Of a stretch of 51,991 nucleotides of DNA, positions 1 to 51,991 are shown piece by piece. The notes beneath the pieces were generated by a model that searched no databases, was not told the DNA's origin, and saw nothing but the letters and a program-made list of their open reading frames with translations. The position numbers and the translations under genes are program-made. This DNA is from a virus. The stretch covers positions 1-51,991 of IMG/VR virus record IMGVR_UViG_3300042340_000122; one strand, 5' to 3'. Each line of letters begins with the position of its first letter. The stretch's first letter is position 1.

Positions 1-922
1 CCTGAACGTCCGGGGCCTGAACTCCCTGCGTATAGATATTTCCACCCTGCACAGTCGGGGTCTTGGGACTTGCACCCAAGAGAGTAGCAACTCCCTGAGC
101 GGGGGCGTTGTACTGAAGCAATGCCTCGTTGGTCATTGCCTGACGTGCGTTCTGGGCAAGCTGAGCGTTCTGGAGTTCTTCCGAGATGATGCCCTGTCGC
201 GCCTGCTGTTGGACTTGGCCCTGCTGGAGTTGTTCAGCAATCGCTCGAGACCGTGCATCGGTTCCCAATCCATACATACGGGACTGTTCCTGCGCACCAG
301 CGCTCAGAGCATCCGCAGACAACCGCGCCATCTGTTCGTATTGCGAGCGGTTGAGACGGTCCATTTCTCCATTATAGGCCTCACCCGTGATGGGGAGGCC
401 CCGATTGGCGAGCATCTGCTGGGTGGCCCGCTGCTGGCTTTCAAACTCGGGGCGCATCAGGCTCATGCCGCGCTCAAACATGGCGTTCTGATAGCTATCC
501 CGATCAGCAGAGAAATCACCCGAGCCTGGAGCGTTCGGGACATTCGCCATGTTCAGCCCGTACATGTAGTCTGGGGCCCCGTTAAGGTCCAAACCAGTCG
601 TGTAGCCGGGGAGATTGGTGGGGAGGCCGAATGGGCCTGTGGGGACTGAACCCGCTAGCTGGGCTGCTGCATTACTCAGTGTTCCCTGCAATTGGGTCTG
701 GGCATCAAACGCGGCTTGCTGCTGGGGAGAGAGGCTAACCCTCTGCGCAATAGGAACGCCCTCGGAATCCTTATCGAACGTGATGTTACCGTAGGGCGTG
801 TATTGAGCGAGGTTGTTTAGCTTGGAGCTTTCCTTGGCAGACTTGATGTACGCATCCGCCTGCGCCTGACTGGTCTTGACTGGATCTGGCGCTGCGGGAG
901 CGCTACCGCTCGACTTACCCAA
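1..922 (-). CDS. Virion-associated protein, N-terminal part (runs off the left edge)
   Basis: The frame is open from a TTG at 922-920 to the window edge (307 codons, no stop). The TTG has a good AAGGAG seven bases upstream and overlaps the end of the acetyltransferase gene. The product is rich in Gln, Ala, Asn and Gly, with helical QQ-rich stretches such as EQLQQGQVQQQARQG and a LANRGLPITGEAY segment. I recall this type next to stabilisation and ejection proteins in podovirus-like phages, where it is usually called hypothetical or tail-fibre-domain protein. Its place in the late operon suggests a virion role. Function is not proven. The C-terminus lies outside the window. Confidence 0.7.
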   Translation of the reverse strand, partial: MGKSSGSAPAAPDPVKTSQAQADAYIKSAKESSKLNNLAQYTPYGNITFDKDSEGVPIAQRVSLSPQQQAAFDAQTQLQGTLSNAAAQLAGSVPTGPFGLPTNLPGYTTGLDLNGAPDYMYGLNMANVPNAPGSGDFSADRDSYQNAMFERGMSLMRPEFESQQRATQQMLANRGLPITGEAYNGEMDRLNRSQYEQMARLSADALSAGAQEQSRMYGLGTDARSRAIAEQLQQGQVQQQARQGIISEELQNAQLAQNARQAMTNEALLQYNAPAQGVATLLGASPKTPTVQGGNIYTQGVQAPDVQ

Positions 923-1391
923 CTTTGATCTCCTTGATCCACTTGCACTCGTCCTTCAGCATCCCGAGAACGAACGCATCATGCTTTCCGTCATACGCTT
1001 TGCGCGCCCTGCCTTCGATCCTGAAGCCAAGGCCCGTATTCAGTTTGATTGCTCGAGGGTTATTCTCCCCGATGATCAGTGTCATCCGCTCTAGCCCCTG
1101 TTGGACGAACGGATAGTGAAAAAGAGCCTTGAGAACACCCTTCCTGCACCACTTGGGGCTTGATGCAGCGAACGTCAGTTCGCAGTCGAATTGCCTCCAA
1201 CGGTGATAGACCGCCCCCGCTATGAGCTTATCCCCCTCGGATATGCCAATCGTTGTGAAGGGACCAAACTCCTCCACCCCCATCTTCTGGGGGAGAAGGG
1301 AGATCACGAATTCTGCGATCTCACAGTCTTTATTGAAAACGAGGTTTAGACGAGGCCGGCTGGTTTCATCACCATGCTTGAGGACCTCCAA
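915..1391 (-). CDS. GNAT-like N-acetyltransferase
   Basis: About 158 residues if started at the TTG at 1391. The core begins near RLNLVFNKDCEIAEFVI and continues through IGISEGDKLIAGAVYHRW, ELTFAASSPKWCRK, LIIGENNPRAIKLNTGLGF and EGRARKAYDGKHD, the usual order of a GNAT fold with its acetyl-CoA-binding loop. Similar stand-alone acetyltransferases sit beside virion genes in many phages; the substrate is unknown. The frame is open up to 1511, but that would overlap the upstream gene by 166 bases. The upstream gene reads convincingly to its own stop at 1346, so a shorter start is preferred. No good ribosome site marks the TTG, so the start is uncertain. Confidence 0.65.
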   Translation of the reverse strand: MEVLKHGDETSRPRLNLVFNKDCEIAEFVISLLPQKMGVEEFGPFTTIGISEGDKLIAGAVYHRWRQFDCELTFAASSPKWCRKGVLKALFHYPFVQQGLERMTLIIGENNPRAIKLNTGLGFRIEGRARKAYDGKHDAFVLGMLKDECKWIKEIKVG

Positions 1392-2884
1392 CTTACGCTT
1401 TGGGCTGACAGGGATACTCGCAACCTCATGGAAGCTGAGTAGCCCAGCCCGTTCACGCCTTGCCATCCCTTTACCGATTGGGTCGCTCCGCCCCATACAT
1501 CTACATCCCATATAGCCTCGTCCCAGATACCTCCGCTTGCAACAGCAGAAGTTGAGACGGATGAAGTTGGAACGGAGATGTCAAAATCCGTCCCGATTGA
1601 AATCAAAGCACCTGGATCGCTTACACATGCAAAGATAACACGCGCCATCGTGAAGTTCTTCAGACGATCCGAAGACCCGAAGAAATTCCATGCGGTCTGA
1701 GCGTCCGATACAATGGCGGCTCCGTTATCCGAATACCCATCATTGCACTTGTAGACCTTCCCATCCGTTCCACCCGCGTACAGGTCATCTTCAAACAGGG
1801 CAAAGATGGGAAAGTTCCAGCCCGTGAACTTGCACCATGATTGGGTGTCCGTATTCATCACATGCTGGTCAAATGCACTGGTTGACCGAGGCACATTGAA
1901 GATCAGCATTCGGCCACGGGGGTAGAAGATGGCCTGCCATCCAGTGTTATCCCGATAGAGGCGCATGGCCTCTGATACTGCGAGGCTGATCTTGTCTGAG
2001 AGATCAAGGCTTGACGGCTGCGTTCTTCCGAATGGGAGAACTTTGGTTAGAGGGGTGTAAGCCCCGTCCGTGATTGCAATCAGATCAGAACCAAACTGAA
2101 CAAGGCTGGAGCTTCCAATTGGGGGGCCGATGTAGAACGTCCCTACCCGGTTCCAATCCGTCGCAGATCCCGGATCAGACCCCTGATAGATAATCACCTC
2201 GCCCGAACTCAGGAAGAAGGCGATCAGATCGTCTTGGCCAGTTCCGCCGTCACTTGTGATTGTGCCTATGGCCTTGAGCACACCGCCGAAGGACCCAGTA
2301 TATTTCAAGGGGAACTTGGTAAGGCTCCCAGTGATTGCCTGTAACCCCGCGTACCAGAAGTTCAGCGTGTTCTTTTCAATAAAGAACAGACGCTCCTTGA
2401 ACACGGTAACGTCGGAGAGATTTGCAATGGTAAGGCCCGATCCGGTCCACGCTGTGGATATGAGGCTGGACCCATCATAATCCTGCGGGGCATCGGTTCC
2501 GTTTACGAGGAACAGTCGCTCGGAGAAGTTCACCCACTTCCAGCGGTTCTGGCTAAACCCAGTTCCAATGGTTGACGGGGTTGATGTGGAGACATCAATA
2601 AGTTTCCCATTCACCCCCGCGATGAGCTTCCGACTAGTTGCCGCCTTCCACTCCGCCAAGGTCTGAACGGAGAAGCTACCCTCCCCCGTATTGCAATGCA
2701 GCGTGTATCCGTTGCGGGATATTACATCTGACTGCCTCGGAAACCAGTTATCCAATATAACCGCGTCGGAAGGCTTCATGCTGTCGAGAGCATCTCGAGC
2801 GTTCCACCCACCCACCGGAGGCGGCAAGGGTCGCTCTACGGCTGCGGGACCGCGACTGACCTGCCTGCCTCGAACCTGGAGCAT
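1346..2884 (-). CDS. Head-completion / DNA stabilisation protein (beta-propeller-like)
   Basis: 512 residues. It starts at an ATG directly after the stop of the gene at 2885, with AGGAAG upstream. The N-terminus PLPPPVGGWNARDALDSM and DNWFPRQSDVISRNGY, then repeated blade-like segments (FSERLFLVNGTDAPQDYDG, VFKERLFFIEKNTLNFWYAG, SGEVIIYQGSDP, DGKVYKCNDGYSDNG), fit the P22 gp10-like family that closes the portal after packaging. A C-terminal strand region ends in MKPAGLV. It lies between a small RDIF-motif gene and the acetyltransferase. The family call rests on recognised pattern rather than a search. Confidence 0.65.
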   Translation of the reverse strand: MLQVRGRQVSRGPAAVERPLPPPVGGWNARDALDSMKPSDAVILDNWFPRQSDVISRNGYTLHCNTGEGSFSVQTLAEWKAATSRKLIAGVNGKLIDVSTSTPSTIGTGFSQNRWKWVNFSERLFLVNGTDAPQDYDGSSLISTAWTGSGLTIANLSDVTVFKERLFFIEKNTLNFWYAGLQAITGSLTKFPLKYTGSFGGVLKAIGTITSDGGTGQDDLIAFFLSSGEVIIYQGSDPGSATDWNRVGTFYIGPPIGSSSLVQFGSDLIAITDGAYTPLTKVLPFGRTQPSSLDLSDKISLAVSEAMRLYRDNTGWQAIFYPRGRMLIFNVPRSTSAFDQHVMNTDTQSWCKFTGWNFPIFALFEDDLYAGGTDGKVYKCNDGYSDNGAAIVSDAQTAWNFFGSSDRLKNFTMARVIFACVSDPGALISIGTDFDISVPTSSVSTSAVASGGIWDEAIWDVDVWGGATQSVKGWQGVNGLGYSASMRLRVSLSAQSVSWRSSSMVMKPAGLV

Positions 2885-3214
2885 TTACTTCCTGCGCTTT
2901 CGATTCCGTTTGGCCTCGCTGGCTGGGTAGTCACCAGTAGCGGCCCCAATTATGCCTCCAGCCGTAGTCATGGCGACTGGCGGAAGGATTCTCATCCCCT
3001 CGTCAAACTTTGGCTTAAATCGCCTGATTGCCCCGCGCCCCGCGCCGTAAGCCAAAGCACCAAGCGCTCCGCCAGCAAGCGTCCTCATGCCAGAGTTGAA
3101 CTCTTCATCCTTTAGCGCGCGCTCCAGTTTCTTTTGCTCCCTTCGGCTCCGAAAAGAGTCCTGTTCGTCAAGCGCTTTATCAAAGATGTCCCGATTGTCT
3201 TCTTTCTTCGCCAT
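2885..3214 (-). CDS. Small RDIF-motif protein (paralog 1)
   Basis: 109 residues. It begins MAKKEDNRDIFDKALDEQD, followed by a charged helix (RSRREQKKLERALKDEEF), two glycine-rich hydrophobic segments (GGALGALAYGAGRGA and TTAGGIIGAATGDY) and a KRNRKRRK C-terminus. The same N-terminal motif and basic tail recur in at least seven other small late genes here. No known family recognised. The glycine-zipper pattern suggests membrane insertion or oligomerisation; the location suggests a minor virion or ejected component. Confidence 0.75.
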   Translation of the reverse strand: MAKKEDNRDIFDKALDEQDSFRSRREQKKLERALKDEEFNSGMRTLAGGALGALAYGAGRGAIRRFKPKFDEGMRILPPVAMTTAGGIIGAATGDYPASEAKRNRKRRK

Positions 3215-3217
3215 AGC

Positions 3218-4327
3218 CTATTTCCTTCTTTTTGGTGCGTTTACGATGGCGTCTTCAATGTCATCGCGTACCGATGCTGTCTTGGGTGTCGTTCCCTTTG
3301 GAAGATCAAAGGGCTTGCGGGGCTTCTTGGGAGGGCGGGGGTTTTCCCACGGCTCGACTGGCTTGCGAGGTGTTACCTTCGCACCCGTTGTCTCTGCTGG
3401 TTTGGCAAACATGCGCTTGATCGCACTGCCCGCCTTTGAAATCACTGGAGCCAAAATCCCACCTCCGATTGCACTTGCTGCCGCGAACGGTGCGATGGAT
3501 TCATCGTCCATCACCGCCTGCGCGCGTTTATCAAACCCACCCTCGGCCTCGCCTGCATCCATGATTGCAAGCGAACCTGCACCAGTGCCAGCAAAACTTG
3601 CTGCACCCTCAGCGGCTCTACCTGCCCCCGTGGCAGCCTCTGCAGGAAGCCCAATCACACGACGCCCGCCCTTGATAACCTTGTCCACGCCCTTTGTAAG
3701 CCCGGAGAAGATGGGGCCTCCAGAGAGAAGGCCTGCCGTGGTCCCCACCACACTGCGGGGGGAAAATGGAGCTTCGTATTGCGCATCTTCTTCCTTGATG
3801 CGACGGGCTTCTTTCAGGTTATCGTCGTATGAGCCTTGACCTGTGATGGCACCCGCTCCAGCCACCACCTCATCATCAAACCCGAGAAGCGGCCATGAGA
3901 GACCATTGAGTATCATTGCCTGATACTTTTCGTTCTCAGGGCGGGGGTCATTCTCATCCGCGTCCGCCATCTGCCAAGTTTCCGGAATCTCAGGCAGGAA
4001 CCATGACATATCGGGGTTGCCGTCCTTGTTGGACTGCTCCCACTTCTTCTTTCTGTATTCGTAAGAGGAACTATCATCAGCGTAGGGATCTTCGTACCCC
4101 ATCCCCTGAAGAACGCTGGACCACCACGACCTGTTATCCTGGTCCGGGTTGTTGGCGTAGTACGTTTCCTTCCGTTCCTTCATGGAGGCTTGGGTAAAGG
4201 GAAGATCAGCGTCGGTAATGGTTCCGTCCTGATACTTCTTGTAGAGAACCCTTGCCTCTTCCGGATGCTGCTCCGCCCACTGGGCGATCTGTTCTTCGCG
4301 CGAGAGTGAGGGCGGTCTGTACGGCAT
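3218..4327 (-). CDS. Ejection-type virion protein with C-terminal RDDI motif
   Basis: 369 residues, starting MPYRPPSLSREEQ. Residues about 150-190 carry LLGFDDEVVAGAGAITGQ followed by a long Gly/Ala-rich hydrophobic stretch. This block is clearly paralogous to the start of the 719-residue protein at 47766-49925 (GLDNALFGFGDEVVAAGGA, LFGQDYDKAL). Phage proteins with this GF.DEV.AG motif are commonly annotated as internal virion or ejection proteins. The C-terminus is Pro/Lys rich and ends SVRDDIEDAIVNAPKRRK, a variant of the RDIF motif plus the KRRK tail. Inference: a virion protein carrying the same targeting or assembly tag as its small neighbours. Confidence 0.7.
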   Translation of the reverse strand: MPYRPPSLSREEQIAQWAEQHPEEARVLYKKYQDGTITDADLPFTQASMKERKETYYANNPDQDNRSWWSSVLQGMGYEDPYADDSSSYEYRKKKWEQSNKDGNPDMSWFLPEIPETWQMADADENDPRPENEKYQAMILNGLSWPLLGFDDEVVAGAGAITGQGSYDDNLKEARRIKEEDAQYEAPFSPRSVVGTTAGLLSGGPIFSGLTKGVDKVIKGGRRVIGLPAEAATGAGRAAEGAASFAGTGAGSLAIMDAGEAEGGFDKRAQAVMDDESIAPFAAASAIGGGILAPVISKAGSAIKRMFAKPAETTGAKVTPRKPVEPWENPRPPKKPRKPFDLPKGTTPKTASVRDDIEDAIVNAPKRRK

Positions 4328-4339
4328 CTACCCTACCCT

Positions 4340-4711
4340 CTAACGACGACGCGGCTTCTTGCGACGCGGCTGCTTGGGAATGACGATCTGGTACTGGCCG
4401 TCCTTGCGCAGCTTGAAAATCACGCCGTCATCGCGACGCATGTGCATTCGGCTGTTGTAGGATAACTGCCACGTTCCAGACCGTTCACTCCACGTGACAG
4501 GTTCGTATGTGCGACCTTCGCTGTCACGGTAGCGCTTAATCTCGCCGCCAAATGTGCGTTCAGGATAAATCTTGACGACCTTGGTCTGGATCTTGGGGCT
4601 CTTCTTTTTCTTTCCAAAGAAACTGGCCGGACCCTTGGCCCCCGTTGAGGCTGCTTTTGTTGTTGTAGATTTTATCGCGCGCTCAAGCGCAAAGCGAACC
4701 CCACTCGGCAT
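4340..4711 (-). CDS. Small basic hypothetical late protein
   Basis: 123 residues, strongly basic. It has a Lys-rich patch (FFGKKKKSPKIQTKVVKIY), a strand-rich middle (RYRDSEGRTYEPVTWSERSG, YQIVIPK) and ends KKPRRR. The start has GGAGTTTAG upstream. It sits four bases after the M23 peptidase gene, in the run of ejection-type genes. No family recognised. The basic tail resembles those of the RDIF paralogs, but the RDIF motif itself is absent. Confidence 0.65.
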   Translation of the reverse strand: MPSGVRFALERAIKSTTTKAASTGAKGPASFFGKKKKSPKIQTKVVKIYPERTFGGEIKRYRDSEGRTYEPVTWSERSGTWQLSYNSRMHMRRDDGVIFKLRKDGQYQIVIPKQPRRKKPRRR

Positions 4712-4714
4712 GGC

Positions 4715-5200
4715 CTAAACTCCTGAATAGTCTTTGTAGAAGAATTGCTTTGGATCAACGGAGCGATTGTCTTTCCGCATCCCGAAGTGAAGGTGAGGGC
4801 CGGTGCTCCTGCCCGTCGTGCCGACATAGCCGAGGATGTCTCCCCGCTTGACCTCGCCGCCCCTCAATCCCTTCTCAGAGACCTTCTTCATGTGAAGGTA
4901 GCGGGTCTGATACCCGTCCGGATGTTTCACTGTGACCTTGTATCCACCAACTGGGTCCGGGGTATTTCCATCCACCCATCCATCTTCGGATGCATAGATT
5001 GGAGTGCCAGGGGAAGCGGCGTAATCAATGCCCTCATGAAGCATTGGCTTCTTCAGGATCGGATGCTCTCTCATGCCATACGGGGAAGAAACGAAGGAAT
5101 CATCGCGAATGGGAACATCCAGATCGGGAGATCCCTTCTTCATCATGGCTTTGACAAAACGCTCACGCGCCGCTCTGGCCTTGATCCCGTTGTATGGCAT
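4715..5200 (-). CDS. M23-family peptidoglycan endopeptidase
   Basis: 161 residues. Zinc-peptidase motifs are complete: HEGID (His55, Asp59), the YLH strand (His103) and TGPHLHFGM (His136, His138), the LytM/lysostaphin signature. After about 35 residues with no signal peptide, SSPYGMREHPIL leads into the catalytic domain. It is coded between small virion genes rather than in the lysis clusters at 40.7-45.1 kb. The likely role is therefore local cell-wall cutting during DNA entry, as a virion-associated lysin. That role is inference; the fold assignment is firm. Confidence 0.9.
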   Translation of the reverse strand: MPYNGIKARAARERFVKAMMKKGSPDLDVPIRDDSFVSSPYGMREHPILKKPMLHEGIDYAASPGTPIYASEDGWVDGNTPDPVGGYKVTVKHPDGYQTRYLHMKKVSEKGLRGGEVKRGDILGYVGTTGRSTGPHLHFGMRKDNRSVDPKQFFYKDYSGV

Positions 5201-5203
5201 GGG

Positions 5204-5494
5204 TTATTTCCGGCGCTTCTTGCCAGCCGGCATCCCGCCCATCTTCTGCCTTGCCACTTCGGCGCCGACCATTCCAATTGCGGCACCAGTTCCGCCGCCA
5301 AGAGTGCGCGCTCCAGCGTTCAGATCAAAATCCCTAAAGGTCCGCTTTGACTTGCCAAACTTGCCCCCGGTAAGACGCGCGCCTAAAGCGCCACCAGCTA
5401 GAGCGCCGACCGTGGTAAACAGCTGCTCGTCATCAAGAATTTTTTCGAACACGTCGCGGTTATCTTCTTTCTTCTTTGCTTTCTCTTTAGCCAT
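5204..5494 (-). CDS. Small RDIF-motif protein (paralog 2)
   Basis: 96 residues. The motif reads KKKEDNRDVFEKILDDEQ after a short basic lead (MAKEKA). Two glycine-zipper segments follow (GALAGGALGARLTGG and GGGTGAAIGMVGAEVA), and it ends GKKRRK. A good AGGAG lies upstream. It is immediately upstream of the M23 peptidase gene. Family without known name; see the separate finding on all paralogs. Confidence 0.75.
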   Translation of the reverse strand: MAKEKAKKKEDNRDVFEKILDDEQLFTTVGALAGGALGARLTGGKFGKSKRTFRDFDLNAGARTLGGGTGAAIGMVGAEVARQKMGGMPAGKKRRK

Positions 5495-5507
5495 TGTACT
5501 TCTCCTG

Positions 5508-5951
5508 TTACCTGCGGCCTCGAGCGGCCTCGCGCTTCATGCGCCCCTCCATGTACGCCTTCTTCAGCATCTGGCCGAAGGGGGTGTTTCCATAAGGGCC
5601 TTCAATGATGGGGCGGATGGCATCGTCGTCGCCATTTACCCCTGCCTGATAAGCCCCCTGGATCATGCGGTCATGCTCTGCGGGGTCTTCAAACACTCCC
5701 GGAAACGCTTCATCCTGAGCTGGGCCTTCACCCGTGCGCTGACGGTTGAAACCGTCCACCGTTGGCTCTCCCGTCTCATAGGGCATCCCCGGGCGCACAC
5801 GCCTTGCACTGGCAGCAGATGGGCCAAAAGACGGGCCCTGAGGCTGGGCGGCGTAGTTCTCCATGCCCATCTCCCCACCTTCACCACCCTCACCGCCTTC
5901 AATTGCGGCGTAAATATCGTCACGCACTGACGGTGGGCGCTTCATTTTCAT
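5508..5951 (-). CDS. Hypothetical late protein with N-terminal RDDI motif
   Basis: 147 residues. Near the N-terminus is PPSVRDDIYAAIEGGEGGEG, matching the SVRDDIEDAI found at the C-terminus of the protein at 3218-4327 and resembling the RDIF motif. The middle is low in predicted structure (Gly, Pro, Gln rich). The end is basic (KKAYMEGRMKREAARGRR). No family recognised. The motif links it to the neighbouring virion proteins. Confidence 0.65.
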   Translation of the reverse strand: MKMKRPPSVRDDIYAAIEGGEGGEGGEMGMENYAAQPQGPSFGPSAASARRVRPGMPYETGEPTVDGFNRQRTGEGPAQDEAFPGVFEDPAEHDRMIQGAYQAGVNGDDDAIRPIIEGPYGNTPFGQMLKKAYMEGRMKREAARGRR

Positions 5952-5967
5952 GTCTGTTTTTCCTGAA

Positions 5968-6324
5968 TTACTTACGAGTTTTTCTTACATAATCTCCGTA
6001 TGCGGCCCCTGCGCCAGCACCAACGCCGGCCCCAGCCAAACTTGCCCCCCTCAATGGGGCATCAATAAACTGCTCTTTGTTTTGTATGTCATTACGCTTT
6101 AGATTCTGTCTAACAGTTGGAGATTTTCCCTTGGAGTAACTCTTTGACTCGGCCAAAAGTTCTTTTCCATAGCGAACAGAATCTCTCGTTTTTTTTGAAA
6201 ACGCTTTTTTTATTGCACGCCCCCCAAATCTTCCAACAACACCACCAACCACAAGCCCGCCAGCGGGGCCAAGGTCATCAACAATCTTGTCGAACACGTC
6301 GCGGTTGTCTTCTTTCTTTGCCAT
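5968..6324 (-). CDS. Small RDIF-motif protein (paralog 3)
   Basis: 118 residues from the ATG at 6324, which has GGAGTTAG upstream; a start four codons earlier is possible. It begins MAKKEDNRDVFDKIVDDLG, then GGLVVGGVVGRFGGRAI, a basic middle, a second glycine segment (GAGVGAGAGAAYGDY) and the end VRKTRK. Its base composition is more AT-rich than its neighbours, with several AAA and TTT runs. It lies just downstream of the head-tail adaptor gene. Confidence 0.72.
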   Translation of the reverse strand: MAKKEDNRDVFDKIVDDLGPAGGLVVGGVVGRFGGRAIKKAFSKKTRDSVRYGKELLAESKSYSKGKSPTVRQNLKRNDIQNKEQFIDAPLRGASLAGAGVGAGAGAAYGDYVRKTRK

Positions 6325-6326
6325 GT

Positions 6327-7025
6327 CTAACTCCAAGTTCCTTCAGGAATCCTGCCGCGCCCCAACCCCTGGAGCGTTGGGCCTACTGCATTGAGTTTGC
6401 GCCTCGTTCCATCGCGCGCAATGATCTTTGACTTTTCACGCTCGTACTCATCAAAGCGCTGCGTGTAGTCGAGACCCTTTGCCTCCAACCAGCGCCAGAC
6501 AACGCCGAGGGTCAGGAGGTGCTCGGATATCCTCCCCGTATCGCTATCAGCCGCCCATGCAGATTGGGCAGTTCCACCAGACGATTGGCACCATTTGTTG
6601 CTTACGTACTCGTAGTAGATGGATTGGCCGGCGGTTGGGGTCGGGAGGAAGTAAAACGAATTCCCCCTGATCCGGTATTGGCTCCAGACGGTTGAAACCA
6701 CCTGAGCCTTCTGCGCCTGCCAGCTTTGGGATGTGAGGGGTCCATAGACTGGATCAGTTGTTGACCTATTCCACAGCGTCTCGTTGATGATGCGGTCCAG
6801 GTCTGTCGGAAGCGTATGGCTGGTCTGCTCTTCCGTCGCCACTGTCGTGAACGAGGTTTCAGTCACCAAAGCCTGCCAGTCATGCTCACGCATCAACACA
6901 TCCCCGGTCATGTTGCTCAGGGCGAGGAGTTGTCTCTGCGTCTCTCCCGTGTTGCTGTAGACCGTGGTCGTGACAGGCAAGTTCAACATTGCCTGTGCAC
7001 GGTTTATGATGGAGAGCAAAGACAC
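6327..7025 (-). CDS. Head-tail adaptor / tail tubular-like protein
   Basis: 232 residues. The opening (SLLSIINRAQAMLNLP), MTGDVLMREHDWQALV, HTLPTDLDRIINETLW and YYEYVSNKWC, then a helical C-terminus (DEYEREKSKIIARDG), match phage proteins of the P22 gp4/T7 gp11 adaptor group that bind below the portal. The order in this genome (portal, capsid, adaptor, stabilisation protein) supports this. The assignment is by pattern recognition; it could also be described simply as a virion neck protein. Confidence 0.65.
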   Translation of the reverse strand: MSLLSIINRAQAMLNLPVTTTVYSNTGETQRQLLALSNMTGDVLMREHDWQALVTETSFTTVATEEQTSHTLPTDLDRIINETLWNRSTTDPVYGPLTSQSWQAQKAQVVSTVWSQYRIRGNSFYFLPTPTAGQSIYYEYVSNKWCQSSGGTAQSAWAADSDTGRISEHLLTLGVVWRWLEAKGLDYTQRFDEYEREKSKIIARDGTRRKLNAVGPTLQGLGRGRIPEGTWS

Positions 7026-7028
7026 TGG

Positions 7029-7289
7029 CTAGCCTCCACGCGGCTTCGGAAACAGCGCCTTGCGGAGAGGATTGTTCGCCTCCAGCGCCTTTTCGAACAC
7101 GTCGCGCGTATCAAGGGGATTTACTACCTTGATGGGCTTGCGCATCGGTCCGGTCTTCTGAGAGGGGCGGTACGGCATGGTCTTGGCCGTTCCACCCATT
7201 CCCGGCTTATAGGGCATCGTTTTGGTCGTGCCCGTCCCCGGCTTGTACGGCATCTTGGCGTAATCGCCGGGTCGCATTGTGTTGGCCAT
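7029..7289 (-). CDS. Small repeat protein with RDVF motif (paralog 4)
   Basis: 86 residues from the ATG at 7289. It has three short repeats, MPYKPGTG, MPYKPGMG and MPYRPSQK, separated by TKT and AKT linkers. After these comes NPLDTRDVFEKALEANNP, the family motif, here near the C-terminus instead of at the start. There is no glycine-zipper segment. Longer starts would overlap the gene at 7294. The MPY repeat echoes the N-termini of several neighbours (MPYRP, MPYNG, MPYIP). Function unknown. Confidence 0.65.
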   Translation of the reverse strand: MANTMRPGDYAKMPYKPGTGTTKTMPYKPGMGGTAKTMPYRPSQKTGPMRKPIKVVNPLDTRDVFEKALEANNPLRKALFPKPRGG

Positions 7290-7293
7290 GTTC

Positions 7294-7647
7294 TTACGAA
7301 GCCACGGTAGGAATGGTGTGGCACGCCGTACCGCTCGAGAAGAACACCACAACGCTCTTGGCCGTCGCCATGGAAAGCGACGTGGTGGCGTTGATGGTCG
7401 CACCCGTGGGCGGGTAGAGGGTCAAGGTCGATCCGCTTTCATTCTTGATGAGGTAGGTGTCGCCCTTGTCCGAAGCCGGCAGGATCATCCCGCCTGATCC
7501 GGATGCCATAAGGACCAACTCACCCGTGATCTTTGCCGCATCCGTGGCGCTCGATCCCGCTGCCGCGAGGGACTGAACCTCCCCAACCGTGGCAACTGCC
7601 TGAAGCGCCGAAACGCCCGAGTTCATCAACTTCTTCTGCCTAGCCAT
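7294..7647 (-). CDS. Small virion protein, decoration-like
   Basis: 117 residues with a GAAGGAG ribosome site. It is Ala/Gly/Ser/Thr rich with a beta-rich C-terminal half (TYLIKNESGSTLTLYPPTGA, SVVVFFSSGTACHTIP). This pattern is common in small capsid-associated proteins that read like a trimming or decoration domain. It sits between the adaptor and a coiled-coil late gene. Virion role inferred from context. Confidence 0.6.
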   Translation of the reverse strand: MARQKKLMNSGVSALQAVATVGEVQSLAAAGSSATDAAKITGELVLMASGSGGMILPASDKGDTYLIKNESGSTLTLYPPTGATINATTSLSMATAKSVVVFFSSGTACHTIPTVAS

Positions 7648-7653
7648 ATTACT

Positions 7654-8283
7654 TTACTCCTTCGCCTTCCTGGCTCTTGGTTCAACCGTGGTTTCGGATT
7701 CTCGGTCCTTAACCGCTTGCACAAGCTGTTCCATCTGGTTCTGCATGAGCTCCAGACGCTGCTTCAGTTCCCTGTTTTCCACTTCGAGTTTGGCAATCGG
7801 GGCCGCGCTCTTTGCACTTTCGATAAATGCCTTTGCCTTCTCGCGCATATCGCGCAGGCCAATGGCCCCAGGCTTGGAAATCGAGCTATCGCTCAGTGCG
7901 GCTAGCTGCTGGACAGTGAACACGTTCATGTACTCCAGAGCCTTGGCCATCTCGGTCGGGATTAGCGGCCAGAGGGAAAGGGGAATTCCATCTCCAATCA
8001 TGTCCGGATTGATGCGCTTGGACTTCCACATCGCGTATTCATTGGGAAACTGGTCCTTGACGCCCTGCGTCACGCGCTTGACGGGAGAGTTTCCCTTGTC
8101 CCCTGCGATCAGGAGTTCGACAAACTCAATTGTGCGAAATACGGGGAGCCCATTCTCATCAATCTCGTTGGTCTTCTTTGTTTCTTCAAAGAAGCGCGGC
8201 GTGATGTGCGCCATGTTGTCCTTCTTCGGCATTCTCTGCTGAAGAGCGACGCGGTCGTGCAATTCCATATTGTCAAAAGACAT
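7654..8283 (-). CDS. Late protein with C-terminal coiled coil
   Basis: 209 residues. The first half has VFRTIEFVELLIAGDKGNSP and a PLSLWPLIPTEMAKALEYM region, then NVFTVQQLAALSDSSI (a small helix-hairpin-helix-like segment). A heptad coiled coil follows at about 160-195 (KLEVENRELKQRLELMQNQM) with a basic end. Similar proteins occur in the capsid region of podovirus-like phages and are annotated hypothetical. A head assembly role is plausible but not shown. A GAAGGAAG site precedes the ATG. Confidence 0.65.
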   Translation of the reverse strand: MSFDNMELHDRVALQQRMPKKDNMAHITPRFFEETKKTNEIDENGLPVFRTIEFVELLIAGDKGNSPVKRVTQGVKDQFPNEYAMWKSKRINPDMIGDGIPLSLWPLIPTEMAKALEYMNVFTVQQLAALSDSSISKPGAIGLRDMREKAKAFIESAKSAAPIAKLEVENRELKQRLELMQNQMEQLVQAVKDRESETTVEPRARKAKE

Positions 8284-8344
8284 TGGATCTTCCTTCTGTA
8301 CTTTAAGACTTCCGCCGGAATTGGCGGAGTGGTCTTGAGGCTAG

Positions 8345-8524
8345 TTAAATGCGAAAGACCTTCTCGAACACATCGCGTGTGTCTTGGTCTGGGGTGGGGG
8401 CGATAATCAGTCGCCGCCTCTCACGCAGGATCTGGTCCGGCCCTGATTCAATGGGTGGTCTTGGCTTTGGTCTTGGAGCAGGAACCGGACGCTTGGGCGC
8501 GGGTTTCTTCGGAGCCTGTTTCAT
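8345..8524 (-). CDS. Tiny Pro/Lys-rich RDVF-motif protein (paralog 5)
   Basis: 59 residues. The N-terminal half is a Pro/Lys/Arg-rich run (KKPAPKRPVPAPRPKPRP). After ERRRLIIAPTPDQ comes DTRDVFEKVFRI, the family motif, placed at the very C-terminus. It starts three bases after the stop of paralog 6, so the two are tandem copies of the motif in different settings. Easily missed because of its length. The motif is the main support for it being real. Confidence 0.6.
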   Translation of the reverse strand: MKQAPKKPAPKRPVPAPRPKPRPPIESGPDQILRERRRLIIAPTPDQDTRDVFEKVFRI

Positions 8525-8527
8525 GTG

Positions 8528-8782
8528 TTACTTGCGGCGCTTACTTTTGTTGATGTCATTTTTGATTGCCGCGCCAGCAAACCCGCCTGCCGTTGCGCCA
8601 TACATTCCGGCTAATCCTGCCTGTGCGGCAGATGAAGTTCTACCGCTACCCTCACTCCTGCCAATTTTGTACATCTTGCGTCCAGCAAGCGAGCCACCCA
8701 GCACGGCTCCAATTAATGGAGCGTTGTCCAATGCTTTTTCAAAGATGTCTCGATTGTCTTCTTTGCGCTTTTTCTCAGCCAT
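8528..8782 (-). CDS. Small RDIF-motif protein (paralog 6)
   Basis: 84 residues from the ATG at 8782, with AAGGTGAAGG just upstream; the GTG three codons earlier is less likely. It begins MAEKKRKEDNRDIFEKALDN, then GAVLGGSLAGRKM, a second glycine-zipper (GLAGMYGATAGGFAGAAI) and ends KSKRRK. The typical architecture of the family: motif, two hydrophobic Gly segments, basic tail. Confidence 0.75.
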   Translation of the reverse strand: MAEKKRKEDNRDIFEKALDNAPLIGAVLGGSLAGRKMYKIGRSEGSGRTSSAAQAGLAGMYGATAGGFAGAAIKNDINKSKRRK

Positions 8783-8787
8783 AACCT

Positions 8788-9027
8788 TCACCTTTCAATC
8801 TCGGGAGAGCCGACAACCACCTGCGTCGCAGGTCCACGCTGCGCCCACTCTCCGCACCACTCGGCCTCTTTTGTCCAAGGCCATGAACCCACCCAGATAT
8901 CCCGCTTGGAATCTATGCAGCGGGAAGACGTTTCCGGCTTTCCAACCCGGCACCGCCCCCACTTGATGGATTGGATATCTACCTTTTCATTCCCCCAATA
9001 ACGGCAGGATGAGCAGTTTTCTGACAT
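8788..9027 (-). CDS. Small cysteine-rich protein, probable zinc binder
   Basis: 79 residues from the ATG at 9027, which has GAGG upstream. Cysteines are arranged as CSSCRYW at the N-terminus, then GRCRVGKP, CIDSKRD and EWCGEWAQRG. Small phage proteins of the type C..CR.W...G.C......WCGE.. are common and usually unassigned; metal binding is likely. Located between the large glycosyltransferase fusion and RDIF paralog 6. Confidence 0.65.
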   Translation of the reverse strand: MSENCSSCRYWGNEKVDIQSIKWGRCRVGKPETSSRCIDSKRDIWVGSWPWTKEAEWCGEWAQRGPATQVVVGSPEIER

Positions 9028-9038
9028 CGCTATATCCC

Positions 9039-11117
9039 TCAATGTGAAAGCCGACGCTCGGCCTCGTCTGCATACTCAAGGGGCGCGAACACATCGTCGC
9101 GCATCAGGCGTGCGATCTTTCGATACCCGTGCTCCGCCATGAACGAGGGAAGCATTCCTTCCGAGCCTGAAAGGCCATCAAGGCCCTTGTTCTCACAGAC
9201 AATCAGGGGCCTGTTGATCTTCACTGTCTCGGATGCCCCATACAGAGCCGGACCTTCCATCCCCTCAATATCAAGGTAGATGAGGTCAACGTTTTGGGGT
9301 CCGAGATGGTCAATCACTATTACCGGAATTGTAGGAACTCCATCAAGGTCAATCCCGATCGACCCTGTGTTGTTCTTGTCCCGAACCGAGAGGGCGATCT
9401 TTCCCTCTTCATTCCCGATAGCGGCCTGATGAATAGTGACGTTATCTGCCCTCACATTCCGAACCAGGCACTTGAAGTTGGTGGGGTCAGGCTCAAACGT
9501 CCATACATCGTCAAACACGAGTGACATTGTATTTGCGAATATTCCAACATGCCCACCGGCTTGAATTGCTGTCCTGCGCTTACCCTCCGGAAGAGCATCC
9601 ACAACCCGCTTGATCTTCCAGACTTCATCCAGAACGGCGGGGACGGATACGCGGTCTTCTACCGGACGCCATAACTCATCAAAGAGAACGATATCGCCCT
9701 CGACAACGCACGGTTTGTTTCTCTCTTCGGCGAGTTTCTGAGATACCCAACCGAGGAGACCGGAGCAATGCACATGGATCTCACAATCCATGCGAGCCAG
9801 CTCATCAGAAAGCCCCATGAAGTCCTCAACCTGCCGGATCATCCAGCTAGCGGCTTTGAACTTTCGACCTTCCACATTCACATCAATCCGCGCATCCCGG
9901 TCATTCTCGGGCTGTGAATAGGCGTGGTGGTCCATGTCCTCGAAGGATGAATCCATGCCGAAGATATGGATGGTTCTGAACCCAAGCGCATAGGCTCCAC
10001 ACAGGGCTTTCATGCCTACTGTGGTTCCGCCTCCAACCAAGGTGTATTCTTTGTCTTTAGGCAGAAACTCATCGCACGTGGCTTCGTGCCAGAGGATGAT
10101 GTCCCTACCCTTAGCTGCCTCGAACACTGACGGATGACATTGGGAGGCGATATAGTGCGTCCACTCACCCCCACAGAACCGGGCGTTCACATCTCGAGCG
10201 TCTACGATCCATTGCCCGTCTACCTCAATACCGTTTTCGGTAAGGTAGTGAGCCGCGCCATTCAGAGCCCAGATAACTTGGCCCGCTCTGGCGCGCAGTT
10301 TCAGTTCTTCAAGGTTATGCTTGAGAGATGGGCCACCGCCCACAATGCAGACTGATTTATCGTTTGCTTCCGTCTGCTTCAGTTCGGGTAAGCCCAAACC
10401 CAAAGCGTGAGATACATTCGCCCTCAGTGCATCCATCTCGGTATTGCACCGAACGAGGATCTCAAGAGAACCTACCCCACCGATCTTCCACACATCCGGA
10501 ACCCATCCGAAGTGCACATCGTGCGGCCTTGGTTCCCCGTGAAACACAACAACGCGCGATCCCTTGGGTGGATACTTCTGGCAATGAACCTTGTAGCTCA
10601 CAAAGGATTCGGGAAAGAGGCTTTGGAGACTGTCGGGATTAGATCTCTTTTCGATCCAGGATTGATCTCCGCCCAAGTCATGGGTTGGATATCCCGCAAT
10701 TCGATACTCTTCCCATAGGTGAGTTCCGAACCCGGCTTTCCATGTCATCACTGAGGACTGAAACCCGCCCGGGCGATAGAAATCATCCAGCATGGCAAAT
10801 TCACTCGAACACTGAACGATCTCATCCAGAGCGGAGAGGACCAGCGTGTCCAAGTCAAAGAATACAATTCGGTCTCCAGAGGGAAACAGGCCGGGCGAGA
10901 AAAGCCATAACTTGTTCCACCAGCCCTCCAGTCCGTCTGGGAGAGGTCTTGTGACTACTCCTTCCGAATACCCCAAGTCAGGATCATCGGTGAAGCAGAC
11001 GAATTCACCCTCGGTTCCTTCCGCCAGATTGCGGATGACCATATCGTGTAACTTGTTGACGTACTCAGCCCCCCGGCCAAGGTAGTTACCCTTCTGCACG
11101 CAGACGATGTGAAGCAT
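9039..11117 (-). CDS. Three-domain glycosyltransferase / DUF115 / FkbM methyltransferase fusion
   Basis: 692 residues. Residues about 1-215 are a GT-A type glycosyltransferase: IVCVQKGNYLGRGAEYVN, a FFDLDTLV metal motif (Asp88, Asp90) and VVFHGEPRPHD near 190-200. Residues about 255-460 look like DUF115 (MptE/Maf-like): SVCIVGGGPSLKHNLEELK, ALNGAAHYL, GGGTTVGMKAL, IHIFGMDSSF. Residues about 515-690 are an FkbM-family methyltransferase: AIQAGGHVGIFA, FEPDPTNFKCL, YLDIEGMEGPAL. Start chosen at 11117 because a terminator hairpin fills 11135-11168; a TTG at 11177 is also open. Likely role: building a sugar decoration on virion protein, DNA or host glycan. Substrate unknown. Confidence 0.85.
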   Translation of the reverse strand: MLHIVCVQKGNYLGRGAEYVNKLHDMVIRNLAEGTEGEFVCFTDDPDLGYSEGVVTRPLPDGLEGWWNKLWLFSPGLFPSGDRIVFFDLDTLVLSALDEIVQCSSEFAMLDDFYRPGGFQSSVMTWKAGFGTHLWEEYRIAGYPTHDLGGDQSWIEKRSNPDSLQSLFPESFVSYKVHCQKYPPKGSRVVVFHGEPRPHDVHFGWVPDVWKIGGVGSLEILVRCNTEMDALRANVSHALGLGLPELKQTEANDKSVCIVGGGPSLKHNLEELKLRARAGQVIWALNGAAHYLTENGIEVDGQWIVDARDVNARFCGGEWTHYIASQCHPSVFEAAKGRDIILWHEATCDEFLPKDKEYTLVGGGTTVGMKALCGAYALGFRTIHIFGMDSSFEDMDHHAYSQPENDRDARIDVNVEGRKFKAASWMIRQVEDFMGLSDELARMDCEIHVHCSGLLGWVSQKLAEERNKPCVVEGDIVLFDELWRPVEDRVSVPAVLDEVWKIKRVVDALPEGKRRTAIQAGGHVGIFANTMSLVFDDVWTFEPDPTNFKCLVRNVRADNVTIHQAAIGNEEGKIALSVRDKNNTGSIGIDLDGVPTIPVIVIDHLGPQNVDLIYLDIEGMEGPALYGASETVKINRPLIVCENKGLDGLSGSEGMLPSFMAEHGYRKIARLMRDDVFAPLEYADEAERRLSH

Positions 11118-11134
11118 GTAGTGTTCCGGAGGGA

Positions 11135-11168
11135 GGAAAAGAGAGGGGCGAGCCTCATGACCCGCCCC
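11135..11168 (-). terminator. Rho-independent terminator before the glycosyltransferase fusion
   Basis: On the minus strand GGGGCGGGT pairs with GCTCGCCCC around a CATGAG loop (11168-11145, nine pairs with two G-T), followed by TCTCTTTTCC. It would end transcripts coming from the decoration gene at 11182. The fusion gene downstream would then be expressed weakly, by read-through or from an unseen promoter. Confidence 0.6.
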
Positions 11169-11181
11169 GTTACTCAAGTGC

Positions 11182-11688
11182 TTACGTAGCTGTTTCGATA
11201 GCCGGGCGGTTGATAAGCACCGTCACGGTCGAAGTAGCCGAGGCCACCGTGGTCAGGTTGGCAGAGCGAGCGCCAACAATGCCCTTGCCCGTGGAGGCAG
11301 TGGCATAGACGCGACCAGCCGTGCCCGACAGCCACAAGCCGGAAGATGGCGAAACCGCCACCGCCGTCTTCTTGATAACTGCCATACCCGAGATCTGATA
11401 CCAGCCGTACTGGCTGGCAACGTTCGCCGACATGGCAACCGCGAGCGGAGCACCGTCCGTGGTGGCGTTGGTCGGAGACAGGGTGGTCTGGAAGGTTGTG
11501 GCGCTGTAGGTAACGAGCGAACCCACTACCGTTGAGGCAACGCCCAGCAGGTAGATGAATTCACCGCCACCGCCGCCCGTGGCCGTGTCACGCGCGCGGA
11601 CGATAGTGCCGAGCGGGTGGTTCTGCACCGTGTCGGTCGCGGCGATCAGCTGCCCGCCGATGAGTGGATCAGTTACAATATAAGGCAT
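11182..11688 (-). CDS. Capsid decoration-like virion protein
   Basis: 168 residues, starting MPYIVTDPLIGGQLIAATD after a strong AGGAGG. It is Ala/Thr/Gly/Val rich with few charges; TIVRARDTATGGGGGEFIYL and YGWYQISGMAVIKKTAV resemble small head-decoration proteins of marine and rhizobial phages. It lies directly downstream of the capsid gene apart from the homing-endonuclease insertion. That is the usual place for a capsid-stabilising protein. Confidence 0.65.
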   Translation of the reverse strand: MPYIVTDPLIGGQLIAATDTVQNHPLGTIVRARDTATGGGGGEFIYLLGVASTVVGSLVTYSATTFQTTLSPTNATTDGAPLAVAMSANVASQYGWYQISGMAVIKKTAVAVSPSSGLWLSGTAGRVYATASTGKGIVGARSANLTTVASATSTVTVLINRPAIETAT

Positions 11689-11700
11689 TGAGCCCTCCTA

Positions 11701-11725
11701 AAAGAAAAGGGCCCCAAAGGGCCCG
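11701..11725 (-). terminator. Rho-independent terminator after the homing endonuclease
   Basis: Minus-strand GGGCCCTTTGGGGCCC forms a six-pair GC stem with a TTTG loop (11725-11710), then TTTTCTTTT. It lies between the HNH-type gene and the decoration gene, overlapping the leader of the latter. Confidence 0.7.
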
Positions 11726-11728
11726 TTG

Positions 11729-12370
11729 TCATGAAGAGCCGCGCCTGGTTCTTGGCGCGACCGGAGTTGTAAGAGTTCTTTCGACCGTCCATCCCTTACT
11801 GAGACGCCATCCAATGTGTTTGGATGGTATCCCAGTTCGGTCGGCCCAATCTGCCCACGACAATGTTGCGCCGTTCCACTCAAGCATTGGAGTATTCCGC
11901 TTGTTTCGCTGCTGGCCACTTCTCGTTGACCACCTGCAATTTTCTGGGCCGTAGTTTCCGTTGACATCCGTTCTATCAAGGGACGAACCTTCCGGTCGCT
12001 GCCCCATGTCAGAAACAAACGCATCGTAACTAGCGACCCATCGCGGATCGACACGAATTCCCCGTCCACCGTATCGCCAATAATCTGGCGAATTCGGGTT
12101 CAGGCATCGCTGCAGCATCGACTCCCAAGACTTGAATGTCTTGGTTCCTGTTTGGCCATGAAGTGTGACCTGCTCTTTGTGGTAGCAGCCACACGACTTG
12201 CTTTTTCCAGATGTCAGGCTCCCTGCTTTCACAAGGCGCTTTGTGCCGCACGAACAGGTGCATGGCCAGCAGATTTCTCCACGGGCATTTGCCTCTGTCG
12301 GCCCTTCTCCAACAGTCCACCTACCGAAGATTTGTCCGGTCAGGTTTAGCTTGTGCTGTGATCTAGCCAT
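11729..12370 (-). CDS. HNH-type homing endonuclease (free-standing)
   Basis: 213 residues from the ATG at 12370 (GGAGGCG upstream). The first 70 residues have a small zinc-ribbon-like part (CPC-type spacing CTCSCGTKR, KSKSCGCYHKEQ). Then come SWESMLQRCLNPNSPDYW, YGGRGIRVDPRW and SLDRTDVNGNYGPENCRW, a signature of phage HNH/AP2-type endonucleases. The C-terminal 40 residues (WNGATLSWADWADRTGIP, KHIGWRLSKGWTVERTL) are a DNA-binding helix-turn-helix repeat. It is inserted between major capsid and decoration genes, a typical intergenic homing site. Confidence 0.8.
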   Translation of the reverse strand: MARSQHKLNLTGQIFGRWTVGEGPTEANARGEICWPCTCSCGTKRLVKAGSLTSGKSKSCGCYHKEQVTLHGQTGTKTFKSWESMLQRCLNPNSPDYWRYGGRGIRVDPRWVASYDAFVSDMGQRPEGSSLDRTDVNGNYGPENCRWSTRSGQQRNKRNTPMLEWNGATLSWADWADRTGIPSKHIGWRLSKGWTVERTLTTPVAPRTRRGSS

Positions 12371-12416
12371 TGACGCCTCCAAAGAAGCGCCAATGTACTA
12401 AATCACTGAACTATAC

Positions 12417-12433
12417 GCAACGATCATCGTTGC
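12417..12433. repeat. Perfect 8-bp inverted repeat between capsid stop and homing endonuclease
   Basis: GCAACGAT, one base, then ATCGTTGC. It lies just past the major capsid stop codon and ahead of the endonuclease gene, with no T-tract to make it a standard terminator. It could be the tail of the capsid transcript, a regulatory hairpin, or part of the insertion junction. Confidence 0.6.
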
Positions 12434-12436
12434 ACA

Positions 12437-13402
12437 TCAGGCCACTATGACGCCCTGCAACGAGCGGTTGCTGCAGGTCAAATTTCCCGCCCACCCAATA
12501 AGTTTCACCATCGCATCCTGGTTCACGCTAAACCGATCCGCGCCCATCGGAACCATGTTACGGTCACGATGCGGGCGGAACTTGATGTAGTTCGTGTTCA
12601 GGAAGTACATGTGAGCGCTCGGAGCGGTGCCCGAGAAACCACCATCGTACACAACATCCGCGCCCATGAACTTCAGGGTCTGGAAGCCGGCAGATGCCAT
12701 CTTCTCATCGGTCACGCGCTGGATGGCCTGAAGGGACTTCCAGTAGTAACCGAAATACGTGTTGTCCGCGACGATGAGGTCGGGAACATCACGGTTGCGG
12801 GAGATGGAGAGGTACAGCGAGTTCATCGCGTCCTGGATCGTCAGGGCAGAAGCCGCAACGCCATTGGCCGAGAAGTCATACACCGCGTTCTGCCAGAAAG
12901 AGTACGTGGAGGAGTTGATGCCACCCACCGTGCCCGTACCAGCGTCCGAGACCAGAAGCTGCAGACCACCGATCTGCTTGCCCCCTGTTCCCGTCCCATC
13001 CGAATAGACGCCCGTGCTGAGGTTGTTTAGCATGGTCTTTTCGGCGTTCTTGATGCGGGATTCGAGGAGGTCGATAACCTTCTCACGACCCGAGTTCTTC
13101 AGAAGCTCAAGACCGTTGATCTTGACGGCAACAGCCGCCTGCTTCCACTCGTACTCTGCCGAGGTGAAGACATCCGAACTTGCGACGTTCAGAGTTTCAT
13201 CGCCGGAGTAGTACATGAACGTCGAGTTTTCTGCGTACTCGAGTTCTTCCACGATGGATCGACCACCGGAAACCGGGGCGATGTTTTCCTTGTCCTGAAG
13301 GCGGGACAGGAGAGCAATGTTCTTCGACATGTTGTCACGGAGCTTGCCGCTGCGATAGCGCAAGGTGGTCGTGACGATTTCGTCCAAACCGGGACTAGCC
13401 AT
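12437..13402 (-). CDS. Major capsid protein
   Basis: 321 residues. MASPGLDEIVTTTLRYRSG starts a standard phage coat family, with EELEYAENSTFMYYSGDE, SAEYEWKQAAVAVKINGLE, SRIKNAEKTMLNNLSTGVYS, IQDAMNSLYLSISRNRDVPD, DLIVADNTYFGYYWKSLQ and NTNYIKFRPHRDRNM. These are HK97-fold coat features of podovirus-like and related phages. It is preceded by the scaffold and followed by the decoration protein. A GAGGTAAC ribosome site precedes the ATG. Confidence 0.88.
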   Translation of the reverse strand: MASPGLDEIVTTTLRYRSGKLRDNMSKNIALLSRLQDKENIAPVSGGRSIVEELEYAENSTFMYYSGDETLNVASSDVFTSAEYEWKQAAVAVKINGLELLKNSGREKVIDLLESRIKNAEKTMLNNLSTGVYSDGTGTGGKQIGGLQLLVSDAGTGTVGGINSSTYSFWQNAVYDFSANGVAASALTIQDAMNSLYLSISRNRDVPDLIVADNTYFGYYWKSLQAIQRVTDEKMASAGFQTLKFMGADVVYDGGFSGTAPSAHMYFLNTNYIKFRPHRDRNMVPMGADRFSVNQDAMVKLIGWAGNLTCSNRSLQGVIVA

Positions 13403-13429
13403 TTTGTTACCTCATTGATGATTGTTGAA

Positions 13430-14500
13430 TCAGAGAAGACCGGATGAGGACGCTTCAAGAAGCTGCCTCAAGTTCATCCCCTCGGCTGATTGCTCGCCGT
13501 ACATGCCTGACGCTCCACTTATGCTTGATGCCGCCATGCGGGCCTCCTCGGCTCTCATCCTCTGGGAGCGGTTTTCCCGGGCTCGGGATTGCGCCAGAAG
13601 TTTCGAGCGTGTGTAGGGATTGGCCCACTTGGCTCTCTCATAAGCCTCGTGGATGGTCGAAGCGCGTCCTGACTCGATTTCAATCGCCATATCTTCTTCA
13701 AGTTCATTGAAGTATGGATAGGCAGGCTTTCCATCTGGTCCGGTCTGGCTTGCGAAATTCTCAATATTCTCATTCGTTACATTGAACGCCTGAGCATACT
13801 GTTGTTGCTGCTGCAACTGCTGCGCCTGCTGTTGCGCCTGCATGGTTTGGTTCAGTTGGGCCTGAACGCCTGCAAGGTGCTGACGCAGCGTAGCGACTTG
13901 CGGATCGACGTATTCTTCCTCCTGACGCTGGTTCAGTTGGTTGAGGTCAATGCCGCGAAGATTGGAGAAATACTGGATAAACTCTATCGGGGAGTTTGTT
14001 GCGTAGTCGGAGAGGGCGATAAGCTGCTGCATGGCTTGGGCCGGGCCCATGCCGTTCAACGCCCACTTCTGGACATGAGGGGAAATAACCCGCTCCATCT
14101 CCTGATAGCCCTGGCGAACCTTGGCTATCTCCTGTGTCTTGCGTGTGTAGTCCGCCATCATGTGACGGGCTCGGTCGAGGTAAGCGTGCTGTAAGGCAGG
14201 GGGCAATTCCTTGAAGAACTGCTGCTCCTGCTGCGGCCAGTTGGCGGGCGGGTCAATGGGGCCTAGTTGGTCCTCATCGTCCTCTTCCTCGTCACCTTCC
14301 TCGTCTACCTCTTCCCCGTCTTCGTCGTCCTCATCGGAAGCGTCGAGTTCTTCCTCGCCCTCTTCCTCTAGGTCGTCTTCCTCAGTTTCGAATTCATCTT
14401 CGTCATCCGGGTTTTCGATTTCCGGGGCGAAATTGTCGTCGTCGCCTCCCAGAACGTCAACTTCTTCCGTGGCGTCGTAACTGTCGCGCGGACCTGCCAT
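13430..14500 (-). CDS. Scaffolding protein
   Basis: 356 residues. Residues about 12-75 are almost entirely Asp/Glu, an acidic arm. The middle is helical with Gln-rich stretches (LRQHLAGVQAQLNQTM, QQQAQQLQQQQQYAQAF). The C-terminal part is basic and helical (YTRSKLLAQSRARENRSQRM). Position just upstream of the capsid gene, helical content and charge asymmetry fit a capsid scaffold. Confidence 0.8.
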   Translation of the reverse strand: MAGPRDSYDATEEVDVLGGDDDNFAPEIENPDDEDEFETEEDDLEEEGEEELDASDEDDEDGEEVDEEGDEEEDDEDQLGPIDPPANWPQQEQQFFKELPPALQHAYLDRARHMMADYTRKTQEIAKVRQGYQEMERVISPHVQKWALNGMGPAQAMQQLIALSDYATNSPIEFIQYFSNLRGIDLNQLNQRQEEEYVDPQVATLRQHLAGVQAQLNQTMQAQQQAQQLQQQQQYAQAFNVTNENIENFASQTGPDGKPAYPYFNELEEDMAIEIESGRASTIHEAYERAKWANPYTRSKLLAQSRARENRSQRMRAEEARMAASSISGASGMYGEQSAEGMNLRQLLEASSSGLL

Positions 14501-14571
14501 TTTGTATTCTCCATGTCACGGGGTTTGGGTTACCCGGTAATCCCTGTCGCGTATGCGACCTGCGAACTTGT

Positions 14572-14889
14572 TCAGCCCTTGTAACGATGCTCTTCCATGG
14601 CCCGCACGATGTCGTGCACGGGGTTGGAAGGCGGGATGTATTTCTGCTGGACGTTCTCGTTTCCAACCTCAACCAGCCCTCTGGATTTGAGGAAGTCGCG
14701 ATGCTGTTTCCTTCCCCCGATGACGGACCCATCCACCACTGACTTGTAGGGATCGATGTCCTTCACGATCTGGAGTCCGATCTTGTCTTCGCCCTTGCGC
14801 TTTCGATAGTGATCCATGCACGCCGAGGGCCAAGGTTCCTCAAGGTCATGCCATCCTTTGCACACGTCGCAGTGTCTGGCTCTCGCCAT
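14572..14889 (-). CDS. Small zinc-finger-like late protein
   Basis: 105 residues. The N-terminal CDVCKGWHDLEEPWPSAC looks like a zinc-binding knuckle. Then IDPYKSVVDGSVIGGRKQHRDFLKSRG and LVEVGNEN follow, a pattern found in a conserved phage family located near capsid genes. Function not established. The ATG overlaps the stop of the gene at 14889-15167 (TAATG). Confidence 0.7.
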   Translation of the reverse strand: MARARHCDVCKGWHDLEEPWPSACMDHYRKRKGEDKIGLQIVKDIDPYKSVVDGSVIGGRKQHRDFLKSRGLVEVGNENVQQKYIPPSNPVHDIVRAMEEHRYKG

Positions 14890-15167
14890 TATTTGCGCCT
14901 CTTTTTTCTTTCTTCGCTTCTCGTTTCACCGACATACCCAACTGGAAGACCAGCCATTCCGCCAGCCATTGCTCCCTTAAATCCTTCGTCCCCATACACT
15001 TTGCGGCCCGCTAGTTTTTTGGCTTTTCTAAATGCCCGGCCAGCAAGGCCACCAACAAGCATGCCGCCAATCAACGATGTGGGTCCGTTGACATACCCGC
15101 TATCAAGAGCCTTATCGAAGATATCGCGCGTATCTTCCTTGGCTTTGTACTTTTCTTGCTTACCCAT
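14889..15167 (-). CDS. Small RDIF-motif protein (paralog 7)
   Basis: 92 residues with AGGAGA upstream. After MGKQEKY comes KAKEDTRDIFDKALDSG, then GPTSLIGGMLVGGLAGRAF, a basic patch, a second glycine segment (GAMAGGMAGLPVGYVG) and the end RKKRRK. This copy is about 6 kb from the others, between the coiled-coil virion gene and the zinc-finger gene, showing that the family is scattered through the late region. Confidence 0.75.
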   Translation of the reverse strand: MGKQEKYKAKEDTRDIFDKALDSGYVNGPTSLIGGMLVGGLAGRAFRKAKKLAGRKVYGDEGFKGAMAGGMAGLPVGYVGETRSEERKKRRK

Positions 15168-15176
15168 TTCTTTCTC

Positions 15177-15743
15177 CTATGCTGTGAGTAGGATCGTAGT
15201 GATCACCATCTCTTCTTCCTGCCGCTCTATCTTTCGTGCCCTGTCTTCGTATTCCTGGAGCAACCGGGCCAGTTTCTCCTGAGATGCCTTGTCCTCTGCC
15301 GCCTTCAGTTCATAAGCAACGCGAACCAACTGAATTCGCATTTGCTCGAGAGGGGCGAGTTCAATCTTGACCGCCGCCGGGAATGCCGGCCAGAAATCAA
15401 AGGCGGGGCGGATGATCTCCGCCACCTTCCTCGCAACCTTCTTCCGCTTCCTCTTGTCCTTTGCGGACGTGAGGTCGGTCAGCGCCTTGCGTATCGTGTT
15501 TCTAAGCTCGCCCCGGTACTTGCCCCTGTACCAGTGAGCGGCTCCGCCTCCCCCGGTAGATTGGGAAGGTGCCTCAATGACCACTTGGCCGTGATCTATG
15601 TAGGATAGAGAACCCGTTAGTGAAGATGTGGCCGTGAGTGAGGCCGACATTGCATTTGGATCTGCACTGCCACCCTGAAAGTATCTCTCCGGGAAATACC
15701 GCGCGGGGAAATACGTGTCAGGGAAATGATCCCCGCCGCTCAT
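15177..15743 (-). CDS. Virion protein with tyrosine/aromatic N-terminal repeat
   Basis: 188 residues. The N-terminus repeats an aromatic unit: HFPDTYFPARYFPERYFQGG. A Ser/Ala/Thr-rich linker and a helical, charged C-terminal half follow (RNTIRKALTDLTSAKDKR, RLLQEYEDRARKIERQEEE). Small phage proteins with the (Y/H)FP.(R/T)YFP repeat are common in alphaproteobacterial phages, usually beside the gene that follows here. The ATG overlaps the upstream stop (TAATG). Role in the virion inferred. Confidence 0.65.
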   Translation of the reverse strand: MSGGDHFPDTYFPARYFPERYFQGGSADPNAMSASLTATSSLTGSLSYIDHGQVVIEAPSQSTGGGGAAHWYRGKYRGELRNTIRKALTDLTSAKDKRKRKKVARKVAEIIRPAFDFWPAFPAAVKIELAPLEQMRIQLVRVAYELKAAEDKASQEKLARLLQEYEDRARKIERQEEEMVITTILLTA

Positions 15744-16555
15744 TAGCTATCCGTCAGATCGTAGGTGATAGCGGTTCGATTTCCATCACTCGTTACCGTA
15801 GCCACAATCCGATCCTTATCGTCTGCCACGGCGTTGCGAATGGTTATGGTAGTGCTTGCTGCCCCAGACAGTTCACCCGCCGTAGCCGCTGCTATGAGCC
15901 TGAGCGCGTTTCTGACTGTCAGGCCAGTTTCCACGTTTTCAGTGTCTAGAACGTAGGAACTGAACTCCGCCGCTTCCAATTGGGTTGGAGGCTGGATAGA
16001 GGCGCTCATGTACCCGACCGCGTAGCTTGTAAGGCTTAGGGAGCCCGTGGCCGTGAGGGTTGAGGACATGAAGCCCTTGGCAACCGATGTACCCGATAGA
16101 GAACCACTTGCACTGAGTGCACCCGATGCAGCGAGAGCGGCTACAATGTTACCTGATAGTGCTCCTGTTCCAGTAAGGGCGGCAGATCCCGACACCACCA
16201 GCGCCGCAGTACCCGAAAGAGAGCTAGTGCTCTCGATTGTGGCCTCCGCATTCACACCTCGCGCCCCGGCTGCGGTCAGCCTTGCCTCGCAGGTAATCGT
16301 CTCATGCGCGGAAAGGGAGCCTGCCGTGATTGGCATCAACCAGCCTTCGCCGGAATAGCCTGCTGGAATGCTCAGAAGCTCTATGGTGTCGGAGCCATCC
16401 TGAATGGCCCAGTTACGCCGCGCGCCGCCCCGCCCCCAGTTATCCCTGACGTAGACCTGCGCCGAGGCTATGCCCGAGGCGTGAGCCGTGCTCGACCCGC
16501 CGAACCACCTTCCATTGCTCTTTGTGTGGATCGTATAGTTGCCGTGCAGAGCCAC
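15743..16555 (-). CDS. Virion protein with Ser/Ala-Gly repeats and conserved C-terminal domain
   Basis: 270 residues, GTG start with TTGGAGC upstream. Residues about 110-180 are a low-complexity set of imperfect repeats (SGTAALVVSGSAALTGTGAL, LAASGALSASGSLSGTS, STLTATGSLSLTSYAVG). The C-terminal 70 residues (LTVRNALRLIAAATAGELSG, ASTTITIRNAVADDKDRIVA, YDLTDS) are a well-conserved cap seen in many alphaproteobacterial phage virion genes. Probably a capsid- or tail-associated protein. Confidence 0.68.
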   Translation of the reverse strand: MALHGNYTIHTKSNGRWFGGSSTAHASGIASAQVYVRDNWGRGGARRNWAIQDGSDTIELLSIPAGYSGEGWLMPITAGSLSAHETITCEARLTAAGARGVNAEATIESTSSLSGTAALVVSGSAALTGTGALSGNIVAALAASGALSASGSLSGTSVAKGFMSSTLTATGSLSLTSYAVGYMSASIQPPTQLEAAEFSSYVLDTENVETGLTVRNALRLIAAATAGELSGAASTTITIRNAVADDKDRIVATVTSDGNRTAITYDLTDS

Positions 16556-16558
16556 ACT

Positions 16559-17725
16559 CTAGCTCCAACCGAAATCGAGGTGTCCGTAGATCGAGGCGTT
16601 GTTCTGCGTTGCTGCGCCTGAATACATCAGCCACACAAGGCACGCGCCGTCATAGACGCGGGGCATTGAAGGAAGCTGGTTCACCAGATCGCGCTCAGCA
16701 GCCACACCAAGTGTAGTGATCGGAAGTGTAAGCAACGGTCTGCAAAGGCAGAGATTGTAAACCCCGGCTGTGACGCCAGAAGATGCCAGGATGATGTCCT
16801 GAATCCTGCGAATGCCTGCGTCCGCCCCCTGAAGCGGCATGAATGGCCCGTACTTGCCCGAACCGAGGCCCGAATAGGGGATCGTCAATAGTGGGCTGAC
16901 GGCTGTGTTGGTCGGCAGTACCGGAGACGATGGTGTCAGGCGCGAATTGGTGCCCGCGCTGTTCTGGTAGGTCAGCTGGAACGTGGTAGTTCCCGCTGTG
17001 CCGTTTGTTGATGCTGTCAGAAACGCCTGAACACCAGCACCATCCGAATAGCGCGGGGTGCGCTGGAAGAAGGTGTTGGTGCCGGAGCCCGCGTCTGTGT
17101 AGGAGATCACTGTGTTAGCAATAGCGTTCTGCAGCGTGGTCGCGAGACGCGATGTGGTCGAGGTGACGCGAACCGTCCAGTAGATTGTACCCGCTACAAG
17201 GCCAGTCGGTAACGCGCCCGATGTGGTAAAACTGACTGGGGTGAACGTGTCAAGGTCAGCCACAGTTGTCATCAAAAGACCAGACGAAGACGAGAACGTA
17301 ACGTTTTCCGTATTGGTCAGCGTCTTGGTGCCTGTGGTGCTGATAGTCGCGTTCAGCAGCGGCGTGACGCTCAGAAGGTCAACCAGCATCATGACGGCAG
17401 GAGCGAGAGGCGAAGCTGCCGAGAACGCACTCGCGTTCAGGATTACCTTGTACCCATCCCACGCCGCATTGACGTTTCCGCCGTGCTGAATGCCACCTGA
17501 GGCAATAGCCGTGGTGAAGTCATACATCGGATGCTCACGCAGCGTTGTGCCCGCGCCAAGCTGTGCGTTAGCGAGCGGATTACCCGCACCACCCGCGAGA
17601 CACTGCCACGAACCCGCAATGACAGTACCGCCCGTCGCGTGGTTCTTGTTCCAATCCGCGCGCCAGAACTTTCCCGAGTTTGAGACGTTGCTGATAAGAT
17701 TGTCTAAAGAGGAAAAACCAGCCAT
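16559..17725 (-). CDS. Decoration/tail protein A, paralog of the next gene
   Basis: 388 residues. It starts MAGFSSLDNLISNVSNSGKF, and the end (YGPFMPLQGADAGIRRIQDI, PSMPRVYDGACLVWLMYSG) matches the protein at 17725-18858 (CAGPFIPLQSGDTGVRSIES). Between about residues 130 and 220 it carries an inserted beta-module with GALPTGLVAGTIYWTVRV and TSRLATTLQNA, a domain seen in several phage tail and head proteins. TGATG overlap with the upstream gene indicates translational coupling. Likely a head-fibre or decoration protein; exact role unknown. Confidence 0.65.
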   Translation of the reverse strand: MAGFSSLDNLISNVSNSGKFWRADWNKNHATGGTVIAGSWQCLAGGAGNPLANAQLGAGTTLREHPMYDFTTAIASGGIQHGGNVNAAWDGYKVILNASAFSAASPLAPAVMMLVDLLSVTPLLNATISTTGTKTLTNTENVTFSSSSGLLMTTVADLDTFTPVSFTTSGALPTGLVAGTIYWTVRVTSTTSRLATTLQNAIANTVISYTDAGSGTNTFFQRTPRYSDGAGVQAFLTASTNGTAGTTTFQLTYQNSAGTNSRLTPSSPVLPTNTAVSPLLTIPYSGLGSGKYGPFMPLQGADAGIRRIQDIILASSGVTAGVYNLCLCRPLLTLPITTLGVAAERDLVNQLPSMPRVYDGACLVWLMYSGAATQNNASIYGHLDFGWS

Positions 17726-18858
17726 CAGGTGAACACCGTTTCTATTGTGCCGAAGATCGGAGCCGAGGCAAGCGTGCCCACCGGATACACGATCAGGTTC
17801 AGATATGCGTCATCTTTGATTACAGGCAGCGAGCCTGGCGTGTGGGTCAGGAAGTCCTTCTCAGACGGTCCTGTGATGTCATAGATGCCAAGCGTCGCGA
17901 GAGGCTTTACCAGCACCAAGGTAATCAGCCCCACATCGCCAGACAGGAACGTGATGCTCTCGATAGACCGGACGCCAGTGTCGCCGCTCTGAAGCGGGAT
18001 AAACGGTCCCGCGCACCCAGCCGTGGCTTGTGCCGTTGTGATGATTGTTCCGATACTGATCTGCGTGTTGCAGGTGACGGTCCGCGATACCCTGCCCGCC
18101 ACGCCGTCGCTATTCGTGTACGTCACGTTGAAAGAGACGCCGCCCACCTGCGTTGCCACCTCCACCGCCATCATCTGAACACCGTCCCCATCCGCATAGC
18201 GGGAGAGTGTTTCCCCTACTATCATCGGCTGCGCGTCCGTAACGCTCATATCCACGAATGGATAATAGAGCAGGTAATCACAGAGAATGGCCGGCAGAGG
18301 CACGGCAGTTGTCGTCAGGCTGATTGCACTTAACCGATACAGATACTCAACCGAGTTTGGCAGCTCTAGCAGCTTCTGTGTTCCACTGCCAAGGCTACCA
18401 AGCACAACGTCATACGGGATGAAAATCCCCTGCTCTGCGTTAAACTGAGAAGTCGCAATTCGCGAGGTCGTCGCTGAAACGCGGATCGAATAGTAGTCGG
18501 TGTCTACTGCGAGGCCAGTCGGGAGAGATCCCGTCGTACTCAGCCGAAATTTCGTATAGCTTGGGTAATCGCTCGGGGTCGTCATCAATATGCCGGTTGC
18601 GTCTGTACTGCCAAACGTCACCGTGACCGGGCTCGACATTCCCGCATGGAACAGGCCACCGTCTGAAGACTGCGCCAGCCGCTTGGATGTCAGGGGCGTG
18701 GCTGCGTAGTAGTTTGGAACCGGGTTCCCTGGGGACATACTGAGGTCAAACCAGATGCCAGAAGCAGTTGTCTGTGTCGGAACCTTGCGGAACGAAAACA
18801 CACGGTATTTGCCAGCCGTGAATGCGTCGTTGATCTCTCTATGGTTGCGGAAGCCCAT
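17725..18858 (-). CDS. Decoration/tail protein B, paralog of the preceding gene
   Basis: 377 residues. It starts MGFRNHREINDAFTAGKYRV, then FSFRKVPTQTTASGIWFDLS and MSPGNPVPNYYAATPL, a motif common in a phage virion family. The same beta-module as its neighbour (GSLPTGLAVDTDYYSIRV, TSRIATSQFNAEQG) is inserted here at about residues 75-170, i.e. earlier in the chain. The remaining core aligns with protein A, so the two are duplicates that gained the module at different sites. Its ATG lies inside the zinc-ribbon gene at 18839-18985. Confidence 0.65.
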   Translation of the reverse strand: MGFRNHREINDAFTAGKYRVFSFRKVPTQTTASGIWFDLSMSPGNPVPNYYAATPLTSKRLAQSSDGGLFHAGMSSPVTVTFGSTDATGILMTTPSDYPSYTKFRLSTTGSLPTGLAVDTDYYSIRVSATTSRIATSQFNAEQGIFIPYDVVLGSLGSGTQKLLELPNSVEYLYRLSAISLTTTAVPLPAILCDYLLYYPFVDMSVTDAQPMIVGETLSRYADGDGVQMMAVEVATQVGGVSFNVTYTNSDGVAGRVSRTVTCNTQISIGTIITTAQATAGCAGPFIPLQSGDTGVRSIESITFLSGDVGLITLVLVKPLATLGIYDITGPSEKDFLTHTPGSLPVIKDDAYLNLIVYPVGTLASAPIFGTIETVFT

Positions 18859-18985
18859 CGGCGGCCTCCTCTTCCTCGTTGACTACCTCTGCCGGGGCAA
18901 CGCAAGCACACGCCTTCCAAGACTGATTATCTTCTACCCGCGTGACAAGCCCGCACTCTGAACAGGTGTAGCGGTAGATGGTCAT
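18839..18985 (-). CDS. Tiny zinc-ribbon protein
   Basis: 48 residues. MTIYRYTCSECGLVTRVEDN and SWKACACV give a C..C...C.C arrangement like a small zinc ribbon, followed by an acidic tail (VVNEEEEAADG). It overlaps the start of the gene at 17725-18858 by 20 bases and follows the 18988 gene closely. Short, but composition and spacing look genuine; similar minute ribbons are frequent in phage head operons. Confidence 0.6.
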   Translation of the reverse strand: MTIYRYTCSECGLVTRVEDNQSWKACACVAPAEVVNEEEEAADGLPQP

Positions 18986-18987
18986 AA

Positions 18988-19398
18988 TCAATCTATGGTG
19001 AAGTCAAGTTCGCCGGCAGAGAACTGAGGCTGAATGCCAGAGGATACCGAGAGGGATGCACTCAAAGCACCCGACGCAATGATCTGACCCGTGCCGCTGG
19101 AGGCGGTGCCGATAGCAACGTAAGTAATTGTGCTCGAGCTGCCCGTGCACTGGGGAAACTGGATCAGAGCAGCATTTGTTGCGGTGTTGCTTGATACCGT
19201 AAAACCAGATCCAGAGCGCGAAACTGCGACACGTGCATACGAAGTATACGCCGTCTCGCTGGCTGTCTGATTTCCGCCCTCGCCAGGGTCTGCTGTGTGC
19301 AGCGAGATGTACAGGTCCGTGTTCGAATTCCAGCTAAGCGCCGTACCGTTGAACAGCAGCAGACAGATATCGTTTTCGGTCGTATTGCCTAATGACAT
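18988..19398 (-). CDS. Phage tail-fibre/head-associated protein, LYISLHTADPG family
   Basis: 136 residues. The signature DLYISLHTADPGEGGNQTAS, ETAYTSYARVAVSRSG and FPQCTGSSSTITYVAIG is that of a widespread small phage virion protein, often listed as tail fibre or head-fibre protein. Beta-rich throughout with no membrane segment. Located next to the portal gene. Confidence 0.72.
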   Translation of the reverse strand: MSLGNTTENDICLLLFNGTALSWNSNTDLYISLHTADPGEGGNQTASETAYTSYARVAVSRSGSGFTVSSNTATNAALIQFPQCTGSSSTITYVAIGTASSGTGQIIASGALSASLSVSSGIQPQFSAGELDFTID

Positions 19399-19403
19399 GG
19401 AAA

Positions 19404-21953
19404 CTAACCCTTTATCCTTGCACCCGACATGACGCCGTTCTGGTCACGCACGAATGTCACTTCTCGTTCCTGTGGGGGCTTTGGCTCTTCAGGCTTGGGA
19501 GTGTCCTTGAGACCAAGCAGTTCATCCGGATCAATTGACCCCTTGATAGCTTCTTGAACCCCACCCATTGCATCCGCCCGGCGCTTTAGCTCGGCCAGCG
19601 CCAAATCCATCTTTTGGATTTCAAACTGGGCCTTTTTGTACTCAGCCTTGAACTTTGCCCGTTCAGAGATAACCCGTGCCGGCTCATTCGGATCTTCCGG
19701 TTCAGCCGGACCTTGGTCCTGAACCTTTGGCTGGTTAGCCTGCGTGAGTTGCATTTCCTTGAGACGGATCGAAGCCTCGAGTTCCCGCATCTTCAGGTCG
19801 TTTTCCTTGCGGCGGAATTCGATCTCTTCCGTGAGCTTCATCATTTCGCGCTGAAACTTTTGGTTGGCCTCAGTGGCGCGCGCCTGCATGTCTGCAATCT
19901 TCAGATCAGCCTGGGACTTGGCATAAGCCGCATCTGCCTGAGCCTTCTGGATCTCGGCCTGCGTCTTCTGCGTCAGAGCCTCAGCTTCCGCACTCAGTTT
20001 CTGAGCCTCGGCCTGCGCCTTCGGATCTGGAGGCGGTTCCTGCTGAGGGGCTTCCTGAGCCTGCTTCTGCATGCTTTCGGCCAGAGCAATCGTTTCTTCG
20101 ATAGCGCCTTCAAGCGTCCTACCCGCCCTGAACCCACGAATGCCAAACTCGAGCATCTTCATGAGAAGGGGAACCAACTGAGGGGCCATCTGCCCGACCT
20201 GAGCGGACTTCTCGAGGAAGGGAGATACCGCAGTCAGGAACTCAACCCGCGATTCCTTTTCCTTTTGCTGGTCAGGGGCAACGGTTGCATCGGTTTCGAT
20301 ATCAATGCGGAACGTGCGGAGCTTGTCAGACTTGAGAAGCTTCACAGCCTCCATGAACTTCTGCTCGCGGGCCTGTGTCTTGGCCTGATGATCCTGCATG
20401 GACTGAGGGTCTTGGGGATTTGGCGGAGGTACTCTGAATTCCTCCATCTCCCCAACCCCGGACATTTCAATCAACGCTTCCGGCGCGTAATGCTCAGCCT
20501 GAATTTCAGCCATGATCTTCATGGTATCGCGTGCAAATCGTGCCATTTCGGCCTGCCTGTCAGTAAGACGCAGGTTACCGAAGTTAGCCTTGATCTGTTG
20601 AGCCGTAGCAGTCTCACTCGGAGCGCTTGACCCACGGATAATGTCCGAGATCCCCGTGACTTCATATAGGTCCTGCTTCAACTGCGCTCGGGCATTGAAC
20701 AGACCAGTAAGCACGTTCTGGATCTGCTCGATGGGGAGCCAATCAATATTGGTCTTCAAGCCACCAGACTGAGCAAACGCCATCCAGTTCTCGACCGGAA
20801 GCATCTCATTCTCGTCAGTCTCGGACAGAAGGCGCGAGAGGTCAGCGCTCTCTGCATTATACATCCCCACAACACGCAAGGCCTTGATAAGAAGGCGAAT
20901 GCGGTCTGTGATCGTGTCAATCTGCTGCGCCTGGTCTTGATACAAGGCGTAGTCAGGGACGGGAATGAGACTGTCGGTCGTGGTAGTTCCGAAAAGGGGC
21001 CTAGGAAACGGGAAGAAGTTGGAGAGCCTCAGCGGGTCCTTCAGCTTCTTGACCGGGGCTTGCTCGTACCCGTCAGTAACCCAGATCACCTCACGACGCG
21101 ACTTATCCCAGATCTCCCAGACCTCGGCGCAATCGGCTTTCTTCTTGGTATCAGAGGACGTTTCGTCCGCTTCCTTGCCGTTGAACGTCTTGTTCAACTT
21201 GACCTTGCGCCCGATCTCGTCGCCGAACGCTTTGATAAGCTGTGGCCGACGCATCAGAACGCGCTTTGCGCCCCACGTCACCTTGCTCCAGTCGTTCACC
21301 GGCTCGTGGAGGAAGTCGTTCCATACCACGTGGTCAAGAGCTAACCCGTAGGCGAGGATCTGCTCTTCCGGGTCTGTCTCAAAGTACAGGCCCTCTTCGT
21401 CTTCCTTGACCTTATCGGGGGGAATTTCATCTCCGCCCTTCAGAGGTCTAAATACAGACTGGCCCGTTCCCTCAAGATCAATACGCGACACGGGCTCCCG
21501 CATCGGAGCCATGCCAATCTCGGGCGAGAACCGCACCCAATCAATGCCACGCGCGCAGAGGAGATAGTCATCCCTCACCCGCTTCATCACGTAGTCGAAG
21601 TCGCAGAGTTCCTGAGCCGTCTGAAGGTTACGCTCGAGGATCATTGCCGCCGTGCGGCTGGTCTCGTCGCGATCCAGAAACCTTCTTGAGACGTTCGGCC
21701 TCGGGGTCTGGGAGTAAATAGCGGGTTGGAGAGTTTGGATGTTGGACCAAAGAATATTGAGCTTATGGCTCTGCTTGGCCTCGTCAAACGCTTCCGTGCG
21801 CTTGCGGTCGTCCTTGTAGACCTTCAGGATCTTCTTGCAGCGATCCGCGTATTCCTTGAATACTTTCTTGGCGGCGTCAATTTCATCCATCCAGCGCCTG
21901 TAGGTGGCTGCTTCTTCTTCAGCCTGGCGATTGGACGTCTTGTTGCTCTGCAT
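19404..21953 (-). CDS. Portal protein (P22 gp1-like)
   Basis: 849 residues from the ATG at 21953, which overlaps the stop of the upstream gene (TGATG). The head region includes WSNIQTLQPAIYSQTPRPNV, RDDYLLCARGIDWVRFSP, VWEIWDKSRREVIWVTDGYE and FPFPRPLFGTTTTDSLIPVP, all typical of P22-type portals. The C-terminal third is a long charged coiled coil (QKTQAEIQKAQADAAYAKSQ and KFQREMMKLTEEIEFRRKEN) suited to a portal barrel or helical tube. The neighbours are terminase upstream and decoration genes downstream. Confidence 0.9.
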   Translation of the reverse strand: MQSNKTSNRQAEEEAATYRRWMDEIDAAKKVFKEYADRCKKILKVYKDDRKRTEAFDEAKQSHKLNILWSNIQTLQPAIYSQTPRPNVSRRFLDRDETSRTAAMILERNLQTAQELCDFDYVMKRVRDDYLLCARGIDWVRFSPEIGMAPMREPVSRIDLEGTGQSVFRPLKGGDEIPPDKVKEDEEGLYFETDPEEQILAYGLALDHVVWNDFLHEPVNDWSKVTWGAKRVLMRRPQLIKAFGDEIGRKVKLNKTFNGKEADETSSDTKKKADCAEVWEIWDKSRREVIWVTDGYEQAPVKKLKDPLRLSNFFPFPRPLFGTTTTDSLIPVPDYALYQDQAQQIDTITDRIRLLIKALRVVGMYNAESADLSRLLSETDENEMLPVENWMAFAQSGGLKTNIDWLPIEQIQNVLTGLFNARAQLKQDLYEVTGISDIIRGSSAPSETATAQQIKANFGNLRLTDRQAEMARFARDTMKIMAEIQAEHYAPEALIEMSGVGEMEEFRVPPPNPQDPQSMQDHQAKTQAREQKFMEAVKLLKSDKLRTFRIDIETDATVAPDQQKEKESRVEFLTAVSPFLEKSAQVGQMAPQLVPLLMKMLEFGIRGFRAGRTLEGAIEETIALAESMQKQAQEAPQQEPPPDPKAQAEAQKLSAEAEALTQKTQAEIQKAQADAAYAKSQADLKIADMQARATEANQKFQREMMKLTEEIEFRRKENDLKMRELEASIRLKEMQLTQANQPKVQDQGPAEPEDPNEPARVISERAKFKAEYKKAQFEIQKMDLALAELKRRADAMGGVQEAIKGSIDPDELLGLKDTPKPEEPKPPQEREVTFVRDQNGVMSGARIKG

Positions 21954-22435
21954 CAAAAGGTAATCAACTCGATAATGTAACTTTCCAGCGTTGCCGTCTC
22001 GCCCGCGCTAGCCAGTTGAGCCGTGAGCGTCAGTGTGGTTGAAACGCCGGTATTTATCGCTCCGGATGTTATTGCAGATCCGGTGTTATTTGCACCAGCC
22101 GCCGCAGCGGGCCATGACTTCTGGACGCTCTGAGAGTTTACGTTGCGTATCTCTCTTGTATCTTTGAATACGGCAGATGACGATTGAACAACGGCCATAA
22201 AATCCGTTCCGCCAAGATCAATCCGAAACGTCTTGTTGTTCCCGCTATTGGTGTAAGACCAAAGCGTCGAAACACGCAGGCTGTCGTTCAATCCTAAAGG
22301 TGGAATGGTGATTGTCGCGAGTGTTGTCTCGTTTGTCGTGCCGGTGATGCTGGCAGACACCGCAGACGATGCAAGAACCCTAACGGTTGTTTCGTAAGGC
22401 CCGCGCCCGCTGGCAATCGTGGTTACGTTTGTCAT
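21953..22435 (-). CDS. Small virion protein next to portal
   Basis: 160 residues, Thr/Ser/Ala/Ile rich and beta-rich (ITGTTNETTLATITIPPLGL, LRVSTLWSYTNSGNNKTFRI, TTLTLTAQLASAGETATLES). This fold pattern occurs in small phage fibre or decoration proteins. GAGGGG lies upstream of the ATG. It heads the portal segment after the 371-base gap. Function unknown. Confidence 0.6.
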   Translation of the reverse strand: MTNVTTIASGRGPYETTVRVLASSAVSASITGTTNETTLATITIPPLGLNDSLRVSTLWSYTNSGNNKTFRIDLGGTDFMAVVQSSSAVFKDTREIRNVNSQSVQKSWPAAAAGANNTGSAITSGAINTGVSTTLTLTAQLASAGETATLESYIIELITF

Positions 22436-22452
22436 TCAGACCCCTCAATTCT

Positions 22453-22469
22453 CATTCAGTTGCGACGGC
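22453..22469 (+). repeat. Direct repeat, copy 1
   Basis: CATTCAGTTGCGACGGC, identical to the copy at 22671-22687, 218 bases away. The repeats frame the two hairpins in this gap. Possible regulator site or recombination scar from insertion of the plus-strand gene. Confidence 0.6.
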
Positions 22470-22520
22470 TAATAGCCAATCGCTTTGTTAAACAGCCCTG
22501 AGTGACTTGGCAGCGCATTC

Positions 22521-22556
22521 CCTGAGGAACAACATGGGGCCCCACATGGCCTCAGG
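22521..22556. repeat. Imperfect inverted repeat
   Basis: CCTGAGG (22521-22527) pairs with CCTCAGG (22550-22556); the interior holds the self-complementary GGGGCCCC flanked by CATG on both sides. It could form a strong hairpin on either strand. No T-tract follows. Confidence 0.5.
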
Positions 22557-22623
22557 CGATGACGTTTCTGGTGTGTCACTAACCATTGATTGGCGCGGGC
22601 TTTACGCCGAGCCAAAGAAAGTG

Positions 22624-22642
22624 CCCCACGTCCTAGGTGGGG
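22624..22642. terminator. GC hairpin, possible weak terminator
   Basis: CCCCAC, seven bases, GTGGGG. On the plus strand TTTACACT follows; on the minus strand CACTTTCTTT follows. Either direction would be a weak rho-independent terminator. It lies in the gap between the convergent/divergent gene groups. Confidence 0.35.
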
Positions 22643-22670
22643 TTTACACTCTCTAACAAGTGCAACAGGG

Positions 22671-22687
22671 CATTCAGTTGCGACGGC
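22671..22687 (+). repeat. Direct repeat, copy 2
   Basis: Second copy of CATTCAGTTGCGACGGC (see 22453). It lies 120 bases before the start of the plus-strand secreted protein gene. Confidence 0.6.
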
Positions 22688-22806
22688 GGCTGTCAGGAAA
22701 TCAGGGAAAAACCCATGGTGGAGTGTGTTCCTGCGCTCCACGCCGCCGCAATTCCGTCAAATTTGTTGTATCGTCTTCTTCCCCACCTACCGAGGAGGAC
22801 AGACCA

Positions 22807-22995
22807 ATGAAGAAACTTGTTCTTGTAGCTATAGCAGCCAGCGCCATCACATCGCCCGCATGGGCGGGGACTGCGTTCCTGGTGCGCGAGTACGTCACGA
22901 ACCAGACCAAGACCTGCATCTATGAGTTCTTGGGCAACGAATACGCCCGGACCATCAAGGCTTATCAGATGTGCCCGTATTCGATTAAGGTCTAG
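22807..22995 (+). CDS. Small secreted protein, moron in the late block
   Basis: 62 residues. A classic signal peptide (MKKLVLVAIAASAITSPAWA, cut after AWA) is followed by about 41 residues with two Cys (TKTCIYEFLG and YQMCPYSIKV) able to form a disulphide. GAGGAGGACAG lies upstream. It is on the plus strand among minus-strand virion genes. Its stop TAG lies in a CTAG palindrome that also gives the stop of the convergent terminase gene. Similar tiny periplasmic proteins occur in Rhizobiales phages and prophages. Inference: expressed separately, possibly altering the host envelope. Confidence 0.75.
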   Translation: MKKLVLVAIAASAITSPAWAGTAFLVREYVTNQTKTCIYEFLGNEYARTIKAYQMCPYSIKV

Positions 22996-24443
22996 ATGCG
23001 CCCGCCTGTCTTGGGTTGTTTAGCCCAAAGCTGGTTGATGCTCATTGATTCAATGCCCCGTAGCGGAACATCGGTCTTCGGTACGGGCTTCGTCCACGGT
23101 CTGGATGCACACGCATAACGTGTTTCGTCTACCGCGTGGTCTTCGCTCTTTGTATCCAGATCTTCCACCCTCGCCGCGTCATGCTGAACAAGCGGCAGCG
23201 TGCGTATCGTATCCCGGCACGTATCGAAGAATATCAGCATGGGCCTATCTGGAGCTTCACCATCAAGGCGGTGACGAACCAGATCCCAGCCAGCAATGTG
23301 GCCAAGAGATCCAACGCGCTTGTTGTCAGCTGGTCTGAACGTGATCTCATAGGGCTTGTACCTGAGGCGCTCGGCTATTGAGGGCCCACCATCCTGAGCA
23401 AATGCGGCAGGGTCTAACACCCCGTAATCAATCCTCGGGTCTAGTGCCTCACGCTCATGTATTCCTCGAGCAACGTCCTGTGCTGTAAGTTTAAGACCGA
23501 CGTTTGGACTGCTTGCACCATACCATTCTCGATACTTAACAAGTCCACCACGAGGCAACGTCCTTCCGTCACCGAGAGGATAGTCGTCTGAAGCAACAGC
23601 GTACCATCCGACACTGAAAGGCGCGGCTGATCCCCAATCCATAGACCTAAATCGAGTCCAGAGCTTGGGCACTTCGAATGGTCGGACAATGTGCCTCGCT
23701 GTGCTGAAGTTGTCGAAGAACGCTCCCTCGATAACCGCCCAGTCACCCTCTAACCAGGCGCGGACCAGCTCCTTGGAACCGGATAACTTCAACCTCTCTA
23801 CGTACTCGGGGTCATTAGTGATTAGGGCTGTATTATCAGTCACCCGGGCGGGGATAAACATCCGCTCCTTGCGCCCCGCTTCGTCTTCAAGCGGGACCAT
23901 GCCCTGTGGGGCTGGGTCAATGTATCGGTGCTTTACCCAATGATGCCCCGGACCTCCCGGGTTGGCCGTGGCTCTAAACCCAACCGGAACGCCCGCCGCA
24001 CTGCGCAGCGTGGCTTTCATCTTGTCGGGAGCCTTTGGTGTCGGCCAGTTGGTCAGCTCTTCGAGATATACCCGGGAAAAGAACTGCCCCTGGTACTTCT
24101 CGGCGTCTCGGTCGTCTTCCAACGGACGAAACCTGAGGATCGCACCCTGCGGGCTTGTCCACTGCCGCTCCATCTTGTGGAACGACCAGCCCATGGGGCC
24201 GTAAATCTGATGGCTTCGGTCTATTAGACTGTCAGCCTGTGGCATTTCGCGTCTGACGAACACACCGCGCGCGTTGTTACCGTATTTCTTGGCGTGAAGG
24301 GCGAACTCGCCCAAGCACGCATCCGTCTTGCCACCACCTCGAGCGCCGCCTAGCAGGATGTCAAAGAAGCATTCGCTCTTGACGAACGCTACCTGCGGGC
24401 CTTCCTGCGGTCGCCAGACATACTCACTCTCCTGGCTTTGCAT
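22992..24443 (-). CDS. terL: Terminase large subunit
   Basis: 483 residues. Walker A is GGARGGGKT (32-40), Walker B is VYLEEL (125-130), and the motif III-like ATANPGGPGHHWV follows. The C-terminal nuclease has acidic residues in FRSMDWG (Asp269) and GVLDPAAF (Asp344), plus an Asp/Glu cluster near ARVEDLDTKSEDHAVDETRY. It packages phage DNA into the prohead as the ATP-driven motor and cuts concatemers. It overlaps the small subunit gene by 20 bases and is followed by the portal segment, the normal order. Confidence 0.95.
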   Translation of the reverse strand: MQSQESEYVWRPQEGPQVAFVKSECFFDILLGGARGGGKTDACLGEFALHAKKYGNNARGVFVRREMPQADSLIDRSHQIYGPMGWSFHKMERQWTSPQGAILRFRPLEDDRDAEKYQGQFFSRVYLEELTNWPTPKAPDKMKATLRSAAGVPVGFRATANPGGPGHHWVKHRYIDPAPQGMVPLEDEAGRKERMFIPARVTDNTALITNDPEYVERLKLSGSKELVRAWLEGDWAVIEGAFFDNFSTARHIVRPFEVPKLWTRFRSMDWGSAAPFSVGWYAVASDDYPLGDGRTLPRGGLVKYREWYGASSPNVGLKLTAQDVARGIHEREALDPRIDYGVLDPAAFAQDGGPSIAERLRYKPYEITFRPADNKRVGSLGHIAGWDLVRHRLDGEAPDRPMLIFFDTCRDTIRTLPLVQHDAARVEDLDTKSEDHAVDETRYACASRPWTKPVPKTDVPLRGIESMSINQLWAKQPKTGGRI

Positions 24444-24885
24444 TGCCGAACTGGCTCATCCAGCGGGCCTGTCTTTCCTCTCTCGTGAGAGGCTCGTCCG
24501 TTACCGTCTTGAATGTGGCCGTCTGGTTTACGTTAATCTGGTCGCCGTACTTGCGGGGAGCGCGTCGCGCTGCGACCCACTTGTGAATGTCTGCCATCAC
24601 TCGGGCGCGATCCGCACTCAACACTTCGTTGCGAACATCTTCGCCAATATCGCTCAGGTAATCTGCCGAATAGTCGCCCTGATACTCACGGGCCTTACAA
24701 TACTTGTCTCGGAACTCGTCGTTGTTCAGTATCCAGCGATAGATGGTCGCGCGCTTTGGCATTCCCTCTAACGTCACGATTTTATTGAGGGATTTCCCAT
24801 CCATCAGCAATTCGCAAATCTCGTCTGCGAGTTCTGGCGTGTAATCGGTGGGACGCCCGCCGGGGCCCTTTGCTTCTCCTGTCAT
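24424..24885 (-). CDS. terS: Terminase small subunit
   Basis: 153 residues from the ATG at 24885 (GAAGGACAG upstream). GGRPTDYTPELADEICELL, then SLNKIVTLEGMPKRATIYRW is the DNA-binding helix-turn-helix that reads the packaging site. A helical middle (SADRARVMADIHKWVAARRA) and KYGDQINVNQTA, a common TerS end motif, follow. It is the first gene of the late operon and overlaps terL. Confidence 0.9.
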   Translation of the reverse strand: MTGEAKGPGGRPTDYTPELADEICELLMDGKSLNKIVTLEGMPKRATIYRWILNNDEFRDKYCKAREYQGDYSADYLSDIGEDVRNEVLSADRARVMADIHKWVAARRAPRKYGDQINVNQTATFKTVTDEPLTREERQARWMSQFGNAKPGE

Positions 24886-24962
24886 CTGTCCTTCGCTCCA
24901 CGGGCTTGCACGCTGGGGTGTGCACATGGGTTGGTTAGTGGGTTATGTGATTGGCGGGCTGG

Positions 24963-25001
24963 TCAGCAGCCGCGACCCTTTTTCTTCTTCGATTTAGCCA
25001 T
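24963..25001 (-). CDS. Possible 12-residue basic peptide
   Basis: MAKSKKKKGRGC, with AAGGAAC upstream of the ATG. Tiny Lys-rich peptides of this look are seen beside phage terminases, but this is too short to be sure. It lies between the terminator and the small terminase. Confidence 0.2.
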   Translation of the reverse strand: MAKSKKKKGRGC

Positions 25002-25024
25002 TGGGGTTTTGTTCCTTGAACACG

Positions 25025-25053
25025 AAAAAGACCCCGATCTTTCAACCGGGGCC
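25025..25053 (-). terminator. Strong rho-independent terminator ending the leftward early operon
   Basis: On the minus strand GGCCCCG pairs with CGGGGTC (seven pairs, one G-T) around a GTTGAAAGAT loop, directly followed by TTTTTC. It sits after the last early gene (25201) and before the small terminase, so it separates early and late transcription. It is also the natural site for an anti-terminator. Confidence 0.8.
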
Positions 25054-25103
25054 GACAAGTTTCGTTAGGGAGGAAACGCCTAGTTGATACAGACTAGACC
25101 AAG

Positions 25104-25130
25104 CGCAAATCGAATTGAGACGCAAATCGA
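25104..25130 (+). repeat. Pair of CGCAAATCGA direct repeats
   Basis: CGCAAATCGA at 25104-25113 and again at 25121-25130, start-to-start 17 bases. It lies between the early terminator and the small membrane gene at 25201. Possible binding site for a regulator; no other evidence. Confidence 0.4.
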
Positions 25131-25200
25131 GCGCTACCAAAAAAATACCATAGAGGATTTTAACCACGCAACAGGTCAATGGTTAAACGGAATATTCTCC

Positions 25201-25368
25201 CTATCGTATCAGTTCATTGTGCAGGACGACCATCACCTCCATCATGCCAAGAATGAACAGGAAGGACCCGACTGCCCAAATGAGCAAACGGGGCCAGGTT
25301 AGGCCGTGATACCTGACGAATATCCACGTCAGCATCAGGATGGCAGTCCCTATGAACATCTTGCTCAT
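25201..25368 (-). CDS. Small membrane protein
   Basis: 55 residues from the ATG at 25368, four bases after the previous stop. Two hydrophobic segments are visible (MFIGTAILMLTWIFV and LLIWAVGSFLFILGMMEVMV) with short charged ends. A longer in-frame start is ignored because it would overlap the upstream gene. Last gene of the leftward early operon. Function unknown. Confidence 0.55.
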   Translation of the reverse strand: MSKMFIGTAILMLTWIFVRYHGLTWPRLLIWAVGSFLFILGMMEVMVVLHNELIR

Positions 25369-25372
25369 GTTG

Positions 25373-25606
25373 CTAATCCGGAGGGTCCGGCAGTGGCATC
25401 CAGTAGGTCGGATTTCTTGCCCTGCATGGGCCATAATGGGCAAACCACTGCCCGCCGGGTGCCCTGAAGTCGTCTTTGCTATACGGACACCACCTAACGG
25501 CCATGACCGTAAAACCTACGGGCTTGGATGCATAAGCTTCATCCACGTCGAACACTAAAATCACTGAGCCATCCCTTGGCGCTGTGTCTATTGGTTGCCA
25601 TTTCAT
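25373..25606 (-). CDS. DUF551-like small protein
   Basis: 77 residues from the ATG at 25606 (ATGA overlap with the upstream stop). It starts MKWQPIDTAPRDGSVILVFD, and ends with VRWCPYSKDD and NPTYWMPLPDPP. The W..I.TAPRDG opening with a closing W-M-P-L-P is the DUF551 pattern, common in phages and without known function. Confidence 0.65.
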   Translation of the reverse strand: MKWQPIDTAPRDGSVILVFDVDEAYASKPVGFTVMAVRWCPYSKDDFRAPGGQWFAHYGPCRARNPTYWMPLPDPPD

Positions 25607-26127
25607 CTTGTTAACCCGTAATGCTTTGCTAGCGCCTCGGTGCATTTGTAAAGCAGGATCATCCCGTCATTGGGAGACCCATACCCCTCTAGCATGAAGT
25701 ATTTGCCGGCTGGTTTCATATCGACGGCAACAGCATCAATCAGCTTCACCGCATACCGTCCCGTTTCACTCAGGAACTTGATCGCATGGGCACGTCTGGA
25801 TTGAGCCGCCAGGCGCATGTCGCTGATTTCTGACTGACCACCCGTGACCTGCTGGGCGTAGGAACCTATGCAGGCCGGCATGATACCCGACAGATACGCA
25901 TCGCTCTGCCATTTGCGGAGAGCGTCCGCTTGGGTGCGCGAGAGGTATGATCTCTTCACGTACCATTCGATATTGTCTTCAATGCGGATGCGCTTTGTGG
26001 ACCTGTCTTGCGGGTCCGGTTGCTCAACGACGAAGAACGCTTGCCGCCTTGCTTCTGGCGTGCCGTAATCGTTCTCTTGGGCTTCAGTGATTTCACCTTC
26101 GCCTTCCCGCTTTTTTCTTCCAGCCAC
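25603..26127 (-). CDS. DUF6456-like protein, possible late regulator
   Basis: 174 residues. GTG start at 26127 with AAGGAG eight bases before. N-terminus: TPEARRQAFFVVEQ, IRIEDNIEWYVKRSYLSRTQ. The C-terminal part (VTGGQSEISDMRLAAQSRRA, RYAVKLIDAVAVDMKPAGKY, CTEALAKHYGL) matches the DUF6456 type of alphaproteobacterial phage proteins. It is coded at the end of the leftward early operon, just before the terminator and terminase genes, the position of lambda Q. A late-gene activation role is inference from position. Its first 172 bases overlap the upstream gene. Confidence 0.65.
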   Translation of the reverse strand: MAGRKKREGEGEITEAQENDYGTPEARRQAFFVVEQPDPQDRSTKRIRIEDNIEWYVKRSYLSRTQADALRKWQSDAYLSGIMPACIGSYAQQVTGGQSEISDMRLAAQSRRAHAIKFLSETGRYAVKLIDAVAVDMKPAGKYFMLEGYGSPNDGMILLYKCTEALAKHYGLTR

Positions 26128-26282
26128 TTGCTCAACTCCTTGGCAGCAACAACAGCACCCGCTTCAGCCTTGGCTTTGGACGTGTAGCCCTCGGCGGAGT
26201 CGGCAACGACTTCCTGATTTTTGGCAAAGGCAGTCCAGTACCAAGACCGCCCCTTGCCCGACTTCCAGATCTCAATTGGCAT
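25956..26282 (-). CDS. DUF1508/YegP-like protein with overlapping basic tail
   Basis: 108 residues from the ATG at 26282. Residues about 1-50 (IEIWKSGKGRSWYWTAFAK, EVVADSAEGYTSKAKAEAG) resemble the YegP/DUF1508 unit. The last 45 residues are Lys/Arg/Ser-rich and low complexity, and are coded in the region that also encodes the start of the DUF6456-like gene in another frame. The overlap suggests the tail was gained by run-on of the frame. Function unknown. Confidence 0.6.
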   Translation of the reverse strand: MPIEIWKSGKGRSWYWTAFAKNQEVVADSAEGYTSKAKAEAGAVVAAKELSKWLEEKSGKAKVKSLKPKRTITARQKQGGKRSSSLSNRTRKTGPQSASALKTISNGT

Positions 26283-26514
26283 TTTCACCTGCCGTTTCTG
26301 TGTTTTCAGAATGGCTCATAAATCCATTTAGAGACTCACTGGCGGGCGTTTTGGTGCTGACCCTTCCGTGGGTAGCCTTACGCACCTTTCTGGCCTGTAC
26401 GGGCTTCTGTGAGTCAATGCGGGCCGTTTGAAGTGTGGCATGGATATCTGCCGCCTTCTGGAACGGCGTCCTAATGTGATCCTGAACGATGGCGAGAATT
26501 TCTTCGTAGGTCAT
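26272..26514 (-). CDS. Hypothetical early protein
   Basis: 80 residues. The N-terminal half is helical (MTYEEILAIVQDHIRTPFQK, ADIHATLQTARID), the rest polar and likely disordered. Its end overlaps the next gene by 11 bases. GGAGACTACCC precedes the ATG. No family recognised. Confidence 0.55.
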   Translation of the reverse strand: MTYEEILAIVQDHIRTPFQKAADIHATLQTARIDSQKPVQARKVRKATHGRVSTKTPASESLNGFMSHSENTETAGENAN

Positions 26515-26541
26515 GGGTAGTCTCCTTGGGGGTTGGGCCGG

Positions 26542-27261
26542 TCAGGCGGGTTGCTGTCCTGTCCGGGCGGTGTAGTCCTCGAGGTATTTCTGGTACTCGG
26601 CACTTTCGAAAATCTGGGCGCAGGCTCCAGCCTGGAACCCTCCGAACTTCGCAGCGATGGAACTGATCCGCGCCAAGCCTTCCCGGTCTTCGCTCCGGTC
26701 GGTCTTGCGCTTCGGTCTTGGAAGGATGATTTGGATTTGTTCCTTTGGGGCCGACCAGCCATCCTTGTCGGCGGGGTAGCAGACCTTCCGCCCCAACCCG
26801 TTCTTGGTCGGGGTCATGGCCTTGTCGGCCACATGGATCAAATTCTCGATCCGCTCCCAATCGCGAAACTCGCGAGCGTCGCCTGCCTGCTCGGCCAGCC
26901 TGGCTTCCCACCCCGGCGTGAGCATCATCGAGCGGATCAGCCTTGAGATCATGATCCGGTCTCCGATGTGCTGGGTCTTGTAGATTTCAAGCAAACCCAA
27001 ATCGGCGAGGAATGAATCCTCCGTGCCGTGGCCGAGGTTAGCCTTGGGCTTTGAGGCTTTGGCGCGTGCAGCCTTCAGCGCCTTGAGATCCACCGACCGC
27101 GCGCCGCTCATGCCGCTGGTCATCGAGTTGATCACATCAGCCCGCTCTGCCGCTGGCCAGCTTTCGAGTTCTTCCAAGACCAATGGCCTCCAGGTTTCGC
27201 GAGGCTGGAATGATTTGGGCCAGAGGCCGACAAGTTTTGAAAAGGCTTCAAGCGCGTCCAT
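26542..27261 (-). CDS. Hypothetical early protein downstream of the replication initiator
   Basis: 239 residues, mostly helical. Segments: LVGLWPKSFQPRETWRPLVL, SGMSGARSVDLKALKAARAK, ISRLIRSMMLTPGWEARLAE, EFRDWERIENLIHVADKA. Not recognised. It overlaps the initiator gene by 14 bases, so a partner in replication (a loader-like role) is possible but unsupported by motif. Confidence 0.6.
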   Translation of the reverse strand: MDALEAFSKLVGLWPKSFQPRETWRPLVLEELESWPAAERADVINSMTSGMSGARSVDLKALKAARAKASKPKANLGHGTEDSFLADLGLLEIYKTQHIGDRIMISRLIRSMMLTPGWEARLAEQAGDAREFRDWERIENLIHVADKAMTPTKNGLGRKVCYPADKDGWSAPKEQIQIILPRPKRKTDRSEDREGLARISSIAAKFGGFQAGACAQIFESAEYQKYLEDYTARTGQQPA

Positions 27262-28099
27262 TGGCGTTGCTCCGCTCGTAGGTGTTCTCGATCACTTTGG
27301 AAAAATTGGATGGCTTCACGAACCAGTCGAAGTTGGCTCTCCACTTCCGGTCATTGCGCCCGGTCAGGAATGGTTGGTCCTTGATGGCGTTGACCGAGGC
27401 GAACCACTCGCCCAGTGACCCGATGTCCTTGAGCCTTGCCGCCAGGTGCTTGGATCTCTCGCCGGTCAGGGCCCTGACTTCAGGCAACCCAACCTCGCCG
27501 GCCATCTGGTTCCAGAACCGGGCGGCAATCCTGAGATCAACCGACTTGGGCCAGCCCTTGGTGCTCAGGGGGTCTGTAGGGGTTAGTTCCTGCCAATTGG
27601 TCCCGAGTGGTTCTTCAGGTTCTGGATTTGAGGGGGCGGGTTGAGCTTGCTCAACGACTGATCCCTGATCCTTGATCCTAGATCCTAGGTCCACGGTCCT
27701 AGATCCTAGATCGGCAGCGAGGGTGACACGAGGGCTCGACGAGCATTCGTCGAATACTCGCGATGCCTCTTCGAAACTGGGTAGTCGGGACTTACTGGGG
27801 CGGTCAATTTTCTGATGTTTCCGCCAATTATTGACAACGAGATAAGTTGACCCATCGACCTCATAGCGAGTGACAAGTTTCTCCCGAGCCAATTCCATCA
27901 TCCAACCGTCAATGAGGTCGCGAACATCGTCATCGAACGGGTAGAGAGCACTCGCGAGCCCTCGCGAGGATGCGCGAGCCCTCCCCTCATCATCGACGAG
28001 GGTCCAGATTTGGACGAAAAGCAGCCTTGCGTCCCGGGACAATCTGCCGATGCTTTCAGACTGCGGGAACTCGGGCTTGATGCTCCTAATCCTGCCCAT
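27248..28099 (-). CDS. Phage replication initiator-like protein
   Basis: 283 residues from MGRIRSIKPEFPQSESIGRL. The N-terminal 120 residues (ARLLFVQIWTLVDDEGRARA, DVRDLIDGWMMELAREKLVT, YLVVNNWRKHQKIDRPSKS) are the winged-helix head found in many phage replication-initiator genes. A repetitive linker (DLGSRTVDLGSRIKDQGS) is coded by a DNA repeat at 27659-27712. The C-terminal part (FWNQMAGEVGLPEV, RLKDIGSLGEWFASVNAI, FDWFVKPSNFSKVIENTY) resembles the usual end of such proteins. Likely binds the origin inside its own gene. Confidence 0.75.
   Translation of the reverse strand: MGRIRSIKPEFPQSESIGRLSRDARLLFVQIWTLVDDEGRARASSRGLASALYPFDDDVRDLIDGWMMELAREKLVTRYEVDGSTYLVVNNWRKHQKIDRPSKSRLPSFEEASRVFDECSSSPRVTLAADLGSRTVDLGSRIKDQGSVVEQAQPAPSNPEPEEPLGTNWQELTPTDPLSTKGWPKSVDLRIAARFWNQMAGEVGLPEVRALTGERSKHLAARLKDIGSLGEWFASVNAIKDQPFLTGRNDRKWRANFDWFVKPSNFSKVIENTYERSNANGRA
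27659..27712 (-). repeat. Iteron-like repeats inside the replication initiator gene
   Basis: About 2.5 copies of a 21-base unit built on TAGGATC and GGATCTAGGA, each with CCTAGG or AGATCT-like palindromes. They encode the DLGSR linker of the initiator. Position and form resemble the origin iterons in lambda gene O. Confidence 0.55.
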
Positions 28100-28412
28100 C
28101 TGGCGCGGCCTCCCTGAACCTGGAGACCATCGAGTAGCCAATGCCGTGATGACATGTGATCTGCCAGCCCGGGAGCTTCTTCCTGATGTGGCAGATGTGG
28201 GTCTTGATTACATCCGAACTGGGCATGTCACATTCGGGGCGAGCACCGTACAGCGTGTCCCAGATGACCCGGTGCGTTACGATCCTTCCCTTCGCATTGT
28301 GCAGGAGCCAGAACATGGCACGCTGCATCATTGTGATCTTTCCCTTTGACCCAGGGATCTCGGAAAGCATGGTTTCAAACTTGGGAAGTTCAGCCACTGC
28401 CGTCTCACGCAT
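28086..28412 (-). CDS. Stand-alone OmpR-type winged-helix regulator
   Basis: 108 residues from the ATG at 28412; three codons more are possible from 28421. KITMMQRAMFWLLHNAKGRI, THRVIWDTLYGARP, SSDVIKTHICHIRKKLPGW and HHGIGYSMVSRF give the complete Trans_reg_C fold without a receiver domain. The start overlaps the methyltransferase stop, and the end overlaps the initiator start, so it belongs to the leftward operon. Similar lone winged helices occur in Rhizobiales phages. Target unknown. Confidence 0.78.
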   Translation of the reverse strand: MRETAVAELPKFETMLSEIPGSKGKITMMQRAMFWLLHNAKGRIVTHRVIWDTLYGARPECDMPSSDVIKTHICHIRKKLPGWQITCHHGIGYSMVSRFREAAPDGQD

Positions 28413-29304
28413 GGGTGGCATCCGCTAAGGCAAACAGATCACCGCTCATGGCCTCTTTCTGCTGTAGATGCCGGCAAGCGTGCTTCCAGTAGTTCTCCTT
28501 CAACTCAATGCCCATGAACTTGCGCCCGAGCTTGACGCTGCACACGCCCTCAGACCCAATTCCCAAGAATGGACTAAGCACATGGTCGCCCGGGTTGGAC
28601 CACATAATGAGCGCGCGCTCGATCAGGTCCAGTTGCAGGGGGCACATATGGCGCTCGTCTGCGCTCTCGCGTGCCATTGCAACATTCAGCGTATTGGTCT
28701 GCTTGATATCCATCCAGACAGGGCTTGCCCACTTCTGCCACTGCTCGACGGGGAACTCTGCCGGCTTGTGACCTACGGGGCGGTCATTGTCCCCTGGTGC
28801 TCTGAATACACAAAGGTAATCGGGCATCCCCGCTCTCGATCGGCAGCTATCTTTCTGAAGCTGCTTGTAAAGAAGACCAAGCGCCTTGGTTCTGGTCATC
28901 TCCACTACTGGATCGCGCCAGATGGTGATGCGGCTATGAAAGACCCAACCAGCCTCGACGTGCGCGCGGATGATCTCGCCGGGAAAGTCCTTTAGCCCTA
29001 TAACCCCATCCTTCCACTTGGATGAAGGGAGTTCAGAACAATGAACTGCACTAATCCTCCCCGGCCTTGTGATCCTCAACTTCTCCTTGATGAGAAACCG
29101 ATAGTGCTCAAAGAACTCGTCGTTGGATGCACAATTCCCCATGTCTGCTTCGCTGTCTGAGTAAACAAACAGGTTCGCAAATGGGGGCGAATAGATCGAG
29201 AAGTCGATGCACTTGTCTGGAAGTTGGCGCACTACATCTACGCAATCCCCATTGTAGGCAGTCCAGTTGTCACCGTGCATTTCATTCAGGCAGCGTATAG
29301 CCAT
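28405..29304 (-). CDS. DNA methyltransferase (N4/N6 amino type)
   Basis: 299 residues. Motif IV is YSPPF (38-42), motif I comes late (FLGIGSEGVCSVKLGRKFMG, near 250), a beta-class order with the target region in between (LGLLYKQLQKDSCRSRAGMP, WQKWASPVWMDI). SPPF is more usual in N4-cytosine enzymes. There is no partner restriction gene next to it. It may protect phage DNA, or mark it for replication or packaging. Overlaps the helicase gene. Confidence 0.88.
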   Translation of the reverse strand: MAIRCLNEMHGDNWTAYNGDCVDVVRQLPDKCIDFSIYSPPFANLFVYSDSEADMGNCASNDEFFEHYRFLIKEKLRITRPGRISAVHCSELPSSKWKDGVIGLKDFPGEIIRAHVEAGWVFHSRITIWRDPVVEMTRTKALGLLYKQLQKDSCRSRAGMPDYLCVFRAPGDNDRPVGHKPAEFPVEQWQKWASPVWMDIKQTNTLNVAMARESADERHMCPLQLDLIERALIMWSNPGDHVLSPFLGIGSEGVCSVKLGRKFMGIELKENYWKHACRHLQQKEAMSGDLFALADATHA

Positions 29305-30731
29305 GACGGAAGTCTCCCTTTGTGTTTTGGTTCATACTTGACCTTGGTTGCAGCCTTTCTTCCCGCTGCACGGCGCATTGCTTCTGACATTGCGCGCTTC
29401 ATGTTCTGGTGATCCGATGTCTTGCGGTCGATGATCCGTCCGATCTGATCTTCACCCTCGGCAACGGCGAGATGCACATTGACGATGTTCTTTTGCCCAA
29501 ATCTCCAACAACGTCGGACAGCCTGATACCAACTCTCGTAGCTGAATGAGCGACCCACAAAGGCCATGTTGCTAACGTGCTGGAGGTTGAGGCCATACCC
29601 GCAAATGCTGGGCTTGGTAATGAGAACCCGGGCCTCGGAATTGACGAAGGACAAGATCCCTTCTTCCTTCTCCTCGGGCTTCATTGAGCCCCGAACCTCA
29701 ATCGCCCCATCAATCACTTCTGCCAGGGCATCAGCCTCGTAGTCCGTATCGCACCACACGATCCACTGGCTCTTGTCCTGAACCAATGCGCCGATGCACT
29801 CAGCCCTCGCCACGGCAGTCTCACGCTTCACGCTGTGCATTGACGTGGCTGAGTTGTCCGTGAGGGCAAACAATCCATCCTTGATGGGTTGAGCGGTTCC
29901 ACTCACGCGATGCCGGATGATCTTCATCTCTGGCAGGATGTACTCGGACGCATCGTGACCGAGATCTGCCGGCGTCTCTGCCATGCGGGACCAAGACGCC
30001 ATCCAGTCCCAGAAGTCAGTCGTGGCGTGACCCTTCAGTCGCCACGTCTGGCTCGCTGTTTCCGTATCATTCACAAACCAGCGCATAAGCATTTCGCTGG
30101 ATTGCATGATCCCGAGAAACTCAGCGTGGTTGCCGAGTTCCATGTGGTCATTGGGGGCCGGGGTAGCCGTGGCCGCTAGCCGGAACCGATAGTCCTTGAA
30201 TGAGTGGATGAGGGCTTGAGATGTCTTACCTCCGAATGATTTCAGGATGGAACTTTCATCCAAAACCACCGTGTCAAAATCATCCAGATCAAGCTTCTCG
30301 AGCCTATCGTAATTGCAGATGTTGATCCCGGACTTTGCATCTGTCCGATCCCGGATCACACGCGCGTCAAAGCCAAACTTCTGCGCCTCGCGCTCAATCT
30401 GCTTTGCCACTGCAAGCGGGGTGAGGATCAATGCCTTTTTCTTCAAGGCGTGCTTGGCAAACTCCAGCTCGCAAAAGGTCTTTCCCAGACCTGTATCCAG
30501 GAACAGACCTGCTCGCCCCTGCTTCAAGGCAAACTCAACACAGTCCCGCTGATGGGGCTTCAGTGCCTCATGCAGTTTCGGTGTCTTGGTGAGACCGACC
30601 GCCTGAACCTTTGGAGCCTTCTTGGCCAGGAACTTGCGGTATTCATCCGCCTCACGCTCGGCACGAAGTGCATCTATCGCCACCTCATACGATTTGCGAG
30701 AGTTCTCTGCAGGATCGTAATCATCCGACAT
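29286..30731 (-). CDS. SNF2-type superfamily 2 helicase
   Basis: 481 residues. Walker A is DTGLGKT (79-85), motif II is DESS (158-161, not DEAH), motif III is TATPAPND (188-195), and motif VI lies in WYQAVRRCWRFGQ. The N-terminal Q-type start LKPHQRDCVEFAL precedes Walker A. ATP-dependent DNA translocase or remodeller; common in phage replication modules beside a methyltransferase and nuclease, as here. Its role in replication versus counter-defence is not decided by sequence. Confidence 0.9.
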   Translation of the reverse strand: MSDDYDPAENSRKSYEVAIDALRAEREADEYRKFLAKKAPKVQAVGLTKTPKLHEALKPHQRDCVEFALKQGRAGLFLDTGLGKTFCELEFAKHALKKKALILTPLAVAKQIEREAQKFGFDARVIRDRTDAKSGINICNYDRLEKLDLDDFDTVVLDESSILKSFGGKTSQALIHSFKDYRFRLAATATPAPNDHMELGNHAEFLGIMQSSEMLMRWFVNDTETASQTWRLKGHATTDFWDWMASWSRMAETPADLGHDASEYILPEMKIIRHRVSGTAQPIKDGLFALTDNSATSMHSVKRETAVARAECIGALVQDKSQWIVWCDTDYEADALAEVIDGAIEVRGSMKPEEKEEGILSFVNSEARVLITKPSICGYGLNLQHVSNMAFVGRSFSYESWYQAVRRCWRFGQKNIVNVHLAVAEGEDQIGRIIDRKTSDHQNMKRAMSEAMRRAAGRKAATKVKYEPKHKGRLPSWLYAA

Positions 30732-30888
30732 TGCGAGCGTCCTCCTTCAGCAATGCCGAATGAGCCTTGAGCCAATTCTTCGCGTATCGGTATTTGGAAT
30801 GCTTGCCCTGAACGAGGAGCTTCTTTGACTGCTCCTTCACGCGCCTCAGTTGCTGGCGCATCTGTATCTTTGTCGTGCGACTTATCAC
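30721..30888 (-). CDS. Small basic early protein
   Basis: 55 residues, GTG start with GGGAGA seven bases upstream. Very basic and helical: TTKIQMRQQLRRVKEQSKKL, YAKNWLKAHSALLKED. It begins just after the DUF1064 stop, and its own stop overlaps the helicase start by 11 bases. No family recognised; perhaps nucleic-acid binding. Confidence 0.55.
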   Translation of the reverse strand: MISRTTKIQMRQQLRRVKEQSKKLLVQGKHSKYRYAKNWLKAHSALLKEDARNVG

Positions 30889-30889
30889 G

Positions 30890-31276
30890 TCACATCTCCC
30901 TGATTTCGATGTTGTAAAACGCCTTCATGAGTTTGGCTTTCAGGCGATAAACATCAGTCCTGTAGCCCTTGGAATCAGCGACCACGCGCTGTCCGTTTTC
31001 GAAATAGATAAAGTCTGCCTTGTACTTGCAGATGCGAACGCCGTTGTGCTCGATGACGAAATCAACCTGGCGCTCAAGGTGAGATATCTCCCCCGCTCTC
31101 TCCCTCAGTTTCAGTTCCATCCAGTGTTTGTGTTCACGCACTGAATCGAAGGTGCCTTCTTCAGTCACAACCTTTCGGTTTCCATACTTGGAACGGGTAG
31201 CCCGCGCAGGGCTGGGGAGAGCCTCACTGCGCGGGCCTCGCGCGCCGCCGGGGAAGCTGGGGGGCAAGCGGCGCAC
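30890..31276 (-). CDS. DUF1064 nuclease-like protein
   Basis: 128 residues from a GTG at 31276. The domain (RSKYGNRKVVTEEGTFDSVR, EHKHWMELKL, RQVDFVIEHNGVRICKYKAD, FIYFENGQRVVADSKGYRT) matches the phage DUF1064 family, with a PD-(D/E)XK-like arrangement (Glu, KADF, VVADSKG). Often annotated as endonuclease or Holliday-junction resolvase-like. A longer frame start is possible upstream but would overlap the 31282 gene. Confidence 0.75.
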   Translation of the reverse strand: MRRLPPSFPGGARGPRSEALPSPARATRSKYGNRKVVTEEGTFDSVREHKHWMELKLRERAGEISHLERQVDFVIEHNGVRICKYKADFIYFENGQRVVADSKGYRTDVYRLKAKLMKAFYNIEIREM

Positions 31277-31281
31277 GGTCT

Positions 31282-31557
31282 CTAACTCGCCTTTGTGGCG
31301 GGTTGTGTTGGGGAGGGGTTGGTGAGGGTAAGGGCTTCCTTCTCCGCCTGAGCGCATTCATTCCAGAGCCCGATGATTGCATCGTTCTCAAGTTGCTCGA
31401 TGGTGAAGATGCCCTTCCCTGCAAACGGTCGGGATCTGACTTGGGACCTCACGTCCGCAAGCATCTTTTCGGTAAGCATTGGCTTGGCCACGGTAGTCGT
31501 CTCCTTCTTGGTTTCTATTGAGATCAGGCTAGATTTGATGAAGTTCATGAGGCTCAT
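31282..31557 (-). CDS. Hypothetical early protein
   Basis: 91 residues. Short N-terminal hydrophobic stretch (MNFIKSSLISIET), then LTEKMLADVRSQVRSR and TIEQLENDAIIGLWNECAQA, a helical pattern. Several in-frame ATG codons (31557, 31548, and later) make the start uncertain. No family recognised. Confidence 0.5.
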   Translation of the reverse strand: MSLMNFIKSSLISIETKKETTTVAKPMLTEKMLADVRSQVRSRPFAGKGIFTIEQLENDAIIGLWNECAQAEKEALTLTNPSPTQPATKAS

Positions 31558-32278
31558 TGCTCAGTCTCCTGTTACCCACCGACGGGCCGATGACGGCCTC
31601 TTGTGATGCCCGGACAAAAGCCAGGTTGCTGATGCGGTTGTTGGTGATGTCGCCGTCGAGATGGATCACGCGCGATCCAGAGGGGCACTCGCCCAAGAAA
31701 CACTCGGCGACGAAGTGATCCAAAAGAATGTGAGTGGATCTTGCGCCCCGCCCGCCTGAGTTCAGCCTCAGGTAAAGCTTGCCGGATGCATCGACGTGCA
31801 GAACGAGCGGGTTTCTATTCCCCCTCCGATACCGCACGGCTCCGTTGGATGAGGCTTCAAAGGGTGTGTAGACAGGATGCGTTGCCCACTCGGCCCTCTC
31901 CTGCCTTGCCTGAATAAGAAGACGCGCTCTCGCCTGTGTGCTTCCCATGTAACTGACTGAGGTCTTCTCGTGCTTTCTCTCGACATGGTGCATCACTGTG
32001 GTGTGATCCATGTTGAGAAAGGTTCCGATCTTCGGATAAGACCAACCCCTGTCTCTCAAGCGCTTCATGAAATCAGCGCGGGCGATAACTACGTGTCGAT
32101 ATCTGCACCGGCTGAAGATGTCTCTTGCAGTGACCGGGCTTCCGCCCATGCGATGCCAGAAGATGATGTCTTCTAACCAACCAAGAGTCACATCTCGTGG
32201 TGACGCCGCACGTTCACCACCAATTAACGCCGTCATCACGGTTTTACGGCTAACTGTCATTCGTGGCTTAATCTGCAT
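31529..32278 (-). CDS. DnaA domain IV-like / HNH fusion protein
   Basis: 249 residues from the ATG at 32278 (GAGGGAAG upstream). Residues about 45-105 (SPVTARDIFSRCRYRHVVI, RADFMKRLRDRGWSYPKIGT, DHTTVMHHVERK) match the DnaA origin-binding helix-turn-helix, including the DHTTV signature at 91-95. Residues about 150-225 (LVLHVDASGKLYLRL, LLDHFVAECFLGE, VIHLDGDITNNRISNLAFV) are an HNH-type endonuclease half. No ATPase domain is present. It may recruit replication at DnaA-like boxes or act as a homing-type nuclease using a DnaA DNA reader. Confidence 0.75.
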   Translation of the reverse strand: MQIKPRMTVSRKTVMTALIGGERAASPRDVTLGWLEDIIFWHRMGGSPVTARDIFSRCRYRHVVIARADFMKRLRDRGWSYPKIGTFLNMDHTTVMHHVERKHEKTSVSYMGSTQARARLLIQARQERAEWATHPVYTPFEASSNGAVRYRRGNRNPLVLHVDASGKLYLRLNSGGRGARSTHILLDHFVAECFLGECPSGSRVIHLDGDITNNRISNLAFVRASQEAVIGPSVGNRRLSNEPHELHQI

Positions 32279-32296
32279 CTCTTCTTCCCTCACAAT

Positions 32297-32554
32297 TTAC
32301 TGATGAGCACTCACGCGGCGGGTCTTCCCGCTCTTGGCTTTCTTGCCAGTCAGGCCGTCTTCAATGGAAAAGAAGTCTGACAGGGAAATGTCGATATTGT
32401 GGGACCTTGCAGCCTCGATGATCTTTGGAATGTGACGAGCTGGGATAGACCCGCGAACCCGCCACCCCTGGACTGTCGTCGGGTGCTTCATGTTGAGAGT
32501 GCGCGCCAGGCGCGTCAGACCCCCAAATTTGGAAATTATGTTTTCGACTTGCAT
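32297..32554 (-). CDS. Cro/CI-like repressor, helix-turn-helix
   Basis: 85 residues from the ATG at 32554; a GTG three codons upstream is open but lies at the -10 box. KFGGLTRLARTLNMKHPTT and VQGWRVRGSIPARHIPKI are a helix-turn-helix of the YdaS/Cro type. The rest is helical and basic (GKKAKSGKTRRVSAHQ). It is the first gene of the leftward operon, divergent from the rightward operon. The transcript probably starts at the ATG itself, so translation would be leaderless. Confidence 0.75.
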   Translation of the reverse strand: MQVENIISKFGGLTRLARTLNMKHPTTVQGWRVRGSIPARHIPKIIEAARSHNIDISLSDFFSIEDGLTGKKAKSGKTRRVSAHQ

Positions 32555-32560
32555 ATTCGA

Positions 32561-32589
32561 CACCTACGCTAGAAGCGTATCAGTGTCAA
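32561..32589 (-). promoter_or_regulatory. Leftward repressor promoter
   Basis: TTGACA (-35, 32589-32584), 17-base spacer, TAGGTG (-10, 32566-32561). The expected start, seven bases after the -10, is 32554, the A of the repressor ATG. The weak -10 box suggests need for activation. Confidence 0.65.
32565..32579. promoter_or_regulatory. Operator dyad in the leftward promoter
   Basis: TACGCT, three bases, AGCGTA: a perfect dyad overlapping the -10 box and spacer. Same core (ATACGCTT / CGTA) as the rightward sites. Confidence 0.6.
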
Positions 32590-32773
32590 CGCCTAACACG
32601 TATATTTCTTTTCACACCAAAATGTGGGTGGTCAAGGAGGGGCCTTGCCTTCCTTGTTGTTCATGTCAGGCGCTAAGGGGTGTCTGGTACCACTAAGAAG
32701 ATGGTCGCGCAAAAAATCGGAACAAAAAAGCACTTTTAGGTCAACATTGCTGTCCTATCTGTCGATCTTGAGT

Positions 32774-32795
32774 GAATTGTGGCGGAATTGTGCCG
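32774..32795 (+). repeat. Two 11-bp tandem repeats
   Basis: GAATTGTGGCG directly followed by GAATTGTGCCG, one mismatch, one helical turn apart. Lies midway between the two promoters. Possible additional regulator site. Confidence 0.5.
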
Positions 32796-32835
32796 AATAA
32801 AATAGGTAAGCAATACTGTCCTATTGACCCAACTA

Positions 32836-32876
32836 AATACGCTTTTCGTGTTGACATAATACGCTTTGCACGTATT
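32836..32876. promoter_or_regulatory. Two operator dyads at the rightward promoter
   Basis: AATACGCTTTGCACGTATT (32858-32876) is a dyad of AATACG and CGTATT and lies between -35 and -10. A weaker copy, AATACGCTTTTCGTGTT, starts at 32836, 22 bases upstream (two helical turns). The core ATACGCTT recurs in the leftward promoter. Confidence 0.65.
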
Positions 32877-32878
32877 GT
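32851..32878 (+). promoter_or_regulatory. Rightward early promoter
   Basis: TTGACA (32851-32856), 16-base spacer, TATTGT (32873-32878). Expected start near 32885, about 22 bases before the first rightward ATG at 32907. It overlaps an operator dyad, so repression by the divergent repressor is likely. Confidence 0.72.
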
Positions 32879-32906
32879 CATGCATACAAACACGCGAGAG
32901 CAACCC

Positions 32907-33215
32907 ATGCAGACAACATCCAACGTTATCGCCGAAGCCTGCAACGCCAAGAGCGTTCGCTTCCACGCAGACGGCAATCGTGAGTGGGCATACGTGTCCA
33001 CCACTGAGAGCAGCGAACAAGCTGCCGTTGAGTTTCTCCAGAACACGAAAGCTTACCTCCGATCCTGTGGCTGGGAGGTGTGCGCTTTCTCAAACGGTTT
33101 CTACTTTATCGGAACCCAAAAGTTCCACACCGCTGCAATCGACGCGATGCGCGGTACGGGTCCACGCACTGAATACGAAACCCACATGATCGAAACCTGC
33201 ACAGGGAGGGACTAA
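32907..33215 (+). CDS. First rightward early protein, unknown
   Basis: 102 residues. ATG at 32907 preferred because earlier ATG codons lie in or before the promoter. Polar, mixed alpha/beta: NREWAYVSTTESSEQAAVEF, LRSCGWEVCAFSNGFYF. No family recognised. As first gene behind the early promoter it is a candidate regulator or host takeover factor. Confidence 0.6.
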   Translation: MQTTSNVIAEACNAKSVRFHADGNREWAYVSTTESSEQAAVEFLQNTKAYLRSCGWEVCAFSNGFYFIGTQKFHTAAIDAMRGTGPRTEYETHMIETCTGRD

Positions 33216-33217
33216 CC

Positions 33218-33481
33218 ATGGCCACGAACACGCATGAACGCATTGCCGCTGCCGTTCAGAAGATCAACCCAAGCTACCGCGCCCGCACTGGCTACAAGGC
33301 GGTCGATGTCTTTGTAAGCATTAGCTGCTTCTCAGGCGGGTGGTGGGTGAATGTCGATGGGAAGCGCGTTGTTGATGACCTCCCCACCATTGAAGAGGCA
33401 CTAGACGCTTTGGAGGCTCATGCCGATCGCGTGGCCAGTTCTGATGACGATCTGGCCCGCACGCTCGGAATTGCGTCGTGA
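33218..33481 (+). CDS. Hypothetical early protein
   Basis: 87 residues. Helix MATNTHERIAAAVQKINPS, a beta part (VFVSISCFSGGWWVNVDGKR), and a helical acidic end (LPTIEEALDALEAHADRVAS). It overlaps the next gene by four bases (GTGATTG junction). Not recognised. Confidence 0.55.
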   Translation: MATNTHERIAAAVQKINPSYRARTGYKAVDVFVSISCFSGGWWVNVDGKRVVDDLPTIEEALDALEAHADRVASSDDDLARTLGIAS

Positions 33482-33693
33482 TTGAACAATCCATCAACGA
33501 ACTCACCAAGATGAGGGAAACGCTCGGGCTTCGCGAGGTTTCTTTCCCCGCCTCAATCACATGCCACGGGGAAGGATACTGGACGGTTCAGGTTTCCGAG
33601 GTTGGTGCCTGGTTTGGAAAGACTGCGGACGATGCCCTTTCATCCGCCAAGGGCGGGCTTCTCAACATGCTCAACAACAGGAGCTTCAAATGA
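33478..33693 (+). CDS. Hypothetical early protein
   Basis: 71 residues, with a likely GTG start at 33478. SINELTKMRETLGLREVSF, then a short beta region (GYWTVQVSEVGAWFGKTADD), similar in layout to the gene at 33218 (a small Trp-containing sheet followed by a helix). The two may be distant duplicates. Function unknown. Confidence 0.55.
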   Translation: MIEQSINELTKMRETLGLREVSFPASITCHGEGYWTVQVSEVGAWFGKTADDALSSAKGGLLNMLNNRSFK

Positions 33694-33941
33694 ACATCCT
33701 TGTAAACCCAGAGACTTCAATGACGCCTGTTGAGCGCGCTGAGGCTTTGCTCGCCGGCATCTTTTCCAACATCAAGAGCCTTGAGACTTTCATGAAGTCA
33801 TACCCGCTGGTGGACTTCCGCGACCTCGAGCGCGACCTGATGAATGCTCAGGACCGGATCATGAACCTTGCCGTCAAGGCAGACAAGTTCAAGCGCCAGG
33901 AAGAACTGGACGAGATGCTTGCGCGGGATGGTCTGACATGA
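33690..33941 (+). CDS. Hypothetical helical early protein
   Basis: 83 residues from the ATG at 33690 (overlaps the previous stop, ATGA). Almost all helix: SMTPVERAEALLAGIFSNIK, VDFRDLERDLMNAQDRIM, KFKRQEELDEMLARDG. No motif recognised. Confidence 0.55.
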   Translation: MNILVNPETSMTPVERAEALLAGIFSNIKSLETFMKSYPLVDFRDLERDLMNAQDRIMNLAVKADKFKRQEELDEMLARDGLT

Positions 33942-34114
33942 CCCCCGGACAAGCAAGCGCAACCGCCGTCGCGTGCGCCCTCGTGTTTTGGTCGATGATT
34001 GTCTGCTTTAACATCGGTCGGGCTAACCCATCCACTCAACTCCGCTCGGCCTGTGATGTTGCAGATCGTGCTGACCTGAAGGCTGGTTACTACAAGCCGG
34101 CGAGGGGGCAATGA
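33938..34114 (+). CDS. Small single-span membrane protein
   Basis: 58 residues. ATG overlaps the previous stop (ATGA). One hydrophobic segment (ATAVACALVFWSMIVCFNIG) and a polar C-terminus (LRSACDVADRADLKAGYYK). Ends at TGATGG, overlapping the next start. Unknown function. Confidence 0.5.
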   Translation: MTPGQASATAVACALVFWSMIVCFNIGRANPSTQLRSACDVADRADLKAGYYKPARGQ

Positions 34115-34338
34115 TGGTTGATGATAACGTTGTCCCATTCCCGAAGAACCAAGACCCTCCGGTAGATTACATCTTTGCCGAAGAGATCGAATTGCGAAGT
34201 GCGCGCACCAATCTGGCAGCAGCCATCGCAATGCTTCAGAAGCCACGGGATCAGCAGGATTTGGACAAGGTCTTGCACCTCATCAACGAAGCATGGGGGG
34301 TTGTGGCCGGGGTTCATATCATGAGGTTTGAGGTATGA
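34111..34338 (+). CDS. Hypothetical early protein
   Basis: 75 residues. Starts MMVDDNVVPFPKNQDPPV, then helices (RTNLAAAIAMLQKPRDQQDL, KVLHLINEAWGVV). The VVPFPK start is common in small alphaproteobacterial phage proteins. Overlaps both neighbours by four bases. Confidence 0.55.
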   Translation: MMVDDNVVPFPKNQDPPVDYIFAEEIELRSARTNLAAAIAMLQKPRDQQDLDKVLHLINEAWGVVAGVHIMRFEV

Positions 34339-34754
34339 GCGGTCGCCCATCCATTCCGGCCCGTGTTCAGGTGGCGGTTGCTATTTCTCAAGCAGAGCAT
34401 GGCGGGATCATCTGCCCTCTCTGCGGAACCCAGATTATCGCCTCTGACAAGCGTGTGCTTGAGCACATGGTGCCTCGAATGCTGGGAGGCTCAGACGAGG
34501 CCGAGAACCTCCGCTGGGTTCACCATGACTGCGCCAAGGCAAAGACCAATGGAAACAATGCAACGTCAGCAGACGGTGACCTGCACAAGATCGCCAAAGC
34601 CAAGCGCCTTGAGAGAGCGCGCCAGGCTCATGAGGACGCGGTGCTGGGGAAGATGAACCCGGAGAAATCATACACGTACGTCAAGCGCCTTAGCCGCCCC
34701 ATTCCCTCCCGCCCGTTTCCAAAAAGGATCAAGACCAATGCCAACCCCACGTAA
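34335..34754 (+). CDS. HNH endonuclease
   Basis: 139 residues. CPLCG (zinc knuckle), then LEHMVPRMLGGSDEAENLRW and HHDCAKAKT form the HNH site with a second Cys pair. A basic C-terminus follows. Position in the early rightward operon rather than beside terminase suggests recombination or host DNA attack, not packaging. Substrate unknown. Confidence 0.8.
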   Translation: MSGRPSIPARVQVAVAISQAEHGGIICPLCGTQIIASDKRVLEHMVPRMLGGSDEAENLRWVHHDCAKAKTNGNNATSADGDLHKIAKAKRLERARQAHEDAVLGKMNPEKSYTYVKRLSRPIPSRPFPKRIKTNANPT

Positions 34755-35379
34755 AGGGTACTTCACCAAAGACGGGACGAAGGTTCCTAGTGTGACCACC
34801 ATCCTTAGTAGGTTCAAAGAGTCGGGCGGATTAGTGCACTGGGCGTGGAAGCTTGGAACGGAGGGGAAGGACTATAAGGCAGTCCGTGACCAAGCTGCGG
34901 ATGCTGGAACCTTGGCGCACGAACTGATCGACGCTCACATCACGGGCCAGACCATCACCTTGGATGGAGATGGAGAGATCATCCGTCAGGCTCAGAACGC
35001 TTTTAATTCCTACAAGAACTGGGAACTCACAACAGGCGTCAAGATCGAATGGACCGAGCGCCAGTTAGTGAGTGAGGAGCACAAGTTCGGTGGAACGCCG
35101 GATGCTTTTGGGATTGTAGACAATAAACCAGTCCTGTTGGACTGGAAAACTTCCAACTCGGTCTATTCCGACTACCTGATCCAGCTTGCGGCCTATGCCC
35201 TGCTTATCAAGGAAGTGTACGGGATTGAGTGCCAGGGGCATTACCTCTGCCGATTTAGCAAAGAGCACGGGGACTTCTCGGTCCATCACTTCCCCGACCT
35301 TACCGAAGCAACACGAATGTTTCTTCTCTTGCGCGAGGCATACGACCTCGACCGTCAATTGAAGAAGCGCGCCGCCTGA
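34738..35379 (+). CDS. PD-(D/E)XK exonuclease, RecB/Cas4-like
   Basis: 213 residues. Catalytic set: AGTLAHELID (His61), FGGTPDAFGI (Asp122), LLDWKTSN (Asp135, Lys137) and YLIQLAAYAL (Gln149, Tyr153). No Cys cluster is seen. Its first residues overlap the HNH gene by 17 bases. Such nucleases work in phage recombination; the OB-like gene that follows fits as partner. Confidence 0.85.
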   Translation: MPTPRKGYFTKDGTKVPSVTTILSRFKESGGLVHWAWKLGTEGKDYKAVRDQAADAGTLAHELIDAHITGQTITLDGDGEIIRQAQNAFNSYKNWELTTGVKIEWTERQLVSEEHKFGGTPDAFGIVDNKPVLLDWKTSNSVYSDYLIQLAAYALLIKEVYGIECQGHYLCRFSKEHGDFSVHHFPDLTEATRMFLLLREAYDLDRQLKKRAA

Positions 35380-35402
35380 TTTTACCTGAAGGAGATAGAA
35401 CT

Positions 35403-35825
35403 ATGGAAATCCAGATCAGCAAGATTTACCCGCCAAAGCAGTCCGGATGGAGCGCATCCATCAAGGCTCAGGATGGGAATTACTATGGGGTGAAGGAAGA
35501 GGTCGCCAAGAGTTTGGCTGAGGGCCAGACCATCACGGCTGACGTGAAGATGCAGGAAAAGAACGGGAAGACGTATCGGGATATCATCAAGATCCACGAT
35601 GCGGGTCCTTCTGCCAGGTCGGCAGCATCTGCCCCCACCCAATCCACCGGACGCTATGGGTCGAATGACGACGCAACGGCGGAGCGGATCTTCGTCTGCG
35701 GCTTTGTCAATGCAACCGCGCCGAAGGTCTATGAGAAGTTCGGAGCTATCTCATCTGACCAACTCACCGCCCTTGTCATGGTGGCGCGTACAACGTGGGA
35801 AGAGACGCTGGGGAAGAAGTCGTGA
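35403..35825 (+). CDS. OB-fold-like, possible ssDNA-binding protein
   Basis: 140 residues. ISKIYPPKQSGWSASIKAQD, YYGVKEEVAKSLAEGQTITA and TYRDIIKIHDAG look like a small OB barrel with a YGVK strand. A flexible Ser/Ala linker follows, then a helical C-terminal part (FVNATAPKVYEKFGAISSDQ, LVMVARTTWEETL). Phage genes of this form sit after RecB-like nucleases. Single-strand binding is inferred. Confidence 0.55.
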   Translation: MEIQISKIYPPKQSGWSASIKAQDGNYYGVKEEVAKSLAEGQTITADVKMQEKNGKTYRDIIKIHDAGPSARSAASAPTQSTGRYGSNDDATAERIFVCGFVNATAPKVYEKFGAISSDQLTALVMVARTTWEETLGKKS

Positions 35826-36163
35826 GTGGAGCGAACACCCGCCCCCAATCTGAACTGTACCGGGACGCGGCCCAGAGATGGGTCGATCTGGATGCTGCCG
35901 CTCGGATTCTTGAGGACACCAAGTCGGCAATATTCAGCCAGAAGGTGCTGGGGCTCATGGCTGAGTTCCCCCATTACTCTGTCTCCAAGGCAGAAATGAA
36001 GATCAAGGGAAGCGACGAGTGGATCGACCATTTGGACAAGGTAGCCAGAGCCAGGACGAGGGCAAACGAAGCTCGCATCCACGTTGACTACGTGAAGATG
36101 CAAGCAATGGAGCAGCAGTCTAAAGAGGCTTACGAACGGCAAGAGATGAGGATGGTGCGATGA
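35822..36163 (+). CDS. Helical early protein next to recombination genes
   Basis: 113 residues, GTG start overlapping the previous stop. Long helices: YRDAAQRWVDLDAAARILED, AEFPHYSVSKAEMKIKGSD, LDKVARARTRANEARIHVDY, EQQSKEAYERQEMRM. Similar small proteins accompany phage exonuclease genes; function not assigned. Confidence 0.55.
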   Translation: MSGANTRPQSELYRDAAQRWVDLDAAARILEDTKSAIFSQKVLGLMAEFPHYSVSKAEMKIKGSDEWIDHLDKVARARTRANEARIHVDYVKMQAMEQQSKEAYERQEMRMVR

Positions 36164-36327
36164 AGTGGTTTCTCATTGTTTACATCACGAATGGTGGTCT
36201 TGGTCTTAGCGTTACCGACATGCCATCCGAGGCTGTGTGCATGAAGGTGGCGGAACAGGTGATTGATACGATCTCAACTACACGAGGAACGGCAGCAATA
36301 ACGAGGTGCGTGGGGGTGAGGCAATGA
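36160..36327 (+). CDS. Small hypothetical protein
   Basis: 55 residues. ATG overlaps the previous stop. KWFLIVYITNGGLGLSVTDM, then two Cys (AVCMKVAEQV, ITRCVGVRQ). Ends at an ATGA junction with the next gene. Resembles small phage proteins of the YIV-type beta opening, unassigned. Confidence 0.5.
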   Translation: MKWFLIVYITNGGLGLSVTDMPSEAVCMKVAEQVIDTISTTRGTAAITRCVGVRQ

Positions 36328-36527
36328 CCATCCTTCTCACACTGTACTTGGCCGGAATGCCTTTAGCTCTCGCAACGCTTCTATGGGCGCTGTGGGAAGT
36401 GCCTGACGACGACTGGCGGGATCTTCTGACGCTGCCTGGCTTTGCGGCGCTGCTGGTCTGGGTGGTGTTCTGGCCGGTCTTTCTGGCGATCAGCCTTTAC
36501 GAAGTTTTGTCGGAGGGCAGCGAATGA
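36324..36527 (+). CDS. Small two-span membrane protein
   Basis: 67 residues. Hydrophobic segments TILLTLYLAGMPLALATLLW and LPGFAALLVWVVFWPVFLAI separated by an acidic loop (EVPDDDWRD). ATGA overlaps on both sides. Function unknown; a role in membrane takeover or exclusion is possible. Confidence 0.55.
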   Translation: MTILLTLYLAGMPLALATLLWALWEVPDDDWRDLLTLPGFAALLVWVVFWPVFLAISLYEVLSEGSE

Positions 36528-36976
36528 GCAGTGACCTTGTTACCCGCGCAGTGTCGCGCGATGAAGCGCACGAAATTGCAAGGCGGCTTATCAACTCCCA
36601 TTTCCGTCAGGAGCCGTGCGCGCGTGTATCGATCCCGGCCAACCCTGACCCTGACGACGACTTGCTTATTCACGCGCACATTGAACAGCAGGCTGCAAGG
36701 ATCGAAGCCCTTGAGGGTGAGGTGGCGCGGTTAAACAAAGCGCACAACGAGAGGTTGAAGCAGAACACCCTTGAGCGTGCAGCAACGCACAAGCAGTTTC
36801 ACCGCGCCGAGGCCGCAGAAGCACGCGCGGAGCGGCTGCGTGTGGCGCTAGAGGAGGCAGTCGCGTGGATGAACGGATGCGCTGTGTCCGGTGGCTATCC
36901 GGCGTGGCACGCGAAGGCAATCAAAGCCCTACAGGACGACAAGCCCATTCGCGCTGCGGCAGGTGGTGAGGGATGA
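36524..36976 (+). CDS. Coiled-coil early protein ending in the AAAGGEG tag
   Basis: 150 residues. Residues about 50-95 are a heptad coiled coil (AARIEALEGEVARLNKAHNE). A conserved C-terminal piece, WMNGCAVSGGYPAWHAKAIK, precedes the end DDKPIRAAAGGEG. The same DNA ending occurs at two later genes (37807, 39186). Function unknown. Confidence 0.55.
   Translation: MSSDLVTRAVSRDEAHEIARRLINSHFRQEPCARVSIPANPDPDDDLLIHAHIEQQAARIEALEGEVARLNKAHNERLKQNTLERAATHKQFHRAEAAEARAERLRVALEEAVAWMNGCAVSGGYPAWHAKAIKALQDDKPIRAAAGGEG
36944..36973 (+). repeat. 3'-end joint repeat, copy 1
   Basis: CATTCGCGCTGCGGCAGG followed by TGGTGAGGGATGA. It codes the last residues of one gene and supplies the ribosome site and start of the next. 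Confidence 0.6.
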
Positions 36977-37839
36977 CTGACCCATTCCTGATTACCGGTC
37001 CCGCCATTATCTCGTTCTCAGGAGGCAGGACCAGCGGCTACATGCTGTGGCGGATCATCCAAGCCCACGGGGGCACGCTCCCGCAGGATGTACATGTGGT
37101 CTTTGCAAACACGGGTAAGGAGTTCGAAAAGACCCTGACATTTGTGAACAACTGCGCGAAGCACTGGGGCTGCATCATTGCCTGGGTCGAGTGGCGGCGG
37201 GCGAAGCCGTACTTTGAGATTGTGACCCACACGTCGGCGTCCAGGAAGGGCGAACCGTTTGCGGACCTGATCACGGCGAAGCAGCATGTGCCCAACCCGC
37301 TCAAGCGGTTCTGCACGCAGGATCTCAAGATGAAGCCGATCGAGAGGTTCATGCGGGCGCACAAGTACAAGGCTTGGAAGAATGTTGTTGGGCTGCGGTA
37401 TGACGAGGGGCACCGGGTGATGAAGGCTCTCGCGCGCAACGACGAGCAAAAGTACCGGTGGGAGACGGTCATGCCGCTGTCGAAGGCGAAGGTCACGAAG
37501 GCGGACGTGATGGCATTCTGGCGGGCGCAGCCGTTCGACCTGGAGTTGATGGGCTACGAGAGCAATTGCGACCTGTGCTTCCTCAAGCGACCTTCCTTCC
37601 AGACCCCTTTGATCAGGGACAACCCTGGCATCGAGGATTGGTGGTCAGCGCAGGAAGAAAAGACCGGGCGCACGTTTGTGTCTGGAAGGCCGATAAAGCA
37701 GTTCGCGCAGAACGTCAGGGACCAAATTGAACTGCCGTTCAGCCACGTTGACGATGAGGAGTATGATGTGGAGTGCGGGCTGAGTTGCGCGGGAGATGAT
37801 GCTGACCCCATTCACGCTGCGGCAGGGGGTGGGAAATGA
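36973..37839 (+). CDS. PAPS reductase-like PP-loop ATPase
   Basis: 288 residues. The ATP pyrophosphatase loop is SFSGGRTSG (14-22). Further family parts: VVFANTGKEFEKTLTFVNN, KRFCTQDLKMKPIERFM, NVVGLRYDEGHRV and SNCDLCFLKRPSF. These belong to the phage phosphoadenosine phosphosulphate reductase-like group, whose reaction is unproven. Activation of a substrate by adenylation is likely. Ends DPIHAAAGGGK at joint copy 2. Could act with the QueD-like and DpdA-like genes downstream. Confidence 0.8.
   Translation: MTDPFLITGPAIISFSGGRTSGYMLWRIIQAHGGTLPQDVHVVFANTGKEFEKTLTFVNNCAKHWGCIIAWVEWRRAKPYFEIVTHTSASRKGEPFADLITAKQHVPNPLKRFCTQDLKMKPIERFMRAHKYKAWKNVVGLRYDEGHRVMKALARNDEQKYRWETVMPLSKAKVTKADVMAFWRAQPFDLELMGYESNCDLCFLKRPSFQTPLIRDNPGIEDWWSAQEEKTGRTFVSGRPIKQFAQNVRDQIELPFSHVDDEEYDVECGLSCAGDDADPIHAAAGGGK
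37807..37838 (+). repeat. 3'-end joint repeat, copy 2
   Basis: CATTCACGCTGCGGCAGG followed by GGGTGGGAAATGA. One base differs from copy 1 in the first 18. Confidence 0.6.
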
Positions 37840-38003
37840 CCGCACTGGCAGGCGAGCAGAACGTCAGCGCGAAACTGACCGAGGAGCAGGCGCGCGAGAT
37901 CAAGCGCAGCCGTGAACCGCTCCTGGTTCTCGCCGCGCGTTACGATGTGAGCATCTACACGGTGTGGGCGATACGCACCGGGAAGCGTTGGGGTCACCTA
38001 TGA
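37836..38003 (+). CDS. Small helix-turn-helix protein
   Basis: 55 residues. KLTEEQAREIKRSREPLLVL, AARYDVSIYTVWAIRTGKRW is a compact helix-turn-helix like those at the C-terminus of phage HNH proteins (DNA reading unit alone, no nuclease). ATG overlaps joint copy 2; the stop overlaps the next ATG (CTATGA). Likely regulator or remnant of a homing gene. Confidence 0.6.
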   Translation: MTALAGEQNVSAKLTEEQAREIKRSREPLLVLAARYDVSIYTVWAIRTGKRWGHL

Positions 38004-38314
38004 TAACTCAGTGGGCTGAAACGCAGATTGATAGTTCGCATTTACCTGAACATTACGACGGACCTTCTCACGGGCACACATGGTTCATTCGGGTTGGCCG
38101 CATTGTCTCAGAAGCAGAAGCGTTTCCGAGCGTGCTTGAGTGGCACGAAAAGATTGCTGGCATCGCGGCGAAGTACGACCACCGTCCGCTGAAAAAGGGT
38201 GAAGGGTTGGCGGAGCAACTCGCAATGCTGATTGGCGCAGAAAGCGGCGCGGACTTTGTAGAGGTTTGGAGATTTATTAGGGGCGGGAAGATTGCCGCTC
38301 AATGGTCAAAATGA
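38000..38314 (+). CDS. QueD/PTPS-like protein lacking the catalytic cysteine
   Basis: 104 residues. Zinc ligands of 6-pyruvoyl-tetrahydropterin/6-carboxy-tetrahydropterin synthases are in place: SSH (His14) and HGH (His24, His26), plus KYDHRPL (Asp60, His61). The Cys that normally lies four residues before the HGH is Asp20, and the usual C-terminal Glu motif is not clear. Shorter than most QueD (about 120). It may be a diverged enzyme of the 7-deazaguanine route. Sits between a helix-turn-helix gene and the DpdA-like gene with four-base overlaps. Confidence 0.5.
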   Translation: MITQWAETQIDSSHLPEHYDGPSHGHTWFIRVGRIVSEAEAFPSVLEWHEKIAGIAAKYDHRPLKKGEGLAEQLAMLIGAESGADFVEVWRFIRGGKIAAQWSK

Positions 38315-39000
38315 TCCATTTTCACGGCACACCACTGACGCCCATCGAAGCCTTGTACAGCTTGGCCGGGAGAAACTTCTGCGTCTCGTTTGCACGGCCC
38401 GATGATATGCGTCGGGTCGCGGCTATTGCGTCTCCATTTATGCTTGATAACGGTGCCTTCAGCCAGTTCAAGCGCGGGTACAAGACAGACTGGAAAGCCT
38501 ATTATGCATTCTGCGAGGAGTGGCTGTACCCAGGCGCGTTCGCTGTCATACCCGACGTTATCGACGCCGGAACGCAGGAGCAGGATGCGCTCATTCGCGA
38601 GTGGCCGCATGGTCACCGGGGCGCACCTGTCTGGCACATGGATGAGCCAATACACCGGCTGGTGAGGCTCACGCAGGAGTGGCCGCGCGTGTGCATCGGG
38701 TCCACTGCTGAATACTGGGTGGTCATGTCCGAGGCATGGCAGCGCCGGATGGATGAAGCCTGGACTGAACTGAACAAGCACCACCGCTTCACGCCTCAAG
38801 TCCACATGCTGCGTGGAATGCAGCTCAGTGGCGAGCGGTGGCCCTTTTCGAGCGTCGATAGTACGGACGTGGCCCGCAACTGGAAGTCTCGCGACATGAC
38901 AGCCCTGCAAATGGCTGACAGGTGGGACAAGGTCCAATGCCCCGGCAGATACCAACCCGTACCCCATGAACAACTGGAGTTGACCAATGCAGTTCGCTGA
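38311..39000 (+). CDS. DpdA/TGT-like base-exchange protein
   Basis: 229 residues from the ATG at 38311 (ATGA overlap); an ATG at 38302 is also open. FMLDNGAFSQF resembles the DSGGFQ of tRNA-guanine transglycosylases, AVIPDVID follows as in a TIM barrel, and FSSVDSTDVARNW resembles the C-terminal Asp region of phage DpdA proteins. The zinc site of tRNA enzymes is absent. Role, by family: exchange of guanine for a 7-deazaguanine in DNA. No QueC, QueE or FolE is seen here, so the precursor would come from the host. Confidence 0.6.
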   Translation: MIHFHGTPLTPIEALYSLAGRNFCVSFARPDDMRRVAAIASPFMLDNGAFSQFKRGYKTDWKAYYAFCEEWLYPGAFAVIPDVIDAGTQEQDALIREWPHGHRGAPVWHMDEPIHRLVRLTQEWPRVCIGSTAEYWVVMSEAWQRRMDEAWTELNKHHRFTPQVHMLRGMQLSGERWPFSSVDSTDVARNWKSRDMTALQMADRWDKVQCPGRYQPVPHEQLELTNAVR

Positions 39001-39220
39001 TCTGATGGAACTGTTCCGCGAGGGGCAGAACGAAGGACGGAAACGCGGATATGTGACCCAAGGCGCATGTGACGCCACGGGTATCCGAGCCGTTGTGACC
39101 GCCATACAAAATGAGTTTCGGGAGGACTACGGCGTGTGGGAGCGGTTCAGCAAAATCCTCGCCAGCGATGGCGAGGAGGCTCCAGCCATTCGCGCTGCGG
39201 CAGGGGAGGAAGGGAAGTGA
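38987..39220 (+). CDS. Small hypothetical protein ending in the AAAGEEG tag
   Basis: 77 residues. FADLMELFREGQNEGRKRGY, then CDATGIRAVVTAIQNEFRED and a C-terminal APAIRAAAGEEGK at joint copy 3. Overlaps the DpdA-like gene by 14 bases. No family recognised; perhaps a helper of the cassette. Confidence 0.5.
   Translation: MQFADLMELFREGQNEGRKRGYVTQGACDATGIRAVVTAIQNEFREDYGVWERFSKILASDGEEAPAIRAAAGEEGK
39186..39220 (+). repeat. 3'-end joint repeat, copy 3
   Basis: CATTCGCGCTGCGGCAGG followed by GGAGGAAGGGAAGTGA. The 18-base core is identical to copy 1. Confidence 0.6.
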
Positions 39221-39276
39221 GCGGGGGCCGCATGACTGACCGCCGCGCAGAGGCTGACAAGGAAGGTGAGGGATGA
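39217..39276 (+). CDS. Possible 19-residue leader or remnant
   Basis: GTG start; VSGGRMTDRRAEADKEGEG, stop TGA overlapping the next ATG. Its end, KEGEG with GGTGAGGGATGA, is like joint copy 1. It may be a cassette remnant or a coupling leader for the Mom-like gene. Low support. Confidence 0.25.
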   Translation: MSGGRMTDRRAEADKEGEG

Positions 39277-39845
39277 AGCCCATCGGCCCCGTCTTTGACG
39301 CCGAGTGGAGATCATATTGCCGGGTGGTCCCTATCACGCGGCACATGGCATCGCGGGCCATAGCAAAGCACTACCTCGGAAAATGGCCGGGAGTGACCGT
39401 GTTGACGCTTGGGCTGCTGAGAAATTGGGAGGTGCTGGGCGTGTGCGTGTTCGCCTTGCCGCCCCGTGAGACTGCGAAGCGGTACGGCTGCACAGTGTGG
39501 GAACTTGCGCGTCTTTGGATAGATGACGCGGTCCCGACTAACGCAGAGACGTTCCTGATCGGGCGCTCTATTCGATACGTCAGGCAGCACCACAAGTCTG
39601 TTGGCCTCATTGTGTCCTATGCCGACCCGTCAGCAGGTCACTCCGGGACCATCTACAAGGCATCTAACTGGAAGCCAGACGGCAGGACGGACGAGGGCAG
39701 GAAGACCCCGCGCGTGGACTATGTGTGCGCTGAGACGGGCAAGAAGTTTGCCAGGTCGTCCCATATCCCTGATGGCACCCAAGTAAACAAGGTGCCCCGT
39801 GTGTCCAAGTTCAGGTTTGTTTACCCGCTTGAAGGTGCAGCATGA
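39273..39845 (+). CDS. Mom-like DNA modification protein
   Basis: 190 residues. WELARLWIDDAVPTNAETFL and the signature YADPSAGHSGTIYKASNW (116-133) match the Mom family of phage Mu and relatives, GNAT-fold proteins that modify adenine in DNA. N-terminal SRAIAKHYLGKWPGVTVLTL is also typical. Mom protects phage DNA from restriction. In Mu it needs Dam methylation and Com; no Com is seen here. Last full gene of the modification cassette. Confidence 0.72.
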   Translation: MKPIGPVFDAEWRSYCRVVPITRHMASRAIAKHYLGKWPGVTVLTLGLLRNWEVLGVCVFALPPRETAKRYGCTVWELARLWIDDAVPTNAETFLIGRSIRYVRQHHKSVGLIVSYADPSAGHSGTIYKASNWKPDGRTDEGRKTPRVDYVCAETGKKFARSSHIPDGTQVNKVPRVSKFRFVYPLEGAA

Positions 39846-39898
39846 CCGACGCAAAGCCCTACTCCATCGCTACTCTGGCTGAAAGGTGGTGGTGTTAG
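39842..39898 (+). pseudogene. Truncated excisionase-like helix-turn-helix
   Basis: 18 codons: MTDAKPYSIATLAERWWC then TAG. The start is that of excisionase/MerR-type small DNA-binding proteins (P.T.. LAERW.CS), but the frame stops before the recognition helix. The bases after the stop do not code the expected continuation. ATG overlaps the Mom-like stop. Probably a broken gene. Confidence 0.4.
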
Positions 39899-39960
39899 GG
39901 GGATATTAGAACTCTCCCCGTAGGGTGGCTTTCACGGCATAACGCCGGGGAGGAAATGCT

Positions 39961-40056
39961 ATGAGGAAAGTGGGATTGTGGGCGCTGGCCATTGGCGCAT
40001 TTATCTTTGATGCCGCAGTGGGCATTCTTGTTCTCATGCTGGCGTACACGGCATGA
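39961..40056 (+). CDS. 31-residue membrane peptide
   Basis: MRKVGLWALAIGAFIFDAAV then GILVLMLAYTA, one membrane span. Strong GGGGAGG upstream. Overlaps the next gene (GCATGA). Function unknown. Confidence 0.5.
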   Translation: MRKVGLWALAIGAFIFDAAVGILVLMLAYTA

Positions 40057-40202
40057 GAACGCTTCACAGACCGCCCCACGGCTGGGGGCATAAGCCAAAC
40101 GCAAGGCTGGGGGATTGGCTTCTCTTGGTCTTCATCCTGTTCTGCGGGGCGCAGTTCTTCCGCTGGATGGAGGCCACTATCGACGCGCTTCTGAGCCTGT
40201 AA
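40053..40202 (+). CDS. 49-residue membrane protein
   Basis: Polar N-terminus (LHRPPHGWGHKPNARL), one span (DWLLLVFILFCGAQFFRW), short end. ATGA overlap with the previous peptide suggests a pair. Unknown function. Confidence 0.5.
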   Translation: MRTLHRPPHGWGHKPNARLGDWLLLVFILFCGAQFFRWMEATIDALLSL

Positions 40203-40221
40203 AATAATTCTTGGTGGGGTG

Positions 40222-40250
40222 TTGACAATGCCCCATCGCTGCCCTATATA
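40222..40250 (+). promoter_or_regulatory. Strong sigma-70-type promoter
   Basis: TTGACA (40222-40227), 17-base spacer, TATATA (40245-40250). Close to ideal. Drives the two genes at 40307 and 40525, independently of the early operon. Confidence 0.8.
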
Positions 40251-40274
40251 CAGGACATGGACGCGGGCAGTGAG

Positions 40275-40297
40275 GCCCGGCCAAACCGGGCAGGAGG
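40275..40297 (+). promoter_or_regulatory. Leader hairpin next to ribosome site
   Basis: GCCCGG, CCAAA, CCGGGC, immediately followed by AGGAGG, nine bases before the ATG at 40307. The hairpin directly 5' of the Shine-Dalgarno may stabilise the message or tune translation. Confidence 0.5.
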
Positions 40298-40306
40298 CCC
40301 ACGAAA

Positions 40307-40525
40307 ATGACAAACGAACAACTGATTGACTTGACGGTAGACGTCATCATCAACACTCGCGACTTTTGCGGAAACGAGAAAGAGGCGGCAATGGACTTTC
40401 TGGCAGACCATAACCTGCGAGGCTCCGCCGCCATCTCGATTTTCAAAGCCGCTAACTTCCGCGCCAACAAGGCTTGGAACGGTTTCCAGCGCGCAGCAGG
40501 CGTCCCTGAGAAGCACCTGTTTTGA
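40307..40525 (+). CDS. Hypothetical helical protein under its own promoter
   Basis: 72 residues: MTNEQLIDLTVDVIINTRDF, NEKEAAMDFLADHNLRGSA, KAWNGFQRAAGVPEKHLF. All-helical, no motif recognised. Strong promoter and ribosome site suggest high expression. Confidence 0.6.
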   Translation: MTNEQLIDLTVDVIINTRDFCGNEKEAAMDFLADHNLRGSAAISIFKAANFRANKAWNGFQRAAGVPEKHLF

Positions 40526-40725
40526 TGCGGGAACATCTCATCAAGTGCGGCGAGGCTCTATACGGGCCTCGCTTTCAGCGTGAACTGGCGGAAGCCTTGA
40601 AAGTCAATGAGCGCACAATGCGCCGATGGTTGGCAGGAGACACAAGCCCCCCTGAGAGCGTTCTGGATGACCTCAAAGCCTTAGCTCGGGAGCGCATCGC
40701 CTTACTGCGATGCCTTGTCAGCTAG
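40525..40725 (+). CDS. Small helix-turn-helix protein
   Basis: 66 residues, ATG overlapping the previous stop. FQRELAEALKVNERTMRRWL, AGDTSPPESVLDDLKALARE is a classic Cro/CI-type helix-turn-helix. Convergent with the spanin gene, overlapping it by 24 bases. Possibly a regulator that shuts off early genes. Confidence 0.7.
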   Translation: MREHLIKCGEALYGPRFQRELAEALKVNERTMRRWLAGDTSPPESVLDDLKALARERIALLRCLVS

Positions 40726-40983
40726 GCAGTATCGGATAACCCAGCCTGCCAGATCGTTATGGCGTTCACGGAGGGCATTGTATTTGCCGATGTCCTCCGC
40801 GTATTGGGCGAGCGTCTGCCCCTGATCCCTCACAGGTGTCTGTCCCGGCTCAGATAGGGCTGGGGCGGGCACGAGCAAGCTAGGGGCGGGCTGAGGACAC
40901 GGGCTACTCTCCGCCCTCTCGTAGCTTTTGCAACTGACCAGCGACAGGCTCAGGCAGATCACAGTCAGGGTTAATCTTGACAT
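40702..40983 (-). CDS. Outer-membrane spanin, Rz1-like lipoprotein
   Basis: 93 residues. Lipoprotein signal LTVICLSLSLVSC (lipobox Cys18), then a Pro-rich part (CPQPAPSLLVPAPALSEPGQ) typical of Rz1. Its start lies inside the Rz-like gene in a different frame (40904-40983). Fuses outer and inner membranes at lysis together with the Rz-like protein. Confidence 0.75.
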   Translation of the reverse strand: MSRLTLTVICLSLSLVSCKSYERAESSPCPQPAPSLLVPAPALSEPGQTPVRDQGQTLAQYAEDIGKYNALRERHNDLAGWVIRYCLADKASQ

Positions 40984-41266
40984 ACTTCACGACCGTTTCT
41001 TTGACTGCTTTTACGTTTTTGACAATTTCCGCTTCTTTGTTTTTCAGGCGCAGTTCCGACAGTTGCGCCCTTGCAGCATCGCGCTCGTCGCGGGCGGTTT
41101 TCTTGTCGGCGTCTGATTTCACCCGACGCTGTAGCTCATTCCTGAGTTCCAGCCTTGCGACTTCAAGCAGGGCAGCATCAGCCCGCCATGTGGCAATCTT
41201 GAAGCCAAAGATGATGAGGGAGGCTACGAATAGCCCCGCCCCAATCGCCTTGAGATAGCCCAACAT
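40904..41266 (-). CDS. Inner-membrane spanin, Rz-like
   Basis: 120 residues. One N-terminal span (AIGAGLFVASLIIFGFKI), then a long periplasmic coiled coil (LELRNELQRRVKSDADKKTA) ending CDLPEPVAGQLQKLREG, the usual Rz end. The Rz1-like gene is embedded at its 3' end. Confidence 0.78.
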   Translation of the reverse strand: MLGYLKAIGAGLFVASLIIFGFKIATWRADAALLEVARLELRNELQRRVKSDADKKTARDERDAARAQLSELRLKNKEAEIVKNVKAVKETVVKYVKINPDCDLPEPVAGQLQKLREGGE

Positions 41267-41505
41267 CAGGGCTTCGGTGCGTTATTGACCGGCTGATTTG
41301 CCGCGCCCACGGCAGTCAGGGCAATCAGGATTGCGTTGATCTCGTTCAGATACGGGATTTCAAAGCCCACATTGAACTGCGTCAGCGCGACCGAGACAGC
41401 CACGATGAGAGCGGAAATTACGCTTGCCACAGCCGCCACTTTCGTCTTGATGCCAGGGAACCAGTTAAGGGCCTGAATGATGAGGTTGATGTAGTTCACT
41501 TGCAT
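41266..41505 (-). CDS. Holin-like membrane protein
   Basis: 79 residues, with two hydrophobic segments (TKVAAVASVISALIVAVSVA and EINAILIALTAVGAA). Next to the spanins, so a holin is likely. Family not identified; another holin candidate lies beside the endolysin. Confidence 0.6.
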   Translation of the reverse strand: MQVNYINLIIQALNWFPGIKTKVAAVASVISALIVAVSVALTQFNVGFEIPYLNEINAILIALTAVGAANQPVNNAPKP

Positions 41506-41522
41506 TCTCCTGTTTCAAATGG

Positions 41523-41548
41523 AAAAGGGAGGCAGCGAACCGCCTCCC
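41523..41548 (-). terminator. Rho-independent terminator after the Ig-like gene
   Basis: Minus strand GGGAGGC, GGTTCGCT loop, GCCTCCC, then TTTT. Seven perfect pairs. Lies between the 41577 gene and the holin-like gene. Confidence 0.72.
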
Positions 41549-41576
41549 ACCCGTCAGTTAAAGGCACCTAGTCAGC

Positions 41577-41894
41577 TCACTCCGTTACGGGAGTGCCGAC
41601 CACTACAGACGACGCTTCAGGGGACGCAAGGCCTTCGTATTCACCAAGCGAGAACGCAAGTTCCTTCACGCCTTCGCCAAGGTCCACGTCAGCCGTGCCA
41701 GCCACTGTGGCCAGACCCACACCACCAATGTCGAGCAGAGCCGAGAAGCCTGCGTCACTGGAAACAACCTCGACAACAGTGCCGAGCGTCGTCGTGACAG
41801 ACGGAACGCCATCAACCTTTGCAGCGTTGCCAGAAGCATCCACGAAATTGAACGGGATGCGAACCTTCTTTCCGAAATCTACGGTGAAAGCCAT
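41577..41894 (-). CDS. Ig-like phage surface protein
   Basis: 105 residues, beta-rich: TVDFGKKVRIPFNFVDASGN, KVDGVPSVTTTLGTVVEVVS and GLATVAGTADVDLGEGVKEL look like one Ig-type domain. AAGGAG lies upstream. Similar single Ig-like proteins are common in phage late regions; may decorate the virion. Confidence 0.6.
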   Translation of the reverse strand: MAFTVDFGKKVRIPFNFVDASGNAAKVDGVPSVTTTLGTVVEVVSSDAGFSALLDIGGVGLATVAGTADVDLGEGVKELAFSLGEYEGLASPEASSVVVGTPVTE

Positions 41895-42003
41895 TTGATA
41901 CTCTCCTTATCGTTGAGTTCTAAGGCGCACTTATTCGCACGGAAGCGTTTGCGCCATTCGCTCCGTGATATGTAATCCCTGCGTGTTAAACTCACGTGAA
42001 ACG

Positions 42004-42444
42004 TTAGCGAATGAACCGCTTTACACGCCTTGGGATTTTCCTGTGTTTCTCACTACGCACGCAACTTGCGACGTATCTTCTCATGTCTTCGATGACATGA
42101 TCTGGAACGGATAGACCCTCTCTTCTCAGGGTTGAGATGGTCCACTGCTCTGCTTCGTATTCCTGCTGAGATTCAGTTTCTGTCGCCCCGCCCGTATAGA
42201 GCGCTTCCATCTTTGAGCTATTTGCTTCTTCAGGAACAAAGTGCCTGAGCCAGAAGTGGGCGCATTCGTGGAGGAAGTAGGCGAGACCTTCTATCGTGTC
42301 CGGCCTAGGAGACAATATCTCCTCTTTCTTCAGACAGGCGTGGGCTGGTCTTAAAACAACCTTTCCATTCTTCTTCCGCTTCCACCGGATTCTGATAAAG
42401 GGTGGGGTGTAACGGTTTGCGATCTCTCGAAACCGTGCGGACAT
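42004..42444 (-). CDS. HExxH metallopeptidase-like protein (ImmA/IrrE type)
   Basis: 146 residues. Zinc motif HECAH (59-63) and a downstream EYEAEQWTISTL glutamate region (95-99), as in ImmA/IrrE-type peptidases. Basic C-terminus (KHRKIPRRVKRFIR). The N-terminal helix-turn-helix of full IrrE is absent. ImmA cleaves repressors in mobile elements; here the gene is in the late block, so its target may be a host factor. Substrate unknown. Confidence 0.65.
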   Translation of the reverse strand: MSARFREIANRYTPPFIRIRWKRKKNGKVVLRPAHACLKKEEILSPRPDTIEGLAYFLHECAHFWLRHFVPEEANSSKMEALYTGGATETESQQEYEAEQWTISTLRREGLSVPDHVIEDMRRYVASCVRSEKHRKIPRRVKRFIR

Positions 42445-42651
42445 CTACCCCTCGCTTTGCATGATCTTTGAAGCAGACACGCCAATTTCATACAGGTGGT
42501 TATCTAGGTCTGTGCCTGACTTGCCCCTTGCAGTGATGAACACTTCGAAAGGCACTGTCCAATTCCCCGTGTGATCCTGTTTGAACCCTACGGCAACTGT
42601 GAACGGACCCACTTGCTCAGTAATGGTAAGGCGTCGAGAGGGGATTGTCAT
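42445..42651 (-). CDS. Small TSCPD-like phage protein
   Basis: 68 residues: VGPFTVAVGFKQDHTGNWTV, PFEVFITARGKSGTDLDNHL, YEIGVSASKIMQ. The pattern (EVF..GK.G.. LD) resembles the TSCPD-like units of small alphaproteobacterial phage proteins. Function unknown. Overlaps the 42648 gene by four bases. Confidence 0.55.
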   Translation of the reverse strand: MTIPSRRLTITEQVGPFTVAVGFKQDHTGNWTVPFEVFITARGKSGTDLDNHLYEIGVSASKIMQSEG

Positions 42652-42896
42652 TTTGCCACCCTGAGCTTGGGGGTTCCATCGTCCATTTCCCCGGTGTCAA
42701 TCAGCTTTGCAAGGGCATGGATGTAACTCAGGGTCTGGGAGGTAAGCGGTGGGTGCTCGGATGTGTTGTGCACTAGATGAGCCGCCAAAATTCGCGCGGC
42801 CTTTGCTGATGTATCTCCCCCTGCCGTAAGTGCATATGGCATTGGTTCGGTGGAGAGAGTGTAAGTTACCATCTGGTCTTCAGTGATATCAGTCAT
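42648..42896 (-). CDS. Hypothetical late protein
   Basis: 82 residues: MTDITEDQMVTYTLSTEPMP, TSAKAARILAAHLVHNTSEH, SYIHALAKLIDTGEM. Mainly helical; no family recognised. Overlaps its neighbours at both ends. Confidence 0.5.
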   Translation of the reverse strand: MTDITEDQMVTYTLSTEPMPYALTAGGDTSAKAARILAAHLVHNTSEHPPLTSQTLSYIHALAKLIDTGEMDDGTPKLRVAK

Positions 42897-44163
42897 GGTC
42901 CACCCTGATGCGTCGAATGGTTGTCAGTCCCCAGCGCGGATGTGTCCACCACATGGTCTGCGTGGGTGGCTCTGGCTCGCACCGCAATTCCGTCTTGGCG
43001 TACTCGCTGAAGCCCGCAAGGCACCCATTCGCGATGCCATTGGGCAACTGCATGGCAACGTGAAAGTGCCCCGTCAGAACGTAGTCAACCGGGCGACCCA
43101 TGCGCGCGAGTTGCTGCCGACATTTGAAGATGCCCTTGCTGATATTGGCGGCAGGCCCGATGAATCCGGAGCCGCCCCTTGACCCGATCCGGTCGCCGTG
43201 TGTCAGCAGGTAATTGGTGTTGAAGATGCTGAAGTATGCATCCCCGCTTGGAGGCGCGCAGAAGGTGATCCGCGTCTCACCCTTGGCCCGGAAGTAACTC
43301 TCCATCGCCCATATGGCGAGGTAGTCATACGAGAGCGCGGTGTATCTCTTCGACCGTGGCTTGAATGTCGTTCTGTCGTGATTGCCGGGGACCGAGTACA
43401 CCGTCACCTTGGGGACTGCACGAAGCAACTCCTCAAGCCCGCGTATCTCTTCCTCAATCACAACGCGCGTTTGTTCAGAGGGTGTACAGTCGTCAGTGGC
43501 CTCAAGATCCAGATGTATGGAGCCTGACACGGCATCACCGCCGCGAAGGTAGACCATGCCTGGATAGTCCATCTTTGGATTTTCCCGCTCCAGCAGCTTT
43601 ACGCTCGTCTTGATGAGCCTGCGGTATCGTTCGCGGAAGATGTCTTGGTTGTAGTCATTCGGGAAGTCCAACTCAGCAGAGCGGATGACCTCGCCGCATT
43701 GGAAGTCGCTGGTGAACAGTGTTGGGATTTCGGGCTGTGACTTGCCGGCAGACTTCGGCACTTGCCATTGGGGAATGGAAAGCTTTTCAGGAAGAAGGTT
43801 GAAGACCGACTTGCGGATGTCCTCAATCTGGGACGTGTACGCCAGCGCTTCGTCCAGCCGCTTGCGAAGTTCGCCGATCTGGTTCCGCGCCTTGACGCTG
43901 TCCGGTGTCTTCTCGGTTATCTTGTCCGCTTCTGGCCTTTTGTAGATGCTCCATTTGATTGGAGGCAGGCCAAGCGTCTCAGCGCGGGCAATGCTGCTCT
44001 GCAGGCTTGTGGGGCTGATCTTGAGCGCCTTGGCGGCGGTTCTAATTGCCCCGGCTCCGTGCTGACCGTGTGTACCGGGTGGCGGATAGCCCTTCCTCAA
44101 TGCGTCTTCTATGCTCGCCTTTCGGCGCTGCCATTCCTGCTTACTCAGCGATGGAGTCGGCAC
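42889..44163 (-). CDS. Calcineurin-like metallophosphoesterase
   Basis: 424 residues. N-terminal helix-turn-helix-like part (AIRTAAKALKISPTSLQSSI). Catalytic motifs: FTSDFQCGE, YLRGGDAVSG, VPGNHDR, LLTHGDR and LTGHFHV, the full metallophosphoesterase set. Phages carry such enzymes next to late genes; substrate (nucleotide, RNA end, DNA) unknown. Confidence 0.85.
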   Translation of the reverse strand: MPTPSLSKQEWQRRKASIEDALRKGYPPPGTHGQHGAGAIRTAAKALKISPTSLQSSIARAETLGLPPIKWSIYKRPEADKITEKTPDSVKARNQIGELRKRLDEALAYTSQIEDIRKSVFNLLPEKLSIPQWQVPKSAGKSQPEIPTLFTSDFQCGEVIRSAELDFPNDYNQDIFRERYRRLIKTSVKLLERENPKMDYPGMVYLRGGDAVSGSIHLDLEATDDCTPSEQTRVVIEEEIRGLEELLRAVPKVTVYSVPGNHDRTTFKPRSKRYTALSYDYLAIWAMESYFRAKGETRITFCAPPSGDAYFSIFNTNYLLTHGDRIGSRGGSGFIGPAANISKGIFKCRQQLARMGRPVDYVLTGHFHVAMQLPNGIANGCLAGFSEYAKTELRCEPEPPTQTMWWTHPRWGLTTIRRIRVDHD

Positions 44164-44194
44164 GCTTCACCTTTACCGTTCGGGGTAAAATGGA

Positions 44195-44359
44195 TCAGAG
44201 TTTTGTGAGAATGTGATAAATGAGCGCGAGCGGGAAAAAACAGAGGACGCAGAAAACAAGGCTCGGAGCCGTCCAAAGCCAATCCACTTTCCAGATGTCC
44301 CAGTTTTCTATGCGCCTGTAGAAGATGCGCTCGGATGCGCGCTTTGTTGTTTTCGGCAT
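44195..44359 (-). CDS. Small membrane protein of the lysis region
   Basis: 54 residues from the ATG at 44359 (overlaps the upstream stop region). Basic N-terminus (PKTTKRASERIFYRR), one long hydrophobic segment (TAPSLVFCVLCFFPLALIYH). Possible antiholin or holin helper. Confidence 0.5.
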   Translation of the reverse strand: MPKTTKRASERIFYRRIENWDIWKVDWLWTAPSLVFCVLCFFPLALIYHILTKL

Positions 44360-44360
44360 G

Positions 44361-44612
44361 TCACTGCACCGGACCAACAAGCGCCTTCAAGCCAAAGTAG
44401 CCAAGCACCGCTGCGATGGTTCCGACAATGCCAGGGACTAGGAAAATCACATATTTTGCACCCTTGGCTTGGTTGAGCAAAGCAGTGAGTTCAGTGACCG
44501 TATCTTTAAGCTCTTTAACTTCAAGCTTCAGGTCTTTCACTTCCCCCGTGAGAGATGCCACCGTTCCTTGAAGTTGTCCGAAGTCACGATGCAAATCCAA
44601 ATCGCTAGCCAT
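44361..44612 (-). CDS. Holin-like protein with coiled coil (XhlA-like)
   Basis: 83 residues. Heptad N-terminal part (TVASLTGEVKDLKLEVKELK) and one C-terminal span (YVIFLVPGIVGTIAAVLGYF). This layout is that of XhlA-like phage holins. It directly follows the endolysin gene. Confidence 0.65.
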   Translation of the reverse strand: MASDLDLHRDFGQLQGTVASLTGEVKDLKLEVKELKDTVTELTALLNQAKGAKYVIFLVPGIVGTIAAVLGYFGLKALVGPVQ

Positions 44613-44614
44613 AC

Positions 44615-45121
44615 TTACGCCTCACTGTTGCTTATGGACGCAGATCCGACCGACGCAATCGGACCCACCCATTCCGGAATGATTGTCTGTGATGTTGGCC
44701 AGCGATAGGCCACGACGCGATCCATCGAGAAATCTGCAATCGAAACGCTATCCGACTGATTCCCCCCAATGATCCGGACAAGACGCTTTGCCCTGTCAGT
44801 AGAGAGATAGAACCCGACGTGACCCTGCCATGCAGTGGGGGGTCTGGAGAGAATTACGATACACCCCAGAACTGGGCTTGAGAGTTTCCGGCCCCATGTC
44901 TCGTAGGAACGTGCGTTAGCCTTTCCAGACCCTTGGATATTTGATCTCGCGAGCATTGCACCCACAAACGCAGCGCACCATGGAACTTCATCTTGCCCAT
45001 CCGCTACGTCAGAGAGTTTTGCATCGTTCCAGTATTTGATGATTTTGGGATTGTCGGGAGTTCCAGCAAACTCCTTCGTGCCAAGCTCACCGCGAGCGTG
45101 ACCCAACCAGATCGGTTCCAT
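44615..45121 (-). CDS. Endolysin, CHAP/NlpC-P60-like (TIGR02594 type)
   Basis: 168 residues. Catalytic Cys in PWCAAFV (Cys49), His in QGHVGFY (His101), and GGNQSDSV (Asn121), the TIGR02594-type set. No signal peptide. Sits between the adhesin and the holin-like gene. Cuts peptidoglycan at the end of infection. Confidence 0.85.
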   Translation of the reverse strand: MEPIWLGHARGELGTKEFAGTPDNPKIIKYWNDAKLSDVADGQDEVPWCAAFVGAMLARSNIQGSGKANARSYETWGRKLSSPVLGCIVILSRPPTAWQGHVGFYLSTDRAKRLVRIIGGNQSDSVSIADFSMDRVVAYRWPTSQTIIPEWVGPIASVGSASISNSEA

Positions 45122-45130
45122 GTGAATCCT

Positions 45131-45949
45131 CTATGTGTAGGCGAAAGAGATGCGGCCAGCGCCGCCGTCGCGGCCTTCCGGAGACGTTCCCGCGGTAGTG
45201 CCACCGCCACCGCCACCGCCAGGGGACGCGCCCGACGTCGCCTCAGTTCCAGAGGCGTCCGCGTTTGACCCGCCTAACGCCCCGCTTGCTGCGTTACCGC
45301 CACCGGGGTTGGCAAGATAGGTGTTCGTCCCGGCATTTCCGTTTGTGTTGCTGGTGCCACCTGATGCTGTGCCTGCCGCGCCATTGACGGCTGTTGTCGC
45401 TCCACCGCCACCGCCCGCGCTGTGAGCCAGGCCGGTGTACCCGCCTGTCCCGCCTGTCGTTGATGTCGTGCCACCATTAGTTCCGCTGCCGCTGGCCCCT
45501 GTCTTTCCAGAACCACCACCACCGACCGTGTAGGTGATCTGGTCCCCGCCGGATACGGATACGGTGGAAACACAGCGCCCAGAGCCGCCGCCGCCACGGC
45601 AGGTCGTCGTGCTTGTTCCTTTGGAGCCACCGCCACCACCACCGTCGCTCGTGACCCCGGAAGAGGATGCGCCTGCAGGCGTCGTCTCGGTCGCGCCCGT
45701 TCCAGAGGTATACGTGTTTGTGACAGGCGTGAACGGGATCGCGCCACTAACCCCGAACCCAATGAGTTGGGTAATGCCGAGAGAAGCAACGATCTCCTGA
45801 TACGTCGCCCCGCGCACATCTTCAAAACGCTCGCGGAACGGGTTCCAGAGAAAGCCATCCACGACCTGAATAGGTGACTTCTTGGATGGAACCCAAACGA
45901 GGGATTTGGATGTGACGGGGAGTAGAAGATAGTTATGGCGAATGAACAT
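45131..45949 (-). CDS. Glycine-rich adhesin-like protein
   Basis: 272 residues. An N-terminal 75-residue domain (LLLPVTSKSLVWVPSKKSP, EDVRGATYQEIVASLGITQL) is followed by about 190 residues of Gly/Ser/Thr/Ala with poly-Gly runs and few charged residues. Polyglycine sandwiches form the tips of some phage receptor-binding adhesins (S16 gp38-like). Located directly after the fibre gene, so tip adhesin or chaperone is likely. The end GRISFAYT is a beta strand. Confidence 0.7.
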   Translation of the reverse strand: MFIRHNYLLLPVTSKSLVWVPSKKSPIQVVDGFLWNPFRERFEDVRGATYQEIVASLGITQLIGFGVSGAIPFTPVTNTYTSGTGATETTPAGASSSGVTSDGGGGGGSKGTSTTTCRGGGGSGRCVSTVSVSGGDQITYTVGGGGSGKTGASGSGTNGGTTSTTGGTGGYTGLAHSAGGGGGATTAVNGAAGTASGGTSNTNGNAGTNTYLANPGGGNAASGALGGSNADASGTEATSGASPGGGGGGGTTAGTSPEGRDGGAGRISFAYT

Positions 45950-45952
45950 GGA

Positions 45953-47482
45953 TCAATCGTCCACGTTGCTGTTGATCGTGTACAGAAGCTGGATGCCGAT
46001 GAGTTTCGCATCGACGCCCAACGTATCCGACCCATCCGACACCGTGCGGTTGATCTGGAAATAGCAGATGTCACCTTCTGCTGGAGTTCCTGCAATTGTG
46101 ATTGCTGAACTCTCCGGACCCACGTGAACATCAAGTGCTGTGAGAAGTGTGTCGGTAGATGTCTGCGCAGTTCCAAATGCAGTGTCGATCGCATCATCAT
46201 TGGAAAGCGCAACGCCCTGAAGACCCCACACCACACCGCCAGAGCCAGATGCAGCCGTCCAGAACGGAATGAATGTAACCGTGCTTTCATTCCACCCCTT
46301 TGGAAACGCGACCGTGAATTGGGCAAACTCCTGCGTGGTGGTGTCAAAGTCCAGGGTTTTATTCATTACCTTGTTGGTGGTGGATTCCGTGGTTCCTGAA
46401 GCAGCGCCATTTGTAGTTCTGGCAGTCATCGCTCCGGCTGGAACCCAGACCGTCTGCTTGCCAATACCGATGCGGTCAAGGCGGACCTTTTTGTAAGCAG
46501 ATGCGGATGCATCCAGGGTGGCAACGAAGTCAGTGTTGGCTACTGGTGATGTGTCATCAGTCGCGTTGTTGATCGCGTTGTACCAAAGATCGGAAACCGC
46601 AACCTTGTTACCCGCATTGCTCTCTGAGGCATCTGCAAAGGCAATGAGGTCTCCGGTGGCCCCTCCAGATGTATCGGTCGTGAGAAGCTGGAGGCCATTA
46701 GTTAGAAGGTTATCGACCGTAACTGTCTGCGCCGCATTGCTCTCACTCGCATCGGAGAACAGAAGTTTATCTCCCGTTGCCCCGCCAGTCGTATCTGCCG
46801 TGAGATTGGCAAAGACATTAGTGAAGAGGTCTTGGACCGTTACCTTGTTGGATGCGTTGCTGTCTGAAGCGTCAACAAACGGGATGAAGTCCGCAACCGC
46901 GCCACCCGTTGCATCCGTGGTGAGGGAATTGAGATCGGTCGCGTAGAGCTTGGGATTGATGTATTCAAAGTAGGTCCCGTCATAGACCAGCCAGAGAGTA
47001 TCGCCGGATGCGATGTCCCCAGCCACAAGCGCCGCCTGATGCTTGCGGATTGTCTTTGCCCCGAGGGCATTAATATTGATGGTGGGGGTGGTGACTGTGT
47101 TCGTTCCCGGGGCAATGATTTGTACAATCATTCCAGCGGTATAGGCGGAGGGAGCGGGCGTAACCGTCCCCGTCATTGCATCCCCTGTTCCTCCGGGAGA
47201 GGCTGCTTTCCAGATGGTTCCATCCTGGATCTCGGAGACCCTGCCGTAATGGGTCCGGGACGTTGCGGCACCCGTGTTTGTATGCCTAAATCCTCCCATG
47301 GGAAGATTGGCTGAGGGCGTGGTTTGCCCATCAAGGGTGACGCAATTCTCCAGCCCGTCCACAATTCCGTCAAACTCGGCGTCCATTTCTGTAGCGCCGA
47401 TTATGTTTGTTGGAGACCCTGCGTCCCTTCGTGCTACCCACGAATAAAGGCGCGTGAATACACCACTACCGTTCCAAGGAAT
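45953..47482 (-). CDS. Tail fibre with three tandem repeats, non-canonical start
   Basis: About 509 residues if read from an ATT at 47482. The N-terminus IPWNGSGVFTRLYSWVARRD is the usual phage fibre start, and MDAEFDGIVDGLENCV follows about 30 residues later. No ATG, GTG or TTG lies upstream in frame. GAGGAG sits eight bases before the ATT; an ACG two codons earlier is too close. Residues about 200-345 hold three repeats of about 48 residues (DSNASNKVTVQDLFTN, ESNAAQTVTVDNLLTN, ESNAGNKVAVSDLWYN). An ATG-started version would begin at 47386. Confidence 0.75.
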   Translation of the reverse strand: MPWNGSGVFTRLYSWVARRDAGSPTNIIGATEMDAEFDGIVDGLENCVTLDGQTTPSANLPMGGFRHTNTGAATSRTHYGRVSEIQDGTIWKAASPGGTGDAMTGTVTPAPSAYTAGMIVQIIAPGTNTVTTPTININALGAKTIRKHQAALVAGDIASGDTLWLVYDGTYFEYINPKLYATDLNSLTTDATGGAVADFIPFVDASDSNASNKVTVQDLFTNVFANLTADTTGGATGDKLLFSDASESNAAQTVTVDNLLTNGLQLLTTDTSGGATGDLIAFADASESNAGNKVAVSDLWYNAINNATDDTSPVANTDFVATLDASASAYKKVRLDRIGIGKQTVWVPAGAMTARTTNGAASGTTESTTNKVMNKTLDFDTTTQEFAQFTVAFPKGWNESTVTFIPFWTAASGSGGVVWGLQGVALSNDDAIDTAFGTAQTSTDTLLTALDVHVGPESSAITIAGTPAEGDICYFQINRTVSDGSDTLGVDAKLIGIQLLYTINSNVDD

Positions 47483-47517
47483 GGCCGTTACTCCTCTAGA
47501 GATGTGAAGGAAATAGA

Positions 47518-47769
47518 ATGAGTTACCGAGAGATTTATGCGGTCTGCATCTACGCCTGCATGATGCTCCTCGCGGGAGCCTTCGGCGGTATCTCGGGGAT
47601 CATTCTGATGAATATGGGGTTTTGGATTAGCGCCATCGATCTGGGATGGATCGACGATTGGTATGAAGAAAACCCGAAGGGGGAGGAAGTGGTCTTGAAT
47701 GAGGAAAGCGGGGAGGAACCCCCGCTCCCCGATAATGTCATCCGCCTTCCGGTGAGGAAGTTCGGCTAG
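47518..47769 (+). CDS. Small membrane protein, second moron
   Basis: 83 residues. Membrane segments AVCIYACMMLLAGAFGGISG and IILMNMGFWISAIDLGW, then an acidic tail (EENPKGEEVVLNEESGEEPP) and VIRLPVRKFG. GAAGGAAATAG lies upstream. It is on the plus strand between two minus-strand virion genes. Its stop shares a CTAG with the stop of the convergent 47766 gene. Possible superinfection-exclusion or host-membrane protein; function unknown. Confidence 0.65.
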   Translation: MSYREIYAVCIYACMMLLAGAFGGISGIILMNMGFWISAIDLGWIDDWYEENPKGEEVVLNEESGEEPPLPDNVIRLPVRKFG

Positions 47770-49925
47770 AGCCCGGGAACGTAAGGCGCTGCGGCTGCGC
47801 CCGCTGCCTGCGTTCCCTGTACAACTGCCCCACCCCCATACGTCCGGGTGTTTTCGTTACCTGCTCCTGCTGCTCCTACATTCTGCTGCATCTTCTGGAA
47901 CTTCTGAGCGGCAACGTAATGCTTGTTCAACAGATTGATCCCGGCGCGAACTTCTGCCGGATCAGTGGAGAAGAGGAGGCGAACAATCTCCGCCCGTGTT
48001 CTTTCTCCAATTCCATTCAGCATCCCCTGGAACCGGGTCCATCCGATTGCGTTGAGTAGGGGAGTGATTGACCCACTTGCCATGGACCGACCAAGACCAG
48101 ATGCAGCCTCGGGGGAGAGTGCCGCAATACCCTCGTTCAGATCGTTCTGAGCCGCCGTTCTTTGAGCCGTGGGAGATCCAACATTTACATCTCCATACGT
48201 CTCATACATCTTCGTCTCAAGTTCATAGCGCTTGGCGAGTTCGTTGTACTTTTCCTCACCCAGAACCTGACGCATACGGTCCCGCTTGATCTTGGTGCCG
48301 AAGATACGGTTTACCGCATTTCCCTTATCAGGCGCGTTATCAATGTCTTCGATGATTTTCTGCGTAAACCCTTGCCGATAGAATTCCTGCTCGGACTTTG
48401 ACATGCCGGCGAGGTCTTTGGCCACTTGGTCTGGATGCGCCTTTGTGCCCATCCGCCCCGCTTCCATGGCTCGCTGGTTAGCGGCATGGCCCGCATAGAT
48501 CTGACGACCTTGAGCGTAGGACGGAGAGAGACGATCCATCTCGCCGACCCATTGGTTCTTCAGGGTGGTAAGGTTGCGCGCGGCTTGGTTGTTACCGGAC
48601 CTCACCGCGCTATCAATCATGTCATCGAGGGCCATTTTTCCATAGTGCATGGCCTTCATCGTGTATCCGATGACATTGCCCTTGGCATCCGTAATGACCA
48701 GATCAGACATCGGAATGCCCTCATCCTGCGCCATCTTGAGGCCCTGATTGATTGCCTGCTTTCCGCTCGGGCGGTTTGTAAGCTCGACTACCTTCGGCCC
48801 CGTCACGGGCTTGTTACCCGCGAACGCCTTGTCGTAGTGTGGTTTCGCTTCTGCAGCACGCTGAGCGGCAATCTCATCCGTAGATTGGACAAATGACCCG
48901 GGAGGCTTGCCGAGTGCTTCCTGCATATCATCGGCAACGCGAGACCCCATGCCCTCCTGACGGGTCTTGAGGAACTCTTGTGCCCTGTCCCGTCCCGACC
49001 CTGGCATTCTCGCTGCTGCCGTTCCCGCGTCTTTCACTGAAGTGGGGGCAACATCGATGGGCGCTACTGGTTTACCCGACTTCGCAGCGCCAAAGAAATC
49101 ATCGGCAAACTCGTCAATGGATTTTCCCGAGGCCAAGAACTTCTCAGCCAGATACCGCGCAGCCTTGTCTTCCGGCTTGCGGAACATGTTGAGGAGTTTC
49201 TGGCCTCCCTTGGTAGCAGCCGGACCAGCAACACCAATGGCAGTGCCCAAGATTGTGTTGACGGCCAACCGGCCCATGTCATCGCCAATGACGCCAACGC
49301 GCTGACCGATACCACCCGTAGAATGACCCGAGGCTGTGACTTCGCCTGCGGCCCCACCAGTGATGCCAAGAGCCCCGACCGTCTCGAGCAACTGTCCTGT
49401 CTTGGAGGTTGGTGCGGCTGCTACCATTCCGGCCACACCCTTGGGCGCAACCTTTCCTGCAGCCTCAGCAGCGGCCCGTGCAGTGGGTGCGCCTAATGCA
49501 GCACGTGCACCACGGATAACGCCCTGAGCGCCCTTGTAGAGCCCTGTGAAGAGGGGGGTTCCCGCTACAAAGCCTGCACCACCCGATGCTATGTTTCCAT
49601 AGGACCAGTCATCTTCCATTTCGCGATAGCGCTGGTGCTTCTTCTCAACGTCCGCAAGAGCCTTGTCATAGTCTTGACCGAAGAGTGCGCCACCCGCAGC
49701 GACCACCTCATCTCCAAATCCAAACAGCGCATTATCCAACCCATTCAGGATGTAACCCTGCGCTTGCTCGTTCCAGTCTCGGTCGTCAACGACAACATCG
49801 GAACCCGGACCCGCAATATCTTCATCAGATAGGGCGGTTGATTTGATAAGTTCATCATCGGACATGGCCTTGGCCGTCCGGCGTGCATTTGCTGCTTTTT
49901 GTTCTTTCGTGGGGATGTAGGGCAT
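47766..49925 (-). CDS. Large internal virion / ejection protein
   Basis: 719 residues from MPYIPTKEQKAANARRTAKA. The block GLDNALFGFGDEVVAAGGAL with FGQDYDKALADVEKKH at about residues 60-100 and a following Gly/Ala-rich part (SGGAGFVAGTPLFTGLYKG) are paralogous to the protein at 3218-4327. The middle and C-terminus are helical (NQAARNLTTLKNQWVGEMDR, YNELAKRYELETKMYETYGD). Typical of podovirus internal proteins ejected into the host with the DNA. The ATG overlaps the upstream stop (TAATG). Confidence 0.72.
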   Translation of the reverse strand: MPYIPTKEQKAANARRTAKAMSDDELIKSTALSDEDIAGPGSDVVVDDRDWNEQAQGYILNGLDNALFGFGDEVVAAGGALFGQDYDKALADVEKKHQRYREMEDDWSYGNIASGGAGFVAGTPLFTGLYKGAQGVIRGARAALGAPTARAAAEAAGKVAPKGVAGMVAAAPTSKTGQLLETVGALGITGGAAGEVTASGHSTGGIGQRVGVIGDDMGRLAVNTILGTAIGVAGPAATKGGQKLLNMFRKPEDKAARYLAEKFLASGKSIDEFADDFFGAAKSGKPVAPIDVAPTSVKDAGTAAARMPGSGRDRAQEFLKTRQEGMGSRVADDMQEALGKPPGSFVQSTDEIAAQRAAEAKPHYDKAFAGNKPVTGPKVVELTNRPSGKQAINQGLKMAQDEGIPMSDLVITDAKGNVIGYTMKAMHYGKMALDDMIDSAVRSGNNQAARNLTTLKNQWVGEMDRLSPSYAQGRQIYAGHAANQRAMEAGRMGTKAHPDQVAKDLAGMSKSEQEFYRQGFTQKIIEDIDNAPDKGNAVNRIFGTKIKRDRMRQVLGEEKYNELAKRYELETKMYETYGDVNVGSPTAQRTAAQNDLNEGIAALSPEAASGLGRSMASGSITPLLNAIGWTRFQGMLNGIGERTRAEIVRLLFSTDPAEVRAGINLLNKHYVAAQKFQKMQQNVGAAGAGNENTRTYGGGAVVQGTQAAGAAAAPYVPGL

Positions 49926-51580
49926 TACTTGGGCATCCATCCTACCTTGCCAGAGGAATCACGGCCCCAAACGAAGGTGTTTCCATCGGGGGCTGTGTAC
50001 TCAGTCTTTCCAATGATGCGCTTTTCCTTCGGGGGTAAAACCACCTTGGGCTTTGGACCTGACGATGCGGACGGAGATGGTGGCTTCCCAGGCGCGCCGC
50101 CCTCCTCACCTGGCTTCTCGCCACCAAGCGTTATTGGAGCCCCAAACGGAGGAGGAGTCTCACCTCTGGCTCTGGCTTGGCGCACATACTCATTGTAGTA
50201 AATCTGCGCCTGACGCTGCTTGCGCTGGTACAGGTCACCAAGGATCTTCCTCATCACCTCCGGGTTCTGAAGTGCAGACCCAGGATCGCCACCCAAAGCC
50301 TTCAGAACGCGAACGGCATCGTATTCAGTCATGACGCCGGGGCCGACAATCGTGGTCCTGAACAGACCGAGCAGTGCCTGCACCTGATTGTCAGCAGAGA
50401 GCATATTGAACTCTGCCGGCGTGAGGGTTTTGCCACCAAATGCGATCTGCTTGGCCTTTGAGGTTACATCAAGGGCCCAGCGATTGATGCCTGTCGGGAG
50501 GTCCTTCACTGTCGCGAAGTACTCGTTCAACGCATCCATACCGTTGATTTCGTTCTGATAGTCCTGCTGCAGCTTGACGTATTGCGTCGGTGTCATCTGC
50601 TTTGGAGCGGGGGCCTTTCCACCGGCACGCTTATAGAGCCCATCCGGCGTCTGGTAATAAAGCTGGCCATCATTTGGGTTGAACACGGTCGATATTGGCT
50701 GACCATCTGGGCCTTCAATGGTTGGGCCCTGCTGCAACCCGCGCTTGCCAATCGGGCCGGGCGTCTTGAAGGACCTCTCACTTGGATCTACCGGCGCGCT
50801 CGCAGGTGTTCCAGGAACTGTCGGATCGGCTTCGCCAGCCGGAGTATCAACGCCATCAGCGTCCCAATTAGGGTCTTCCGCTCCGCCACCTGAACCCTCC
50901 CCCTTCCACCTTGGCGAGGGAGCGCCTACCGTCTCCCACGTCTTTGTTTCAGGATTCCACTGCTTGGTTACTACCGCGTTTCCTTCGTAGAAGTTGCGCG
51001 TGGTCGGAGCGTTTCCACCATCTGCAGCCGCCGCAGCCTTTCGCAGTCTGTAGTCTAGGGCTTTATCGACAAGCTCAGGATCACCGGATTTCATCCAGTC
51101 ATCCATCATCTTGTCAAAGTCACCCCCAGAGGTTTCGAACCCGCCCTGAACAACCTTGCGCCTGCGCTCTTCGATCTTCGCCTGATCCTCATCCGCGCGC
51201 TTGTCCATCCATGCGCCTGCGATCTGAGAAACCGCATTGGCAACCGCCTGCATCGGATGGTTGACTTCCTGCTGCTTGCCCATCAAGGCTTCGGCAAGCT
51301 TGCGCCTTCGCTCAATGGAGGATGCAGAGGGGAAATCTCCCTGTTCACCCTCAGGCTGTCCGGTCGGGGTTTGGCCACCCTCCCCAAACATACCGCCCCC
51401 GTTGATATCCACGGGCGTGAACATGGGCGCAACCTGAGCAGGTTGGTCCGGGCTTCCCACCCCGCCCACGGTTCCGTTTGGAAACATGGGAGGCTGTTCA
51501 TTCCCGAAGTCTTCAGGGGATACGAACCCCGGAGGACGCTGCGGCTGGAGGAATGGATTGTTCTGCCACGTGACGACCAT
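49925..51580 (-). CDS. Large virion protein, ejection-type partner
   Basis: 551 residues. The first 90 residues are Pro/Gly rich; then helices (SIERRRKLAEALMGKQQEVN, QAVANAVSQIAGAWMDKRAD), a low-complexity linker, a short beta unit (DGQLYYQTPDGLYKRAG) and a helical block (PTQYVKLQQDYQNEINGMDA, RVLKALGGDPGSALQNPEVM). Ends GWMPK. It lies upstream of the 719-residue protein in the same operon. Likely a second internal or ejected protein; no family name assigned. Confidence 0.62.
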   Translation of the reverse strand: MVVTWQNNPFLQPQRPPGFVSPEDFGNEQPPMFPNGTVGGVGSPDQPAQVAPMFTPVDINGGGMFGEGGQTPTGQPEGEQGDFPSASSIERRRKLAEALMGKQQEVNHPMQAVANAVSQIAGAWMDKRADEDQAKIEERRRKVVQGGFETSGGDFDKMMDDWMKSGDPELVDKALDYRLRKAAAAADGGNAPTTRNFYEGNAVVTKQWNPETKTWETVGAPSPRWKGEGSGGGAEDPNWDADGVDTPAGEADPTVPGTPASAPVDPSERSFKTPGPIGKRGLQQGPTIEGPDGQPISTVFNPNDGQLYYQTPDGLYKRAGGKAPAPKQMTPTQYVKLQQDYQNEINGMDALNEYFATVKDLPTGINRWALDVTSKAKQIAFGGKTLTPAEFNMLSADNQVQALLGLFRTTIVGPGVMTEYDAVRVLKALGGDPGSALQNPEVMRKILGDLYQRKQRQAQIYYNEYVRQARARGETPPPFGAPITLGGEKPGEEGGAPGKPPSPSASSGPKPKVVLPPKEKRIIGKTEYTAPDGNTFVWGRDSSGKVGWMPK

Positions 51581-51596
51581 TTAGGTATGTTCCTGA

Positions 51597-51923
51597 TTAC
51601 TTGCGGCGCTTGTTCTCGTAGCCATAGATTCCACCAGCGGCGCTTCCAGCAGCCCCGCCAATAATCGACCCCTTGAAAACTCTATCGTCCGCACGATCCA
51701 GCAGCCGCTTATCGCCACCAGAGCCCCATCCGTTCGAACCATCCTTTGAAGCGCGCCTCTCTGCCCTAGCCTCGGCCCGACGTGCTTTCTTCCCCGCCAT
51801 TCTCTTGCCGATAATTCTGCCGCCAAGAACCCCGAGCGCCGTCCCGACAACCACCCCCTGCTCGGCGTTCAAATCTAGGGCCTTGTCGAAGATGTCCCGA
51901 TTGTCTTCTTTCTTCTTGCTCAT
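51597..51923 (-). CDS. Small RDIF-motif protein (paralog 8)
   Basis: 108 residues: MSKKKEDNRDIFDKALDLNA, then GVVVGTALGVLGGRIIGKRM, a basic middle (KKARRAEARAERRASK), a second glycine segment (GSIIGGAAGSAAGGIYGY) and the end ENKRRK. The best-formed member of the family. Overlaps the stop of the gene entering from the right edge (ATGGGATGAGC). Confidence 0.75.
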   Translation of the reverse strand: MSKKKEDNRDIFDKALDLNAEQGVVVGTALGVLGGRIIGKRMAGKKARRAEARAERRASKDGSNGWGSGGDKRLLDRADDRVFKGSIIGGAAGSAAGGIYGYENKRRK

Positions 51924-51991
51924 CCCATACCTCCAAATGCCTTGCGCATGATCGCTTCAATCAGGACTTGGCGCTTTCGATCATCTTCCGG
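51920..51991 (-). CDS. C-terminal end of a gene entering from the right edge
   Basis: 23 codons are visible: PEDDRKRQVLIEAIMRKAFG then GMG and TGA. The stop overlaps the start of RDIF paralog 8. It could be the C-terminus of the gene that leaves at the left edge if the molecule is circular, but the two ends do not join in frame. Confidence 0.55.
   Translation of the reverse strand, partial: PEDDRKRQVLIEAIMRKAFGGMG

Follow-up and report, generated by a model that had tools for sequence, protein, structure and literature searches.

Why should so many small late proteins of one phage share a short peptide, at the N-terminus of some and at the C-terminus of others? The question is raised by the window, that is, the whole 51,991-nucleotide stretch of DNA that was analysed (viral record IMGVR_UViG_3300042340_000122), which belongs to a podophage of the Mx8/Pr lineage. 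Eight of its late-gene proteins carry the motif E/D-[NT]-R-D-[IV]-F-[DE]-K-[AIV]-[LVF] (the RDIF form), six at the N-terminus and two at the C-terminus, and the original prediction had read this motif as a movable docking or packaging tag of small ejected membrane proteins that could form a DNA-entry channel. The eight genes and those of two carriers of a variant, SVRDDI, all lie on the minus strand where they had been placed, and the tagged genes and the neighbours that matter for their interpretation are the following:

2885..3214, minus strand: 109-aa tagged protein; N-terminal EDNRDIFDK at 3176-3202; basic KRRK tail
3218..4327, minus strand: 369-aa protein; C-terminal SVRDDIEDAI, a scaffold-like tag, directly followed by NAPKRRK; SVRDDI at 3257-3274; p=0.002
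4340..4711, minus strand: 123-aa basic protein; N-terminal SGVRFALERAI at 4673-4705; p=0.08 alone
4715..5200, minus strand: M23-type metallo-endopeptidase (peptidoglycan hydrolase), by peptidase family match
5204..5494, minus strand: 96-aa tagged Gly-zipper protein; N-terminal EDNRDVFEK at 5441-5467; KRRK tail
5508..5951, minus strand: 147-aa protein; N-terminal SVRDDIYAAI, a scaffold-like tag, with its SVRDDI at 5913-5930; p=0.002
5968..6324, minus strand: 118-aa tagged Gly-zipper protein; N-terminal EDNRDVFDK at 6286-6312; RKTRK tail
7029..7289, minus strand: 86-aa Pro-rich protein; C-terminal DTRDVFEKALE, RDVFE at 7092-7106
8345..8524, minus strand: 59-aa Pro/Arg-rich protein; C-terminal tag DTRDVFEKVFRI, RDVFE at 8363-8377
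8528..8782, minus strand: 84-aa tagged Gly-zipper protein; N-terminal EDNRDIFEK at 8735-8761; KRRK tail
12437..13402, minus strand: major capsid protein (phrog_9953, E=6e-112)
13430..14500, minus strand: 356-aa probable scaffold, by position between portal and major capsid protein and by AF2 model
14572..14889, minus strand: 105-aa Cys-rich (Zn-ribbon-like) protein; adjoins the scaffold gene
14889..15167, minus strand: 92-aa tagged Gly-zipper protein; N-terminal EDTRDIFDK at 15111-15137; KRRK tail
51597..51923, minus strand: 108-aa tagged Gly-zipper protein; N-terminal EDNRDIFDK at 51882-51908; KRRK tail
51923..51991, minus strand: C-terminal end of a further late protein, truncated at the edge of the window; ends RKRQVLIEAIMRKAFGGMG, possible weak C-terminal tag

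What had been described is confirmed, with small corrections. The six N-terminal copies (2885, 5204, 5968, 8528, 14889 and 51597) read K-E-D-[NT]-R-D-[IV]-F-[DE]-K-[AI]-[LV], and these proteins end, as described, in basic tails, which are KRRK in five and RKTRK in 5968; the SVRDDI variant is real near the end of 3218-4327 and near the start of 5508-5951, and the two C-terminal copies of the RDIF form indeed sit on proline-rich proteins, the one at 8345 being rich in arginine as well. All eight copies of the shared motif are present, but the glutamate with which the proposed pattern begins is absent at the C-termini of 7029 (LDTRDVFEKALEA) and 8345 (QDTRDVFEKVFRI, followed by the stop codon), so that this part of the pattern holds for neither of them, while the two short hydrophobic Gly/Ala stretches that had been noted are found in most tagged members and not in all. 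The probable start codon is ATG in 7029-7289 and also in 5968-6324, where it is not the TTG upstream. The gene at 51597..51923 sits in the internal-virion-protein module, the product of 3218..4327 has a domain in common with that of 47766-49940, and an intact homolog of the protein cut by the window edge is found in the relative L092.

The motif is not a chance pattern, because a tag profile of 14 columns, made from the main tag copies of the window and its relatives, gave the copies from which it was built 31.5-48.7 bits, whereas none of 14,495 reversed ORFs scored above 13.1. A recent DNA repeat as the origin of the tag was considered and rejected: identical residues in the tags use the same codon in 51% of comparisons, with 46% expected from codon usage, and therefore it is the peptide that has been conserved and not a DNA segment that was recently copied. 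In agreement with the original statement that no such family had been described, searches of PHROGs and Pfam returned no family for the tagged proteins beyond a generic Gly-zipper, and no ejection-protein match for the small ones; Gly-zipper_Omp, a low-complexity domain, exceeds its cut-off of 25 only in 5968 (25.9) and 51597 (27.6), and the match of 5204 is sub-threshold. The AF2 model of one tagged protein is poor (pLDDT 56), with a helix that begins in the tag. Close metagenomic relatives, whose major capsid proteins are 78-98% identical to that of the window, carry the same tags in their late operons; there the tags are on other small proteins and at other sites, and the placement of tagged genes in the operon differs from relative to relative. 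Searches of phage records and bacterial genomes found no cultured member of the tag-bearing clade, tblastn gave no match to the 51597 protein in 50,697 phage records, and the tag family was not found in bacterial genomes, for the search of which a multi-sequence alignment offered no conserved stretch.

The relatives also indicate how the two forms of the tag are related. RDIF and SVRDDI forms substitute for one another in orthologous or same-position proteins; the gene at the 7029 position, for example, has an SVRDD[IL] tag in relatives, and homologs of 5508..5951 have SIRSDIERAA or RDIW forms. Homologs of the basic protein at 4340..4711 begin with GSVRESIFKAI, SGVRKAIYKAI or SVRTAILKAL, or have an RDVW tag together with a Gly/Ala-rich segment. 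Each of the two forms is found on Gly-zipper/KRRK proteins, and in two relatives both stand in tandem (L011:11496 and L088:2953). By sequence, the tag, about 12 residues long, thus moves between ends and between proteins and is swapped within orthologs, and it is carried by ten or more otherwise unrelated proteins, about a dozen.

A second place where such a motif occurs is the probable scaffold. The 13430-14500 protein is probably the scaffold of this phage, a name given by position and shape: its gene lies between those of the portal and the major capsid protein, upstream of the latter, and the protein has an acidic disordered N-terminus, long helices and a separate C-terminal helix. No Pfam or PHROGs family names it a scaffold, a profile comparison with P22 gp8 detected no similarity, and fold and sequence searches against solved structures found nothing. 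The C-terminal helix (residues 344-352, about 13445-13471) is the clade's form of the motif, and in the AF2 model the motif alone forms this terminal helix, after a disordered linker, with a pLDDT of about 81 for the block. SVRxDIxxA[ILF] matches the C-terminus of the probable scaffold, and often its N-terminus too, both in Mx8 itself and in relatives and prophages by the dozen. The scaffold of the window clade has drifted from this consensus, ending in NLRQLLEASSS and having no clear N-terminal copy, and the cargo tags of the clade resemble the scaffolds of other lineages more than its own drifted scaffold ends.

A scaffold profile for which the C-termini of scaffolds from other lineages alone were used found terminal matches in 16 of 237 clade protein families, one of them a scaffold, and a single interior match, compared with 1.6 +/- 1.1 families (maximum 6) for shuffled termini. 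With p<0.05 in each case, it also found a second copy near the N-terminus in 25 of the 41 distinct scaffolds. When 42 prophage scaffolds were taken as an independent set, it matched the C-terminus of 30 and the N-terminus of 21; in scaffolds, therefore, the motif occurs at either end, as it does in the tagged proteins. In relatives, the Cys-rich protein 14572..14889 has a related C-terminal motif (RRQDIARAI in Mx8 p46; Mx8 p47 bears the motif as well), with p<0.05 in 9 of 19 distinct relatives and p=0.05 for the window copy, and a candidate tag in the M23 peptidase (RERFVKAM, 5144-5167) fits in shape and is not significant with the scaffold profile. In P22, gp16 at its N-terminus (p=0.002) and gp14 at its C-terminus (p=0.02) also matched this profile; these matches were set aside, because they came from 12 tests and the scaffold of P22 scores hardly at all. 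By sequence, the SVRDDI form matches the probable scaffold ends across the Mx8-like lineage, and the terminal motif is common to cargo and scaffold at the lineage level, with a weaker match to the scaffold end of the window itself. The link of the RDIF form to the scaffold is weaker than that of the SVRDDI form: comparison of the profiles alone gave a column-permutation p of 0.015 with the best alignment outside the expected register, most RDIF copies fall short of p<0.02 with the scaffold profile, and comparison of RDIF with the cargo SVRDDI form gave p=0.04, in register.

On balance, we favour the explanation that the tag, a short linear motif that is portable, imitates the terminal motif found in the probable scaffold and serves as a procapsid entry signal. 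It resembles both scaffold ends and therefore probably loads the tagged proteins into the new virus particle. Coat-binding regions are located at the C-termini of known scaffolds (PMC12005531), and we infer that the end helix of the probable scaffold 13430-14500, on its flexible linker, would bind within the shell as it grows, to a site that is most likely on the coat protein and possibly on the portal or the scaffold itself; the partner that we propose is the major capsid protein 12437-13402. Proteins that bear this short helix at one end or the other would occupy that site and become enclosed. They would include the basic-tailed small Gly-zipper proteins, proteins that are Pro-rich or basic, a large one of ejection-like type and perhaps the M23 peptidase, and they would probably remain in the mature head and, as internal (ejection) proteins, exit together with the DNA. 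The predicted docking or packaging tag thus gains support from the SVRDDI form, which recurs at both termini of the probable scaffold, and from its exchange with RDIF in orthologs; presence in the virion, ejection and a DNA-entry channel are still predictions. The cargo had been drawn too narrowly as small ejected membrane proteins, because several tagged proteins are Pro-rich or basic and not membrane-like.

The tag could also use the body of the scaffold, or the portal, as its docking site instead of the coat, which would leave enclosure unchanged and alter only the contact. For P22, the inner end of the scaffold column has been proposed as the place where the ejection proteins dock (PMC12005531), and a motif at both scaffold ends would suit end-to-end scaffold contacts; we nevertheless hold this to be rather unlikely, as the best precedents for terminal helices, those of 80alpha, P22 and HSV, are coat contacts (PMC12005531, PMC5644958). 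A more radical departure would be that the tagged Gly-zipper proteins are late proteins of the host membrane, such as assembly anchors, holin-like or exclusion proteins, whose tag recruits procapsids or scaffold and which are themselves not packaged. Hydrophobic Gly/Ala stretches with basic tails are compatible with membrane hairpins, and a scaffold-like tag could recruit capsid precursors as well, but the proteins of 5508, 8345 and 7029 and those of relatives (L101:3324, L017:11087) are Pro-rich or polar and not membrane-like, and six to eight separate anchors or holins per genome would be odd, which makes this improbable in our view. We are equally doubtful that the RDIF family is an ordinary duplicated gene family whose likeness to the scaffold arose by chance between short amphipathic helices. 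Short helical motifs do match easily, as the isolated terminal matches of P22 gp16 and gp14 illustrate, and RDIF matches the scaffold profile weakly; yet the tag is also found C-terminally on unrelated proteins, it is swapped with SVRDDI in orthologs, and the SVRDDI form matches scaffold ends far beyond shuffles.

The proposed entry through a procapsid signal has partial counterparts in other phages. The capsid targeting sequence (CTS) of phage T4 is N-terminal, whereas the tag described here occurs at either end (C-terminal at 7029, 8345 and 3218). In T4, this short conserved sequence brings diverse cargo, the internal proteins IPI-III, into the prohead core (PMC3012670); the systems are alike in placing a short conserved tag on otherwise unrelated proteins. 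A difference is that the present tag resembles both termini of the phage's probable scaffold; in addition, no prohead protease was recognised in the late genes that were scanned, and no cleavage site was found. CpmB of SaPI1 and the scaffold of 80alpha have a C-terminal coat-binding motif in common, the RIIK helix-and-hook, and the two ends proved interchangeable by experiment (PMC5644958). There too, a second protein carries the terminal motif of a scaffold, but CpmB is a single, satellite-encoded competing scaffold that alters capsid size, whereas many different small proteins from the phage's own late operon carry the motif here, at either end. In virus-like particles of P22, cargo fused to the C-terminal part of the scaffold (residues 141-303 or 238-303) is enclosed (PMC9962691), so that a scaffold part with the coat-binding end suffices for the entry of a foreign protein; that loading is engineered and uses 65-160 residues, whereas here it would be natural, with about 12. 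The P22/T7-type ejection proteins resemble the tagged proteins in the module of a P22-like podophage to which they belong, where small proteins rich in glycine are encoded and a gene for a peptidoglycan hydrolase lies close by, but they are few, larger and without a common tag, and the small tagged proteins have no sequence match to them.

What is new here is the likeness of the SVRDDI form to the termini of the probable scaffold. More tentatively, and with somewhat less than even confidence, we suggest a natural encapsidation code, in which the terminal motif of a scaffold has become a portable tag of about 12 residues, used at either end of at least 10 unrelated and freely exchanged proteins, so that any newcomer could be loaded. 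If true, this would be the natural counterpart of the engineered P22 cargo loading with a much shorter tag. How small internal proteins enter the heads of short-tailed phages has been mostly unexplained so far, and our analysis offers one testable rule, namely that the tag motif is the same as that of the scaffold ends. Such a tag would account for one class of small late proteins that lack annotation, and as it can be read from the sequence, it would allow internal virion proteins to be predicted in uncultured phages.

The tag family is real and conserved. The eight genes with the RDIF tag and the two with its SVRDDI variant named by the original prediction are all present, on the minus strand, and are listed here with two head genes.

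2885, 5204, 5968, 8528, 14889 and 51597 (-): RDIF tag, N-terminal
7029 and 8345 (-): RDIF tag, C-terminal
3218–4327 (-): SVRDDI form, C-terminal
5508–5951 (-): SVRDDI form, N-terminal
12437–13402 (-): major capsid protein (MCP)
13430–14500 (-): probable scaffold

When the six proteins with an N-terminal tag are aligned, their tags are nearly identical, the Gly/Ala-rich stretches that follow have diverged, and the tail is basic. A 14-column tag profile gives 31–49 bits for the principal copies of the window and its relatives, and none of 14,495 reversed ORFs exceeds 13.1. Codon agreement at identical tag residues (51% vs. 46% expected) indicates that the peptide is what is conserved, and rules out a DNA repeat as the conserved unit. 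Pfam and PHROGs have no family for the tagged proteins, and the AlphaFold2 model of 51597 is poor (pLDDT 56), with the first helix beginning inside the tag.

The same tag family occurs in metagenomic viral contigs whose MCP is 78–98% identical to that of the window, and in further relatives found via the tag or via tubeB. Relatives carry up to five RDIF tags per contig, and the places of the tag genes differ (after TerL, around the MCP, in the tubeA–tubeB gap, in the internal-protein module). The 78% relative (L012/L105; L-handles denote related sequences, with gene positions after the colon) has only the SVRDDI form within the stretch seen, and the RDIF form was not found in cultured relatives. 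In seven relatives (L015, L095, L088, L100, L013, L017 and L018), inserted stretches, some carrying ORFs, split the major capsid gene, apparently at two sites that recur (after ...SDVFTAAEF and ...SAHMYF); these insertions matched none of the Rfam intron families above threshold.

The SVRDDI variant was confirmed and is spread more widely than the RDIF form, with terminal examples in L101:3324 (MSTVRDDIKRAM), L101:8706 (C-terminus, GSVRGDIERALSSKGRRR), L095:3788 (GSVRRDIERAM) and L105:9726 (SSVRDDMKKAM). The two forms exchange for each other, and in two proteins they stand in tandem.

Exchange and tandem occurrence of the two tag forms
(a) End of the Pro-rich protein before tubeA: DTRDVFEKAL (window), DTRDVFEKAF (L092); STVRDDLMKAI (L101), VSVRDDISKAI (L095); a short tail follows each tag
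(b) Start of 5508 homologs: SVRDDIYAAI (window), SIRSDIERAA (L101); NYDIWDKIRG (L005), GRDIWDRVNG (L103)
(c) Start of homologs of 4340 (basic protein): SGVRFALERAI (window), GSVRESIFKAI (L005), SGVRKAIYKAI (L018), SVRTAILKAL (L103); NRDVWEKAL, then a Gly/Ala-rich segment (L088, L094)
(d) Gly-zipper/KRRK proteins: SIREDIGKAL (L101), GVRKAIEKSL (L095)
(e) Tandem tags in L011:11496 and L088:2953: TSVRKDIEKSV directly followed by DDRDIFEKAL

Case (a) is treated as one family by position and Pro-rich character, and (b) and (c) by position and similarity, the closer homologs also matching in BLAST.

Terminase, portal, MCP, tail and lysis-type genes were recognised in the window, and its gene order (TerL, portal, small Cys-rich protein, scaffold-like gene, MCP, p50-like, tubeA, tubeB, GNAT-like; tube names from PMC10386132) recurs in Myxococcus phage Mx8, Bradyrhizobium phage ppBjS10J-1 and Stenotrophomonas phage BUCT555, and is that of the Mx8/Pr podovirus lineage (PMC10386132). 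TubeA and tubeB adjoin in these three phages vs. seven intervening genes in the window, five of which are clearly tagged (2885, 3218, 5204, 5508 and 5968). The record is linear, with both ends inside the internal-virion-protein module; a protein with the end RQVLIEAIMRKAFGGMG is truncated at the right edge. The capsid gene cluster also contains a 712-aa protein (9039–11177) that by eye looks like a glycosyltransferase or FkbM-methyltransferase-type fusion, at whose place L105 and L017 have other sugar-related-looking genes; a 217-aa ORF (11729–12382) separating the capsid gene from the following head gene is, judged by eye, probably an HNH-type homing endonuclease.

The gene directly upstream of the MCP is probably the scaffold, judged by position and predicted shape. 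Within the final ~20 residues of this protein, dozens of relatives have S-[IVL]-[RE]-[DE]-D-[IL]-x-x-A-[FWM] or a close variant of it (Mx8 TSVRGSLEAAW, L025 GSIRGDLMRAM, L060 GSIEDDIRAAF, L105 MSVGDTLRAAF); the form in the window clade is a drifted one, MNLRQLLEASS or MSTRQLLEAAS. A 12-column profile was made exclusively from the scaffold C-termini of lineages whose MCP is <75% identical to that of the window. It had terminal matches (score ≥9) in 16 of 237 tag-clade protein families, one representative each, and interior matches in 1; controls gave 3 (reversed sequences) and 1.6 ± 1.1, maximum 6 (shuffled termini). One of the 16 is the L105 scaffold, and a few others seem to be chance matches (an antisense ORF in L002; the terminal match of window gene 42889). 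In 25 of 41 distinct scaffolds, the same profile also detects a second copy, close to the N-terminus (Mx8 VSLRESLAAA, L157 VSLRDAIEGAF, L048 PSIRDLLSDAF). In an independent prophage set from bacterial genomes, 30/42 scaffolds have the C-terminal copy and 21/42 the N-terminal copy; p-values combined over such sequences call for caution, as homologs are not independent. In the probable scaffold L111:4080-5384, the motif is clear at each terminus (ESLRDVIVSAFK, LTLRQELERAFA). Outside the tag clade, 9 of 19 distinct copies of the Cys-rich protein encoded between the portal and scaffold genes carry the motif (p<0.05; Mx8 p46 RRQDIARAI), and so does a Pro-rich protein after p50 in L023, L024 and L025 (GSVRGDILAAI). 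In the control phages P22 and lambda, terminal matches occur in 2/70 and 1/74 genes, and the RDIF tag matched none of these genes. In P22 (L256), the N-terminus of ejection protein gp16 (11484–13313; p=0.002) and the C-terminus of gp14 (8911–9366; p=0.02) match the Mx8-lineage scaffold profile in 12 tests, which may be chance.

In the AlphaFold2 model of the window scaffold (21 homologs), an acidic disordered N-terminus, long helices and a disordered linker (329–343) precede a separate C-terminal helix (344–352) that is the motif (block pLDDT about 81); no solved structure matched the scaffold.

The top alignment of the SVRDDI form of the tag-bearing proteins with the scaffold profile is in register (p=0.0004, with a protein list partly gathered with that profile), as is that of RDIF with SVRDDI (p=0.04); for RDIF against the scaffold (p=0.015), the top alignment is shifted and the expected register ranks second. 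From these comparisons, the identification of SVRDDI with the scaffold-end motif is well supported at sequence level, whereas the proposal that RDIF is the same tag leans mainly on the swaps and tandem copies.

By analogy with known systems, the tag is most likely a capsid-targeting or scaffold-mimic motif. Scaffolds of P22, 80alpha, HK97 and herpesviruses bind coat protein through a C-terminal region (PMC12005531; PMC5644958); in 80alpha, this region is an amphipathic helix of 11 residues plus a hook, and SaPI1 CpmB has the same motif, with swappable ends (PMC5644958). Cargo fused to the C-terminal part of the P22 scaffold is enclosed (PMC9962691), and a short tag takes diverse internal proteins into the T4 prohead (PMC3012670). 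Most likely, the tag would occupy the binding sites of the scaffold ends, and its bearers would enter the procapsid. Their retention in the virion and later ejection are a further inference, drawn from neighbouring proteins (M23 peptidase, Gly-zipper proteins, 3218–4327 with its relation to 47766–49940) and from the location of 51597 in the internal-protein module. The domain common to 3218–4327 and 47766–49940 (ILNGL..L.GF.DEVVA.G.., then YD..L) suggests duplication of an ejection-like domain.

The packaging-tag idea of the original prediction is strengthened by the match of the SVRDDI form to the ends of the probable scaffold and by the swaps of the RDIF form with it, and it gains a specific, testable candidate origin of the tag, these scaffold ends.
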